From positions 186,001-250,000 of the forward strand of contig OY751485.1 of the NCBI GenBank assembly GCA_963565915.1: 64,000 nucleotides of DNA, read 5' to 3'. Positions 1 through 64,000 of this stretch are shown here, one piece after another. The translations under genes were made by a program, and so were the position numbers. Within the stretch, counting starts at the first letter, position 1. Every line of letters starts with the position of its first letter. The DNA comes from Entoloma clypeatum. Lineage: Eukaryota > Basidiomycota > Agaricomycetes > Agaricales > Entolomataceae. The notes under the pieces are model-generated. The model searched no databases, was not told the origin of the DNA, and worked only from the letters and a program-made list of their open reading frames with translations.

Positions 1-2
1 CA

Positions 3-626
3 TTCTATCTCAACTACGGTCTGCATCCTTGGAAAGGAGAACTTGTGTTGGAAGACACCAATCCGGCAGCAAACGACTTCTTGAAAAAACTCAAACAGGC
101 ACGAGAAGAGGCCAACGCAGCACTGAAACAGGCACAGGATCAGATGAAGAAGACAGTTGACACACGACGAAGCCCGTCTCGGGATTACCGCATCGGAGAC
201 AAGGTGTGGCTGGAAGGGACTAACATCAGGACTGATCGTCCCTCAAAGAAACTTGACGCCCTCCGACACGGACCATTCAAAGTCCTAGAGAAGAAAGGAG
301 CTAGCGCATACCGTCTTGATCTTCCCAAAACCTGGAAAATGATCCACCCTGTGTTCAACAAAACCCTGTTATCGCCATACGAAACCCCGAAGTATGCCAT
401 TCAGAAAAAGAAGCCAGCCCCTGATCCGATCATCGTCGAAGGACGAGAAGAATACCATGTCTCCACGATCCTGGACTCTCGAAAATTCCGCGGAAAGATC
501 CAGTACCTCGTCCAATGGGAAGGGTATGGCCCAGAAGAGAATACGTGGGAACCTCGAACTAATGTTCAGAACGCTCAAGACTTGATTCGAGACTTTCATC
601 GGCAAAATCCATCGCGTCCACAATAA
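3..626 (+). CDS. Gypsy pol C-terminus: GPY/F module and chromodomain (partial)
   Basis: This is the open 3' end of a Pol reading frame entering from outside the window. Near 240-390 is a GPY/F-like stretch (KVLEKKGASAYRLDLPKTW, then IHPVFNKTLLSPY). Residues coded by about 445-600 form a chromodomain (VSTILDSRKFRGKIQYLVQW, then GYGPEENTWEP), with the aromatic cage positions W and Y/W visible. Chromodomains on gypsy integrases bind methylated histone tails and bias insertion toward heterochromatin, which fits the nested insertions here. The sequence is about 97% identical to 12992-13614 in copy 2. Confidence 0.9.
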   Translation, partial: FYLNYGLHPWKGELVLEDTNPAANDFLKKLKQAREEANAALKQAQDQMKKTVDTRRSPSRDYRIGDKVWLEGTNIRTDRPSKKLDALRHGPFKVLEKKGASAYRLDLPKTWKMIHPVFNKTLLSPYETPKYAIQKKKPAPDPIIVEGREEYHVSTILDSRKFRGKIQYLVQWEGYGPEENTWEPRTNVQNAQDLIRDFHRQNPSRPQ

Positions 627-741
627 AAGAACAAACTTTGAGCCATTTTCCACATCGACTTCTGTCACATTGAGTTCCCCGCTCCAACTCTTCTCGCCCA
701 ACACGCCGTTCTTCTTATACCTTTCAAACATCATTTCTGCC

Positions 742-1110
742 ATGTCCAACATCACCGCCGCCTCCACCGATGCTTCCGATATCAACCCCACCATCACCAC
801 CCTCATCGGCGAAGCGCTCTCCATGCGCGACCAGATCCATGCGCTCGAAACCTCCGTTGCCGACATCCTTCACCGGCAGATGCATATCCGCCTTCATACC
901 CTTTCCGATTTGCCAACCGCCCCCACCGCTGAGGAGAAACTCATCCTCAAAAACTATACCAACACCCTTGCTGTCGAGAACCGACGCCTTCGCCTCGCTG
1001 TTCGAGGTTTAGAGTTTGCCACGGCGGTTAACGATGAACTGATAAAAGATTGGGGTAACCGAGTTGACCCTGCCTGGGCCGATCCAAATGGCAACGATGG
1101 ATGGGAGTAG
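742..1110 (+). CDS. Gypsy accessory ORF3 (122 aa, unknown function), copy 1
   Basis: This is a complete ATG-to-stop frame between the chromodomain and the 3' LTR, in the sense direction. The predicted 122-residue protein is acidic at its end (DPAWADPNGNDGWE). It has two amphipathic, leucine-spaced segments (around residues 28-55 and 75-105) that could form coiled coils. I recognise no domain. Copy 2 keeps the same ORF: of 13 base differences I count 11 silent and 2 replacement (D to N, R to W). That is unlike free decay and suggests coding constraint. A longer frame opens upstream at 670, but its start is TTG; 742 is the first ATG shared by both copies. Confidence 0.7.
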   Translation: MSNITAASTDASDINPTITTLIGEALSMRDQIHALETSVADILHRQMHIRLHTLSDLPTAPTAEEKLILKNYTNTLAVENRRLRLAVRGLEFATAVNDELIKDWGNRVDPAWADPNGNDGWE

Positions 1111-1147
1111 GTAGTCTGTGAGGACACAGACCTTGAGGAGGGGAACA

Positions 1148-1515
1148 TGTTACGGACTAACGACTACGGACGTATATGCTTACTTTTTCACTTTTACTCA
1201 TCGGCCCCCGCTTACACATATCGTATTATACTTTATTTCCTTTAGTATACTTCGCTCCCGCGCTGACTCGCTTTCCGCAGCTGTCTGACTCATTCCGCAG
1301 TCGTCTTACTCAGACGCACTGCCTTCCGCAGTTATCTTACTCAGATACACTGCCTTGCGCAGCACTGACTCATATGCTATCGCCTATAGTCAGTACCTAT
1401 ATAAACCCTTTGTACTATAGCTAGATTCCTTAGATTTAGCAATCACATTGCTCTTCGCCTTTCCATCTTCCTGCATACTCTGCCCGAACCTTGGAACGGT
1501 TTGTTACGCATAACA
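1148..1515 (+). repeat. LTR of gypsy copy 1 (368 bp)
   Basis: The LTR runs from TGTTACGG to GCATAACA, a TGTTA/TAACA inverted end. It contains a TATATAA box near 1399 and the AGATTTAGCAA segment that pairs with the primer site in the full copy. The preceding purine tract is GAGGAGGGGAACA (1134-1147). It is homologous over its length to the LTRs at 8117 and 14138. Confidence 0.93.
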
Positions 1516-2210
1516 AGGATCCTCATGCACTGGGCACCTGTGGCCCGGTGTAAGTCTGTGACAACACCGGCGGTATTCATACGGGGTTTCCTGAACAGTT
1601 TCTCTCCATGCCGAACGTCTGTAAGGCGGAGCAGGGTCTAGCCCACTGCGAGCATTCAATGTGTGTTCAACTATTACAGGACATTGATGTCCTTCCATAT
1701 CCACGAAGAAGGTGTTGCATGTATGACAATGCACAATCCTTAATCCTTCGGGATGTGCCGCCCAGCGCGTCATGCGTTGTGGCAGATGGGTGTGACCAGT
1801 GTAGTCTTGACCCATATAGCTGAAGCAGACTGCACAGACTCATGTGTGCCTTCCAGCAACTGGGGCCAGTCGTGCAGCACAAATTCAGGCATAGGTGTGG
1901 AAACGCGCCTTTCAGCCTGGTGCTCTGCAATGCGTCGGCGTAATGCCTGACATTGCTCAGAGGGCAGAGGAATAGGTACCGGTGATGGTGACCTAGTATG
2001 CTGGCGTGAAGCCGAGCGACTGCGATGGCCGCGAGCAGGCTCAGCGGTATCATCGTCCTCAGGGGCGGTGATGCCAGCAGCCCTGGGAGTCCTACTGTTC
2101 TGAATACAACAACATGTAACTACAGTGTAGACGACGACTAGGGCAGTGGTTCCGCCAACCGTAATGGCTAGCGGGGCCCATAACCTATTGAATGAGTCTG
2201 AGTGCGACAT
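1516..2210 (-). pseudogene. ORF0 of copia element E (TM + Cys/His-rich), frameshifted
   Basis: An ATG at 2210 lies inside the end of the LTR. The frame continues through the primer-binding site, coding RLWAP, into a hydrophobic span (LAITVGGTTALVVVYTVV, about residues 13-30) and then a Ser/Arg/Pro-rich region. It stops at 1770. A second overlapping minus frame (1815 to 1504) carries Cys/His pairs (HCHTC, then GHQCP, then CC and CP). This matches the spacing and order seen in the intact ORF0 of element B, so one frameshift near 1815-1850 probably separates two halves of one protein. The tail is cut by gypsy copy 1. Function is unknown; it could be an envelope-like or membrane-tethering accessory protein, but that is inference. 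Confidence 0.5.
2171..2185 (-). promoter_or_regulatory. Primer-binding site of element E
   Basis: On the minus strand the LTR end TTCAATA is followed by GGTTATGGGCCCCGC. GGTTATGGGCCC is complementary to the anticodon stem-loop of initiator tRNA-Met, the internal-tRNA priming used by Drosophila copia and relatives. Confidence 0.8.
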
Positions 2211-2534
2211 GTGGGACGACGTACAAAGTAGTTAGTATGAGTGTAGAAAGAATCAGGTTTGATAGCTTGTTAAGCTAGAGAGTGGTTTAAAAGCAACTGA
2301 CGTGGGGGTAACTGGTTAAGTTCCTTGTATTCTGTACTACGTACAGAGCTGGTATTTATACTACTATATGCGCACAGACCATGTTGTGGTCCTGTTTACT
2401 ATTACTACGTATATAGTAACTCATGGAATGTTCCAGAGTATGACATCATAATGATATCATGTATACGTCATAATGACAAAGTGATCACGTGCTTAGTCAG
2501 CAGGATCATGGTGCTGGATCTGATGATTCCAACA
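2186..2534 (-). repeat. 5' LTR of copia element E (349 bp)
   Basis: On the minus strand it runs from TGTTGGAATC to TTCAATA. A TATAAATAC promoter box lies around 2350, about 140 bp upstream of the ORF0 ATG at 2210. It sits exactly between truncated RNase H coding sequence on one side and a primer-binding site on the other. Confidence 0.8.
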
Positions 2535-5500
2535 GCAGCAACCATTTCCGCCTCAGTGGACGAATGTGCCACTGTCTTTTGCTTGCGACTTTTCCAAAGA
2601 ACAAGTCCGCCTGCAAGCTTAAGGAAATATCCCGATTGGGACTTTCGATCAGAAGGGTCTGATGCCCAATCTGAATCTGTCCATGCTTCGAAAGAAGCCT
2701 TGGATCGACCATTATACACTATAGAGTAGTCTTGAGTACCGACAAGATATCTGATAATCCGTAGAGCATATTTCTCGTGCTCTTTGGAAGGGTTTGCAGA
2801 CATTTGTGACATTTTTGCAACTGCAAATGCAATGTCCGGTCTCGTTCCAATGGACAGGTACAATAATGATCCGATGATCATTTGGTACCTAGTTCTGAGC
2901 GTGGGATCCACCTCCCCCTCATTTGGTGCAGGGTAATAACCCTTTGGGAGTGGAGTGTCAGCTGCCTTTGCATTTTCCAAGCCAAAGCGCTTAATGATCT
3001 TCTTAAGGTATTCTGACTGATTGATTGCAATGATCTGCCTTTTCGAGTCTTGTCGTATCCTCATATGTAAGAACTCTTGGGCAATACCAAGATCACGACT
3101 TTCCCATTTACTCATAAAGTCAGATTTAATCTTGCGAACAAGATTTGGGTTTGATCCCATAAATAGGCCATCATCCACATAGATCAAGGCAATTACCAAA
3201 TCGCCTGATTGTTTGTTGTGGTAAACAAAGACGCCTGAGTTGGTTCTACATCTAGTAAAACCTAGCTTCTCCATTGATGCATTGAGCGCAATCCACTACG
3301 CTCTCGCAGCCTGTTTTAGGCCATAGAGTGCTTTTAATAGACGGATTACCTTCCGTTGTTGGCCTTTGACAATGAAGCCTTCAGGTTGATTCATATAGAT
3401 TTCCTCATCAAGCTCTCCATAGAGAAAAGCTGATTTGACATCTATTCCTTCAATCATCCATCCTTCAAGCGCAGCTACAGTGAAGAGGATCCTGAGAAAC
3501 CCTTAGCAACAAGTCGTGCCTTCTTTCATCCATCAGTTTTGATGTCGAATACCCATCGATTTCTGATGGTTTTACGACCTTTATGCAGGTCAACCAACTC
3601 AAAGACGTTGCGCTTCCGGAGGGCTTCTAGTTCCTCGCGGCATGCTGCTTTCCATTCAAGCTTTTCCTTTTCAGGTAGCTTATTTATGTCCTTCATTTGC
3701 CAAGACTTTGGGTCTTGTGGAATTTTGTCATATGCAGGGATTGCTTTAGATAGCAAGTGCGCAAGCATTTGTGACTGTCCTCCCCCTTCCCTGATATAGA
3801 GTAATTCCTCCATATCTACATCCGGTTGATCCAGAGTGGAAAAGTTCTGATACATTTGAGGATCAGCGGAGCTAGATGATGGAACAGCGCCAGATTGCTG
3901 GTTTCTGGACTCCGATCGGGGATTATAGGTGTATCGCCGTGAATCCTCCTGAACGGTCCTGCTCCAATCGCGCTGATTTTGATGCAAGGCCTCAACCGGG
4001 TTATTCCCGTAAACATTTCCAGGACGTTGGGGTGCAACCCGAGTTCGACGAGGACGATCAGTCTGTGGGGGACGATCACCTGGTAAGGTGTGACTATCAT
4101 CAGGTGCATCTGTGCGCACACGTTTTCCTGGATTGCGAGTCCGAGGAACCCACTGCTGATTTTCAGCGGTGTCCTGTCTATTTGTTCCATCAGAAGTCTG
4201 ATTAGAACCTTCAGGAAGCTGACCGATTTGGTCGCTATTTGAGTCAGGGAGGTTATGATTATCATCATGTGTTCCTGGATTAGACGGGTAATGTGAACCG
4301 CCAGGACCATGTGAATCATTGTCTTCCGAATGGAAATCGTCGGTTGGTAAAACAGACGGGTCATCATGTCCATTAACATCATCATTTCCCATATCGTCTG
4401 ATGTTGGATCATGGTATTGTGTTATCGAAGGTATCTTGTTCATTGTAGAACACTTAGGAAACAGCTGTTCATCGAACATTGCTGTGGCACCTATGAAGAC
4501 TACGTTATTTGGTAATCGCATAAACCGGTAACCTTTGGTTCCAGTTTTAAATCCAATGAAAATCATTAACTCGGATTTAGCGGTAGTAGTGCGAATTTCA
4601 TTTGGAAGAAAGACGTAAGCACCACATCCAAAAATGTGTAAGTTTGACACATCAGGCTTTTCCTTTTTAAGGGACTCATACGGAGTAAGCCAATTGTGCC
4701 TTTTTAATGGAGTTCGGTTATACAAGTGAAGTGCATGTTCTACCGCAAATTGAATCCATATTTTGGGTAGGCAAGCATCATGCAACATGGCAAGTGCTTT
4801 ATCCATTATTGTTCTATTAAAGCGCTCAGCACGGCCATTTTGTTGTGGTTGGTGTGGCACAGTAACTTCACCCTGGATTCCCATCTCACGCATATCTGCT
4901 TGAAATTGTACAAATTCACCGCCGCCATCAAAATGCCAAGTTTTAATTGTCGTATTGAACTGGTTTTTAACCATGGCATTAAAATCACGAAGTGCAGAAT
5001 GTGCATCGGATTTTAGTCTCAATAAAGAGATCCAGGCGTGTGATGTGTAGTCATCAACAAAGCTGATATAATAATTATATTTGCCATAAGTCGCCTTCTT
5101 GAATTGCTTTAGATCCGAATGGATTAGCTCAAGAGGTGCTTTGGCGCGTGTCTGAGATGGTGAGAAAGATCTTGAAGGCATCTTTCCCAGAGTGCATCCT
5201 TTGCAGGGTCGCTCAATGGATGGTTTGTCCACTCCATTAAAACCTTTGACGTGCTTGGGAGCATGTCTTAGTACGTCATGTGAAGGGTGTCCAAATCGCT
5301 TGTGCCAAGTATCATAGTCAACAGACTGTGAGATACTATAATTGACCAAGTGAATTCGTTCCTCTTTAATGATCGTGGCATTTAGCCAATAAATCGATTC
5401 ATTTGCCTTATGAGGATAACACATAAACAAAGGAAGACCTTTATTGGTCATTAGCATGATCGAACCAAATCGTCCGCTAATCTTGTTTCCTTGTTTTAGT

Positions 5501-7401
5501 ATCTCGCCTACAGATAATAGACAAACGTCTAAATCTGGTATGAACCAAACGGATGATAGACGAGTAACTTTATTTTGTTTTTGCCTGTTTTTCCTGATGG
5601 TGTGACTAATCAACACTGTTTCTTGTCCAAGTATTTGAATCGTGTGATCTTTTTGTGCAATTTGCACTAACTGACGATCTTTTAATGGGGTATACTCAAT
5701 GAAATCATTGATATCATAAGTAAAGTGCAATGAAGCACCTGAATCAAGAATCCAATTGGATTGATTCTGTTTCTTACATTCAGCACAATTTGCATAATGA
5801 GAATTTATTTGCGCTATAAGCGCATGTACAGCAGGTTGTAAAAATACATCGGACCGCTGTCCGTTCACTCGTCTCCAAAGAGGCTTCTGTGAAGTATTTG
5901 TTAACTGCATTGTACGTGCTGTTGAATGCGAAACATACCCCATGTCGTCGTTGTTCCCATCACCACGGGAAACTTCATACTCCATGTAATTGTTGATGTA
6001 TCCTTCATCGTAATAGCCCCTTATGGTGGGGGCTATGTCTTCAGTCTCCATTTCATTGGCCCAGCTGATCCTACTTGGTGTTTCTTCGTAAACCAGAATC
6101 CGATGATTCCGGGGGTCCATTGTCGGAGGCGCTGAAAGCGGCCTTGATGTTGAAGCTTCATTACGCTGAAGTGCAGGGACTTCGAGAAGACGAGTTAGGT
6201 TCTGTGCTGTCGGAGGGACACTGATGCTTGCAGCAAGTGTGCGTGCTCCGTCCAGGTCCGTAAAGGGGCCTGGGCCAGGAATGTTACCAATCGCAAGCGA
6301 TTGGTTGTTCCTTATCCTCCAATCGGTGGATGATGATGGGTGCAGAGTGAAGATCGACTCATTTCCATAAATGACCGTTCTGGGAAAGGTCTGGGCCGGA
6401 AGCTGCCCAACAGGGGCGCTTTCCATGGCAGAAGAGGCCAAATGGACCTTTTCTTTACCTTTCCAGGGTCCTTTACCCTTGGTCTTCCCCGCAGAAGTTC
6501 CACATCCCTTGCCTTTCCAAGGCTTGGGGTGCTGATGCGAATGCTGCTGGTTAGCAGCCGGTCCTTCTGAAGATCCCTGAGAGGGTCCAGTGCAAGGCTG
6601 GTACTTCGGGGGGTTAGGACGAGCGCGTTTTACCACAGAAATCTTGTTCGCATGGGCACTCCCTTGAGACTGCGGAGCATGCGGGTTTTTACGGAAGTAT
6701 TCCGAGCGTACTTGCTCGATTACCTTTCCAATCTCGAGTACGGCACTCTGGTCACCACCAGGCGCTACGTAGTGTACCACATCAAACAGGATGCTGTGTA
6801 CCAAACCATCATATCCTTGAGGCAGCCCATTCAGGATCATTATGATCCGAACGAACTTGGGGATGTCTATGTGGTTATGTTCGAGTCGTTGAAAGAGAGT
6901 CTGCATCTTATCAATGCCTGATAAAGGATCGGCAGGAGATAGAGAGGTGCGGAGGAGTTGCTGAAAATCAGCAAAGATGGTGGATGGGCCGACCGTGGAC
7001 AGTTTTGTGGCGATCAAGTCCCACATCTCCTTGGAGGTGTTAGCTCCCTTGATGTGATGGACGAGAGAGTCCGAAATGGACATCTGAATTAGGCCTTGGG
7101 CCTGATCGTCCTGTTCATGCCAAGTGTTTAACTTATCTTGGTAATCTGTCTCTTTTGGGTCAACCGGGATTTTTTTATCACCGGTGACGATCCTCCACAC
7201 TTTAGCTGCCTTGAGGTAGGCGCTCATCTTCTCCTGATATATGGAGAAGTTGGTGGTAGTGAGTTTCGGAACAGAGGAAGCGAGGTCGAGCTTGGAAGTT
7301 GAAGACATGATGATGCTGTGAAACATAAATAGAATCAGCATATGTTTATCGAAAAAGCGCATCAGAAAAATAAATAGACAAGCTGCCTTGTCGGTCATCA
7401 T
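2535..7401 (-). pseudogene. Gag-Pol of copia element B, broken in RT and RNase H
   Basis: The long frame (7401 to 3526) codes a copia-type Gag, then protease (WILDSGASLHFT). The integrase follows, with its HHCC zinc site (WHKRFGHP, then CKGC) and DDE residues (HSDLKQ, FDGGGEF, QNGRAERFNR). It ends at a TGA (3528-3526) just before the RT motif KARLVAKGFS, where a CGA-to-TGA change is the simplest reading. A stretch with a small deletion and a TAG follows. A second frame (3274 on) then gives RT with YVDD and RNase H up to SSTEAEMV, where element E truncates it. No CCHC zinc knuckle is present in Gag; a Gly/Lys-rich basic segment replaces it. The upstream ATG (7401) overlaps the ORF0 stop as ATGA. 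The conventional Gag start is the later ATG at 7308, preceded by an intron-like TTTATGTTTCACAG. Confidence 0.88.
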
Positions 7402-8116
7402 TCTTCATTCTCTGTTTGGTCTAGTGGTAGCATATGAAATGCCATCACTAACTCTACCCATGCATCATGTGCTTCCTGATTGGCATGTTGCCCACAGGTG
7501 CACGCTCCTCCCTGAATAGGGAGTATAATGTCATTCGCTCTGTTCGCTGCTTCAATCAACGAATCAGTATCCGGCAACTGAACTTGTCGGGCCGGAGGCG
7601 AAAGAGGCGGTGCTCCGTGTGCCTCAGGGATAGTCCCATCGTCGACGTACACAGGTGGAGGATCCGAAGGATCTCCCTCTTGGGTAGGTACCGTAACAGG
7701 TTCCTCAGCACGGCGATGACGCCATCTGTGGTTTAAGGCTCGCGTTCTCGTTCCTGCGTCACATGTTGTGCACGAGTAGTCATAGGTAGTGTTGTCCGTA
7801 CAATGCCTTGGGCAATGTTGACTGTCAACAACGAGTTGTCGACATACACCACACCAGGCAACGATGCGCCCGTCGCCATCTAGGCCTTGAGGGACAGAGC
7901 CCTGTGCCGTTGGTATCATATGTACTTGTTCTCGTGATACTATGAACATTACTGGAATTCTCTCAAGCCATTGATCAAGAATGTTCCATGAAGGGACACA
8001 TTCAATACCTCGAGTGCTACGAGGTTCGCCATTGATGGGACCATCGTGCTCGATGTATTTGATGGTGAGAAACCCAGTCTCCAGGCTAGTATACAAAGCG
8101 GATGCAGCCAGTAACA

Positions 8117-8486
8117 TGTTACGGACTAACGACTACGGACGTATACACTTACTTTTTCACTTTTACTCATCGGCCCCCGCTTACACATATTGTATTATAC
8201 TTTATTCCCTTTAGTATACTTCGCTCCCACGCTGACTCGCTTTCCGCAGCTGTCTGACTCATTCCGCAGTCAGCTTACTCATTAGTGCATAGCCTTCCGC
8301 AGTCGCCTTACTCATGCGCACTGCCTTCCGCAGTTACTGACTCATTCGCTACCGCTCATAGTCAGTACTATATAAACCTCATGTACCATAGCTACATTCC
8401 TTAGATTTAGCAATCACATTGCTCTTCGCCTTTCCATCTTCCTGCATACTCTGCCCGAACCTTGGAACGGTTTGTTACGCATAACA
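8117..8486 (+). repeat. 5' LTR of gypsy copy 2 (370 bp)
   Basis: It runs TGTTACGG to GCATAACA. TATATAAA is at 8369-8376. The likely transcript start, about 30 bp downstream, falls on AGATTTAGCAA (8403-8413), which is the sequence complementary to the primer site at 8489-8499. Confidence 0.95.
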
Positions 8487-8488
8487 AG

Positions 8489-8499
8489 TTGCTAAATCT
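8489..8499 (+). promoter_or_regulatory. Self-priming primer-binding site (Tf1/sushi type)
   Basis: TTGCTAAATCT begins three bases after the LTR and is the exact 11-base reverse complement of AGATTTAGCAA (8403-8413) in the LTR. That LTR segment lies where the mRNA should begin. Tf1-type chromoviruses prime reverse transcription by folding the mRNA 5' end onto such an 11-base site rather than using a tRNA. Confidence 0.8.
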
Positions 8500-10147
8500 C
8501 GTTAGGTTCGCCCAGAGCGAAGAGAGCAACTACCAGACAAGTCAAGACGTCGCGCTTCTTTGAAGACTTCACCAGTAACCCATTCAGCACGCCAGAAGCC
8601 CAACAGGAGGAGCTAAGTCCTCGAGACAGTATCGATTTTACGCTTATCCAGCAGTACATCGAATCGGAGATCCGTCGCATCCTACAGCAGGTGCTTGACG
8701 AAGAACTAGACAACAACGAGCATCGCCCCCACGGCGAGATAGCAGAGAGCATCCATCTTGCTCGGCAACACCAGATCGCGCGTTACAACGCCCGACAGAA
8801 CGAACTCGAAAGCTTTCGCGTTCAAGAAGGACCTCAGACAGGTCGGATCACAGAGATCAGAGAGTTTATCGGTGTCCAGACAACCGTTATCAGAAGATTG
8901 ATTAGGACGCTCACATTGAGACGTCCCAGAGCCGCATCACCACGTCTTACTCGAAGCAGCAGATCTACGCCCACTTCACCACCGACGAGCAACAGACCGA
9001 GTACAACCGTTGGGCACGAAACGAGAGACTTGACCCCTTCTTGCGACCAACGGATGCGCAGGAACAGAGATTCCTTAGAGATCTACAGAGGAAATACCCC
9101 GAACATTTTGCCACCGATTCCGCCGACGAGTCCCCTGACGAATTTACTTTTGACTCCGCGCAGTCAGATACCGAACAGACGCCTAGAACAGGGACTGATT
9201 TTCAACCCCTACCTGTATCCCGAACCCCATCTTCATCCCAACAATCCGACACCTCTCCTACTCCGCAGGTTCTAGACATGGCAGAAGCACCGACAGTACA
9301 AACAATGGATACATCCAAGATCATCAAAGATCCTGGGATGTTCAAAGACAGACACACCTTCGATGAGTGGTGGAAAGCCACCAAATTATACATCAGGTTC
9401 CAGAAGGGCCTGTCCGACGATCAGAAGATTCTTGCAGTGTTATCCCGCATGATGGAAGGGTCCGGTAAACACTGGGCCAGCAACAAGTTAGACGACCTTG
9501 CCACCGATGGCGAGAACATCACCTGGTTAGGGTTCTCAGACGACATCGCTACGCGATTCTCTATTGCCAACAAGTCGGCAGCGGCCAAGACGAAACTCGA
9601 AGTCCTGAAACAGGAGAAACGCACCATCGACGAATTCTTGGACGAATTCAAAGAGCTCTTGAAGCTGTCAAACCTTGGTGAAGAAACTGGGAAATACATC
9701 CTGGAAAAGAACGTCAACCGCAGAATTTCTGAACAAGTGGCTAGCGATGGCAAGACGTACACTGATTACGCAAAGGAGATCCGAAACAAGGGACGACAGA
9801 TGGAGGGACATGCATTAGTCATCCGAGGGGGTGGCGACACACGCACTGGATCGGGCACCACTTATGGCGGTCAAGGCAAAGCCATGGAGATCGATAAAGC
9901 AGGAGTAGCCCGTTGCTACAACTGTCAGCACTTTGGTCACCTTGCCAAAGACTGCAAAGCCCCAAAGAAGAAAGATGGTCGTAAGTGTTTCAACTGCGAC
10001 CAAGAAGGACATATCGCGCGCAACTGCCGCAAGCCGAAGAAGAACTCTGGAAAGATTAGGAAGGTGTCTGATGGAGATACCGATGATGATGATGAAACCA
10101 TCACCATAGAGACCGATGAGAAGGATTTTCCCGAAGGGTCCGATTAA
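8496..10147 (+). pseudogene. Gag of gypsy copy 2, frameshifted, no ATG
   Basis: The 5' half is open from 8496 in one frame with no ATG; an ACG at 8547 in a good position may be a decayed start. The reading moves to another frame between about 8906 and 8935, so one small indel is implied. The second frame runs to 10147. It contains a retrotransposon capsid-like helical region (WWKATKLYIRFQKGL onward, about 9370-9780) and two CCHC zinc knuckles (CYNCQHFGHLAKDC and CFNCDQEGHIARNC, about 9914-10026). The tail is acidic. Gag would form the virus-like particle and bind the RNA. Confidence 0.8.
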
Positions 10148-10188
10148 ACGACGCTAAGTCGCGACCCTTATCCATTAAACGAATTCGC

Positions 10189-13100
10189 TTGCCTGGTGCA
10201 ACTACAGACAATATAACTTATGTTATCCCTGCAAAGCGAGCCGTTGCGTCAACTAAGATTGTCAAGGATGGATCGCCGAACCGACAACAGAAAGCAGAAA
10301 AACTTGCCGAAGTCAAGCTGGACTTAGGAACACACCAGGAAACCATGGAAGCAATGGTATTGGACATTGGGAGAACGGACATGCTTTTGGGACATGACTG
10401 GTTGGTGCACCACAACCCCACAATCAATTGGACGACCGGCGCTGTAACATTCAAGCGATGCCCATCAACATGTCAAACCAAACACTCGGATTTCAGGGTT
10501 AACCTTAATGGTCGCAAACATCGGGTTCGCATGGTGGAAGTACGAGACAAGGACGCGCCCAAGAAATCGGATCAGAATTGGAAGCCCGGAGACCCCATAT
10601 TGGAAGCAGTTACTCCCACACCACCTCCCACAACCAAACAACCCTCATACGTTGAACGTTTTGCCCATCTCTTTGAAAAAGAAAACTTCGACAAAATCCC
10701 AAAGGAAAGAGAATGGGACCACGGCATCGAACTTACACCGGATGCACCAAAGGAGCTAGGAGGAAACACGTACCCTATGACCCAAAAGGAGCAAGAAGAA
10801 CTGGACGAATTCATTGATGAAGGCCTGGCAACTGGAAAGATCCGACCGTCCAAATCCCCTTATGCATCACCCTGCTTCTTCATTAACAAGAAAGACGGTT
10901 CCAAACGATTGGTACAGGATTATCGCACGGTCAATAAATTCACGGTTAAGGACAAATTCCCACTCCCACGCATCAACGACCTCTTGGATGTATTGAAGGA
11001 CGCAGTCTACTTCAACAAAATGGACATCATGTGGGGATACAACAACGTGCGGATCAAGAAGGGTGACGAATGGAAAGCCGCCTTCCTGACCAGCCGAGGA
11101 TTGTTTGAACCATTGGTCATGTTTTTCGGTCTCTGCAACTCCCCGGGAACGTTCTCTCGGATGATGGCCAGTCTGTTCAGGGATCAGATCCGTCGGCGCA
11201 TCTGTGTGATTTACATGGATGACATAGTGGTTATTGGTAAAACCAAGGAAGAACTCGCCCGGAATACCGAAGAGATCTTGCAGATCCTGTCGGACAATGA
11301 CTTGTTCCTAAAGGAGAAGAAGTGTCTTTGGGAAGTAACGAAATGCCCCATATTGGGATATGTCGTGGGTGAAGGACGTGTCGAGATGGAAACTGAAAAG
11401 GTGGACACAATCCGGAACTGGCAAGTACCCACATCAAAAAAGGAAGTCCAGAGGTTCCTGGGATTTGCCAACTTTTATCGACGCTTCATTGAAGGATACT
11501 CAAACATCGCAAAGCCACTCACAACACTTACGGGAAATACAGCATTCACGTGGGGACCAGCGGCGCAAGAAGCATTTGAAGGTCTCATACGGGCAATCAC
11601 GACGGCACCAGTCTTGGCATTGCCCAAACTGGACGGACAGTTCAGGGTTGAAACCGATGCATCGGGTTATGCGATTGGAGCGGTACTTTCACAGAAACAA
11701 GACGACAGGTGGCATCCTATTGCGTTCTTGTCGCGGACCATGTCCACGGCCGAACAGAATTACGAGATATATGACAAGGAACTCTTGGCAGTCATGGAAG
11801 CACTGAAGGACTGGCGACATTATCTACTTGAAGCCAAGGAACGTTTCGAGATCTTAACCGATCACAAAAACCTGGAGTATTTCCAGCGTCCTCAGGACCT
11901 AAACCAACGACAGAGGCGCTGGAAGATGAAGTTACAAGACTATGACTTCGAATTGCGAGATGTACCTGGGAAGACAAACGCGAAAGCAGACATCCTGTCG
12001 CGTTTACCCTGGTATGAGACAGAACTCGAGCCGCAGGACAGCGACCAAATGCTCAAGGAGGGGCTATTTTTGAAACGATTGGAATCAGAAGATGTGATAC
12101 AAATGGAGATGTTCATGGAGGAACAATTCTTTGAAGGGGGTGAAGCATCTGATTCCATCAAAATCAGAAACATCACAACCATCGAAAACCCATGGATCGC
12201 ACGCATCAAGGCCTCGAATCGCATGGAGACAGAAGTAGCCCAGGGTCTGAAGAAGAATCCTCACTGGTACCAGCAGGAAAATGGCATCACCTACACAGGA
12301 GAACGAGTCTATGTTCCACCAGACCCACAATTGCGCCAAGAACTGATGTTTGAAGCGCACGACACACCAGTGGCAGGACATCCAGGACAATATCGAACAC
12401 ATGAACTCCTCACGCGCACCTACTGGTGGCCCACCATCCTACATGACGTAAAGAAGTATGTGAAAGGTTGTGACACCTGTCAACGCAACAAGATCAGCCG
12501 CCAAAGGAGACACGCCCCTCTGCACCCTAACGCCGCGCCAAGTCAACCATGGGAAGATATAGGGATTGACGTCGTGGGACCGATACCAGAATCTGATGGG
12601 AAGAACGCAATTCTGGTCATCACGGACAGACATTCAAAGATGCTTCATCTCATCCCGACAACCATGGAACTATTGGCTGAAGGATTAGCCAAGATCTATC
12701 GGGACCAGATATGGAAGCTTCATGGGATCCCTAAGAAGATCATTAGCGACAGAGGACCACAGTTCGCCGCGAAGTTCATGGAGATACTTTGCCGCATGTT
12801 GGGAATCAAGAGAAACCTGTCCACTGCGTACCATCCACAAACTGATGGACAAGCCGAACGATCGCATCAGGAAACCGAGGTGTTCTTATGAAACTTTGTC
12901 AACCATCTACAAGATGATTGGGCGGAATGGATCGCAATCGCAGAATTCCAGTACAATGACAAAGAACATCAAGCGACAAAGTACACACCATTCTATCTCA
13001 CCTACGGTCTGCATCCTTGGAAGGGAGAACTTGTGTTGGAAGACACCAATCCAGCGGCAAACGACTTCTTGAAAAAACTCAAACAGGCACGAGAAGAAGC

Positions 13101-13614
13101 CAACACAGCACTGAAACAGGCCCAGGATCAGATGAAGAAGACAGTTGACACACGACGAAGCCCGTCTCGGAATTACCGCATCGGAGACAAGGTGTGGCTG
13201 GAAGGGACTAACATCAGGACTGATCGTCCCTCAAAGAAACTTGACGCCCTCCGACACGGACCGTTCAAAGTCCTAGAGAAGAAAGGAGCTAGCGCATACC
13301 GTCTTGATCTTCCCAAAACCTGGAAGATGATCCACCCTGTGTTCAACGAGACCCTGTTATCGCCATACGAAACCCCGAAGTATACCATTCAGAAAAAGAA
13401 GCCAGCCCCTGATCCGATCATCGTCGAAGGACGAGAAGAATACCATGTCTCCACGATCCTGGACTCTTGGAAATTCCGTGGAAAGATCCAGTACCTTGTC
13501 CAATGGGAAGGGTATGGCCCAGAAGAGAACACGTGGGAACCTCAGACTAATGTTCAGAACGCTCAAGACTTGATCCGAGATTTTCATCGGCAAAATCCAT
13601 CGCGTCCACGATAA
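10189..13614 (+). pseudogene. Pol of gypsy copy 2 (PR-RT-RNaseH-IN-chromodomain), one in-frame TGA
   Basis: The pol frame is open from before 10144, overlapping the end of gag in the -1 frame, with no ATG near its start. The protease region keeps the C-terminal LLGHDWLVHHNPTINW block, but the catalytic D-S/T-G reads as LPGATT (10189-10206). RT has YMDD at 11212-11223. RNase H starts around VETDASGYAIGAVLS. Integrase shows HHCC (HPGQYRTHEL, then CDTCQRNK) and DDE blocks (IGIDVVGP, IISDRGPQF, QTDGQAERSHQE). A TGA at 12889-12891, probably from CGA, breaks the frame. The same frame continues without further stops through GPY/F and the chromodomain (about 13433-13590) to 13614. Confidence 0.9.
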
Positions 13615-13731
13615 AAGAACAAACTTTGAGAGCCATTTTCCACATCGATTTCTGTCACATCGAGTTCCCCGCTCCAACTCTTCTCGCCCAACACGCCGTT
13701 CTTCTTATACCTTTCAAACATCATTTCTGCC

Positions 13732-14100
13732 ATGTCCAACATCACCGCCGCCTCCACCGATGCTTCCAATATCAACCCCACCATCACCACCCTCATCGGT
13801 GAAGCACTCTCCATGCGCGACCAGATCCATGCGCTCGAAACCTCCGTCGCCGACATCCTCCACTGGCAGATGCATATCCGCCTTCATACCCTCTCCGATT
13901 TACCAACCGCCCCCACCGCTGAGGAGAAGCTCATCCTCAAAAACTATACCAACACCCTTGCTGTCGAGAATCGACGCCTTCGCCTCGCCGTTCGAGGTTT
14001 AGAGTTTGCCACGGCGGTAAACGATGAACTGATAAAGGATTGGGGTAACCGAGTTGACCCTGCCTGGGCCGATCCAAATGGCAACGATGGATGGGAGTAG
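13732..14100 (+). CDS. Gypsy accessory ORF3 (122 aa, unknown function), copy 2
   Basis: Same position and length as the ORF at 742-1110. It starts 118 bp after the Pol stop and ends 37 bp before the 3' LTR. The protein differs from copy 1 at only two residues, both explained by CpG transitions, while 11 other base changes are silent. Two predicted amphipathic helices and a conserved acidic, Trp-containing tail are the only features I see. It has no ATG-proximal gag/pol overlap, so expression would need a spliced or separate message or reinitiation. Confidence 0.7.
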   Translation: MSNITAASTDASNINPTITTLIGEALSMRDQIHALETSVADILHWQMHIRLHTLSDLPTAPTAEEKLILKNYTNTLAVENRRLRLAVRGLEFATAVNDELIKDWGNRVDPAWADPNGNDGWE

Positions 14101-14121
14101 GTAGTCTGTGAGGACACAGAC

Positions 14122-14137
14122 CTTGAGGAGGGGAACA
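14122..14137 (+). other. Polypurine tract of gypsy copy 2
   Basis: Purine-rich TGAGGAGGGGAACA lies directly before the 3' LTR, the usual plus-strand primer. Confidence 0.75.
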
Positions 14138-14507
14138 TGTTATGGACTAACGACTACGGACGTATACGCTTACTTTTTCACTTTTACTCATCGGTCCCCG
14201 CTTACACATATCGTATTATACTTTATTCCCTTTAGTATACTTCGCTCCCGTGCTGACTCGCTTTCTGCAGCTGTCTGACTCATTCCGCAGTCAGCTTACT
14301 CATTAGTGCATAGCCTTCCGCAGTTGCCTTACTCATGCGCACTGCCTTCCACAGTTACTGACTCATTCGCTACTGCTCATAGTCAGTACTATATAAACCT
14401 CATGTACCATAACTACATTCCTTAGATTTAGCAATCACATTGCTCTTCGCCTTTCCATCTTCCTGCATACTCTGCCCGAACCTTGGAACGGTTTGTTACG
14501 CATAACA
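14138..14507 (+). repeat. 3' LTR of gypsy copy 2 (370 bp)
   Basis: It runs TGTTATGG to GCATAACA and is followed by the TAACA duplication. It has the same length as the 5' LTR with 11 transition differences. Confidence 0.95.
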
Positions 14508-14551
14508 TAACAGCGCAAAAGCTGTGATACTGAGAGCATGCGACGCTATGG

Positions 14552-14566
14552 CCGGGGCCCATAACC
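14552..14566 (-). promoter_or_regulatory. Primer-binding site of copia element B
   Basis: On the minus strand, GGTTATGGGCCCCGG follows the LTR end CATCATTA. It is complementary to the initiator tRNA-Met anticodon arm, as in copia. The same bases are codons of ORF0 (RLWAP). Confidence 0.85.
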
Positions 14567-14912
14567 TAATGATGTAGCCGACCCAAGCTGCCCAAAGGGC
14601 GCTGAGGGTGTATCGGTATGAAGGCATGTTGGAAGCTCTACTAACCTGGTAAAGAGTAACTATAGAAGAACTAGAAGCTATACTAGCGGTTAGTTAACTC
14701 AAAGAACTGGGTGTTCAAGAAGTTAGGATTCATCGTACTAAATACATGGGTATTTATACTAATCCTTAGTGTGCACGGACCATGTACAAACATTGTATAA
14801 ACAAGTCATGTTCCGTGGTTGTACCATAAACTCACATATATGGTAATAGTGACTTATAGTCACTTTCTGTGACAAGCACATGGTGCGTCCATATCTGGCG
14901 ATATGTTCAACA
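14567..14912 (-). repeat. 5' LTR of copia element B (346 bp)
   Basis: On the minus strand it runs from TGTTGAACAT to CATCATTA, with a TATAAATAC box around 14752. The ORF0 start ATG (14627) and a bulged mini-hairpin (14602-14587, GCGCCCTTTGGGCAGC) lie in its last 61 bases. A 3' partner LTR is not visible. Confidence 0.8.
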
Positions 14913-15274
14913 AGGATTACAATTGTGTTCCTTCCCCATCATTCAGTATGTATATAGGTAGAGCTTTCCCACAGGAATAAGCCAGGTGATGTCTGGTTGT
15001 TGTACCTCCCTCAAAACTCAAAAACACCCAAAACTCAATCTTGTACACCACAACCGTGGGGCGCATGCCTCTCGTTTTTATTCCACTATACTTAGGGTGT
15101 ATATGTGTGGTTTTTACCACAGGAATAAGCTTGGGGGTGCCCAGTTTCACCTGGACAGAGTGTTGAGGGAGGTACAACCTACAATAACAACCAGACATCA
15201 CCTGGCTTATTTCTGTGGGAAAGCTCTACCTATATACATACTGAATGACGGGGAAGGAACACAATTGTAATCCT
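14913..15274. repeat. Foldback (inverted-repeat) element, 362 bp
   Basis: The left arm (14913 to about 15018) and the right arm (about 15160-15274) are inverse copies over roughly 100 bp. Both start from AGGATTACAATTGTGTTCC at the tips. The right arm has about 9 extra bases. The middle carries no ORF with recognisable content. It starts exactly where the LTR of element B ends, so B probably inserted into or at its tip. This is a MITE-like or foldback repeat with no transposase. Confidence 0.75.
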
Positions 15275-15530
15275 CTCCACAGTTGTGGCGTAATTAACAA
15301 CTTTGTAGTGTATCTGCATTTTTAAGGTACTAGGACTTATATACTCATCACAGCATCCAAAGCCTTATCGCTTGGGCGATAATATACTCATATATATATT
15401 AGACAAAATGTAAAAGAGACAATAGGAATCGGTTTGGCCGATGTTCCATAAAGAAATAGATTGTGGCGGCACGCTTTTTGAGTTTTTATGAGACTGTAAC
15501 CTACCTCATGATGTAGACAACAAGTTCCAG

Positions 15531-15767
15531 GATTTTGACATCTGGTCAGACTTACAGACAATCCGTCTCTGCAATGTCAAGGATGACGACGCGTGTCTCG
15601 TCGACGTCAAAGAAATGGTCGAGGCTCTTGCCGCAGAAGAGGCAGTTCCAAGGGTATATATGGACAAACTTCCAAAGAACGTCCCCAGTTCCCTTCAAGA
15701 ACGTTTTCTAGATCCGCTAGTTCCGCCGGCAAGCTGGCCGGAGTGGGATCAGTGTACGCCATCTTGA
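15531..15767 (+). pseudogene. Isolated coding-like exon of unknown gene
   Basis: After a splice-acceptor-like TTCCAG, the frame from 15531 gives about 78 sensible residues, rich in acidic and hydrophobic positions (for example VKDDDACLVDVKEMVEALA and LVPPASWPEWDQC), to a TGA. There is no ATG at its start and no upstream exon that I can join. It lies at the edge of the transposon block, so it may be a remnant of a gene cut by insertions. I do not recognise the family. From 15275 to 15530 I see only AT-rich sequence. Confidence 0.3.
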
Positions 15768-16197
15768 ATGCTGAAAGTCGCTCATTTTCGGGAAAACACC
15801 CCGGGGTTTTAGTAAAGGCCCATCTCGTCGTGATCTAAAGGGAAAAATGCCATTGGATATATACACAGGAAACGGATACAGTATGAATAGAATGCGCGCG
15901 AGTGATGACGGAATGGTACACGATGCAAGGAAAGAAAAATGTCGAGTGAGAAAAGCCTATCCAGTTACATACAAGTCACAAAAATCCAAAAAAGGTCCAC
16001 CCCTTGTCAAAGCCTTCCAGAAAACACGAAACTGCTCAAACCAACCTCGGCTTCTGATCGATGGGAACAGTGACGTGGAAGTTCTGCAGCGAGAAAAGTA
16101 AGCAACCATGGAACCAACGGTTCGAGACGAACAAATTGAATTAATTGAGAGAAATAGCAATTCACAACCGCACCCCCCCCCCCCCCCCCTCCCGCTT
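15768..16197. other. Intergenic stretch with poly-C tract
   Basis: No supported gene. It contains a run of about 19 C residues (16172-16190, broken by one T near its end), just past the stop codon of the phosphatase-like gene on the other strand. Confidence 0.6.
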
Positions 16198-18149
16198 TCA
16201 AAGCTCTGAGAGGAACCACCTAGCGGGGTGCTCGGGGTGCTCCGGCATAGTGACATACGGGCGCACATCCTGAGCCACCGGCCCCCCCTCAGCATCCCCA
16301 CCATACCAACTCGACCCCCCCGCCGCACCGCGGGATATCGCGCCATAATTGACAACAGAACTCACCTCGTCACCGGGGAGCCTGAGGCGGGCCTCGCGGG
16401 CCTTTGCACGGGCGCGCTTGACGAGCCGGGCGGCCGTGAAGAGCGACAGGAGGGAGAAGAAGACGTATGCGCCGGTGAAGGCGGCCTTGACGTGCTCGGA
16501 GGCGGGGAGGTTGCTGGAGAAGGTGCTTATGATGGGGAGGGGGAAGGCGGCGCTGCTGCTGCAGACGTCACGCCATTGTTTGTTGCTGGTGATGGCGGAG
16601 GTCTAGATGGGAGTGGGAATGAGGAGAAAAAGGTCAGAGATGGGGTAAAGTAGGAAAGAGGGGAGGTGGTGATGATGACGAACCTCGGCGCGGTAGATGA
16701 ACTCGGTCAAGGGGATGTCAGCGTGGTGGCCGAAGACGTGGACGTCTTGGAAGCTCTCGGAGGTTCCGTTCCTGAATCTGACGCGGATGAAGTCACGGAG
16801 GTCGGGGGGGTTGCCGCGGCGGAGCTCAATGACGAGGGCAGAAGAGTAGTTGGCTAGGTGCAGGCAGTATCAGGAAACTTGCACTCAGATAAGGAAGGTG
16901 GAGGTAGACGTACGGATACCCTTGAGCTCGGGGTGCTCGTCGGCGATGCCGGTCATGTGGAAGAACGAGATGAATGGCTGGTATGTAGTCTGGATCAACA
17001 AGAATTGGAGGGGGTCGCCGTTGAAGGAGATGCGCTCGAGGGCGGTGATGATGCTGTGCATGATGGTGCGACCAGCGACTGTGGATAGATTGGTCAGATA
17101 ACTGCTCTGGAGAATGAGGCGGGATGGGGAGACGAACTGTTGCCGACGCCGTTGATCTCCTTGTCGGAGAAGACACCATCCTCATGGAAGTTGGCGAGAC
17201 CGCGGGCCTGGTCGATGAGGGTAGGGGGAAGACGGTGAGCATAGGTCCTGTTGTGGACGAGTTCCGTGTTCATGAAGTCGAAGATCTACATTGGTGTGTT
17301 CAGAAAAAAACCCGCTCGTACTAGCAGGGACACTTGTTTTCAACTTACGTTCCACTGGATATACAAAAATTCGTCAGTCCCGGGATCAAAGTGAAGCGAG
17401 AAAATGAACGCACAGCGTTCTCGAGAGTAAGAGGTCGGCCGAAAACATAGTCCTTGACAGCTTTGAAGAAGGGCTGGGCAGCTTTTTCTTTTTCCTTGAA
17501 TTCCTGAGAAGCATAGAAGTTCCTGGTGTGTTTTTCAAACGCCTTGAAATTTCGGGGATGTTAGCGAAGAAAGAAAGAGGTAGAAAAAGTCACTCACCGG
17601 GCAGTCGGTCCAACTCTCTAGGGACCTGTCATTGCCAGGTTCAACGGTCTCGACTATGGCCGTCATATGAGTCCTCCATCGTGATTGAAGAAAAGCCGCA
17701 TCGCTCACCAGGGACGTATTGGTAGCCATTGAGGGGAGCCACAACTGTGCTTTCGTTAGCCAGAACGATTTTGTTGTTGGGGTTAGGCGGGAAGAGTCCC
17801 TGGAGAAGGGCGATGGCGGAGTCAAAGACGACGGTGCCCTCAACACCAGCCTTGACGCGGGTCTTGACCTCGTTGTTGTCGACCAGGTCGGAGCGGATGC
17901 CATTGATGTACGAGGGCGACGAGCTGTCGAAGTAGGTCGAGCGGAGCGACGTGCCCAGCTGGTGAGACTCGGACTGCGGGAGGCAAGTGGTGAGATTAAA
18001 CGTCGGGAGGAGGAAGGGTGGGGACTGACCACACCGAGGGCGGTGGTCTCTGTGTTAGAGCCAGCGTACGTCTTCGGGTCTTGGTAGTAGTTGTAGCGGT
18101 CGCCGTTGCGGGCGATGACAATGACACCGAGCACCTTTGAAAGCAACAT
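16198..18149 (-). CDS. Histidine-phosphatase-like membrane protein (487 aa)
   Basis: I read nine exons on the minus strand: 18149-18030, 17973-17709, 17653-17598, 17542-17414, 17354-17349, 17285-17138, 17078-16914, 16853-16684, 16602-16198. They total 1464 bases in frame. The N-terminus VIARNGDRYNYYQDP places it in the histidine acid phosphatase / phosphoglycerate-mutase-like superfamily. The catalytic His of the RHG motif is Asn here (R14-N15-G16), so classical phosphohistidine catalysis is doubtful. Other family blocks follow (VETVEPGNDRSLESWTDCP; HHADIPLTEF). A hydrophobic span near residues 393-413, followed by a basic stretch, predicts a C-terminal membrane anchor. The fifth exon is only 6 bases (Trp-Asn) between good splice sites. 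The likely start is the ATG at 18149; no signal peptide precedes the motif. Confidence 0.85.
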
Positions 18150-19218
18150 CGTATGAGGAGGTCAGTGCTGGCTGAGGAAGGAAAAGTGGGAATGAGGAAA
18201 CGTTGGGTGGCTCGCTTGCTCGCTTTTAAGAACGAAAGCCATGCCCAGGCTTTGAATATGTTTCATTAGATGACCGTGACAAGGCCAGGCTGGCGCATGG
18301 TGATGAACTTGCGCCTGTTGACATTCGGGGCACGTTGAACATGCTTTGGTTGACGGCATTGATGACCATTGGACCTCGTTTCATCAGGGTCGTTGGGACC
18401 CTTTGAACTTCCCCGCACTATTTTCACAACGTCTCAGACGTAATTCCGGCCAAAATTGAACGTGGTGCGGCGAGGACGAAGAGTCGACGTGCTCGTCTCT
18501 CCCTGCGACTCAGACTATTCGCACCGTGACTTTGAGGTCGCACGCAAATACACCATGCATCTGAGCTGGAAAACATGTATGTCGTACTTTCTGTTGACAT
18601 GGAGACATTCAGATGGTCCACAGTTCGCAGCTGAAGTCGTACATCATGAAACCCGGACCGTTTGGCGCAGTGCACCCAATCTATACACACGATGGACGGA
18701 AATGGGTCCTTTCCCGAGACGGGGTTATCTGCCTTACTTCAACAATCGTGATGAAGTGGTCCTTTTCGAGCCTTCAGTTCTATCCTCGTCTCTGTGCGCG
18801 GAGGAACAATCCACTCTGAAAAGCTGAATGGTCAATCCTGTTGCGTGAATCTGGATGATGTCGGGAGGTTGGGTTGTGTAGCATGACGCGAGGTGGAGGT
18901 TGCCCCCTGGCCGTGGACATGAGGCGAACTGACAATCCTCATTCAGGCACAAGGCGAACACGTTCATGCTTCGGCCTTCAACTGGGCGATGAACGTTGCT
19001 TATTATCCCAGTACGAAAGAAGACGCCACCATATTGTACTCTATTAAGGCAGGGAAGCAAAAAAGAGATCATGCATGGGTAGCACGAGGATTTAACTTGG
19101 TCGGTGTGTGGATCTGATGAAACAGAGATACGCGATCCGGGTTGCCTGCGAGATCGTTTAGCGAATGATATGATGGAGATAACTCATGTGAGGACCCTCA
19201 CCTCGAATACCACACCAC
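18150..19218. other. Intergenic region, no gene seen
   Basis: About 1.07 kb between two minus-strand genes. Open frames here are short, overlap on both strands and show no domain or splice structure. It holds the promoter of the phosphatase-like gene and the 3' flank of SRP72. Confidence 0.55.
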
Positions 19219-20325
19219 TCATTTCCTTTTCTTACCTTTTCCCGAGGGCTTGTTGTAGCTCGTGGAAGCGCTCGGGGTTGGAGCCTCAACGTTCGTGCTT
19301 CCTTGAGTCGCTCCGCCCCCTCCAGGACCTCTCCGTCTCTTCCCCTGCCCAAAAGTCGATCTCTCAGATTTCTTCAACCAACGCTCGGGATCAGGAGGGG
19401 GCGTGACCCCTGGCACCACACCTGGAGGGACCCGCGACTTGCGTACTTCCCTCTTCTTCTCGGCCTGCACTGCGGGCGCCGTAGGCGGTGCTTTGGCTTT
19501 TAACAAGGTGGCAGTGATCGGATTTGCGGACTGCGCCGGGGGAGGGTTGGATTCTATATTGGTGGCAAGCGACGTAGGGAATGCGTCAAGCACATGGCGG
19601 AAGCCGGTGGTGGTGAAGTCGAGGTGCTTTTGTGCGGCTTGGAGGTTGGTGAGGACGTCTGAGTATTCTTCTGAACCCTGAGAGTTCGATAAGGAGACGG
19701 GAAGTCGAGAATAGAGAGGTCGAGAACTCACGGGCTCTGCACTCTCCAGCAAGGCGTTGTAGAGCTCAACGGCATCGGCGTACGATCCCTCCCGATAATT
19801 CTGTTTCATTGATCAGTTGGTAACGCAGCCAAGGCAATACGAGACATGCCAATTGAGCTTCCAGGTGCATGAGCCCTCGATCGCTATCGCCTTTCTCTTC
19901 TTTGATCTCCTTGAGAACACTCCGTGCTTCCTGTTCATTTTGGAGGCGATAGAGTGAATATGCGCGCTCATAAGCAAGGCTGTTGTCCGTTTCGTCGGAA
20001 TCGATCAGAGAAAGAGCAACATCGTATTGTTCGGCCTGCAACAGCAAGAAGAGCTTAGTTTGCCTCGCGTCCACATCGTTTGGTTCTAATCTTAAAACTA
20101 GACAGTAGTCAGATGCTATTTTTCATGAAATCTTAAATGAAACTTACTTTTTTCGCATGTCTTGATGGCGTTTGTAAAGTGGCCGCCATCGATCTGCGCA
20201 CACAGCGATGTGAACAGTCGTTTGAGACGCTCCGGAACATTCAGAGGCTGTCTGGGCGGCGCTTTCCTAGCTGAGCTCTTGACCTTGTGCTTGCTGGTAG
20301 ATGCTGAGGCCTTCGCTGGGGCCAT
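19219..20325 (-). CDS. SRP72: SRP72, signal recognition particle subunit, unusually short (317 aa)
   Basis: Four exons: 20325-20148, 20097-19850, 19800-19732, 19677-19219. They total 954 bases in frame. The N-terminal half is the SRP72 TPR region (PERLKRLFTSLCAQIDGGHF; LRLEPNDVDARQTKLFLLLQ; NYREGSYADAVELYNALL). The C-terminus has the SRP72 RNA-binding block (VTPPPDPERWLKKSERSTFG) and a basic tail. Family members are usually about 600-670 aa. The long middle TPR segment is absent here, and the N-terminal module runs straight into the RNA-binding module inside one exon. SRP72 pairs with SRP68 on SRP RNA in protein targeting to the ER. Intron 2 (19849-19801) uses a GC..AG pair (GCATGT donor). 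The start at 20325 gives the typical MAP.. N-terminus. Confidence 0.85.
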
Positions 20326-20403
20326 TGAGGAGGCAGAGAACGTGGTCAGTGCGTTGACCACAACAATTCCCACGGTCCTCATCCCCAACGTCCATCACGA
20401 AAC
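20326..20403. promoter_or_regulatory. 78-bp bidirectional promoter, SRP72 / pinin-like
   Basis: The two start codons face away from each other with only 78 bp between them, so both 5' UTRs and promoters must share or overlap this interval. I see no TATA box. Confidence 0.6.
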
Positions 20404-21525
20404 ATGTCGTCCGAAGAGTAAGCCGGATTTATGCAACCAGAGTGGTCAATGGACGCTAATTGGCGTTGGAAACAGACCCATTCAAGACGCTGAAAAGCCC
20501 GTGGTCGCGGAACTGCCACGGGTACCGACTGAACCAGCAGCGATGGCGGCGAACCACAAGAAACGGCCACGACTCGACCTAGGAACCAGCGCTCCTGAAC
20601 GCAAGCGGGGTAAAACCATGTTTGGCTTGTTAGTTGGAACTCTTAACAAGGCAAAAATCGAGGACAAGGAACGAAATGCGAGCGAGGCGGTGGGTCTCTC
20701 GCCACATTTTTCTATCAACCCAACACTTATTCGTTCCAGGCGAAAAAACGTCAACTGATAGAACAGAGACTACAGAATAAGCTACGAAAAGAAACTGACT
20801 CTGTCAGGAGAGCTGAAGAGGCCAAAAAGGACAAGACGACCGCCAACCGCAAGGAGGAGGACTTGCAGCTCAAAGACTCTATCGTGCGTATTTCATGTCT
20901 CGTAATTCACCAATTTTACTGACCCTTCTCGCAGTACAAGTACCGCCGGACACGACTTCCCCTGCTCGCAAACTTCCTAATCACTTCGGACGACATCTCC
21001 ACCGACGACCCAACACCCTCATCCCGACCCCTCAACCCCTTACCCACCCGCTCACACCCGCCCCCCCTCTACTACCTCCCGGCTATCCTGACTCCCGCCC
21101 AGGAGTCGTTCCTTGCTCGCAGAAAAGCAGAGGCGAGCCCTTCTATTCTCCCCTACTCCCTCACAAACTTACGCTTTTTTTTTTTGCAATCGCCCCCGCA
21201 GGTCTTAGAAACCGCAGAAAAAGAATGGCAAGCGTTCCGCGAAGAGCGCGAAGTCGGCGTCGCAGAGATACTGCAGCTCAGACAACGGGTGGCCGAAGAC
21301 GAGGCACGGAGAAAGGCAGAGAAAAAGCCACGGGTTGATGATATGGAAACCGATGCAGCAGCAGCACCACTGGCTCCTGCTGTAGACAGACCAGCCGCAG
21401 ACGGGCCCATCGAGCCGGCGGCCACGATGGATGTTGACGAAGCAGGCGACGAGCCGGTGCCAGAACTTGAAAAGAAGGATGAGCCTGCGTCGATGCAAGC
21501 TGACGACGAGGAGGTGGAATATTAG
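20404..21525 (+). CDS. Pinin/SDK/memA-domain protein (about 320 aa)
   Basis: Exons 20404-20417, 20476-20689, 20740-20883 and 20935-21525 give 963 bases in frame. After a short N-terminus comes the conserved pinin block (KRGKTMFGLLVGTLNKAKIE, then KKRQLIEQRLQNKL). A Lys/Glu-rich helical region, a LPAILTPAQESFLARRK segment and a long acidic tail (MDVDEAGDEPVPELEKKDE) follow. Pinin proteins act in the nucleus in the spliceosome / exon junction complex. A stretch inside exon 4 (about 21136-21201) ends in a strong pyrimidine tract and CCCCCGCAG. It could be a retained intron with a GC donor; reading through keeps the frame. Confidence 0.8.
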
Positions 21526-22390
21526 TTTACTGATCAAGGTTCGTGCCGTCGCCCTGTCAACGGATGGAGGATGTTTACGCTGACGCCGTTCTGCTTTCTC
21601 CCCTTCTTGCACAGTATTTTCTGATGTAACTCATCTGTGCGTTTCTTTTCTTTCTCCTCCCTTCGTCTCCCTTTCATTCCATTATGGTCTCGTGCTGCCT
21701 GAGCGTTTGTCCCGCCACGGTTGTCTCGATTGTATCTGATAGGGTTTCCTCTGTCCAATCGAAATCGTTGTCTTGTGTATCCTTGGCTTGGTGTGAGCAA
21801 ATGGTGATTGTTGTGATTTCCCGGCCATCACGTTAGAGTGAGAGAGAGGTGTTGATGGTTCAGAAGAGCCTTGTGCGTTCAAGGAAAGTTGAAAGACGCA
21901 GGCCCCCACGCATCCCTGAACGATGACTCCATGCTCTGGGCAACCCATGCCTTTTCAAGCCAATCGAATTACATCCCGGCGGAGCTCGCGAGTGCTAAAA
22001 ATTTGGAGTCATCGGCCAGGGTAATAATTTGCAAAACTAGGGTCGCGAACAGAGCTAAACTTAACAAGTTGACGACTGATGGAAAGATCGATATCGGATG
22101 AGCCTTACCTTTCGAGGCATTTCAATTGTTGGCGAGTGAGCTAGCGATATTTCCAATTGCCAGCTGCACAAGCGATCCTCACCTCATTCCCAATCGATCA
22201 CCTTGGAAGATACTAAGCCGTCCGAACTGGAAAGTACGTACTACTTAGTATGACCTTTTTTCGCATATACTAGTAGCAACTCAGGATTCTACTCGATCAT
22301 ACTGTATAGACGAGATAGATACGTGTCCTGCACCAAAGAGCCCTTGAAAACCCCGAATGAAAGCACTGGTAACCCGCATACTTACAGGTC
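21526..22390. other. Convergent 3' intergenic region
   Basis: This lies between the stop of the pinin-like gene (+) and the stop of the dynamin-like gene (-). I see no supported gene or repeat. Confidence 0.55.
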
Positions 22391-25300
22391 TTACGTGCAC
22401 GTCTCCAGCAACTGCCTACTTGCCGCCTGCATCCTCTCCAGCTTCTTCGCCAACTCCTCCCTGCGGCTCGCTACGCTGGGATTCTCCTGCGCCAGCTCCC
22501 TGCAAGTCCGCTGTGCGTTAGGCCCGTTGATCCCAAGACCCGTGATCAACACTTGCAGCACGTCCCGTTCTATCCCTCGCACGAGCTCATGGTCGATCGC
22601 GAGCGGGATGTTGTCCGCGAACCGCTTGTACGCAACTGACAGGGGATCCGAAACTCAAAAAGGTGGTGGGGGAGGGGGCTGGATTGGAATTGTTACCTTG
22701 GAAATAAGCCCGAACCTCCGCCATGATCACCAGCGCCGGCTCCATCCCATCGGGAGGAATGAGCTTCGCAAGGTCCTCCGCCGTATTTCCCGCAAGCCCA
22801 GCTTCTGCAAGCGCAGCGAGCGCCTTGGATATTCCCGAGGGAGATCCGGTGTACGAGTTAGCATGGCGAGCAGTGGTGGTGGTGGTGGTGGTCTGCGGCG
22901 GCGCCCTGGCGTGGTCGCGGATGGCGTTCATGAACGTGGCGTTCCGGTCTTCCTCGCGCGCGCCCTTGTAGTGGGCCAGGAATTTCGCTTTGTAGTCAAA
23001 GTGGTAGTGGGTGTTTAGGGTGAAGGGACCGTCTTCGAGCTCGAGGAGCCAGTTGATGCGGTGTTCGGCGCGTTCCATGCATTTGGTAAGGTGTGCTTGG
23101 AGGAGAACTCTGATGGAAAGGGGAAGTATTAGCGGGTATGGTTGAAGGGTTAGACGCCTTTGGTTACCTTACGCGTTGTTCTAGCTGTCCTTTCCCGAAC
23201 GAGTGAAAATGAAGAGTGACCAGATTTTTGAGCTGAGCACTCAAGATGGCATACACGGCCTGGCACAGCAGATGGGCGGGGGCAGTCCATTTCCTGGTGC
23301 ACGCCTTGATGTACGTCTCTTGCACGACGAACGGGTAGTTTCCCGGCAACTCACGCGTACGCGCCCTAGCCCCACCGATGAATCAATTAAAAGCTCCAGA
23401 CCACCACAACATGTAACCGCAAGCCTGGACGACGTACCGGCGAGCCCTCTCCAGAACCTCGTCCACATGAATCCGTCCTTTCGAATTCTTGCTGCTGCTG
23501 CTGCCATCCAAAAGTGGCCCCACTTCCTCCACCAACGCGCCCTCCTCAGATATCAAAAAATCCAGCCCGGCCAGCGTCTTCTTACTACTCGCATGCCGCT
23601 TCTCAAAGGGGCAAAAGTCGGGTGCGGTGGTGCGGACGGCGCGCCTGAACTTTTCGTGCTCCGCAATGATGCTCTGCAGGAGACCGTTCTCGTCGGAGAC
23701 ACCCTGCACGTGTCTCGCGAGGTCGCGCACGAAGCCGTGAAGCATCGTCGCGATCTCGTTTGAAGGGTCGCTCGAGGGGCGTTTGGGGAGCTTCAGCATG
23801 CTCTCGCGTGCGGTTTGAACCGCGCGCTCGAGTTCCTGTTGGATTTGTGGGAGACTTGGGAAGTGATAAATAATATATACAAAGAGTCATAGCTTGGGGT
23901 GTCAACGGAGAAGGGGGGGAGGGGGGAACTCACCGTTTTGAAATTAAATCGGACAGGATCGCGCTCAACCTCTCCACAAGGTTGCCTGTGCGGAGGTACT
24001 TTTGGTAGATCGGGTCAAGCTCCGACCACGGCGCCTTGAGGGAAAAGAACGCGTCTTCGCAGCTTCTGGCTTCGACCCAGGTTATCCCGTCTTTGAGATC
24101 TTGGGATGCAGGCTGTTTGACGCAGTACCACCCGTTGTCGAGAGTTTCCTTTTCGTTGCGGATGAATCCGAGCCAGTTGGATTCCTCGCCAGAGGGAATA
24201 CGGTCGGGCTTTGTCAGGACACCTGAGGCGAGGCGAAAGGAGGTCTAGCACTGTCCTAGCATGGGTTTTAGTTGAAAGAGGTCATACCGATTGTTCTTCT
24301 GCCTGCGGGGTCGTGTTCTTTTGCGAGCTCTTGTGCGCCTTGGTTTTGAAAGTCCGCTAGATTGCAAAGACAACGTTAGTTACTTCGTTACAAGCAAGGT
24401 GGAGCATCGTACTTTCACAGGCGACTGTCAAGAGGATGATTGTGCTGGGGCGTTTAATATAGGACCCAACTAAGCCTTCTACGAGATCGATGTCTTTCGC
24501 ATTACCACTCATCCCGACTCCCGCAATCAATCCTAGTGGATTTTCTGACCTCAATACTTGCAGCAGAAAGGATGGGTTATACTGCTTACCTGGTAAATCA
24601 CAGAAAGAGAGATCAGCCACATCGGGGCCACTGATCTGCAACGATACACAGTCCGTCGAGAAAGTCAACTCCATCGTTTCGTCGATATTATTGAGGTAAT
24701 ACTTGATTCCTTTCTCCTTACGGATCTTTGGATTCAGGATAGCGCGTTGCGCTCTTCTGATGCGATCTTCAACCCGGGATTTGTCGGTGATGACGTCGCC
24801 GAATGGCTCGTTTCGTGCTTTTCCATCATCAAAGGTCCGCAGCGAGACAACGCATTTCCAGGTGTCTGTGGAGCGGGAAAGACGGCACTCCGTAGGGCAC
24901 CTAGATCACCGCCAGCCTTTCATCGTAAAACAGGGTATTAGTGTGAGATGGGTACTAACCGCGTGCAAGTTCCAGCAGCTCTGGGTAAGGTGATTCCCGA
25001 AATGGATTCGATGAGCGATGATTTACTATGGGTGACCGGGTGTTGCAAAATCACCTAGTTATGCAAAATTTCTCCGATGGGCGCATTCCCGCATCTTGAG
25101 CAACTGATGTCTCATAGATCGGGAATCTTTAGGCACTTTAGGAGACCACTGTAACTTCGAAACATGACATTCCTGTCCCTCAATGAAATCAGAGCTCAAA
25201 AACCATGAAAAACCACGATTTTCGAGCTTGTTCTATCTTGGTAAAATTGATGTTTGAGCGGGCACCTTCATCCTTCGGGATATGATATGTTTTATTGTTA

Positions 25301-25983
25301 TCCATCCTTAAAACAATTTCTCCGGGACAGAAACATGAGGTATACAAGACGTGGACACTCGTCGAATCTTGAGCGTGACAACAAAACTCATCGAGCGTCG
25401 TATGGTTCGAACTCCGACAGGACCTCCCCCAAAGAGGCAGGAGGCTCTGCAGGGCGGAGACGTAAATTGTGATGTGACCCGAGTGTGACATATTTTGCAC
25501 AACCTAGTGAAAATGGTGTGCCAATTTCCTCCCGCTCCAGTTATTTTTCCTTGCCACATATCCTCAAGATCAAGTGGAGACAATTAAAGCCAGAAAGCCA
25601 GGCTGTACGACGGTAAAAGAATCAAGTCATTTGAGGCAGTGGATGTAGCACGATAAGCCCTCTTTAAAAAATTTTGCAACACCCGGTCACCCATAGTACC
25701 CGCGCTCTGGGACCCAATCACCGCAATCTGGGGAAGATCTATATCGACTTGGACTCTGTTGTTACATAGGTTACGTCACAGAAGTGTGGGGAGGAGAGAA
25801 AGTTTACCCGGTGCTGTGAAGTCGGTTGACGAGGTCGAGCATGCGTCGACGCCCCTGAGACAACTGTGGATTGGACAAGCCAATCCCTTGATTGTCTTGT
25901 GTGGGACTGTTCGAAGTGGAAATCGATGCAGTGGATAGGCTGGTCATAGAATCGATGTCGTCTTCATTCATCTTGTCGGACAT
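22391..25983 (-). pseudogene. Dynamin-like large GTPase, P-loop split by a TIR element
   Basis: Exons on the minus strand: 25983-25808, 25755-25699 plus 25025-24960 (one exon split by the insertion), 24900-24590, 24532-24413, 24356-24288, 24222-23934, 23854-23438, 23365-23168, 23109-22697, 22635-22391. Without the insertion they give 2361 bases, 786 residues, with no other stop or frameshift. Dynamin signatures are the P-loop GSQSAGKSS (Lys79), DLPG and TKPD, followed by the middle region (RELPGNYPFVV) and a GED-like C-terminus. This family hydrolyses GTP to remodel membranes; the short N-terminus and lack of a PH domain fit the fungal dynamin-domain proteins. The 671-bp insertion lies within codon Lys79. 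The rest is undamaged, so the insertion is recent, or an uninterrupted allele exists. Confidence 0.85.
25026..25696. mobile_element. TIR element in the dynamin P-loop (671 bp, TA duplication)
   Basis: The ends are perfect inverted repeats of at least 26 bp (CTATGGGTGACCGGGTGTTG at the left tip, its complement at the right). The element is flanked by TA on both sides (25024-25025, 25697-25698). It has no transposase ORF, so it is a non-autonomous MITE-like element. The TA target suggests a Tc1/mariner-type partner transposase. Confidence 0.9.
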
Positions 25984-26403
25984 GGTGGAGAGGTTATAGG
26001 GGCAAGGTGACATAGAAATGTCTCGCCGCGGTACCGCGACCACTCAAGAGAACGTCCAAGTTGCCAAGGGAAGGCGTGCCAAGGCCTTTCTTTCCCTGTG
26101 GTCTCAAGGTATTTTCTCGCGCGTGGGATCATGGCTCCCCATGCAAGAGGAATCGACTGGCGCTGCCGCCAGCCGGGGAAGGTGGGACACAAACTGTTCA
26201 AAAAAGTAACAAAATTGCATACCCAGAGTCTTTGTGAGTCCAGGCTCCACGTGGAAATCGGGAAATCACACAAGTCGAACACGTGGTTTCGTAAAACTTG
26301 CTGACGCGACAGCCATCACAGCCCACAGCCGCAGTGACAGCACTGGGTCCCAGTGCTGGTTGTTCGCAACCACCACCACCACCACCACCACTTTCCTTTC
26401 ATC
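25984..26403. promoter_or_regulatory. Divergent promoter region, dynamin-like / exo-glucanase
   Basis: A 420-bp gap between two start codons pointing away from each other. A CAC/ACC microsatellite (about 26371-26391) lies just before the glucanase ATG. I see no clear TATA box. Confidence 0.5.
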
Positions 26404-29258
26404 ATGGACGACCGTCCCCTCTCTGGCATCCCCGATAGTTTTGTGACAGCCTTGCACACTCCCCTTCCTGGTTCGCTTCTGGATCTCCCTAGGGCTTCCT
26501 ATCTGGAATCAGACACAGCATCGACACCGCGCGATTCAAATGTCCCGACTTCTCTCCTGAACGACAACTCTACCCATCTTCTTTCGGCATATGTCAAGCC
26601 AGAATCAGACGAGGCTCTCCCAGAGAAAATACAGCCGGACAACAAGAAGCGCCGCCGATTGCTTCTCATATTAGGGGCTCCTCTGCTTCTCGTCGTGGTC
26701 GTGCTCGTCGTGGTATTACCAGTCTACTTTGCTATCATCAAACCACACCAACGACATTCTCAATCCGGATCCTCCCATGCTCCTACGCCGACGTCTACCC
26801 CAGGTGGTAATCATCAACCTGGCACGAACGGCCGCGCTACGACTGGGGGTGATGGCTCGACCGTGACTACTCAAGACGGTTCCACTTTCATTTACAACAA
26901 CAAGTTTGGTGGATTCTGTAAGTTTTTCTCGAGACTGTCTCTCTTATCTCATCGTTGGTGCAAGTTCCGTTGTGCACGGAGGCGTTTCTGGACTTTGATA
27001 TGTTGGACGCGGAGGTGCCTCACCGCACGGCGGCTGACGTGGCCTAGCGATCTCCGAGGATTTCCGGATTTCTAGCGCAGCTGTTGAAAATCTACTGACG
27101 AACGGTATCCTCTTCCTAGGGGTTGATGATCCTAACGATCCATTCAACGACGGTGCTCAACCCAACTCTTGGACACCACCGCTTAATCAAAGCTGGACAT
27201 GGGGTCAAGATCATATGTATGGGTACGTTCCTAACTCTTCTGATGATCGACATCGATTAGATGGTTGATGAAATCTCATCATCCAGGGTCAATCTAGGTG
27301 GACTTTTCGTACTGGAGCCCTTCATCTCCCCCGCCCTCTTCCAAAAGTATCCATCCGCCGTCGATGAATGGACTCTAAGCACCCTGATGGCTGCCGATAC
27401 CGCTAACGGTGGTTTAAACCAACTTGAGGATCACTACAACACATTCATCGTCAGCAGTCCCGTCTTCTCCCCCCCCCCCCATTGACTTCTGTATTCAACG
27501 GTTTGATAGACGGAGCAAGACATTGCCGAGATAGCCGGGGCGGGACTCAACTGGGTGCGAATCCCCGTCCCGTTCTGGGCGATCGAAACATGGCCAGGCG
27601 AACCTTTCTTGGCTAAAACAAGCTGGAAGTGAGTAATCTTGCGCACCAGAAAAAGAATGTAAGATATATACAGGCACGTAGGTATATCCTCCGAGTATTT
27701 GCTTGGTGTAGAAAATATGGACTCCGGGTCAACCTTGATCTCCACACGATCCCAGGATCGCAAAACGGTGAGAGTTTCTTACGGCAACATCTCTAAACCG
27801 CCTGGGTCTTCTTTTTTCTCACCTCTCCGTGTTCAGGCTATAACCATTCAGGCAAACTCGGCCAGATCAACTTCCTCAACGGTGTCATGGGCATCGCAAA
27901 CGCCCAGCGCGCCTTGGAATACATCCGCGTTTTCACCGAGTTCATCTCTCAACCACAGTACTCCAACGTGGTTCCGATGTTCGGCATCGTGAACGAGGCC
28001 ATCATTGGGACGATCGGAAAAGATACGTTGACAAGCTTGTGAGCAAAAGCATGCCCCAATCAATCCTTTCGATCTTTCTGATATTTCTTACCTTTCAGCT
28101 ATTTAGAAGCACACAACATGATTCGGGGAATTGCCGGCATCGGTCAAGGGAAGGGTCCTTTCATCTCTATCCACGACGGCTTTACCGGCCAGGCGGAGTG
28201 GGCAAACTTCTTGCCGGGTTCTGATCGAATTGCGTTGGATTCACACCCATACTTTGCGTTCGATGATTCTCCAGCGAATGAGCCGATCAATACCGGTACC
28301 GGGGTGAATGCGGGCGGCACGTGGCCTACTTCTGCGTGTAACCGATGGGCGGGTGGATTCAACACAAGGTATGTATGGGAAAGCGGGGTCCTTGTTCTTC
28401 TCCGTTTTTTCGCCGCCCTTTTGCCGACGACCCTTTTTAATGGATTTCCAGTCGATCCGCTTTTGGCGTAACGTATGCTGGAGAGTTCAGCAACGGCTTC
28501 AACGATTGTGGTCTTTTCCTCAGGGGCACTCTGCCTTACAAACCGACCTATGCGGGTAATTGCGCTAACTGGCAGGACTCGTCCAACTGGTCCGATGCTA
28601 CGAAGGCGGGGTTGAAACAGTTTGCCTTGGCGAGCATGGACTCGTTTGGTGATTGGTTCTTCTGGACGTGGAAGGTTTGTCCTCTTTTTTCTTTTTTTTT
28701 TTTTTTTGTAAAAATGAAAACCTCAACGCGGTCCAAATTTTTTTTTTTCAGATCGGAAACTCGACATCAGGCGTCGTCGAATCCCCCCTCTGGTCTTACA
28801 AGCTCGGTCTCGAAAACGGATGGATCCCGCTTGATCCTCGCGCTGCCAATGGGACGTGTGCGGCGCTCGGCGCTTCAGGACCGAACTTTGTGGGTCCGTA
28901 CCGGGCGTGGCAGACCGGCGGCGCGGGCGCGGGCGCGATTGCCGCATCTGTGACGTTGGAGTATGCTTGGCCGCCGACGTCGATCGCGAATGCTGGTGGG
29001 GGTGGCGCTGCGAGTTTGTTGCCGATGTATACGCCGACGGGGACGATTGTGTCGTTGCCTCCGCCGACGTTTACTGTTGGGAAGGCGACGGCGAGTGTGG
29101 GGAGTGGGTGGTTTAATTCGCAGGATGTGGCGGGGGCGCCGACGCCTGTGGCGGGGTGTATGTATCCGGATGCGTGGGATGCGCTTAGCGCGGGTGTGCC
29201 GCCTGTGTGTGGAGGTGGTGCTTTGGCTACGGCTACGGCGACGGCGACGGCGAGATAG
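26404..29258 (+). CDS. Type II membrane exo-beta-1,3-glucanase, GH5 family (728 aa)
   Basis: Nine exons: 26404-26917, 27120-27222, 27287-27449, 27510-27628, 27682-27767, 27837-28038, 28099-28368, 28452-28674, 28752-29258. They sum to 2187 bases in frame. A cytoplasmic tail of about 85 residues ends in KKRRR. One membrane span (about 86-110) and a Ser/Thr/Gly-rich stalk follow, then the GH5 exo-glucanase fold (NLGGLFVLEPFISPALF; LNWVRIPVPFWAIETWPGEP; NLDLHTIPGSQNGYNHSG). The acid/base is E382 in FGIVNEA and the nucleophile E497 in TYAGEFS. The protein should act on cell-wall beta-1,3-glucan outside the plasma membrane. The C-terminal part is Ala/Gly/Thr-rich and ends in an (AT) repeat. The architecture matches the glucan 1,3-beta-glucosidase D type. 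Confidence 0.93.
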
Positions 29259-30194
29259 GAGTGTGTGTGTGGGAGGGAGGGAGGGATGGATATTTGCTTT
29301 GATTTTTGATATTTGTTTCTGCGGCATGGACTAAGTACGATGCGTGGATGGATGGATGGATGGATGGATGCTTGTTGTTTGGTGGACACGGACCTATATC
29401 ATGGACATTATAATACTATCTTACGCTCTTTTTTGCTCGTGGAGAGGACTCATTTTTTCGATCTCTGTCCGAGTTCCTTATCTATATCAGTTTAGAATGC
29501 ATTTCGTCCTCCCGTAGCGTGACTGTTGACAAACTGGACAGGAACCCTGGCAGCCAGATGCCAACGTCAAAAAAAAAAACAATGCAGGGATATGTATAAC
29601 CTGGGTAAGTCGATGATTTGTCCTCGCAGATCGCAATTTTTCTGGGCTGGACGGGGAACGTGTGAAGAGAGCATGTACATGTCGGCCGACATGTGGTCGT
29701 CTTGTACATACATACTACTTATGATTCTGATGCATTGATGGCGTGATGGGATCAGCATCATTTCATTGGTCGACTTTGCTATTTACCACGACCATCGCCA
29801 AAACGTCACTTCGGGAGTAGAGGGCTCTGTCTCTTTCTCTCTCGCGTTTTCGGTATTTAGCAACGTCCGAACGGGAGCTATACGCCTTTTTTTTTTCTTC
29901 GAGATACCTTGGTTCAGGCAGACGTCGTAAAGGGAATTCGAGTCACCGACTGCCGGCACCGCCACATGTTGTTCAGACTTTTCCGAAGTTCGAACCCTGC
30001 TGTGTTCCGCAATTTCTCACTCAGATAGGGTGGACCTCACTCATCCCGGCCCGTCGGTTACATTCATACCCTAAGATCGATTGCGCTGCCTGGAAGTTAC
30101 CCAAGTGCCTCAGGAGTCAGGATCACTCAACTCAAGTAACGTAATGAGCCTGAGTCTGAAATGATCGATTCTCAGGGAGATATCGTACTCCACC
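29259..30194. other. Intergenic region with GGAT microsatellite
   Basis: The 3' flank of the glucanase gene contains GAGG/GGAT runs (29272-29290; GGAT repeats about 29345-29371). I see no supported gene. Confidence 0.55.
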
Positions 30195-30478
30195 TCAAAG
30201 GCATTCTTCATCATCATCATCACTTTCGACATTTTCTTTTAGCATTCGCCGCCAGGCTTGATGAGCCATTTTCAGAAGCATAAAGGTTTCCGTGTGCGGT
30301 CTGCGATAAGAAGACGATTTTGGCCAGCTGCGGGCTAGGCTTGTACTTAGGAAGATATCAAAAAAGAAACTGAATGGGGGCGGAGTTGGATGTTTTAATG
30401 CGGCGGAGGAGATCGAGGATTGCAGATCTCGGAATGTCCTCGACATTGAAACCTTGCCGAACATTCTCTCTGATACAT
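30195..30478 (-). CDS. Possible 3' exons of an unknown small gene
   Basis: Two adjoining minus-strand segments splice into a protein-like sequence. Segment 30478-30371 gives ENVRQGFNVEDIPRSAILDL and onward; segment 30300-30195 gives HTETFMLLKMAHQAWRRMLK and ends in an acidic DDDDEECL before TGA. The junction uses a GT donor and an ATCGCAG acceptor. Upstream, a minus-strand frame from 30864 might hold earlier exons, but I could not join it in phase. I recognise no family. It may be a gene remnant. Confidence 0.35.
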
Positions 30479-30864
30479 CTGGTCACTCGCGGGACTCACA
30501 CCAGCAAGACGCATGCACGACGTTGGGGGGGGGGATCATCTTGCAAGCTCGTTGCACACACTTTTGCTCGATTCTCGCCCTGTTTTATCCCAACGAGACA
30601 TACCTTCATATGGACTTTGCCGGCGCGTTGAAATGAGGTTAGCTCGAAATGTGTTCGGCCTTTGATGTTCTGGGCCGAACAGAACTTTGGGAAACACACC
30701 AACGTTGAAGGGAAACGTTGTTCGCCCCTCCCCCAAGAATGGCATGTTGGGAATTGCTTCATGCTGTCGTCATTGGATCCTATCGTCTCGAGGTTCTTGG
30801 CCACCCGGCTCACCGGTTCAAATGACGGGATCATAGCCTTTGCGAATATCTCAGGGCCGTTCAT

Positions 30865-31409
30865 ATAAGAAGCAGAAGTTGATCTCGCTGTATCCCCATT
30901 TATCGATTCGGAGCGCTCTCAACACCGGTCGTGGCAGTACCCCCCTCATCAAGACGTGGTGGGATCTAGCTCAGAAAGGACAGACAGATCGCCATGCCAA
31001 AAACACCTTTCCTTCAAGTTGGAGAGTTGAAACGTAGGGGTTAGGAAATCCCACCAATACGAAAAGAATCGAGTCAACGGTGATGGTTTATTGAAATATC
31101 ATAGGACGATCTTACCCTGATTGCAGGGTCTCATTTGTGTCAATCTCAACCGCTAACTTGGGTTCCCGTGTGCGCATGGGAACAGTATTGCTCCGCTTAG
31201 CTAAACGCGAAAGGGTCCTCTTCATTTGTGATTTGGTACTCAACCAGCAGCCGAACAACACACGGTTTCGGGCAAATGACGATCCAATAGGCGGAGATCA
31301 TCCTAGCCATCTCGTTCCTCAAACACCATGAGCCTATAAAACAAACGAATCGAAATGTACCGACTTTTACTCGACAAACCACAACTTCTCATCTCATCAC
31401 ATCTCAACG
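30865..31409. promoter_or_regulatory. Upstream region of the TEA gene with TATA box
   Basis: No gene is supported. TATAAA at 31335-31340 lies 70 bp before the start codon at 31410 and is a plausible core promoter. Confidence 0.55.
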
Positions 31410-32596
31410 ATGGCCTCGGAAAGGACTCAGACGCCCTCCTCCTCTCTTCGCTCATCCTTGCCCAAAACCCGGGTCCCCTTTTCCCGCAAGGCTGAACTCC
31501 CATCTCTCCAAGATTCAAACACTCAAAACGTCCTCCACACCATCATCAACGGCCGGAAAAACTGGAAGACAATACGAGGGGGGGAGATCGTATGGCCTCC
31601 TAACCTTGAGGCGGCGTTGATTGAAGGTGAAGCATGCATTGTTTTTATCCTTATTTCCTCTCCATCTGACGTGACTCAACACAGGGCTGGAACGGTACGA
31701 GCCCGACGACTCCAGAGAAACCCGAATCCTTGGCCGCTATCCCATGCGAAACAAGTTCATCTCTGATTACATCTTCCACAAGACGGGCGTGAGGAGGACC
31801 GCCAAGCAAGTCGGCAGTCGCTTGCAGCAGATCCGAGATAGATGTACCGGCAAGAGAGGTAGGGCCTTCTCAACCGATGGGCTTCCAGCGCAGGAGCTGA
31901 TTGAGTTTTGCTTCTCGAAGTGATGAAGCTTCTTTCACCCACCCGTCCCAGCAGCAGGTCTCACGACTCCCAGAGTGACACCGACGAATCATCGAGCGAT
32001 ACATCCAGTAGCCCAACTACACCCGTCAACGCCGCCTTCCCTAAATATTCGGATACCCCAAAACCTTCACGCACCGTCGTGTTCATCGATATCCTCCCCG
32101 AACCCACGTCAAGCCGCCGGTTGTTTTCTCATGAACAAGATACTGCGTCGGACGAGGTAGAACCTTCATCAGGAGACTCGGACATCTTCAGAGCCTCGCC
32201 TTATCCTCGCCCTTTCTCCTCCATCGACTCTACAGTCACCTTTGTTGGGCCATCGAACCTCTCCGCCCAGTCCTCATATGTCGTGCGCATTCGGGGCGTC
32301 GTCGTATTCAAGGAGACAACGTCCCTTACCTCCGTGGGTCTAGCCCCAGGAAGGACCGATGGTGCGCTACTATACAGCACAAAGTTAGTCCCCGGGTTCT
32401 GGGATAGGTTATCAGAGAGCTCCGGTACGCTTGGCCCCTCCTCTCTCTCTGTCCCTATCAACGTATTGACAGATTTCGTAGACCCAACTCAGTACACCAT
32501 TTCCCAAGAAGTGATCGAAAACGGACCGTCGCCTTCCACGACGTTCTCGGCGATCTACAAGTTTAAATGTCCTTATACATCGACTCAACAACAGCC

Positions 32597-32641
<45 letters not shown>

Positions 32642-33086
32642 AGCGTCGCCCATGGTCAATTTTGACGACGAGATGATAACACCTATCTTCGACATCCCGT
32701 CACCTGCCTCCCTCGACTCTTTCTTGTCCATGGACGTGTCGATGGATATCCCTCCCTTCAGCCTGGGAACGGAGTGTGTGAGCTCGGACCCGTACTATGA
32801 CTTTGCAAATATCGGTCAGGAAGTCTGGGGCATGAGCTCTCCTTCCCAGTTCTCAGGCGACCTCGCTACGTGCTACGACCATCCCTTCTCCGACGCCGAC
32901 CTATCGCCCTTGACTTTATCCCCGGCCGCCTCAGCAACTTACTCTCCTGGGCTCTCGCACTATATAGGTTCTCCCGAGCTGTCGCACTATGTGAGTTCGC
33001 TCCGTTCTTCCGATGCAGTTGAAAAAGGTCGCTCACACGCTCTTTCAGGCCCTTTGATTCGTCCCGAATCAGTGTTGTATCTGTAA
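31410..33086 (+). CDS. TEA/ATTS-domain transcription factor (518 aa)
   Basis: Exons 31410-31626, 31685-31858 and 31921-33086 give 1557 bases in frame. Residues about 50-130 form a TEA DNA-binding domain (NWKTIRGGEIVWPPNLEAAL; YPMRNKFISDYIFHKTG; RRTAKQVGSRLQQIRD), the fold of fungal TEC1/AbaA and animal TEF-1. The rest is Ser/Pro-rich and acidic and fits an activation region. A run of 15 His (about residues 356-370) is coded by a CAT/ATC microsatellite and may vary in length between strains. Such factors control development or filamentation in other fungi; the targets here are unknown. Confidence 0.9.
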
Positions 33087-33144
33087 AAATATATTCCAAC
33101 AACAACGTTTAATGAAGTGTTGTAATACCCATCAAAAAAACCAT

Positions 33145-34056
33145 TTATCTGTACTCGGTGGGTAATCCATTCATTTCAACGGTCTTCTCGTGTCGATACT
33201 GACGTCTATTTCCTTCCAGGTCGTTGTATTGTTTATGTATCTTTAGTCTGTCCTTTACTAGTCTAACCATATTCCGCCCGTAACTGTCGTGACCACGAAG
33301 CATGTTGCTGTAATACGAATCCGAGATTTCCGAGGGGGTCGGGGGGGAAATTTCACAATCCATCAAATGAACTTTGAGCTCCAAATCGCTTCTCCCTGTC
33401 TCGCCTCCTCGGTCCCCTTCCCATATATTTTCGAGCTAACTAGTAAACCCAAAAAAAAAAAAGAAAAAAAAAAAATTAGCTCGCATAACAATCAAACAAA
33501 ATCCCTTTCCCGACTTACCTTCTTTCAAACACGAAATGATCCCAATCTTCGCCGTAAACTCCTTCGTCATAAGACTCACATCCGCATTCTGATTAACACC
33601 CCTCACAATCCCCCTCGCGACCATCTCCCTCCTCTTCCCAGCCACGCCCCCCTCCCCCTCCCCCCTCTCCGACACCCTCCCATACGCGCCCACCAACCCA
33701 TCCACCCACGTCCGCACAGCAAGCGAACCAGACATACTATCCCACCTGCTAAACTCCAACACCATGTTCGTGACCCCCCCAACAACCACCGCGACCTCCC
33801 CCTCCACACGCCCAATCGCATCGAGCCCAAGCTTCGTCTCCGGGAAGTGTTTCTGGATCGTGGAGAGCAGAGGACCGTAGGAGACCCCATCGCCGGCTTG
33901 GCCTCTCCCCCTCCCCCTCCCCCCTGCGATCCAGACCTTGGCTTGGTCGATCGTGGTGTATATGTCCGACCTGAGCGTGGGCGACAGCGATTTCTTGTCC
34001 TCGGTCGTCTTCTTCGTCGTTGTTGACGTTAGCTGGTTGGAAAAACTGCGAAACAT
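33145..34056 (-). CDS. Hypothetical protein, two or more exons
   Basis: The minus frame 34056 to about 33535 gives a plausible protein (SDIYTTIDQAKVWIAGG; TKLGLDAIGRVEGEVAVVVG; LMTKEFTAKIGIISCLKEG) and then meets a GTAAGT donor. After a T-rich stretch, a second frame (about 33425-33145) continues with another charged protein (MDCEISPPTPSEISDSYYS; NMVRLVKDRLKIHKQYNDLE) to a stop. The phase of the join is not settled. I recognise no domain. A Gly/Arg-rich low-complexity stretch follows the first 45 residues. Confidence 0.45.
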
Positions 34057-34367
34057 TTGGTGGGGTGGGGCGTGGGGTGCGTGGGGTGGGGGTGCGTGCG
34101 TGAGTGGAAAACAAGCCTCGAGGCAGTGTTACTCCTGTCTGGCTTTATAAACGCTGGGTAATCTCAGGAACAACAACTTTGTCCTCGAGGCAAGGCCCTC
34201 CCCCTTCTCGTTCAACGTTCAACGATTACATAGCCTTTTTAATGCGGCACAGAAACGGCGTAATTTCCTCATTGCTGCTAAAGTCCCCCCAAAAAAAAAA
34301 CAACACAAAAATTACTGACGATAAAACTAAGCTATCAAGAGTGAGACCAAAAGAGCGTGAAACATGT

Positions 34368-37300
34368 TCAAGCGATTGAAAAGTTTGCAGAAGTGCCAGA
34401 GAAGGGTGTGATGGAACCGATGGCGGGTTTGGAGTCGCCAAAGTATCTCAACCTGTACGTTCCAGCTGCGAGTTTTTTTTATTAATTTCAAACAATCCTT
34501 TATCAGATAAAAAAAGATCTCGTTACCCGGTGTCCCGCTCTCAATAGTCCTGAGGGGCCGCATTGATCAGCATACATTACACAGACTTGTAAAAGTAAGG
34601 GCTCACCAAGATACAGTGACGGAACTCGTTCCCAACACCTACGCAGTACGGTTTTCAAACCTCTCCAAAAAAACCCAACACAAAAACGACATACCGTGCT
34701 CGTCCTACTCCATCGATAGATCGTCGACGGATGCGAATCCGATCGAATCGTCTTCCACTGCCCATCGACGAGCTGCTCCACGGCCAAAAACGTGCCTTCC
34801 AGCCGAAGATTGTTCTGCACCCCGTCAATCCCAAGCGAACGGCGGTGCAAGGGGTAAAAGATCACCCACCCTTGGATTAGCACCAACGAACACAGCAGAA
34901 ACCGCATCCCCGGCACGGTACGCCGCGCTAGTCTTGACATCCGTCACCACGTCTCCGAACTTCTTCCCGATAGGTGCCGCATCAAATACCACACCAGTCT
35001 AGGTAAAGTCAAAAGAAGAAGAAGAAAAGAGACGTCATCAGATAATTATCCCAAGGATCATTTTCCCAAACCTGAAAGACGGGGAAAGGGGTGAGGGGGT
35101 GATCCTTTTCACCACTGTCAAACCCGATATGGCAAGAATTCATTTGATAATAAAAACTCTCAAACCCCCACACGGCAAGAGTTCATTGAGGAAAACAGAA
35201 AGGTCTCGAAACCCCAAAAAATTTTTGCAAAAGATTTCATATAGAGAGTGAACTCTCTCTCTCTCGACTCAAAGAAGAACGATCCAATCTCTCTCGCAAG
35301 AAAAGTCGCACCTGCAAAGAAATAGCCTTCCCCGTCTGATCAACCGGCGCAGGATCCGAATAAGGAGCCGCCGTCGTCGCCGTTGCGTTATCCGCGATCC
35401 AAGGAACCAGGCTCGTGTACTTGTCGATGTAGGCATCAAGGGTATCTATCCCAAACAATCAGCCACAGATTCGTTTACAATACAAAATAAAAATGCCAAA
35501 AAGAGATAGAGTTCAGCCAATCGTTTAAAAAAGGCTCGTCAATCCCCCATCAGGGATGAGCGCTGAGCGCTTGAGCCACGTCAATCCGTTCAGGGATGAA
35601 CCACGCGGGTGGTGGGAGGTGGGAGGTGATAGCAGATAACAACCTCCCCTCCCCCCCCCCCCAAGACAGGAAAGACGACGATCACAGGACAGGGGGGGGG
35701 GGGTCACCCGGCCAAGGACAACAAAAAACGAACGGACTCACACTGCCCAAAGATCGTCGACGCCCCCTCGTACCGCTGCACCGCATACTCCTCCCTCGTC
35801 GTTACGTAGTGCCCATACGTATTCGCAGGGCCCGCGACGACGACGTACGCGTCGGAGCCGAGCACACCCGAAGAGATCAGATTCGCGCGGACGGCCTCCC
35901 TGTAGGGTCAAAGAAAAAAAGCATAGGATCAGAAAAAACCACCGAAACCACAAGGGGAAAAAAAAAAAACGAAAGACAGATAGGGAAAAGGAGATGACGA
36001 AAAAGGGATTTAGGGGGGGAGGGAGATATGTGTTTGGTTTATGACGTTCAAGTTTGGGAAAGGACAGTTTTTGATAAATGAAATGAAATGAAAAAAAAAC
36101 AGGCTGTACGAACCGAATCCGCCGCCCAGCCATAGTCGTCAGTTCACCTTTGCATTCATTATCAATAAAATATTCACCACCAAATATGTTACAATAAACT
36201 TTTGTCAGGGAACGTACCAGGCATGATAAGCATCACTGCAAAAACACCATGAATCAGGCTTCTCTCTTTTTTTTTTCCCCAGAAACCAGTGGAAAGAGAA
36301 AAAAGACTCACCAAAGTTTCCGACGCGCAACATCTGGATATCGACCGTGCTCGGAGCCCATTCGTACGGGGTGTGGGCGGACCCCTGGTTTCGATCGCCA
36401 TCCCAGCACGTCATATCACACCACAATCAAGAAAGATGCATCACGTCCAAAGAAGGAAAGAAACCCGTCAGACAGAGAGAGACAAGAGACCAAAAGAAAA
36501 GAAAAAAAAAGAAAAAGAGAAAACGTCAGCTCCCGCAACTTCTCTCCCCTAAGAAAACGAACGCACCGTGTTCAAAAGAATAGGCTTGGGGTACTGACAC
36601 GCCTTCTGCTCGTCCGAGGCCAGCGGAGTCACAGCGCCTGCCAGATTCATTTAAAAGAGTATGAACGTCACTGAGAAGCAGTATTAAGTAAGGGAAAACA
36701 GAACCTTTGACGACTTCCCAAAACGGGTTCCTGTGGATAGAACGATGAGTGACGGGTGAAATAAAAAGTGAGGTGGGGTTGGTTGAGGCGGGGAAAGAAG
36801 AATAGAAATAGAACTCACTGCGTCGTTGAATTATCGCCTTGTACGAAATCGAACGCTCCGGCACCATCACTTGCAAAAAAAAAAAAAGCAGGCGAGGTGG
36901 TTGATAATTTAAGTAGGAAGTTCGAAGTCGTCAAACAGAAAGAAAAAAAAGGAGGGGAGGGGGGAGGGGGGACTTACGTTGTCCCACCGGCAAAAGAATA
37001 CCCTTTTCAAACAAGTCAAAAAAAAACCCAAAAAAAAATAAAAAATAAAAAAATAAAAAATTGGGGACTGGAAAAACTCACCCATCGCAGCCGGACACGT
37101 CGACACCTGCGTTCCATTCGGGAGCTTAAACGTATGCGTCGCCCTGTTTCACAAAGTAGACTCTCAATAAATAAATAAAATTTTTAAAAGACGGGAGAAA
37201 GAGGGAAGAAAAAAAAAAAAAAAAAAAAAAAGACAAAACACTCACATGTTCAAATACACATGCACGCTCCTCACCTTCCCCCGCACCCCGACCCTCGCCG

Positions 37301-38988
37301 CCTCGTCCATCGTCGTCATCACCGCCCGCGCGCCCTCGAACTGTTTCTGCCCGATGAGCCGGTTCGACTCAAAGTCTGAGATGCGGAAGCCAGGCCCGCT
37401 GTTGTCGTTGTCGTTGTTGTTGTGGTTGTGGTATATAAAGTTTTTTTTAAACGTTTGCAAAGTTGAGGGGTTCGGGGTGTTTTGATTGATACGGATAAAG
37501 AAAGGGGGAAGAAGGTTGAGTTGGAGTGACTCAAGTTAAAAAAAGGAAGGCCACAAGGAACTCACCGTCCGCGGCAGTCTTGGGCTTTTCCGCCGCAGGT
37601 GGAGTGGTCGGCTTCGCAGGGTTGGCCGTTCCAGGCTTTTCCGGGGCTTTCGCAGAAAGGGCCGAGGCTGAGGGTTGGTGGGGTTGGTGGTGAGATGAGA
37701 GGAGATGAGATGGGGGGGATGAGGAACTTACGTGTTGGGGCTGGTGTCGCCGACGTTTGCTGGAGGGTTTAAAGGTCAGATACGATGGGGGTGGTGGGTT
37801 GGTTGTTCGGAACTGTTACCTTGGACGAATCCGGCGACGAACGAGGTGTTTCCGGGCATAGCTGAGGGTTCTACCGAGGCTGTAAAAAGAGACAAACAAG
37901 GTTAGGAAAACCACGGGGTCAGGAATCGCATCCACGCACATTCATACATGAACGCAGCCATCCCCTTGTTATCCCCGCTGACCAAGGTATTGTTCTACCG
38001 AACCGTAGTTGTAAAGATAAAGATAAAACCGCGGCCAGCATAACCAAAAAAAAAAAAACCCCAACCCACCTCATAGAGACTCGTCCCATGCACCGCAAAG
38101 AAGCTCAAAAGCCCCCTCGCCGTCCCCGTCGCCGCATCCTCAAACCTCAACACCGTCATCTCCTTGTCCTGATCATACGCATACCTCGCCCTCTCCGCCT
38201 GCGGATTCGCGAGGTACGCCGTCGGGGACCTGTTCACGTTCGCGTCGAGGACGGTCGTGTTGCCGAGGCTGAGATTTCCGGGGGCGAGCCCCGCGTGTGC
38301 GCGCTGCACGGCGCGGACGGTGCCGGCGACGATGGCGTCGGCGGTCTGCTTGACGTACCCGAGGGAGGTGATCTGGGGGAGGATGTTCTCGAGGTAGCCG
38401 CCGACGCCGGAGTGTTGGTGTGTGCCGACGAAGGCGATGTTGGTGGGGGTGTAGATGCCGGGGTATTGTGAGGTGAGCTGGGAGACGATGCTGCGGCGGA
38501 CGCCGGTGTCGCCCATGGCGATGTCTAAGAGGGGGAGGGGGAAGGGTAAGAAGGGGGAGAGGGGGGGAGGGGGGGAGGAAAGGGGGGACGTACCGGAGTT
38601 GATGAATAGGATGCGGTCGGAGGGGGAGATGGCGTCTGCGACGATGAATGCGCGGCTGCGTTGGCGCATGTGCAGGCCGGTGTTGGTTTGGGCGAGCGAT
38701 GCGTAGCCCTGGGGGAGTCAAGTGAGAAGGGCAGGTTTTGTCGTGACGAGGCTGCGCACCATCATGTTTGTCTCGACGACTGGGCTGAAAGGAACCGTCA
38801 GGTTTCTCGAACATCGTCAAACGAAGTAATGTACCCGGTAATATCTCCAATCCCTGCAGAGGCGTTAGCCCAACCAAGCCAGGAAACACAAACGACTCAC
38901 CAAGCCCAAGCAGGTACGGTCCAGCCGCTCCCTGCACCACAGGCGCCGCTGCGCCGAGTGCTGTCAAGTACCACACAAACTTCGCCAT
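34368..38988 (-). CDS. Neutral (non-lysosomal) ceramidase, about 20 exons
   Basis: The start at 38988 gives a signal peptide (MAKFVWYLTALGAAAPVVQG). Family blocks follow in order: GDITGPVVETNMMGYA, THQHSG (zinc His), FFAVHGTSLYE (second zinc His), NVGDTSPNT holding the catalytic Ser, CGGKAQDCRGRGPGF, then GVLGSDAYVVVAGPANTYGH with YVTTREEYAVQRYEGASTIF. The Ig-like C-terminal domain ends in YRLRYFGDSKPAIGSI, with the stop at 34370-34368. Exons are very short and introns many. I can place exons of 19 bases (38853-38835), 25 bases (38784-38760) and 28 bases (37759-37732, the catalytic one), all joining in frame. Several introns contain long homopolymer tracts. The enzyme hydrolyses ceramide to sphingosine and fatty acid and should be secreted or surface-exposed. 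Confidence 0.9.
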
Positions 38989-39084
38989 CGAGTCAGCCAA
39001 ATTGTAGAGCAGGTCCCACAAATCGAGTGGGAGTGCGCTGTGATATGAGAGCAACGGCATTTTGATGGGCCCTTATATGTCTGA

Positions 39085-39450
39085 TCAAAAAGAATTTGTT
39101 TCCGAGGTATGGCGACGTTGACGACTGCACATGTGTTGCCTGAGATCACGAGGAGGAGTCACTCCGACCTGCCCGAGGTTTTGGATCCGTCCAAGTACAA
39201 TGTGACTGCGCTTCCGACTGCAGGCAAAGTTTGCTGCTTTGAAAGAGTCCGACGTTTCGACTCCTGCTCCCAGCGAACTTCCATTCAAATCCATACTAAC
39301 ATTTGACCCACGTGATAATATCACATGCCCGTTCCACAATTCTTGATCGTTGATACTGACTGAGCAGCGACTGCCTGGTACTCCCGTCAGGGGATACAAA
39401 TTCAGAGAAACCTCGGCGAATTTCAAGACAATGTATATCTTTGCGGACCA
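39085..39450 (-). pseudogene. Protein-like fragment, possibly carbohydrate-binding
   Basis: A minus-strand frame reads KFAEVSLNLYPLTGVPG, then SVSINDQELWNGHVILS. It vaguely resembles the beta-sandwich edge of malectin-like or glycan-binding modules. There is no clear start, splice structure or continuation. It lies upstream of the ceramidase gene on the same strand. Confidence 0.2.
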
Positions 39451-42154
39451 TTATTGCACTCACTCGGGCAATGGGAGAAGCATAACATATTCCCGTCGAG
39501 CTAGTTTCAGATCATTCTTCGCGTCGTTATTAGCGCGACTGTTGTCAAGTTATCATAGCCCGATTTTTGATACCATGATCTGCCAACGAACCTTGGGGTT
39601 CCTTTACTTTCCACACGGCAACCGAGTCTCCGCCACAAATATGCCTCGTTCCATGCGGAATCAAACCGGGGCTTCTTTCTGACTGTACAGAGCCACCAGA
39701 CCAGCAGCAGACCTAAAACAGCATCCTTCCCTTAACCGGTTGCAATGGCGATGTTGCAGGCGCATAGCTGTAGAGCAAGGAGAACCAGGAGAAGGACGGA
39801 ACGCAGAAGAAAATCCCCCAAGGACAACATCAATGATTTATGATGGGGACGGATCTACGGAAAGGTTTTCTCATTGAATGTATTCAAAGTCAAGATAAGT
39901 AACCATAACCAAATGTCATGGTATGTACGTAGGTGAAATAACAGTATGAGTATATATTGTGGGGGAGTGGTTCTGGCTGACCGCGGATCTCGTCATGCAT
40001 CCGGAGTCATGTGATCAGTCATGTAGCAGTTCGTTCGTAGATTCCTGTTTCTTTAGCTCACTCATCTGAGGCAACGACGCTCCGACTCTTTTCGCCTTCA
40101 CGGCTCATCTGACCCACCATCTCCGAACGCCGCGCGACAGCACTCGCCACAACATACAGTATCGAATAAATGACAGCCAGAAGCAACAGTGTCGTCGATT
40201 CTTGCAATACATACGATAGTAGCGATTACCGACCTGATCAGCAACACCAGTTCAGACCCCCCAAGCCTCGTTCCAAACAAGAGCACCCACGTACCCCTCA
40301 TCGCTCGCGATGGAGGTTGTAGAAAAGACAACAGAAAAAGAAAGAGCCCCTCGAAGGAAAGACAGATAGTCAATGCCACGAGGATCGTTGTTATCCCCAT
40401 TTTGAGATCGAGTCGTCCACGTCAACGGCCATAAGTATCGTCTTAGGGTGTGGTCAGCAAGGGGCTGTAGATAGCGCCCTTGGTTCCCTTTGAGTCCGGG
40501 GCGGCCATCGCGTTCCATGCTGCAGGGCATACTGCTCTTCCGCCCTCAGCTTCCTGTTCTGGGGGCCCCTCGAGTCCGCGGGCGGGGTTGAGCCCATAAC
40601 ATTTCCGATACCACTGATGTGGGGGTCACTCTTCGCCGCATGTTGACTGCACCTGGTGCTCAACCCTCAATGTTCCTTGCTGCACGTCAGGCTAGCGTTG
40701 TGTTCTGACAGGGCTAGCTGCGGTACCGGTCGGGAGCGGACGATGGTCTCGTCCTGGGCGCGGGAATTTGTAGTGCCAAGGATTTCTAACTGAGTTTTCG
40801 ACTGTTGTTGGACACAGTGGTGCTGCAGCAGGAGGTCAAGTTCCTAGTGGAATGTGATGAAGCGAACATTTGGAATTCCCATAATCGGTAAGTACATGCA
40901 TGGTCCAGGCCTAATTTCCGATGGTTCGGTCGACCCTAGATACATATAAGTACGACTTGAACGGATCCGAAGGTCGAACGCCTTTCATCTTATCGCAGCG
41001 CCGAGCTAACTGACTGACCATCACACCACTACAGTATGGTCTGGGTGAGCTCCTCATCCTGCAACGACGACGATCCTCTGAATCACGATCTCGGGGTCTA
41101 AAGAATCCCAAGAGAGTCTTCCATCGGGTTTTCAAATACCTAAGTAGTCCACAGCTGAGCGCTGAGTGGGTATGTATAAGGAAGCCGTAGCGTCATGGGG
41201 TTCCCTTACGTTCACTAGTACTGTAGGGATCTAGGATCCTCTCGTTAACTTCTTCCTCGCTTCATCTAAAATGAAAGAACAAATGATACATAAGTAGGCA
41301 TCGTGCAATTTTGCTCAACTACACCCGAATCTTGCGGGACCTCGAAATTGCTTCATGTCTTGATATTGGAGTGTCGATGCTCATCCTTGAAAGCTTGAGC
41401 ACCGAGCCACTTGTGCCTCTCCACTCCTTCTTGCCTCCAATTTTCATGTTGATCATGTTCGTCTCTTCAAAGTCGTATTCGGTACATCGGCATGTTTGAC
41501 CCTCTGAGCCAATGACTCGGAAAACGAAACAGCGATTCAATCTTGGTCGAAATTGGGGAAATTCTCGTGAGAAAGTTACGTACATGATTCTTCTCATGAT
41601 CCCAATTTGCGCCGCCACGAACGATCAAAACCCACGTTTGAAAACGTAGATCTGAACAGCTTTAGGACCTTTGCCTTTGCTTGAGCTGAAGGGCTTGACT
41701 CAGGGCTCCATTGCAAGTTGAATTAAACCTGATCATGGCGACCTCAACCAAAAATTTCGTCGAAACCCGACCCTGCATTTGCGATGGCACTAAAGCCTAA
41801 ACCGGTGGCATGCGCTATGAACAAGGCTTCTCATCTATTCGGCTCCCTCTGTAGTACCGGAAATCTCTGCAGTCAAGCTGGCGGTTCGGTTTGGGGTTAG
41901 GACACCTTCGCGGGGAGTCCGTTCTTACAACGAGCCACATCGTTCACGCTTCTGCCATCGTCATTCGAGGTATGAAAATGCTACGATTTCGAGATTTCTC
42001 AAAGTTGCCCGAACATCGCCTGGCCACGCAAGATCTACTCAATTCATCAGATCTTCAATTCAGGGTGAACGCCGCCTAACCAATTCCAGTCGTCGCCATT
42101 TGCTCCATTTCAGCATGAAAAATACTCTGCCAATACAAACCACGCACCCCATGC
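39451..42154. other. 2.7-kb region without a supported gene
   Basis: Only short frames appear. One minus frame at 40400-40098 has a hydrophobic start (MGITTILVALTICLSFEGLF) but no splice partners and a low-complexity end. I see no transposon ends or tRNA. This may be gene-poor sequence or eroded repeats. Confidence 0.45.
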
Positions 42155-42161
42155 TATAAAA
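42155..42161 (+). promoter_or_regulatory. TATA box of X1
   Basis: TATAAAA lies 53 bp before the X1 start. The paralogues X2 and X3 keep the same layout (ATAAAACGC, then TTTTCATGAT and CTTCCATC before the ATG), so this promoter block was duplicated with the genes. Confidence 0.65.
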
Positions 42162-42213
42162 TCCCCTCGGCTTTCATCATTCCCTTCTTCCCTTGGTACC
42201 AGTCTTCGACCCA

Positions 42214-44403
42214 ATGGCTGAAGCTCCGATTCTCAACCTCACTGGCTGGGACAACGCTCAACTCTTCCAAGCCTGGTGCGTCAACCCGCCCATCGATTAT
42301 TGTCCTCCGCAATGGGGAGCATGTCCGAATGGCGACGTCACAGGTTATGGACAGCAAGCCTCAGGTAAGGTCCTCCAACGCTGCTGTCGAAAGGTGTAAC
42401 GAGCAACTCTTCACACGTCAAACAGTCTACATCACTGAAGTCCTTTTCAGTAGGTCTTCTCCGATAAAACCCCATGAGTCACCGCGTGCTAATACCCTCA
42501 TCTAGGCTTTCTCGTCGCTTTCTGGCCAGAGAAGATACGCGCAACGATATACGCTCACCTAACGCTCATCTTCTCGCTGCAAATCAGCGCTCTAATAGGC
42601 CTTCTCCAGGGCTCGCTCACCCAGAACGACGCCGTTTTCATCCTCGTCATCGCCACGTCCCCGACAAGTGTCTATATCTGGTTCTCGACATTCGTATCTG
42701 TATGGGACCGCAAGTTGTTCCCGGTGGTCAGCCGCGAGAAGGACCCAGATTCAGAACGTGCGGCGAAGGCGGTCGAGGTCAGGTTGTTGAAGGGCCTGTC
42801 GCTGCTGAGTTTGGTTATCCAGGTGGTGCTCGTGCTTACGATGTACATCCCGTCAAACTACATCAACTTCAGCCAGCCGGCGTGTTATACCGGTTATGGC
42901 AGGAAGGCACTGTTCAGGATCCTCTGGCCGATCTCGTTCCTCTTGCAACTCCTGTTTTCCTGGCTTGTTATCACGGTTTATTTCTTTTTGTTCAAGATGG
43001 TCCGTGGCGCACGCGATCCTTGCTCCACGTGAGATTTCATCCCCTCCTTCGTTGCGTTTTTGAAAAAGTGTGCTGAATCTCGTATCGCCTCTCAATCAGC
43101 CCAGACACGAGCTCCGATGTTATGACCTGGGTTGAAGGAGTGATGGTGAACGTACTCGGCTCGGCGCACGACCGGAGGTCAATCTTGGTCCCTTGCCTCC
43201 TCGCCATACTACAGTATCAAACTCTGGTTCTGTGGATTCCTGTTCCTGGTGTCTTGTCAGCGTGTCAGTTCCTGACCAGCTGCTTTGGTATCGTTTGGTC
43301 ACTGTGTTTTCGTCGACGCATCGACACCGAATTTTGGTAGGTCCCACTATCGTCCCGTTTTATCTGTCACCCGATTGACGTACGTCAACCCGTAACGCCC
43401 AGGATCCTCTTCGTGCTCGCCTTGCTCTCGGTTCCAGACCTCGTCCTATCCATCTTGGCACAAATACCTTCGTTCCCACTCAAAGTAGCGCCATATGCGC
43501 CCTTTGCATCGGACTTGGTCATCGCCGGCATCTGCATACCGACTCTGTGGAAACGTCTCGGAGCATCCAGATCGTGGCTCATGCTGTTTTACACCCTGAC
43601 GTTCGTTGTCCTGCCCTTTGACTTTTCCATAATGACCGTAGCGTTGACATTCTCATTTTGCCCCCCCCCCCCCTCCCCCAGGTTCATCATCGGGTTGGGA
43701 GCTTTGATGGGTGTGGAAGGGTTCTGGTGGACCTACGATTTCGTTCTCTTTGGCACCAGCCCGATATACTCTTGGAACCTTACGCCGCTGCAGCGCCTGA
43801 GAGACCTTTTATCTGGGTTGTTTGGGCTCGCTAATATCCCTTGGTTGTTCGTTGCTTGGTTGACTACATCGCGGTGGTCGAATGCGGGGAAATGGGTGAC
43901 TTGGAAAGAATGGAAGGGGATATGGTAAGTCCCCTTCGACCCCCCACTTCGCTTCCGGTATGGGCTGGCGTGCTGATGGTGGAATAGGTATGTCACGGTC
44001 GAACGAGCACATCTTTTCAAGTTCGGATTGCTGGTTGTCTATCCGAATGCGCTGTGGATATCTGCGACGATTGCGACAGATCCTACGGCGCCTACGGGAT
44101 ACACTATCGGACAGGTATGGCGCGCTTCCTGCCGATATGTTTCAAAGGTGTTCGTACTGATTGATGATGATTGATTCGTGAATTCAGACCTTTGCGGTTC
44201 TCGTATCTGTCGGGAGCATCATGTGCTTCATCGTGGATATCTGTGAATTGACAAACGAAGACCGGAGTGCCATTTTCTGGGCGGTTTTGAAATCTACAAA
44301 GGTACGGCCAGGGGGTGAAGAGACCTCGGAAAAAAAGTCTTCTGACCCGGAAGATGTGCGACCGCTTTCGGAAGCGTTTTCTTCAAGTTCCCAATCGGAG
44401 TAA
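42214..44403 (+). CDS. X1: multi-span membrane protein of unknown family (572 aa)
   Basis: Eight exons: 42214-42364, 42426-42449, 43028 back to 42506, 43100-43336, 43403-43600, 43682-43924, 43988-44114, 44188-44403. They sum to 1719 bases in frame. A short N-terminus with conserved Cys (WCVNPPIDYCPPQWGACPNG) is followed by 8 or more hydrophobic spans (for example LLSLVIQVVLVLTMYIP and LLQLLFSWLVITVYFFLF). A charged, Ser-rich cytoplasmic-like C-tail ends the protein. I recognise no named family. Two decayed tandem paralogues follow. The regular exon structure, down to a 24-base second exon shared by all three copies, supports the model. Its conservation pattern would suit a fungal-specific transporter-like or receptor-like protein, but that is a guess. 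Confidence 0.85.
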
Positions 44404-45635
44404 GTAAGTAAGTAAGTAGTAGGGGGGCAGTGAGTCGGTGACTATAATTTCCGTGTACAATACTACAGTATCTTTCCATACCATGAACCACGCTCAGGCT
44501 GACTGACATGCCGAGGGATGTTCATAGCACTGCTCGCCCGTCGTGTCAGCGGTAGTACCTAATTTCACCTCCAACACTACTATGTTTTCCCTTTGGGCAA
44601 TGATTACCATAGAAGATTCCGAGTTCGGCACATGCAGTGCCAATTGTATTTACAAGTTATGATAAGTTTTCAAGTTGCCTGTGTGGCCAGTTCCACCAAC
44701 TTCTTAGCCTCCACGATAATGAGAGGTTGTTTGCAACCTCTCATTTTGAAAGGAAGTGCAAATGACCTCTAATGACGCAGAAGCGCCCGCCAAAAATTGA
44801 TTAATTAGTTATACTTAACAGACACGGCGTTCATCGCATCGATAAAAAGTCGTTTCAAACTCCGTCTTATGTTGCACGTGCAGCGACTCGGAGAAGGAAA
44901 AAATACAAAGTTTTTCCTTGATAAACAACCCGTAACTTATTATCCGGAATGTGGGTTGGGTAGTAGGTTATGGCAGCATAGGTGCGTAGTACTCCGTGGG
45001 CTGCTTCGACATCAAAACTTGAATCTCAGGGTTTTGACAGAACAGGGGCAAGTTGAGCTTATTCACTGCGACTTTGGAAACATAAGTAGTACGCGTTCAA
45101 GTTGGCGCCAAACGATGTTCTGGGGGTCCTGAGCGTCAAGTCGGCCACATAATCAGATTAATGGGGTCCACAACGAGGTGCGTTCATGCTCCTGTTCTGG
45201 GGTGACCACGATTTTCTCATGAACGAGGCTGATGGGGGCCGATCAGAAATCTCAGTGTTCTTCTTTATTCCTGCGTGGATCTGGACAAGTGTACAATGAA
45301 GCACATGGTGCCAATCTACGAATGCAATGCAGGCATGCTCAGCGCAAACAGACACAGCGATATCTTGTGAATGATGTGACCACGACTATTTCTAGACTTG
45401 CCCGGACATCGGCCCTCGATGCCTTACGTCGAAACCACCGGAGCTTCAAAACATATTGAAGGTGCGCAGTCGTCAAGTGAGCGTGAGCGCCTAAGTCCCC
45501 CCCAAGGGAGCGCCCTGGCATGTTTCCATTTTGCAAGCCCAAAACGTGAAGAACACCTTGTCAATACAGGCGACACACCCATCCGATAAAACGCTTCAGT
45601 TTTCATGATTGCCTTCCATCAGCGTCTTCAACTCC
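44404..45635. other. Spacer between X1 and X2 with a 28-bp perfect palindrome
   Basis: No gene is supported. At 44718-44745, AATGAGAGGTTG is followed by TTTG and its exact inverse CAACCTCTCATT. A TATA-like ATAAAACGC lies about 50 bp before the X2 ATG. Confidence 0.5.
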
Positions 45636-48023
45636 ATGTCTTACCATCCCAACATCACCAGCTGGAACGACGCTCAGCTGTTCCGAGTCTGGTGCGTCAA
45701 CCCACCCGTCGATTATTGTCCCAAACGGGGAGCATGTCCGAATGCCGCCGTCACTGGTTACGGGCAGCAAGTATCAGGTAAGGTCCTCCAACGTTCCGAT
45801 GAGAGGTGATGACGAACAACTTTTCACTCACCGAACAGTATACGTCACTGAAGTCCTCTTCTGTGGGTTTCCAACTTGTTGGATGAACCTCGTCACTCGC
45901 CGCGTGCTGAGGTTCTCATACAGGCTTTCTCGTCGTCTTCTGGCCAAAAAAAATACGCGTGACGATCTATGCTCATCTAATGCTCATTTTCTCCCTGCAA
46001 ATCAGCGCCACGACGGCCCTCGTGCAGGGATTGCTCACCCAGAATGACGCCGTTTTTATCCTCGTCATGGCCACGTCCCCCACGAGTGCCTGTCTCTGGA
46101 TCACGACATTCCTATCCACATGGGACCCCAACCTGTTCCCGGTGTTCCACTCCCACTCGCATGACAATGCAGATTCGAAAGGTGCGACGAAGGCATTTGA
46201 GGTCTGGCTCTTGAAGGGCCTGTCGCTGCTGAGTTTGGCTATCCAGCTGGTGCTCGTGCTTGCTATGTACATCCCGTCCTATTACATCAACTTCAGCCAG
46301 CCGGCGTGTTTTAAAGAGTATGGCAGGAAGGCACTCTTCGAGATTTTCTGGCCGCTCTCGTTCCTCATGCAACTTGTATTTTCGTGGCTGGTTATCACGG
46401 TTTATTTCTTTTTGTTCAAGATGGTCCGTCGCGCACGCGATCTTTCCTCCACGTGAGATTCCATTGCTTCCTCATCCTGTTACAGGTTTGCTAAATGTCG
46501 TACCGCCTGAATAGCCCAGACAAGAGCTCCGACGTTATGACATGGGTCGAAGGAGTGATGGTGAACGTACTGTAGCATTTCAATCAATTCGTCGGTCACG
46601 CGTAACGGGGCTCTTGAAAACACCGGAATGTCACGTTTGTCACGCTTCCCTGAACCCGGCGACGAATTCGGCACGCGGGATTTCCAAAAATGGCACGGAG
46701 AAATTGCCAAAAATGGCACCGAAAATGACGAAGATCGGTCACTTGAGTCGACGTTTGGCCGCGACGGGATCAAAATTTCGTCGCACCGTGTCACGCGTCA
46801 CAGGCTCGACGAATTGATTGAAATGCTACAGTACTTGGCTAGGCGCACCAACACCACAGGTCAATCTTGGTCCCTTGCCTCCTCGCCATACTTCAGTATC
46901 AAACGCTGGTTCTCTGGATTCCCGTTCCTGGTGTCCTATCAGCATGTCACTTCTTGACCTGCTGCTTTGGAATTGTGTGGTCACTGTGTGTTCGCCGACG
47001 CATCGACACCGAATTTTGGTATGTTCCACTATCGTCCCGTTTCATCCGTCACCCGATCAATGTCAACATATCCAGGATACTCGTCATCCTCGCCTTGCTC
47101 TCAATTCCCGACCTCACCCTCTCAATCTTAGCCAGATACCTTCATTGTCAATCGAGATAACCCCATACGCACCCTTTGCATCGGATTTGATCATCGCGGC
47201 CATCTGTATACTGACTCTGTGGACGCATCTCGGCGCGTCCAAATCCCGAGCGATGTTGTTTTACTGGGCGATGTAAGTTACGGTGGCTTCCTATAGCAAC
47301 CACTGGCTGATGTTCTGATTTCCAGGTTCGTTCTGGGACTGGGAAGTCTGATGGCAGTGGAAGGGTTTTTCTGGACCTATGACTTCGTTTTCTTCGGCCC
47401 TCGTCCAATTTACTTGTGGGACTTTACGCCCCTACAGCGGTTGAGGGACCTTCTGGTTGGTCTGTTCGGCCTTGCGAACATACCCTGGTTATTCGTCGCT
47501 TGGTTGACAGTAACGCGATGGTCGGAGTCGAATACAGAAAAATGCGAGTGGGTGACTTGGAGGGAATGGAAGGATATATGGTAAGTGCAGCCCTCCGCGG
47601 CTCCTATACGATCTGACATCCTGATGGCGGAACGTGGAACAGGCTTGTCACCGTAGAACGAGCGCATCTTTTCAAGTTTGGATTGCTAGTTGTCTATCCA
47701 AACGCCCTCTGGATTTCTGCGACAATTGCGACAGATCCTACGGCGTCTACGGGATATACCATTGGACAGGTACGACACGTTTTTCGCTGAGGTTTGTTCG
47801 TACTGATGGTTGATTTGTGATTCAGACCTTCGCAGTTCTCGTGTCTATAGGAAGCATCATATGCTTCTTTGTGGACATCTCCGAATTGAAACGCAAACAC
47901 CGGAAAGCTATTTTCTGGGCGGTTTTGAAATCGACGACGGTGTCTCAAGCCGACGATGGTTTGCCACAAATCCAGAAGGCTTCTCAGGCTGGAGATTTGC
48001 GATCTCCTTCCACATCAGATTAA
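45636..48023 (+). pseudogene. X2: decayed paralogue of X1
   Basis: It has the same exon layout as X1 (45636-45777, 45839-45862, 45924-46452, then from about 46517). Exon 4 is split by a 262-bp TIR element at 46570. Past it, a TAG replaces the Ser codon of X1 (X1 reads LGSAH; X2 LG-stop-AH). In exon 5 a one-base deletion near 47130 shifts the frame, and downstream family residues resume in another frame (IEITPYAPFASDLIIAAICI). Exons 6-8 are open to the stop at 48023. The three lesions make it a pseudogene, although most residues remain conserved. Confidence 0.85.
46570..46831. mobile_element. TIR element in X2 (262 bp, TA duplication)
   Basis: A perfect 25-bp inverted repeat (CTGTAGCATTTCAATCAATT at the tip) lies at both ends, with TA on both sides (46568-46569, 46832-46833). 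It has no ORF. Its sequence is unrelated to the TIR element in the dynamin gene, so it belongs to a second MITE-like family with TA targets. Confidence 0.88.
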
Positions 48024-49115
48024 GTCGCTTTGGGCACTTGTAGAACTCATAGATTGTGGGTTTGTCTAATCGATTCTCTTCAAATTCTCTTGCTACTATT
48101 ACCACGTTACCCTGATGATTGAATATTTACCATTTCTCCTGGAAATGGGACTTGCTGGGATGGGGTACATATGTATGTAGGCGTTCCCGCTATTGCATAG
48201 CTGTTCACACTTTCCTTCGTTTCCGACGGTAATGTGGGCCGTCGACTCAGTCGCAGTGGGAGTTGGCGTACCCGGGCCGCTTGGCATCACAGTCAGCATT
48301 TTCAATGAAATATGGAAAGAAACGGACATGCCTGTTGCATCACGGGCCGACTTGTCCTCCCACACTTGCGTCACTCACATGCAACTGGGTGGGGGGAAAT
48401 AGTGAAACGTCGAACCCAGTGCGACGTACTCGTTTCTGTCACCGGGCTTCGCACTGAACATTCATGACTAGCCTAGAATGTGGCCTACCTGGTTTTTGAG
48501 GCGGGATAGCCTGTAACGTCTAAGCAGAGAAGGACAGAACTGACGGTGTCTTTTTTTGGTGTAGTTATCATCGGAGTTTGCTTGGAAGATGCGGAGTCTC
48601 AAACGACTTGTGACTCGGACGGTTCCTTGTCAAAAAATATTCTTATATTCTCTTTCTCGAAGAAAAATCTTCGAGAAACCCCTCTCAATGTCAGGGACTC
48701 TGCCTTCTATGTAAGAATATACACCGCTTCAAAGAATCATTGACTTACATGGCCGACAGAATTTTTCGCCCGTTCATGACCGCCTAGGGCAAATGGCAGT
48801 GTACAGAATTGTGTTCAAGAAATTCAATTGTCCTCCGGTCTTCATTTAATTGCCTACCGCCAGCTGGAGGAATTCCTGGTGTGACATGCCAGTGTTCAGG
48901 TATCCGACTTGAGCTGGTAAACGCTGTTGCCTTGAGGGTGACCGGGGTCGGTTAGTGATCTTGAGCTGAGTGCCGTGCATAACGAATAGCAGTATACCTG
49001 TCAAGATAGCTCGGATATGGCCGTGCTCTCTGGCGCCCGTCCACCCAACACTCGCCAGTCCATGCCATAAAACGCCCAGCTTTCATGATAGCCTTCCATC
49101 CGTGTTTTCAACGTC
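48024..49115. other. Spacer between X2 and X3
   Basis: No gene is supported. A perfect inverted repeat (TTTCTCGAAG, then AAAAAT, then CTTCGAGAAA, 48652-48677) sits inside a weaker outer inverted repeat (ATATTCTTA on the left, TAAGAATAT on the right). It is probably a small foldback relic. A TATA-like ATAAAACGC lies just before X3. Confidence 0.5.
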
Positions 49116-49933
49116 ATGTCTTACTATCCCAACGTCACCGACTGGAACGAGGCTCAGCTGTTCGACGCTTGGTGCATCAAGCCGCCTGTAGACTATTGTC
49201 CAGACGACTTTGGAGCATGTCCGAATGGTGATGTCACTGGTTACGGACAGCAAGTATCAGGTGAGGTCCTCCAACGCTGCGACGACAGGTGCTAACGAGC
49301 AACTCTTCACGCTCCAACAGTCTACACCACTGAAGTCCTTTTTAGTGGGTTCTTTTGAGTAAACCCCATGAGTCACAGCCTGCTAATGTCGTCATCTAGG
49401 CTTTCTCGTCGCCTTTTGGCCAGCAAAAATCCGCCCAACGATATACACGCATCTAACGCTCATCTTCGCACTGCAAATCAGTGCCCTAATAGGCCTTCTC
49501 CAGGGCTCGCTCACCCAAAATGACGCCGTTTTCATCCTCGTCATGGCCACGTCCCCCACGAGCGTCTATCTCTGGTTCACGACACTCCTATCTGTGTGGG
49601 ACCGCAAGCTGTTCCCGGTGCTCAACCGCGATAGGGACCCAGATTCGGGACGTGCGACGAAGGCATACGAGGCCCGGCTCTTGAGGGTCCTGTCGCTGCT
49701 CAGTTTGGTTTTCCAGCTGGTGCTCGTGTTCGTGATGTACATCCCATCAAAGCATATCAACTTCAGCCAGCCAACGTGTTATAAAGGGTATGGCAGAGAG
49801 GCAATTTTCCAGATCCTCTGGCCGCTCTCGATCCTCATACAACTCGTTCTTGCGTGGCTGGTTATAATGGTTTATTTCTCTTTGTTCAAGATGGTCCGCC
49901 GCGTACCGCGGGCTCCTTCCTCCCCGTAAGATT

Positions 49934-50376
49934 TGTTGAGAGTACATTCTAGACGGATGTCTCGACAATCAATCACATGTCTATAAACATGTGTATTCCC
50001 ATATGGAGCTACATATGGAAGTGTTCTAGACTTAGAACAATCTAGACTCGCTCTAGATCCCTGACTCATTAGATATGTGTCAGACGTGCATAACATATGT
50101 CATGTTATGTCACATCATGTGCTTGTCACACTATGTGACTATAAGTCACATATTACCATATACATGAGTTTATGGTTCTGCGACAGAACTCAGTTTGTAC
50201 TTGTTTGTACATGGTCTGTGTGCATCCTTGTAGGTATAAATACTCGATGTATCTGTATCTGCAATAATAGGACTCTTACCAAGTACCTTCATCACTCAAG
50301 CTCTTCTCGCTCTTCTTGCCTCCAATGTGAGTATCTTACCCAGGCTTCCCTGCATATGTAGGTGTGCTGTTCAATA
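49934..50376 (+). repeat. 5' LTR of element D (443 bp)
   Basis: It has a TATAAATAC promoter box near 50235 and ends TTCAATA immediately before the primer site. Confidence 0.93.
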
Positions 50377-50391
50377 GGTTATGGGCCCCGG
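50377..50391 (+). promoter_or_regulatory. Primer-binding site of element D
   Basis: GGTTATGGGCCCCGG is complementary to the anticodon arm of initiator tRNA-Met. It is the same 15 bases as in elements B and C. Confidence 0.88.
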
Positions 50392-50488
50392 TTTGCCCGG
50401 TACAGTCTGCGCACTCTGACGGAGTTGCTGCGACTGTCTAGCCTGTTAGATACTAACCTGGCCTAGCCAGTGAGCGAGAGTCTTAAAA

Positions 50489-50988
50489 GCGCCCTTTGGG
50501 CTGCTACCGCCTCTTTAGCTAGTAGCATAGACTAGTCTAAGTTAGTTATCTGGTTTGATACTCGGAGGTTCCAGACTAGTGAGCGCCCTTTGGGCTGCAC
50601 CTAGTTCTGATGTCCAAGACTAGCAGAGCGCCCCTAGGGCTGCATCTAGTTCTTGATCTAGACTAGGGCCTTTTATGGCCTATGTCTATATTTGGACATT
50701 TTGTATAAAGCCTGTGGCTTGAGCGCCTTGATAGGCGGCCGCCACACCCTTGTGAAAAACCCTCTCTTGTATCTGCGCCTTCTTTTGGCTGCGATCTAGA
50801 TTTGGGGTTTTCTCATGCTGTGTCATGTCCTGTCTGGCATTTGGTTTTAACCAAATTGAGTATATCTCGATATGCTGACATTCGGACATTACGATTCTCA
50901 GGAACTTTCTGTTCCTTGAACCTTTTTCGTCGATCAATCTTGATCTATTGCACCCTGTACCTGATGGAAGCGCCCTTTTTTGGGTTGC
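50489..50988 (+). repeat. Bulged mini-hairpin cluster I in D (6 copies)
   Basis: Copies start at 50489, 50583, 50628, 50723, 50775 and 50970. Typical form: GCGCC(C), a loop of 3-7 bases, (G)GGC, one bulged base (T; G at 50723), GC. The copy at 50970 has GGGTTGC, keeping a G-U pair. Two copies (50583 and 50628) sit in a longer direct repeat beginning GACTAG and ending CTAGTTCT. All lie on the sense strand, between the primer site and gag. Confidence 0.8.
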
Positions 50989-51648
50989 CTCAGGGACTTC
51001 CCGTTTTTATGGTTGCATGATCTCAGATTTGATGCTGACTTAAAATCGTTCCTAGATGAAAGGATCTTGCATCTGCTTCCATTATGGTTTCATTCAAGCA
51101 AACCATTGGTCACACCATGACATCCGCGTTATTCAGCGTGATGATAGTTTCCACAGACGACACCTCTGTACTCTGGATTGCATGGTCACACCACGCATCC
51201 GGAAGGTGAAAGTCACACAGCTGCGATATGGACGGCATGCACGCCATGTCTGTACTCGCAAATGTGGAAAGAAAAAAGCAGTATGCATCCCCATCTATAT
51301 TCTCTTCACTTGTTGAACTATGACTCTAGGATCCCTGGGCGCCACGCCCAAGTAACATCCGAAGAGCTCGAACGAGGGACTTACCGTCCCCCTTCAATCA
51401 TAGTGACGATGAAGAAAGGAGAATCACACCCGAGGTTACACCCGGGGTAATAAAGATGGAGCAATCGCCTGATCTATAGGCGACTGTCTTTATGTAAATA
51501 CCACAGCATTGTGACCCTTAGTCACATAAATAAAGGCTATTACATAAACTCTCTCTGACATGTGTCACAAACGGTTCAGACAATACCTCTTATCGGTTCA
51601 AATTGGTCTTGAATGTTTGCTGACCACTGTTTCTTTTTAGAAACAAAC

Positions 51649-52512
51649 ATGTCTTCAATCACTTCTTTGATTGCTGTTCCCGTTCTTGACGGCACAAACT
51701 ACCCTGAGTGGGCGAACACCATGTGTTCGTTCCTTAGATCTCAGGATTTGTGGCAAATTGTTGATGGTGCTGAAAAGCGACCCTTGATGTCTGCTAACCT
51801 TACAAGGAAAGCCCATACAACTAAAGTCAAGGCATGGAACATTAGGGATCAAATGGCTTTAGCCAATATTCGACTTCGTGTCGACCCGTCGATCAAACTC
51901 ACCAAAAATATGTCTTCTGAGACTTGGTTTGAGTTAAAGAATAGGTTCGGACGAGCTGTTTATGAAACAGTTCTGTCTGACATTCGTGCTGCATTATCCT
52001 TCAAATTTTCTATGAAGTGACAACCTGCAACCGAGATTGATTATCTTGATAAAATCTTTGATCATCTCGGCGCACATCATTCTATTTCTCCATCGACTCG
52101 GGCCCTAATGCTTCTATCTGCCCTCCCGTCTCCTGATTGGGATGACTTTGCCATAGAAACCCTTCTTTACAATGATGATCTCACCTATGATAAGGTTCGA
52201 GAGTTGATTGTTGAAACATACAATCATCATCATGTTGATCCTGTTCCCGATTTGTCACTTGAGGATTACCTTTACGGCATAGGTGTCTCCTATGATCCTC
52301 GACCGACATCGTGCGATGTTTTTCATCAGCCGTTTTGGAACTTATGGAAGAAGAAGTCTTTCTTATCTGCACCGACAGACCCTGGTGCTCTGCGCTACTC
52401 TAGCTGCGTCGCCGGTCTGGTGCATGATGCCGTCATAACAGAACGATGCAAGGATCCACCCGTCGACAATTACGACGTAGCGTTTCCACGCCTGGACCTT
52501 ATAACAGCATAA
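51649..52512 (+). pseudogene. Gag of element D (copia/UBN2-like), one in-frame TGA
   Basis: An ATG at 51649 follows an intron-acceptor-like TTTCTTTTTAG. The protein begins as a copia Gag (VPVLDGTNYPEWANTMCSFL; MALANIRLRVDPSIKLT; WFELKNRFGRAVYETVLSDI). A TGA at 52018-52020 interrupts it. The same frame goes on (YLDKIFDHLGAHHSISPSTR; LLSALPSPDWDDFAIETL) to 52512. There is no zinc knuckle and no protease after it. One mini-hairpin (52392) is inside the coding region. If Gag was supplied in trans by another element, this frame could have decayed while D kept moving. Confidence 0.75.
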
Positions 52513-53640
52513 TCATTGTGAGAACAATTGTATTTTCTTTCTTTGCAATCAATACATTGATTTGCAATGTGTTCATGTTTTGAACAAAAGAAAGAGAGAT
52601 TTAAAAATGCAAATGCATTTTATGTTCAAATAACTTATATCCAATCTGGAATAATTCCAATAAGTTGGATGTGCCGTTGAGCCACCTACTATAAAGGAAA
52701 CAGCTTAATAAGCTTGTCAAGAAGACTGCGCGAGTCATTAATTTGTCTTTCTGCTGTGTCTGTCTTTCCTTTTCAGGAATTTATATTCCACCTTATATTG
52801 GATAAGACAAAAAATGCTTTAGAAGCATTTAAAAAAAGTAATATTATATTCGTGCGCTATGGCATTTGCATAACACTTGTTCTGCGCCTTGACAGGCTGC
52901 GATAGTGTTCAAAAAATTGTCATTCTGGCTGCCAATATATAATACTTTATTATGCAAAGAAGAGTTTTTCAACCCTTCAACCTAAATCGATTCAAATTGG
53001 TCTAGCCAACCAATCTTGTTCCTCCACTCTTTCACCAAAAAGTAGTGATGATTTGGGGCAATGCAAAGCTTCTTATCTGAACTCTCCATTTCTTGCATGG
53101 GAATGATCTCTGATGCATCTTGCGCCTTTTAGGCTAGCATTGCATTTTGACTTATAAGGCATCTGCGCTTTAATCAAGCAGCGATGGCCTTGTCACAGAA
53201 TCATATAGGGGTGACCGTGATGGTACACACCCTATGGCAAAAATGGATATAGTCAAAAAATCAGATTGTATCACAGCTTACAAATATTGCTGAAATAAAT
53301 CGCCTGAGAGTAATTACCTCAGCATAACTTGGAGAGTAATTCCTCCGCAGTTTGCGATTAATTTTTCTGCATGAATTTCTGGTTTCCCAACCAAGTTCTG
53401 CATCTATTTCAGTATATGCTCTTTGAAAGCCAAAGATACATGGGAAATGATTGCCATACTTGACTGTGAAAAGGGGGAGAATATAGAGAAGCATTTTAAT
53501 GGCAGCATTCTGCGCTATTTTGCTTTGCGATACCATTGCTAGAAAACTGATCTTTGATCTTTTGATCTCACCATCAGATGCATTGCTTCGTATACAACAC
53601 TCTATAGGTTGTACCATTAAAGGAGCGCCGTGACCGCTGC
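52392..53640 (+). repeat. Bulged mini-hairpin cluster II in D (5 copies)
   Basis: Copies start at 52392 (GCGCT, loop, AGCTGC), 52884, 53122 (bulge TA), 53165 (GCGCTT, loop, AAGCAGC, bulge A) and 53625 (weaker). The 52392 and 53165 copies show paired stem changes (C-G to T-A, and an added T-A pair) that keep the helix. Sequence between 52513 and 53782 otherwise shows no coding content. Confidence 0.75.
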
Positions 53641-53782
53641 ATACTTATCAAATGGTCAACTTGAACAAAAGAAAAAGCTTATCCCAGCTTATACCCCTAT
53701 GATTTCTCACCTAGAAACGATGAATTCTGGATAAAAGAGAATATCATATGAATCGATCCGTTAGTCTTATCAGACTATTGTT

Positions 53783-54091
53783 TGTTGAAACTTTTCCCAT
53801 CACGTAGATTAGATTAGATTAGATTACATCATGTGACCTTTACATATCTTCATTACATACTTGTTTGGTTGGTACAAACAGTAGTACGGTATATAAGACC
53901 AGGAAACTGTCAATATCAACAAGTTGTCTCTTGACTCTTAACCAGCTCCATCGCTCTTACCAGCCTCAACCGCTCTCACCAGCCTCACCCCTCCCAAACC
54001 ACGTAAGTGGCTAGAACGGTTATGTAGAGTACTTCCACTGTAGCAGGTTGCTCAGTACATCTGTGGCTAACGCCCAGGTGGAACTTCAACA
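53783..54091 (+). repeat. 5' LTR of element C (309 bp)
   Basis: It runs TGTTGAAAC to CTTCAACA. Four AGATT repeats lie near its start. TATATAA is at 53890-53896. Confidence 0.96.
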
Positions 54092-54106
54092 GGTTATGGG
54101 CCCCGG
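54092..54106 (+). promoter_or_regulatory. Primer-binding site of element C
   Basis: GGTTATGGGCCCCGG is directly after the LTR, complementary to the initiator tRNA-Met anticodon arm. The leader from here to 54455 contains no ORF0 like those of B and E. Confidence 0.9.
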
Positions 54107-54455
54107 ATAGCAGAGGGACTTGGGAAACGCTGGCAACAGCGAGTACCTGCCCACTCTACCCTGGTTGGCGAAGAACCGATCGAAAGATCTAGGTTCTGAG
54201 TCTTACTTCTTCACATATGAACCTGGGAACGTCATTACGACAAGTACCTGTCATGAAACGTCCCTAAGGGGATTGACCTAGTACACTCCATGTGGAAACG
54301 TTGATCGCACCTTGTACGTTTCTGACATATAAAGGGCTTTCCCGTGACTGCTATTCCTAAAGGGAATATGTCATAAGGAATCATTTAATTGTTTTCTTAA
54401 ATCATATTCATAAACACATCACTGATTGGAAACCCTCTTTTAGATTCATCTAAAA

Positions 54456-57400
54456 ATGTCTACCTCTCGTTCTGCCCTCGACACAATCACTGCCTTTGAC
54501 GGCATCGACTACAGGAGCTGGGCCGAAAAAATGAAGTCTTACCTCCTCCATCAAGGAGTCTGGCGCCTTGTTTCTGGCGACATCCCCCGCCCTGTCATCG
54601 CCGACTTCACCACCACAGTCTCCACCCCTGGGGCCACTGCTGCTGCTCCCCCTGTGCTGGCTACCACGGTCGACCAGCCCGGCTTCCGCAAGGAAGAAAA
54701 AGCCTGGATCAGGGACGATGACGTAGCTCTTGGGGCGATACGCCTGAAGGTCTCCGAGGCGATCAGACGCCACATCAAGGACGCCACTTCCTCGAAAGAC
54801 GCCTGGAAGTCATTAAAGGATGCCTACTCCAAGGTATCCCCGGCTGTCATCTTCGGCGACTTCAAGGCCGCCGCCACCTACAAGCTCTCTGGACGCGACC
54901 CCGTCCCCGAAATCGAACGCCTGGGGTCTCTTTTCGCTCGGCTCGCCGATTCGAACTTTGACGTCCCCGATCTGATGCAGGCAATGATCCTGGCAAATGC
55001 AATTCCCGACGCCTGGTCGTCACTGTCCACCGCCCTCTTCCAGGTCTATGACGCCGACGATTTCACCTACAAGGCCGTCGCCGAGAGCATCATCTCTGAA
55101 TATCGGCGCAAATATGCAATTGGGTCTACTCGGGCGTCCAACGAGCAGGCCCGGAAAATCTCCGGGACAAAGCGTAAGGGGCAGGACCCCAAATGGGAAA
55201 GGCAGCAAAAGCCGAGTACCTCGCAGAACGATGCTGACGAGCAGCCCAACTCGGCCGACCCAAGTACCGCTTCTGAGAAGAAGAAGGGAAAGGGACGTTG
55301 GCGCAATCAGAAGAAAAGCGCTAACAATGCGGACAACACGTCCGATCATGTGGAAGAAACAGTTGAGTTCGTTGCTCCTGCTATTCACTTCCCCCCTCTT
55401 CCAGCACCATCCTTCACAACCGTCACTGGTCGCGGGAAAACGATAAGTACCGTGCAGCCCGATTCCGCAAAGATGCAGTCGCTCCTGCAACGAATGAACC
55501 CCCCTCCGTCACAGTACACCGGGCTTCCTTCTGGAAAACCATCCGTGTGGAAAAAGAACGACCATGTCCGCAAACTCGCGCGCGGCATTGGTGCTCGCCC
55601 CTCAGGATCGAATCTTCGTATCCTAGACACCATCATTCCTGACATTGACGAAAGGCCGGCTAAACAGCGTCGCGTAGCCCCGTCGATAGAAGAATCGCTG
55701 GAGATGATGGACATAGACCATCAAAACGAGCGAATGGGGCCGGAACAATTCGAGGATGAGCTGATCGAACTTGACGGTTCGTCACATCCTTCTCTCAAAC
55801 TTGACCAAATGGGAAACGCTAATAATCATGCACAGACGTTTGAATACACATTAGCTAGTACCGATGCAGATAGTATAGATCTCTTTAGTGATGATCTGTA
55901 CAAAAAATGTATCAAACATTCCGCGTCCTGCACACACTGCACAGAGAGAGAATGCGCTCAGTGGATCTTAGATTCCGGCGCATCATTACACTTTACCCAT
56001 GAGTTCAAAGACTTCGCGTATTACAGGCCTCTCAAGGCTAAGCGATTTGTCCAAACAGCTGCAAAGGGAAAGAAACTGGAAATTCTCGGAGTTGGGGCCG
56101 TTCCAGTACGGCATACCCTAAATGGGGAAACTAAAACCCATCTCCTACGACCGGTATTTTATATTCCGGATATGGACACACGTCTACTGTCCCTAGGCGT
56201 CTTCCTTAACCATGGTTACAAAGTTGATGGAATGCGTGGAGAAATTAATATCTCTAAAGGGCTGAACAAAATACAGTTTTCGCCCCATTTTATCGGACAA
56301 ACCATTTATTGGTTAGACACTGAAATACGCTATGACCAAATCCACGCGATCTCTAGCGAAATCACTGTTGAAACCTGGCATAAACGCCTTGGCCACCCAA
56401 ATGACCAGGCGCTCAATAAGATTCCCACTAGTACCAAAGGAGTACCCAAAACGTTAGTACGTGAGAAATCACAGGAAAGCTGCACGGGGTGTCTAAAAGG
56501 GAAAATGCCAAATCAATCTTATCCTAACTCGATGACAAGGGCTGTCAAACCCTTTGATTTGATCCATTCGGATTTAAAGCAGATATCCACGGCATCGTAC
56601 CACAAGTACAAATATTTCCTTACCTTTTTGGACGATTTTTCATCCCACGTCTGGGTCGTCTTGCTTAGGAAGAAGTCAGGCGCCATCACGGCGCTGAAAC
56701 AATTCCTTGCGATGATCCAGAATCAATTTGCCGCTACCCCTAAAAAGTGGCGGGTTGATGGAGGTGGAGAATTTGACGAATACAAGGATGTACTTGCCGA
56801 TCATGGAATTCTGATCGATGTCACGCTCCCATATCAGCACCAGCAGAATGGTAGAGCAGAAAGGATCAATCGAACACTATGGGAAAAATCTCAGGCATTG
56901 CGCTTCGATGCGTGCTTACCGCCCATGTGGTGGGAATTTTGTTTGGAACACGCAGCATTTCTCTACAACAGAACCCCCATGCAGCGTCTTGAATGGAAAA
57001 CCCCTTACTTCAGGGTGACCAATGAGATCCCCGACATGTCTAGTGTCAGAGTATTTGGATGTCAGGCATATGTATATATCCCAAAGGAGAAACGTAGGAA
57101 CTCCCTGGAATCAAGATCCCGATTGATGATTTATCTCGGATCGAAACCAGGGGTCAAAGGATACCGCTTCATGGATCCTGAGACCAACACGATTTTCATG
57201 GGCGGGAAAGCTATCTTTGATGAAAGCAAGTACCCTAGATGCCACATTGACCCGTTGCCAGAAGACCACCCAGAAATGGAAAACCCAGAGCCGGCTGATG
57301 AGTTTGAGGATCTCATTCCCGGCAGCAATGATGACGATAGTCACAACGAAACACCTCATATCCCAGTTCCCATTGAACAGGATCAACCTGAATCAGACAA

Positions 57401-59183
57401 CGAACTGCCTGCCAGTGAGCCTGATGACGAACCGCGAGTACCCACTCCGGAACCCGAGCAAGTACCAGATCGACCGATCAGGGAACGACGAGTTCGGAAG
57501 ATGCCAGGAAGCATCTATGGGGAAGACACTCCAGCGTCTGATCTTGAAAAATTAGATCGAAGACGGAGATTGGGCGGTCAAACGGCATGGATGAATGACC
57601 TCCTGATGGAGGCAATATCAGTCCAAGTTGGCATCGTTGAAATGTCCCATAAAGACATATACCCTCTTCCAAATAGAGAAGACTGGTATGCGGCTGAACG
57701 TAAAGAGCTAGACATGCTCAAACGCCGCGGGGTGATCACGGAGCTAGTACCCCTGCCTGCAGGGAGGAAAGCTCTAAGGAACAAATGGGTTTACAACGAA
57801 AAGTCCGACGGGCGTCTGAAAGCGCGCCTCGTCGCAAAAGGCTTCTCACAGGTAGAAGGGATCGACTTTGATCAGATCTTCTCACCAGTCGTAAGATATG
57901 AAACCGTCCGGCTAATACTGGCATTGACAGCCCTTGAAGGGTGGTTCATGACTCTATTGGACGTCTCATCAGCCTTCCTCTATGGAACGCTCCGTGAAGT
58001 CATCTATATGCGACAGCCTGAGGGCTACATAGTAAAAGGGAAAGAACACCTCGTGTACCAACTATTCAAAGCTCTATATGGACTTAAGCAGGCCGCATTA
58101 GCCTGGTGGAGGGAACTTGATTCCTCCATGAAAAAGCTCGGCTTTGTCCGGCTTCACTCCGATGCGGGAGTATTCATTCACAAAAGTACCAATGGGGAAA
58201 TTGTAATTGCCGTCATCTATGTCGACGACTCTGCTTTTCTCGGCACAAACCAGGAATACACGCTAGAGAAGAAGAAGGCCTTCATGACCACATGGGAATG
58301 TAGGGACCTAGGGCACCTTGTGCCTGATGGGGAACCGAAAGAATTTCTCTCTATCCAAATAAGGCAACGTGGGGAACGTATCTTCATTGATCAAGTACCT
58401 TACCTTGAGAAAATACTCGAACGAATGGGGATGAGCGAATCTAATGCCACCCATACCCCACTCCCTACGGGCTACAAACCCATGGCGTCCGAAGATGAAC
58501 CCAATGCGGAACTCCGATCTAAGTACCAATCCGTCATCGGATCACTCCTATATCTGATGATTGGAACGAGGCCTGACATCTGCTTTGCTGTAATCAAAAT
58601 GTCCCAATTTTCCGCAAATCCCACCAAACGCCATTTAGAGGTGGCTAGGGATATTTGCAGATATTTGAAGGCAACGAAAAATTACGCGATCATGTACGAT
58701 GGGGACTCAGGGAAAGGGATCTATGCATTCACAGACTCCGACTGGGCGTCAGATGAAAACACGAGGAGGTCTACCACCGGCTTCTTCATATCACTGGCGT
58801 CTGGAGCGATAACATGGGTATCATCGGCGCAAAAGACCATCGCCCTCTCTTCTACAGAAGCAGAGTATATGGCGCTATCAGATTGCAGTCGCGCAGCAAC
58901 ATGGCTAAGAAGCATGCTTGCCGAACTTGGAATGCAGATCGGATCAGTACCGATCTACGGAGATAACAACGGCTCCGTCTTTATCGCATCCAACCCTGTG
59001 ACTGAGAAGCGATCCAAGCACATTGACGTGCGATTCCACTTCGTCAGAGAAAAAGTCTCTGAAGGAATTATTACGGTCAAATTCATCGAAGGAGTGAATA
59101 ACCCTGCAGACCTTTTGACTAAGAATCTGGGGAAAATCCTCTTTTCCAAGTTTATCCCGTACTTCGGACTGATAAAGAACTAG
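54456..59183 (+). CDS. Gag-Pol polyprotein of copia element C (1575 aa)
   Basis: One frame codes all the functions. Gag spans about residues 1-300 (FDGIDYRSWAEKMKSYLLHQ), with a basic Lys-rich stretch instead of a CCHC knuckle. Protease is at D506-S-G (WILDSGASLHFT). Integrase has WHKRLGHP, then CTGC zinc residues, and D706, D768 and E802 as the DDE triad. RT has YVDD at residues 1255-1258. RNase H has TDSDWASDENTRRS and SSTEAEYMALSD. The C-terminus ends KFIEGVNNPADLLTKNLGKI, complete for the family. The ATG at 54456 follows a CCTCTTTTAG acceptor-like motif, so the leader may be spliced. All catalytic residues are present. Confidence 0.96.
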   Translation: MSTSRSALDTITAFDGIDYRSWAEKMKSYLLHQGVWRLVSGDIPRPVIADFTTTVSTPGATAAAPPVLATTVDQPGFRKEEKAWIRDDDVALGAIRLKVSEAIRRHIKDATSSKDAWKSLKDAYSKVSPAVIFGDFKAAATYKLSGRDPVPEIERLGSLFARLADSNFDVPDLMQAMILANAIPDAWSSLSTALFQVYDADDFTYKAVAESIISEYRRKYAIGSTRASNEQARKISGTKRKGQDPKWERQQKPSTSQNDADEQPNSADPSTASEKKKGKGRWRNQKKSANNADNTSDHVEETVEFVAPAIHFPPLPAPSFTTVTGRGKTISTVQPDSAKMQSLLQRMNPPPSQYTGLPSGKPSVWKKNDHVRKLARGIGARPSGSNLRILDTIIPDIDERPAKQRRVAPSIEESLEMMDIDHQNERMGPEQFEDELIELDGSSHPSLKLDQMGNANNHAQTFEYTLASTDADSIDLFSDDLYKKCIKHSASCTHCTERECAQWILDSGASLHFTHEFKDFAYYRPLKAKRFVQTAAKGKKLEILGVGAVPVRHTLNGETKTHLLRPVFYIPDMDTRLLSLGVFLNHGYKVDGMRGEINISKGLNKIQFSPHFIGQTIYWLDTEIRYDQIHAISSEITVETWHKRLGHPNDQALNKIPTSTKGVPKTLVREKSQESCTGCLKGKMPNQSYPNSMTRAVKPFDLIHSDLKQISTASYHKYKYFLTFLDDFSSHVWVVLLRKKSGAITALKQFLAMIQNQFAATPKKWRVDGGGEFDEYKDVLADHGILIDVTLPYQHQQNGRAERINRTLWEKSQALRFDACLPPMWWEFCLEHAAFLYNRTPMQRLEWKTPYFRVTNEIPDMSSVRVFGCQAYVYIPKEKRRNSLESRSRLMIYLGSKPGVKGYRFMDPETNTIFMGGKAIFDESKYPRCHIDPLPEDHPEMENPEPADEFEDLIPGSNDDDSHNETPHIPVPIEQDQPESDNELPASEPDDEPRVPTPEPEQVPDRPIRERRVRKMPGSIYGEDTPASDLEKLDRRRRLGGQTAWMNDLLMEAISVQVGIVEMSHKDIYPLPNREDWYAAERKELDMLKRRGVITELVPLPAGRKALRNKWVYNEKSDGRLKARLVAKGFSQVEGIDFDQIFSPVVRYETVRLILALTALEGWFMTLLDVSSAFLYGTLREVIYMRQPEGYIVKGKEHLVYQLFKALYGLKQAALAWWRELDSSMKKLGFVRLHSDAGVFIHKSTNGEIVIAVIYVDDSAFLGTNQEYTLEKKKAFMTTWECRDLGHLVPDGEPKEFLSIQIRQRGERIFIDQVPYLEKILERMGMSESNATHTPLPTGYKPMASEDEPNAELRSKYQSVIGSLLYLMIGTRPDICFAVIKMSQFSANPTKRHLEVARDICRYLKATKNYAIMYDGDSGKGIYAFTDSDWASDENTRRSTTGFFISLASGAITWVSSAQKTIALSSTEAEYMALSDCSRAATWLRSMLAELGMQIGSVPIYGDNNGSVFIASNPVTEKRSKHIDVRFHFVREKVSEGIITVKFIEGVNNPADLLTKNLGKILFSKFIPYFGLIKN

Positions 59184-59257
59184 GCGAAACAAAAGTACCT
59201 ATATATATGTGGGAAAAAGTAAGATGTATTTAGAAGTATGTACTAAATATGGGGGGG

Positions 59258-59566
59258 TGTTGAAACTTTTCCCATCACGTAGATTAGATTAGATTAGATT
59301 ACATCACGTGACCTTTACATATCTTCATTACATACTTGTTTGGTTGGTACAAACAGTAGTACGGTATATAAGACCAGGAAACTGTCAATATCAACAAGTT
59401 GTCTCTTGACTCTTAACCAGCTCCATCGCTCTTACCAGCCTCAACCGCTCTCACCAGCCTCACCCCTCCCAAACCATGTAAGTGGCTAGAACGGTTATGT
59501 AGAGTACTTCCACTGTAGCAGGTTGCTCAGTACATCTGTGGCTAACGCCCAGGTGGAACTTCAACA
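59258..59566 (+). repeat. 3' LTR of element C (309 bp)
   Basis: Same length as the 5' LTR; differs at two C/T positions. It is followed by TTGTT. Confidence 0.96.
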
Positions 59567-59754
59567 TTGTTGGGTTCTATTCCCAAGTATATCTTCCATG
59601 ATTACTTGATGAAGCATCTTAATTGATGGCTTACTAATAATGCATTAATTTGCATTATATGGTTCTTGGAATACCAAGATTACTATTGTTTGCATGAAAC
59701 GCATCAGAGTGCTTGTTACACTCTTAAGATTTGGATCAACCCATCATCTGATCT

Positions 59755-61508
59755 GCGCCTTGTTTTGGCTGCGACAATGATCTGGTTCTTGCATTGAGTA
59801 GAGCGCCTGTGTTGGCTGCCTCCTTTGACAAACAAGACCAAATAACACCCTCACGCATTATTGTTGTATCATGCAACAAACATAGTAAATCTGTGTTGAT
59901 GCCTTAGAGTGGATTCTCTATTGACCTCTGAACATAAATCGGTTGTTCACCAACATAAAGTATTACCAACCACAAAGAACTACATTGCAAAGTCATTTAT
60001 TTGACTATAATCTGCAATATTCCTTGCACATCATCACATATAACAGTTGGCTTGATTGCCTATAAAATCTGTAAAATGTACTCCACGGAATTGGTTTTCA
60101 GGGGGAGTTAATTCATTCTCTATTAACCCTAAAAAACAATCCACATGATGTTTGCTTGTCTAGCCTTTGCATAACAATGTGCGCCCCTTTGGGCTTGCCA
60201 CAGTTACTAGGCTTGATTATATCTGCGCTCAAATAATGGCTGCAATATCAATCATTGCGATTATATTTTGCAATAGCTTGGATAGTATGTCAGACGATAT
60301 GGGAAACGATGACGGAACTACCAGCTGTCTCAGATATTATATTCTGAGGACTCAACGTCCACTATGACGATAAACTAGACCCTACTCCGAAACAGAGCAT
60401 AAACTATCACAGTGGACTCTGAACCTAACTAGTTCATCCACATCCCTGAAGTCTGGAGTATTACACTCGACTCAGATGACATTATCTATAAGCACACCTT
60501 AAAAGTGTTGCCATGATAATATTACATACTCAGGATAAAGGCACCCTTGTCTAAAAATCCACGGTTGTTAGCGCCTTATTTGGCAGCTTCCCAGAGTATA
60601 AATAAGCTATTTATAGCTTACATCATGCCAAGCATGATATCATCAGTTGGTTAAATGACCCTTTGAGCCAGATCAAGTCTAACGAGCTCTTAATTGAGTT
60701 ATGTCTTCTGACTTATCCCCGGCCTTAGTGCCACATGCTCTTTCCATACTAGTTCTTGCGCTACTACTGGCTGCAACTACTATGTGATCCATAAAACTGA
60801 GTACCACTATGTCTTGAGCGCCTTCTTGGGCCGCCTGCATTGGTAATCTCATTTTTGTGTGAATCATGGTCAAAACCATTGATACTCGTCTGAAATGACA
60901 ATAAACTATCACACGTGGTTTGCTGATGCAATCAGGCCAAACACCTGACTCAGCATGGTCCGTGCGAGATAGGCAAAGCCTTAAATACGCTCCTCAAAGT
61001 TGAGTTTTAGAGCAGGCTTCCAATGGCATTCTTCGCCTACTTCTCCACCGCCTTTTACACTCGCTTCGCACATGCCGACCATCTGGCGCATGTTGCCTCG
61101 ACCACCAACACCACCACCACCACTACTGCAGCTGGCGATGCCGCTGCTTCTTCATCGCCCTCTGGCAATAACACTGCCATGACCACCGACGATAAGACGT
61201 CAGAAAAGAAGTGAAAGTAGTTAGTGGTACAAAGTAATTAAATAATCAATTACTTCAGTGGCTGCTCTAAGCGCTACACTGGCTGCTTTTAGCGCCATTA
61301 TGGCTGCATGTTTAATGCGCTATTTCATGTCTCTCAAAGGTATTTTTATCCTTTGATGATCTATTGATCTCAGATTGACTTCTGATGAGACCTGTCTATT
61401 CTTGTTTTGGAATTAGACTTGTGGGTCTCTGATAAGACCTTAAATGACAGCATATGCTAAACGACACAGCAGATCCCCTTTAGCGCCCTTACGGCTGCTG
61501 CCATTTAA
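59755..61508 (+). repeat. Bulged mini-hairpin cluster III in D (10 copies)
   Basis: Copies start at 59755, 59803, 60181 (bulge TT), 60225 (GCT with GGC, a U-G pair), 60571 (bulge A), 60758, 60818 (bulge C), 61271, 61292 and 61493. The loop is 4-8 bases and differs in every copy. All are in the same sense orientation. The flanks do not align, so the hairpin itself is the conserved unit. Confidence 0.8.
61023..61214 (+). CDS. Small GC-rich ORF in element D (63 aa)
   Basis: This is an ATG-to-stop frame in an otherwise AT-rich region, preceded by an acceptor-like TTTTAGAGCAG. The N-terminus is aromatic and hydrophobic (MAFFAYFSTAFYTRFAHADH), then a Thr-rich run and a charged tail. The base composition is host-gene-like. 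It could be a captured host exon or a small accessory ORF. I recognise no family. Confidence 0.35.
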   Translation: MAFFAYFSTAFYTRFAHADHLAHVASTTNTTTTTTAAGDAAASSSPSGNNTAMTTDDKTSEKK

Positions 61509-61585
61509 TTTGGCTCTTCACTAGGACTTGAATGTCTTCTTGTGAACAAGTATTGAAACCTGACGGAATCACACTTGAGGGGGAG

Positions 61586-62028
61586 TGTTGAGAATACATT
61601 CTAGATGGATGTCTCGACAATCAATCACATGTCTATAAACATGTGTATTCCCATACAAAGTTACATATGGAAGTGTTCTAGACTTAGAACAATCTAGACT
61701 CGCTCTAGATCCCTGACTCATTAGATATGTGTCAGACGTGCATAACATATGTCATGTTATGTCACATCATGTGCTTGTCACACTATGTGACTATAAGTCA
61801 CATATTACCATATACGTGAGTTTATGGTTCTGCGACAGAACTCAGTTTGTACTTGTTTGTACATGGTCTGTGCGCATCCTTGTAGGTATAAATACTCGAT
61901 GTATCTGTATCTGCAATAATAGGACTCTTACCAAGTACCTTCATCACTCAAGCTCTTCACGCTCTTCTTACCTCCAATGTGAGTATCTTACCCAGGCTTC
62001 CCTGCGTATGTAGGTGTGCTGTTCAATA
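61586..62028 (+). repeat. 3' LTR of element D (443 bp)
   Basis: Same length and ends as the 5' LTR. It is preceded by GAGGGGGAG and followed by the AGATT duplication, then the rest of X3 intron 3. Confidence 0.93.
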
Positions 62029-63264
62029 AGATTCCGTTTCTTCCTCGTTGTGTTCAAATTTGCTGAACATCAGTAGCCCAGACACGAGCTCCGATGTTGT
62101 GACCTGGATCGAAGGAGTGACAGTAAATGCGCTCGGCTTGGCGCACGACGGCAAGTCAATCTTGGTCCCTTGCCTCCTCGCCATACTTCAGTATCGGACT
62201 CTGGTTCTGTGGATCCCCTTTTCTGGTGTCCCGTTAGCTTGTCACCTCTTTACCTGCTGCTGTGGAATCATATGGTCACTGTGTATTCGTCGGCGCTTTG
62301 ACAACGAATTTCGGTAGCTTTCGTTGTCGTCCAGTTTCATGCATCAACCGATTAACGCCACCGCATGTCCAGGTTGTTCCTCATACTTGCCTTGTTTTCG
62401 GTTCCAGATCTCGCCGTCGTATTCTTGGCCGGATTGAGTCCAGCTTTTGCGTCCGGATTTACCACCATGGCCATCTGTATACCGACTCTGTGGAAGCATC
62501 CGGGCGGGCCCAGATCGAAACTTTACTGCCTGACGTAAGTTACGACGTGTACCACGAGCTCCTACTAAGTATAACAAGCAATGTCTGACGTTCTGATTGC
62601 TAGGTTCATTCTGGGACTGCTAGGTCTGATAGTAATGGAAGCGACTTTCCCCCTCCATACTTACATTTTCTTTGATACGATAATTTACTCCTGGCACCTT
62701 ACGCCCCTCCAGCACTTGAGTAAACTTCTGTCTGGCCTGTTTGTCCTCGCTTACAATTCCTGGGTATTCGTCGCTTGGTTGACAATATCGTGATGGTCGG
62801 ATGTAGAGAAAAGTCAGTGGGTGATTTGGAAAGAATGGAAGGGGATATGGTAAGTGCAGCCCTCGTCGTCTCCGATGGTGGAACCGTCACGGTAGAGCAG
62901 GCATGTCACAGTAAAACGAGCACACCTTTTCAAGTTTGGATTGTTGGTTGTCTATCCGAATGCCCTGTGGATTTCTGCGACGATTGCGACAAATCCTACG
63001 AATCCCACGGGATACACTATTGGACAGGTATGGTACTTTTTGGCATCGAGCTTTGTTCGTACTGGTGGCTGATTTGTGATTCAGACCTTCGCAGTTCTCA
63101 TGTCTGCAGGAAGCATCATATGCTTTATCATGGACGTCTCTGAATCGAAACGCAAAACTGCCATTTTCTGGGCAGTTTTGAAATCGACAAGGATACCGCC
63201 AGAGGAAGACGAAGCCGTTTTGCCATACACCCAGCAGTCTTCTGAATCTTTGCGACCGCTTTGA

Positions 63265-64000
63265 GAAACATTCCTTTCCAAATGAACTCAAGTCGCCATG
63301 GACGCTTGTTGATCTCGCGGGCCCGTAGACTGTGGGTTTGTCTAAGTCTGTTCTCTTCGAATTCTCTCGCCACTATTATACCCCTTACGCTGACGATCAA
63401 GTACTTACGATTTTTCCTGGAAATGCGACTGGTTGGGATGAGGTCTCTTACACACATGTTTAGTTTATGTATCATAGGCGACGTTCGGCGTTTTCGCCAT
63501 TGCAAAGCTGTGTGACTCTTTCACTCTTCATCGAAAGTTTCAACGTAAATGTGCTTCCAACACTTATTTCCGTAAGTTGAGTAATAAAAGTGCCGATCCT
63601 TCGCAGTCACCTTGTTAATAACCTCCAGCAGCTTGAGGCTTTCCTCCAGAGTCAATTCAAAGTCGACGTCAACAGTTGGCCATCGTCTCTATACAGTTTA
63701 TTTTCCTGCTGCAGTCATGATATAAGTACCTGAAATAAACACCCGTCAATAGTCACGACTCTCAAGCCTTTTCTCTCCCATTCAACACACTTTTACACCA
63801 CAAGATACCAAGCAGATTTCAGGACTCCAGTAGCCTGCCACGCCCTAACATCGTGGCCTGCAACTAGATTGGGATTACCCAAAAAACTGTCCCTGAAGCC
63901 TCGAGGCATGCGGCACCAACGAGGAGATTCAACACCGGCCGGCCCGGGGTTGACGCTTTCATTTATTCGCCCTCAGAGGTGACTGAATACATGCGGACAT
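63265..64000. other. 3' flank of X3, no gene seen
   Basis: Only short overlapping frames and no repeat ends. A gene could start beyond the window. Confidence 0.5.

Follow-up and report, generated by a model that had tools for sequence, protein, structure and literature searches.

The window analysed here, a 64,000-nt stretch of an Entoloma clypeatum contig, contains the LTR element D (49934-62028), the copia element C nested within it, and one copy of a gag-pol copia family, E (Table 1). D has paired LTRs with 97.5% identity over 443 nt, a target duplication (AGATT flanks the element on either side), a polypurine tract and a primer binding site that we take to be complementary to the anticodon arm of the initiator Met tRNA. 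The window copy of gag has an in-frame TGA at 52018-52020, and outside C no frame of at least 140 aa is found in the window D. The family is a recent one with gag and without pol (40 gag matches scored): the gag frame is intact in copy L010, where it matches PF14223, and 30 of the first 38 gag matches listed (88-100% identity) lack a stop. D is a non-autonomous copia family, gag-only as the preliminary description had stated, and it probably depends on a complete element with which it has a hairpin in common. No homologue of D Gag was found in the large protein set searched. Rfam covariance models run against 49900-62100 gave no match above threshold and a single sub-threshold match at 58156, within C.

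Table 1. Coordinates of features of elements E, D and C in the window.
Feature	Position	Strand	Remarks
E possible hairpin in gag	6402..6419	-	coding; may be coincidence
E possible hairpin in gag	7205..7223	-	coding; may be coincidence
E hairpin, bulged A, near end of LTR (14507-14912)	14587..14602	-	within open frame
5' LTR of D (TGTTGA...TTCAATA)	49934..50376	+	preceded by TSD AGATT
Primer binding site GGTTATGGGCCCCGG	50377..50391	+	identical in D, D2, E and C
Hairpin missing from earlier list, GC-ACT-loop-AGT-U-GC	50411..50428	+	
Hairpin	50489..50504	+	kept in D2 (except L042) with inner C-G to U-A swap
Hairpin	50583..50598	+	kept in D2 copies L041, L050, L052 with inner C-G to G-C swap
Hairpin	50628..50643	+	apparent tandem duplicate (~45 nt) of 50583; canonical form absent in D2
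Hairpin, bulged G	50723..50739	+	bulged U in older copy L045
Hairpin	50775..50792	+	
Hairpin, 3' arm GGGUUGC	50970..50988	+	most D2 copies similar
ORFa, basic Cys/His-rich open frame, 86 aa	51056..51316	+	conserved in D2
gag of D	51649..52512	+	PF14223 match in intact copy L010
Hairpin within gag	52392..52407	+	
Hairpin	52884..52900	+	
Hairpin, bulge of two bases	53122..53138	+	
Hairpin, bulged A, GCUU/AAGC	53165..53182	+	
Weak candidate, C-C mismatch	53625..53640	+	predicted not to fold (0.03-0.04)
Nested element C (copia, gag-pol)	53783..59565	+	TSD TTGTT read by eye; hairpins absent
Hairpin	59755..59772	+	some D2 copies keep hairpin with changed loop length
Hairpin	59803..59819	+	diverged version in D2
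Hairpin, bulge of two bases	60181..60198	+	
Hairpin	60225..60243	+	
Hairpin, bulged A	60571..60587	+	D2 site of equal length without canonical hairpin
Hairpin	60758..60774	+	
Hairpin, bulged C	60818..60834	+	bulge is U in copy L043
Hairpin	61271..61286	+	conserved in D2 copies L049, L050, L052
Hairpin	61292..61307	+	D2: presence varies by copy
Hairpin (earlier list: 61493)	61483..61498	+	
Polypurine tract GAGGGGGAG	61577..61585	+	same in E copy L039; 1 base off in E copy L040; unlike C
3' LTR of D	61586..62028	+	

The hairpin has a free loop and a five-pair stem, GC followed by GCY pairing with RGC, whose two helices are separated on the 3' side by a single unpaired base, usually U. Twenty of the 21 starts listed in the preliminary description do begin with GCGC; the other, 61493, marks the 3' arm of the hairpin that begins at 61483. 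The single bulged base described there holds for most, but not for 53122 and 60181, with two bases, or for 53625, with a C-C mismatch, which is probably not a family member. Fold prediction gave the third stem pair a value of at least 0.8 in 17 of the 21 hairpins and weak outer pairs (<0.2) at 50583, 50723, 50970, 53122 and 61483. Within the local fold the 61292 hairpin did not form (0.00), and in isolation that at 50723 preferred a register without a bulge.

On the plus strand of the window the strict form, GCGCY-loop(2-9)-RGCTGC, has 13 occurrences, all within D, and on the minus strand it has none, which reproduces the thirteen U-bulged hairpins reported earlier. When any bulge base was permitted, D gave 17 sense matches and 2 antisense matches, and the latter (61274 and 61295) are spans across the adjoining sense hairpins 61271 and 61292. 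Markov simulations (1000 for each of orders 1, 2 and 3) on D pieces totalling 5,901 nt gave mean strict counts of 0.016, 0.017 and 0.154 and a maximum of 3, in keeping with the earlier estimate of far less than one by chance. Together with the antisense counts in D, these simulated controls rule out a chance origin. A relaxed U-bulge definition found no hairpin on either strand of nested C, so that the reported absence from C stands, and none was found in three further loci of the C family. Each of 30 distinct D1 5' halves (the window and L010-L038) carries 4-11 sense hairpins and 0 antisense. The fewest are in L010 and L011, which have other sequence at the expected leader position and are included in the D1 polymorphism counts though their leaders do not align. 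The hairpins crowd into the 5' leader of D, and the repeats continue to its 3' end.

Older relatives of D, termed D2, were retrieved by DNA homology and not by their hairpins, and U-bulged hairpins were found in 4 of 5 copies. In the first 5.3 kb of four D2 copies there are 5, 9, 8 and 7 sense hairpins of this form and 1, 1, 2 and 1 antisense, with 1.3-1.5 in simulations. The strict orientation described earlier applies to D, where the antisense strand is nearly empty, but not to looser counts in D2: across whole 8.8-kb D2 loci, matches with any bulge base numbered 3, 8, 7 and 6 sense and 10, 10, 12 and 11 antisense, without sense bias. These antisense matches are partly spans across adjoining hairpins and partly a second, 5'-bulged class of D2 hairpin read backwards. 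L053, a D2-like copy at 84%, has 0 hairpins sense and 2 antisense.

Paired changes are found in the inner stem. The third pair of the hairpin at 50411 is A-U in the window, G-U in some D copies and G-C in D2 copies L050-L052. Pair six played no part in the search; it is Watson-Crick in 28 of 50 rows, with all four forms represented, against 10.9 after permutation, in an alignment that contains orthologues. For the window rows alone the covariation score was reached by 0 of 500 shuffles, while 2 of 5 measures (both-side pair changes and further pair types) were not above shuffles. These permutation and shuffle tests are uncorrected for phylogeny. Four of the six stem pairs are invariant in the window rows and therefore do not covary; the earlier claim of a stem kept by paired changes is supported for the inner stem. 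Flanking bases considered as a stem extension showed no covariation, with 10 of 55 paired against 13.9 expected. Between D1 and D2, conservation over all 15 hairpins compared was 0.725 in the stem, 0.657 in the flank and 0.499 in the loop, a modest excess for the stem.

A covariance model, R1, was built on 16 hairpins; 53122, 53625 and 60181 are absent from its alignment, and 50970 and 60225 were removed after misalignment. Searched against 174.5 kb, it gave 65 matches with E values up to 1, all of them sense and within D, D2 or E; 16 of these matches had served to train the model, and many more are orthologues of those 16. Genome-wide, GCGCCN{2,9}GGCTGC has 875 matches, compared with 109 for a backward control. 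Of 100 matches listed, 85 are on contig C1: 44 in D1, 5 in D2, 15 in E and 21 in neither, assignments made partly by 5.5-7.3 kb spacing alone. These 85 include no cluster lying beyond D, D2 and E.

The polypurine tract and a U3 block are common to D and E, and the LTRs of the two elements have 76-77% identity over ~160 nt; the primer binding site and LTR start are also common to C. Copies L039 and L040 of E, with LTRs ~76% alike, have GCGCCCTTTGGGCTGC at the LTR end, a 16-mer that is identical to D hairpin sequence and adjoins the primer site; its occurrence in E had gone unmentioned in the preliminary description. Firm hairpins in E number one per LTR only. Under the relaxed definition L039 has 5 matches (simulated 1.2, maximum 5) and L040 has 6 (simulated 1.1, maximum 4), and the window copy has 6 sense and 3 antisense (simulated 2.7). 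The LTR hairpin lies within an open frame encoding the same peptide, LSALWAA, in all three E copies examined, and the gag sites likewise fall in coding sequence, which means that constraint on codons can account for E's hairpin copies. D Gag has 27% identity to C Gag and equally to E Gag, and Gag kinship therefore does not name the partner; three of the genomic gag matches at 30-35%, on inspection, are C-family.

The strict counts, sense orientation, forms of pair six, R1 matches and occurrence in D2 and E lead us to conclude that these are selected RNA hairpins and not chance; they are apparently not self-spreading DNA. The preliminary description is supported in taking the hairpins to be RNA-level structures, sense in D, with an inner stem kept through paired changes. 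We tentatively favour the view that the hairpins are repeated binding sites through which a particle protein, perhaps that of E, captures D RNA. They would serve as cis-acting sites in D genomic RNA, where a sequence- and structure-specific RNA-binding protein would recognise the GC/U-bulge/GCC core; acting jointly, some 20 copies would get the RNA captured into particles. The likeliest protein reader would be E Gag, because D and E share the polypurine tract, the U3 block and one identical hairpin, and D Gag is without a visible RNA-binding tail. E's own hairpin would work as in D, and E would supply reverse transcriptase and integrase. The hairpin may serve as an address label for packaging D RNA. 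Packaging, export and dimerisation are all conceivable roles, and by inspection loop-loop dimerisation looks unlikely, since the loops differ. A more elaborate scheme, which we consider rather unlikely as a whole, is a two-component system with a multivalent hairpin code, one hairpin beside the primer site of the gag-pol element and about twenty in the gag-only element that depends on it; E Gag or ORFa would be the reader, and the second class of D2 would be a lineage-specific change of code.

TR-GAG elements are non-autonomous LTR elements of plants with LTRs and gag but no pol. D resembles them in its LTRs, its gag and its absent pol, and differs in its repeated hairpins, which are not mentioned in the portions of the TR-GAG literature drawn on here. 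To our knowledge, little is known of how dependants exploit another element's particles. Packaging signals of RNA viruses are presented, in the part of the source used, as many sequence-structure motifs with a common recognition motif along one RNA (PMC6281560). D likewise carries multiple sequence-structure motifs spread along one RNA, but it is an LTR retrotransposon, its stem and bulge are constant and its loop free, and the coat-protein contact is putative here. According to excerpts of the Ty1 papers, Ty1 packaging signals lie within the 5' 380-580 nt and are not dispersed (PMC4974528), a pseudoknot (PMC8396678) and kissing loops (PMC5454406) are described, and the choice of RNA for packaging is poorly understood (PMC8396678). 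The crowding of D hairpins in the leader and the E hairpin beside the primer site are reminiscent of this 5' packaging and dimerisation region as so described, whereas D repeats one hairpin through to its 3' end. If the two-component scheme is correct, it would exemplify dispersed hairpin-repeat packaging in an LTR retrotransposon. The preliminary description knew of no retrotransposon family with such hairpins, and the titles and opening abstract lines listed from the open-licence literature describe neither such hairpins nor an example of such packaging. Being compact, repeated and built round a defined core, the hairpin would offer a recognition element open to direct testing, and its copy numbers, one in E, several in D2 and about twenty in D, would form a natural series for the evolution of an RNA address.

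The reader could instead be encoded by D itself, if the hairpins bind ORFa as a separate nucleocapsid-like or Rev-like factor by which unspliced D RNA is packaged, exported or translated. ORFa sits in the hairpin-rich leader, D Gag has no zinc-knuckle match in a Pfam search, 27 distinct ORFa peptides of at least 80 aa come from D1 and D2 loci, and many Cys, His and Lys residues of ORFa are invariant. Its dN/dS between the window and L041, L050, L051 and L049 is 0.18, 0.15, 0.22 and 0.44, calculated without stop-containing codons and copies of other length. We nevertheless regard this as unlikely: ORFa in these four copies has stops or has lost the frame end, and DNA 3' of ORFa is also highly conserved, so ORFa conservation may not be for protein. 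Additionally, ORFa has no Pfam match and no homologue in the large protein set searched, structure prediction gave no usable model (pLDDT 37), and no ORFa was recognised in E.

Recruitment of a host RNA-binding protein, acting in stability, localisation, export or translation, or shielding of the RNA from silencing, seems to us equally doubtful. A sequence-specific core with free loops and a U bulge, recurring across the non-coding part of D RNA and present in D, D2 and E of one host, would suit such a protein. Against it, the hairpin is not general to elements here, being absent from the C family, and 64 of the 85 matches listed on contig C1 are assigned to D1, D2 or E, in part by spacing alone.

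The preliminary description had also raised self-spreading mini-hairpin DNA that inserts copies into D, in the manner of mitochondrial GC clusters. Those clusters and repetitive hairpin elements are, in the source portions consulted, GC-rich palindromes of short length that recur many times (PMC4478555, PMC2800124). D hairpins are also short, GC-rich and numerous, their nearly identical cores have unrelated flanks, and hairpin-bearing segments in D1 are missing as blocks from D2. This origin is nevertheless very unlikely. Whereas GC clusters, as so described, are mobile mitochondrial DNA, D hairpins lie in an LTR element and are bulged, covarying and of one orientation, and compensatory changes are unexpected for inert inserts. 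Genome-wide scatter, which we take to be typical of GC clusters as opposed to restriction to one element group and strand, was not seen in the window, the 30 D1 5' halves, the 174.5-kb model search or the matches listed on contig C1. Hairpins do vary in presence between copies, but no clean insertion with target duplication was found in the 30 D1 5' halves or the D1-D2 comparison. The copies compared showed no clean empty site, and the flanks of the 21 hairpins are unrelated on average. At 61292, the best example of a hairpin present in some copies and absent from others, the copies differ by 25 nt that lie between short direct repeats. Hairpins instead form or decay in place just after gag and at 60571, where the length is unchanged.

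If reverse transcriptase switched templates or slipped at hairpins, the hairpins could be neutral copies that have no function. This would account for the two tandem pairs (50583/50628 and 61271/61292) but is highly improbable, given the covariation, some excess stem conservation, and flanks that over all 21 hairpins are barely more alike than random positions (means of 11.4 and 11.0, respectively, out of 30).

A four-base-loop form of the hairpin was found at 49 places; of the 8 examined, two, L003 and L006, are GCCCAACGGC-type repeats. By eye, L046-L048, which come from the genome-wide matches to GCGCCN{2,9}GGCTGC, appear to be GC-rich coding repeats.

No pol frame was found in D, the gag-only copia LTR element, outside C, the copia element with gag-pol that is nested in it. 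The gag region of D recurs elsewhere in the genome (40 matches scored of 86 candidates, DNA identity 91-100%). Gag is free of stops in 30 of the 38 first-listed recent copies, here called D1 (88-100% protein identity), and that of copy L010 is an unbroken frame of 287 aa matching PF14223. Older relatives of the element, D2, are roughly 75-85% identical to D over common blocks and around 65-73% identical in Gag.

The bulged hairpins of the preliminary description were present, with 20 of 21 starts exact and the last hairpin really beginning at 61483. One further member was found (table), the hairpin at 53625 is doubtful, and in several others the bulge is not a single U. Matches to the strict form, GCGCY-loop-RGCTGC, number 13 on the sense strand and 0 on the antisense strand of the window, and all of them lie within D. 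The earlier estimate that chance would give far fewer than one was borne out: with sequences simulated at three Markov orders, 1000 per order, the strict count averaged 0.016-0.154 (maximum 3). When the definition is loosened (GC, a three-pair helix with no more than one G-U, a loop of 3-8, a bulged U, GC), D holds 17 sense hairpins and 1 antisense against a simulated 1.5 (maximum 7), and C, from which hairpins had been said to be absent, has none on either strand. The 5' halves of 30 distinct D1 copies each carry 4-11 sense hairpins and no antisense ones; the lowest, L010 and L011 with 4 each, have their leader replaced by other sequence.

A covariance model built from 16 window hairpins was searched against both strands of 174.5 kb, including loci chosen by pattern or gag matches (L039-L045) or by DNA homology alone (L049-L053). 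All 65 matches with E-values up to 1 were sense, as had been claimed for those in D, and lay in D, D2 or E, a gag-pol copia family. In three C-family loci the same model gave a single antisense match at chance level (E-value 1.3), and the remaining seven matches from this run all fell in the pattern-picked loci L001-L008. Among five D2 copies picked solely by DNA homology, four contain 5-9 sense and 1-2 antisense U-bulged hairpins in their first 5.3 kb (simulated 1.3-1.5). In the fifth, L053, there are no sense hairpins and 2 antisense ones. When any bulge base is allowed over the whole loci, the same four give 3-8 sense and 10-12 antisense matches, so the sense bias of D2 applies to the U-bulged form and not to bulged hairpins at large. 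These antisense matches include a second hairpin class read in reverse and spans across adjacent hairpins, and about half are located beyond 5.4 kb.

Covariation was tested with anchoring on GCGC and GCTGC only. Watson-Crick pairing is seen at pair five in 38 of 55 distinct cores, against 28.8 after permutation (0.0006), and at pair six in 28 of 50, against 10.9, with C-G, G-C, A-U and U-A all used there; the permutation values are too optimistic because these rows include orthologues. When the analysis was confined to the window's 15 distinct rows, their covariation score exceeded that of 500/500 shuffles and the percentage paired was reached by 1/500, while four of six pairs are invariant, and two-sided pair changes and further pair types were ordinary (234 and 84 of 500 shuffles). 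That the inner stem is kept through paired changes, as first proposed, is seen between D1 and D2 at 50489 (C-G to U-A), 50583 (C-G to G-C) and 50411 (A-U or G-U to G-C). Comparing D1 with D2 over 15 hairpins gave an identity of 0.725 for stems, 0.657 for flanks and 0.499 for loops; the figures for the six that align well, selected after the alignment was seen, are 0.903, 0.742 and 0.619. Among D1 copies, stems show 1.5% non-CpG differences, loops 2.2%, flanks 2.3% and the bulge position 5.2%; these rates, and the CpG rates below, are raised by two rows with unalignable leaders. It is very probable that these are selected RNA hairpins. Many stem changes in the GCGC cores of recent D1 copies are CpG transitions (1.1% in stems, 0.2% in flanks), as expected if the elements are methylated.

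Features of D, of its D2 relatives and of family E (window positions unless a locus is named)
Feature	Location	Remarks
D LTRs		443 nt each, 97.5% identical to one another
D target duplication		AGATT
D primer site and polypurine tract		both present
D1 U3 block	50092-50252; L039:989-1155	76-77% identical
Additional hairpin	50411-50428	not listed previously
ORFa	51056-51316	in D leader, conserved across D1 and D2
Region 3' of ORFa	51317-51440	high D1-D2 conservation here too
D gag frame	51649-52512	one stop interrupts window copy
Common upstream stretch	52860-52883; 60157-60180	upstream of two distant hairpins
Hairpin of window E copy	14587-14602	bulged A
278-aa frame of E	L039:1272-2108	upstream of gag-pol
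Second-class hairpins	L041:1874-1890, 2036-2052, 5424-5441
Second-class hairpins	L050:900, 1057, 5758	sense strand
Junction with 492-aa frame	L041:6390 onward	frame on opposite strand

Family E is a possible partner of D. Identical copies of the 16-mer GCGCCCTTTGGGCTGC lie in pairs 5.5-7.3 kb apart among the matches listed, and the two pairs opened, L039 and L040, are LTR ends of E, whose LTRs gave 40 scored matches among 333 candidates (97-100%). In L039 a gag-pol frame of 1602 aa includes reverse transcriptase, with the final part in another frame (Pfam, L039 only). The polypurine tract GAGGGGGAG is common to D and L039, that of C being different, and a U3 block of ~160 nt is common to D and E at 76-77% identity. 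The primer site and LTR start TGTTGA are found in C as well, so the argument for E as partner rests on the hairpin, the U3 block and the polypurine tract. Comparison of Gag does not single out a partner: D Gag is 27% identical to C Gag and E Gag alike. The D2 LTR matches poorly at the U3 block, and judged from sequence, promoter capture or exchange between families is possible.

The E hairpin lies 24 nt upstream of the primer site and is the same in L039 and L040 despite LTRs only about 76% alike. An open frame spans it in 3/3 copies (L039, L040 and the E copy in the window) with the peptide LSALWAA each time, so codon constraint may account for E's hairpin copy; in L040 this frame is short (38 aa), open through the hairpin and stopping about 60 nt beyond. 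The 278-aa frame of L039 has no Pfam match, begins within the LTR and runs through the primer site; its equivalents in L040 and the window E copy are open stretches of 38 and 65 aa.

What stays constant in the hairpin is GC, a bulged base and GCY-RGC, whereas the loop is free, as would be expected if a protein reads a bulged helix. We tentatively suggest packaging, in which the reader would be a particle protein and D would have multiplied its sites so that its own RNA gets packaged. By inspection, a long basic stretch is present in E Gag, which lacks a Pfam zinc knuckle, and D Gag lacks both. A rival candidate reader is D's own ORFa, an 86-aa, basic, Cys/His-rich frame. Pairing the window copy with four D2 copies gave ORFa dN/dS values of 0.15-0.22 for three and 0.44 for the other; no relatives were found in Pfam or a large protein set, and structure prediction gave no usable model. 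Our literature searches yielded no description of such repeated hairpins, in agreement with the preliminary description, which knew of no retrotransposon family with them. The closest concept is that of dispersed packaging signals of RNA viruses (PMC6281560). In Ty1, the closest retrotransposon, the packaging region is described as the 5' 380-580 nt (PMC4974528), and its Gag as binding RNA with low specificity and preferring a pseudoknot (PMC8396678).

As to how the hairpins spread, flanks of the 21 hairpins, two tandem pairs excepted, are alike on average at 11.4/30 positions, against 11.0/30 at random positions. The stretch TTTGCATAACA, shared upstream of two distant hairpins, is a hint of copying with flank. 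The self-spreading hairpin offered earlier is not supported: D1 and D2 differ in place (at 60571, with the same length, and just after gag, where a hairpin occurs in D2 only, with one base of length difference) or by larger blocks containing hairpins, and their comparison revealed no hairpin unit that had been cleanly inserted. Such differences fit hairpins gained and lost under selection better than a mobile hairpin, although some copying with short flanks may have occurred.

The second class in D2, TGC-U-GAGC-loop-GCUC-GCA with a loop of 2 to 3 nt, occurs two or three times per element, with no antisense copy in any of the five loci scanned. Its pattern is found at 53 places genome-wide (backward control 0), many of them coinciding with known D2 copies. 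L041 and L042 are joined at the same point to a 492-aa frame, non-LTR-like by eye, which suggests an old shared insertion or duplication.
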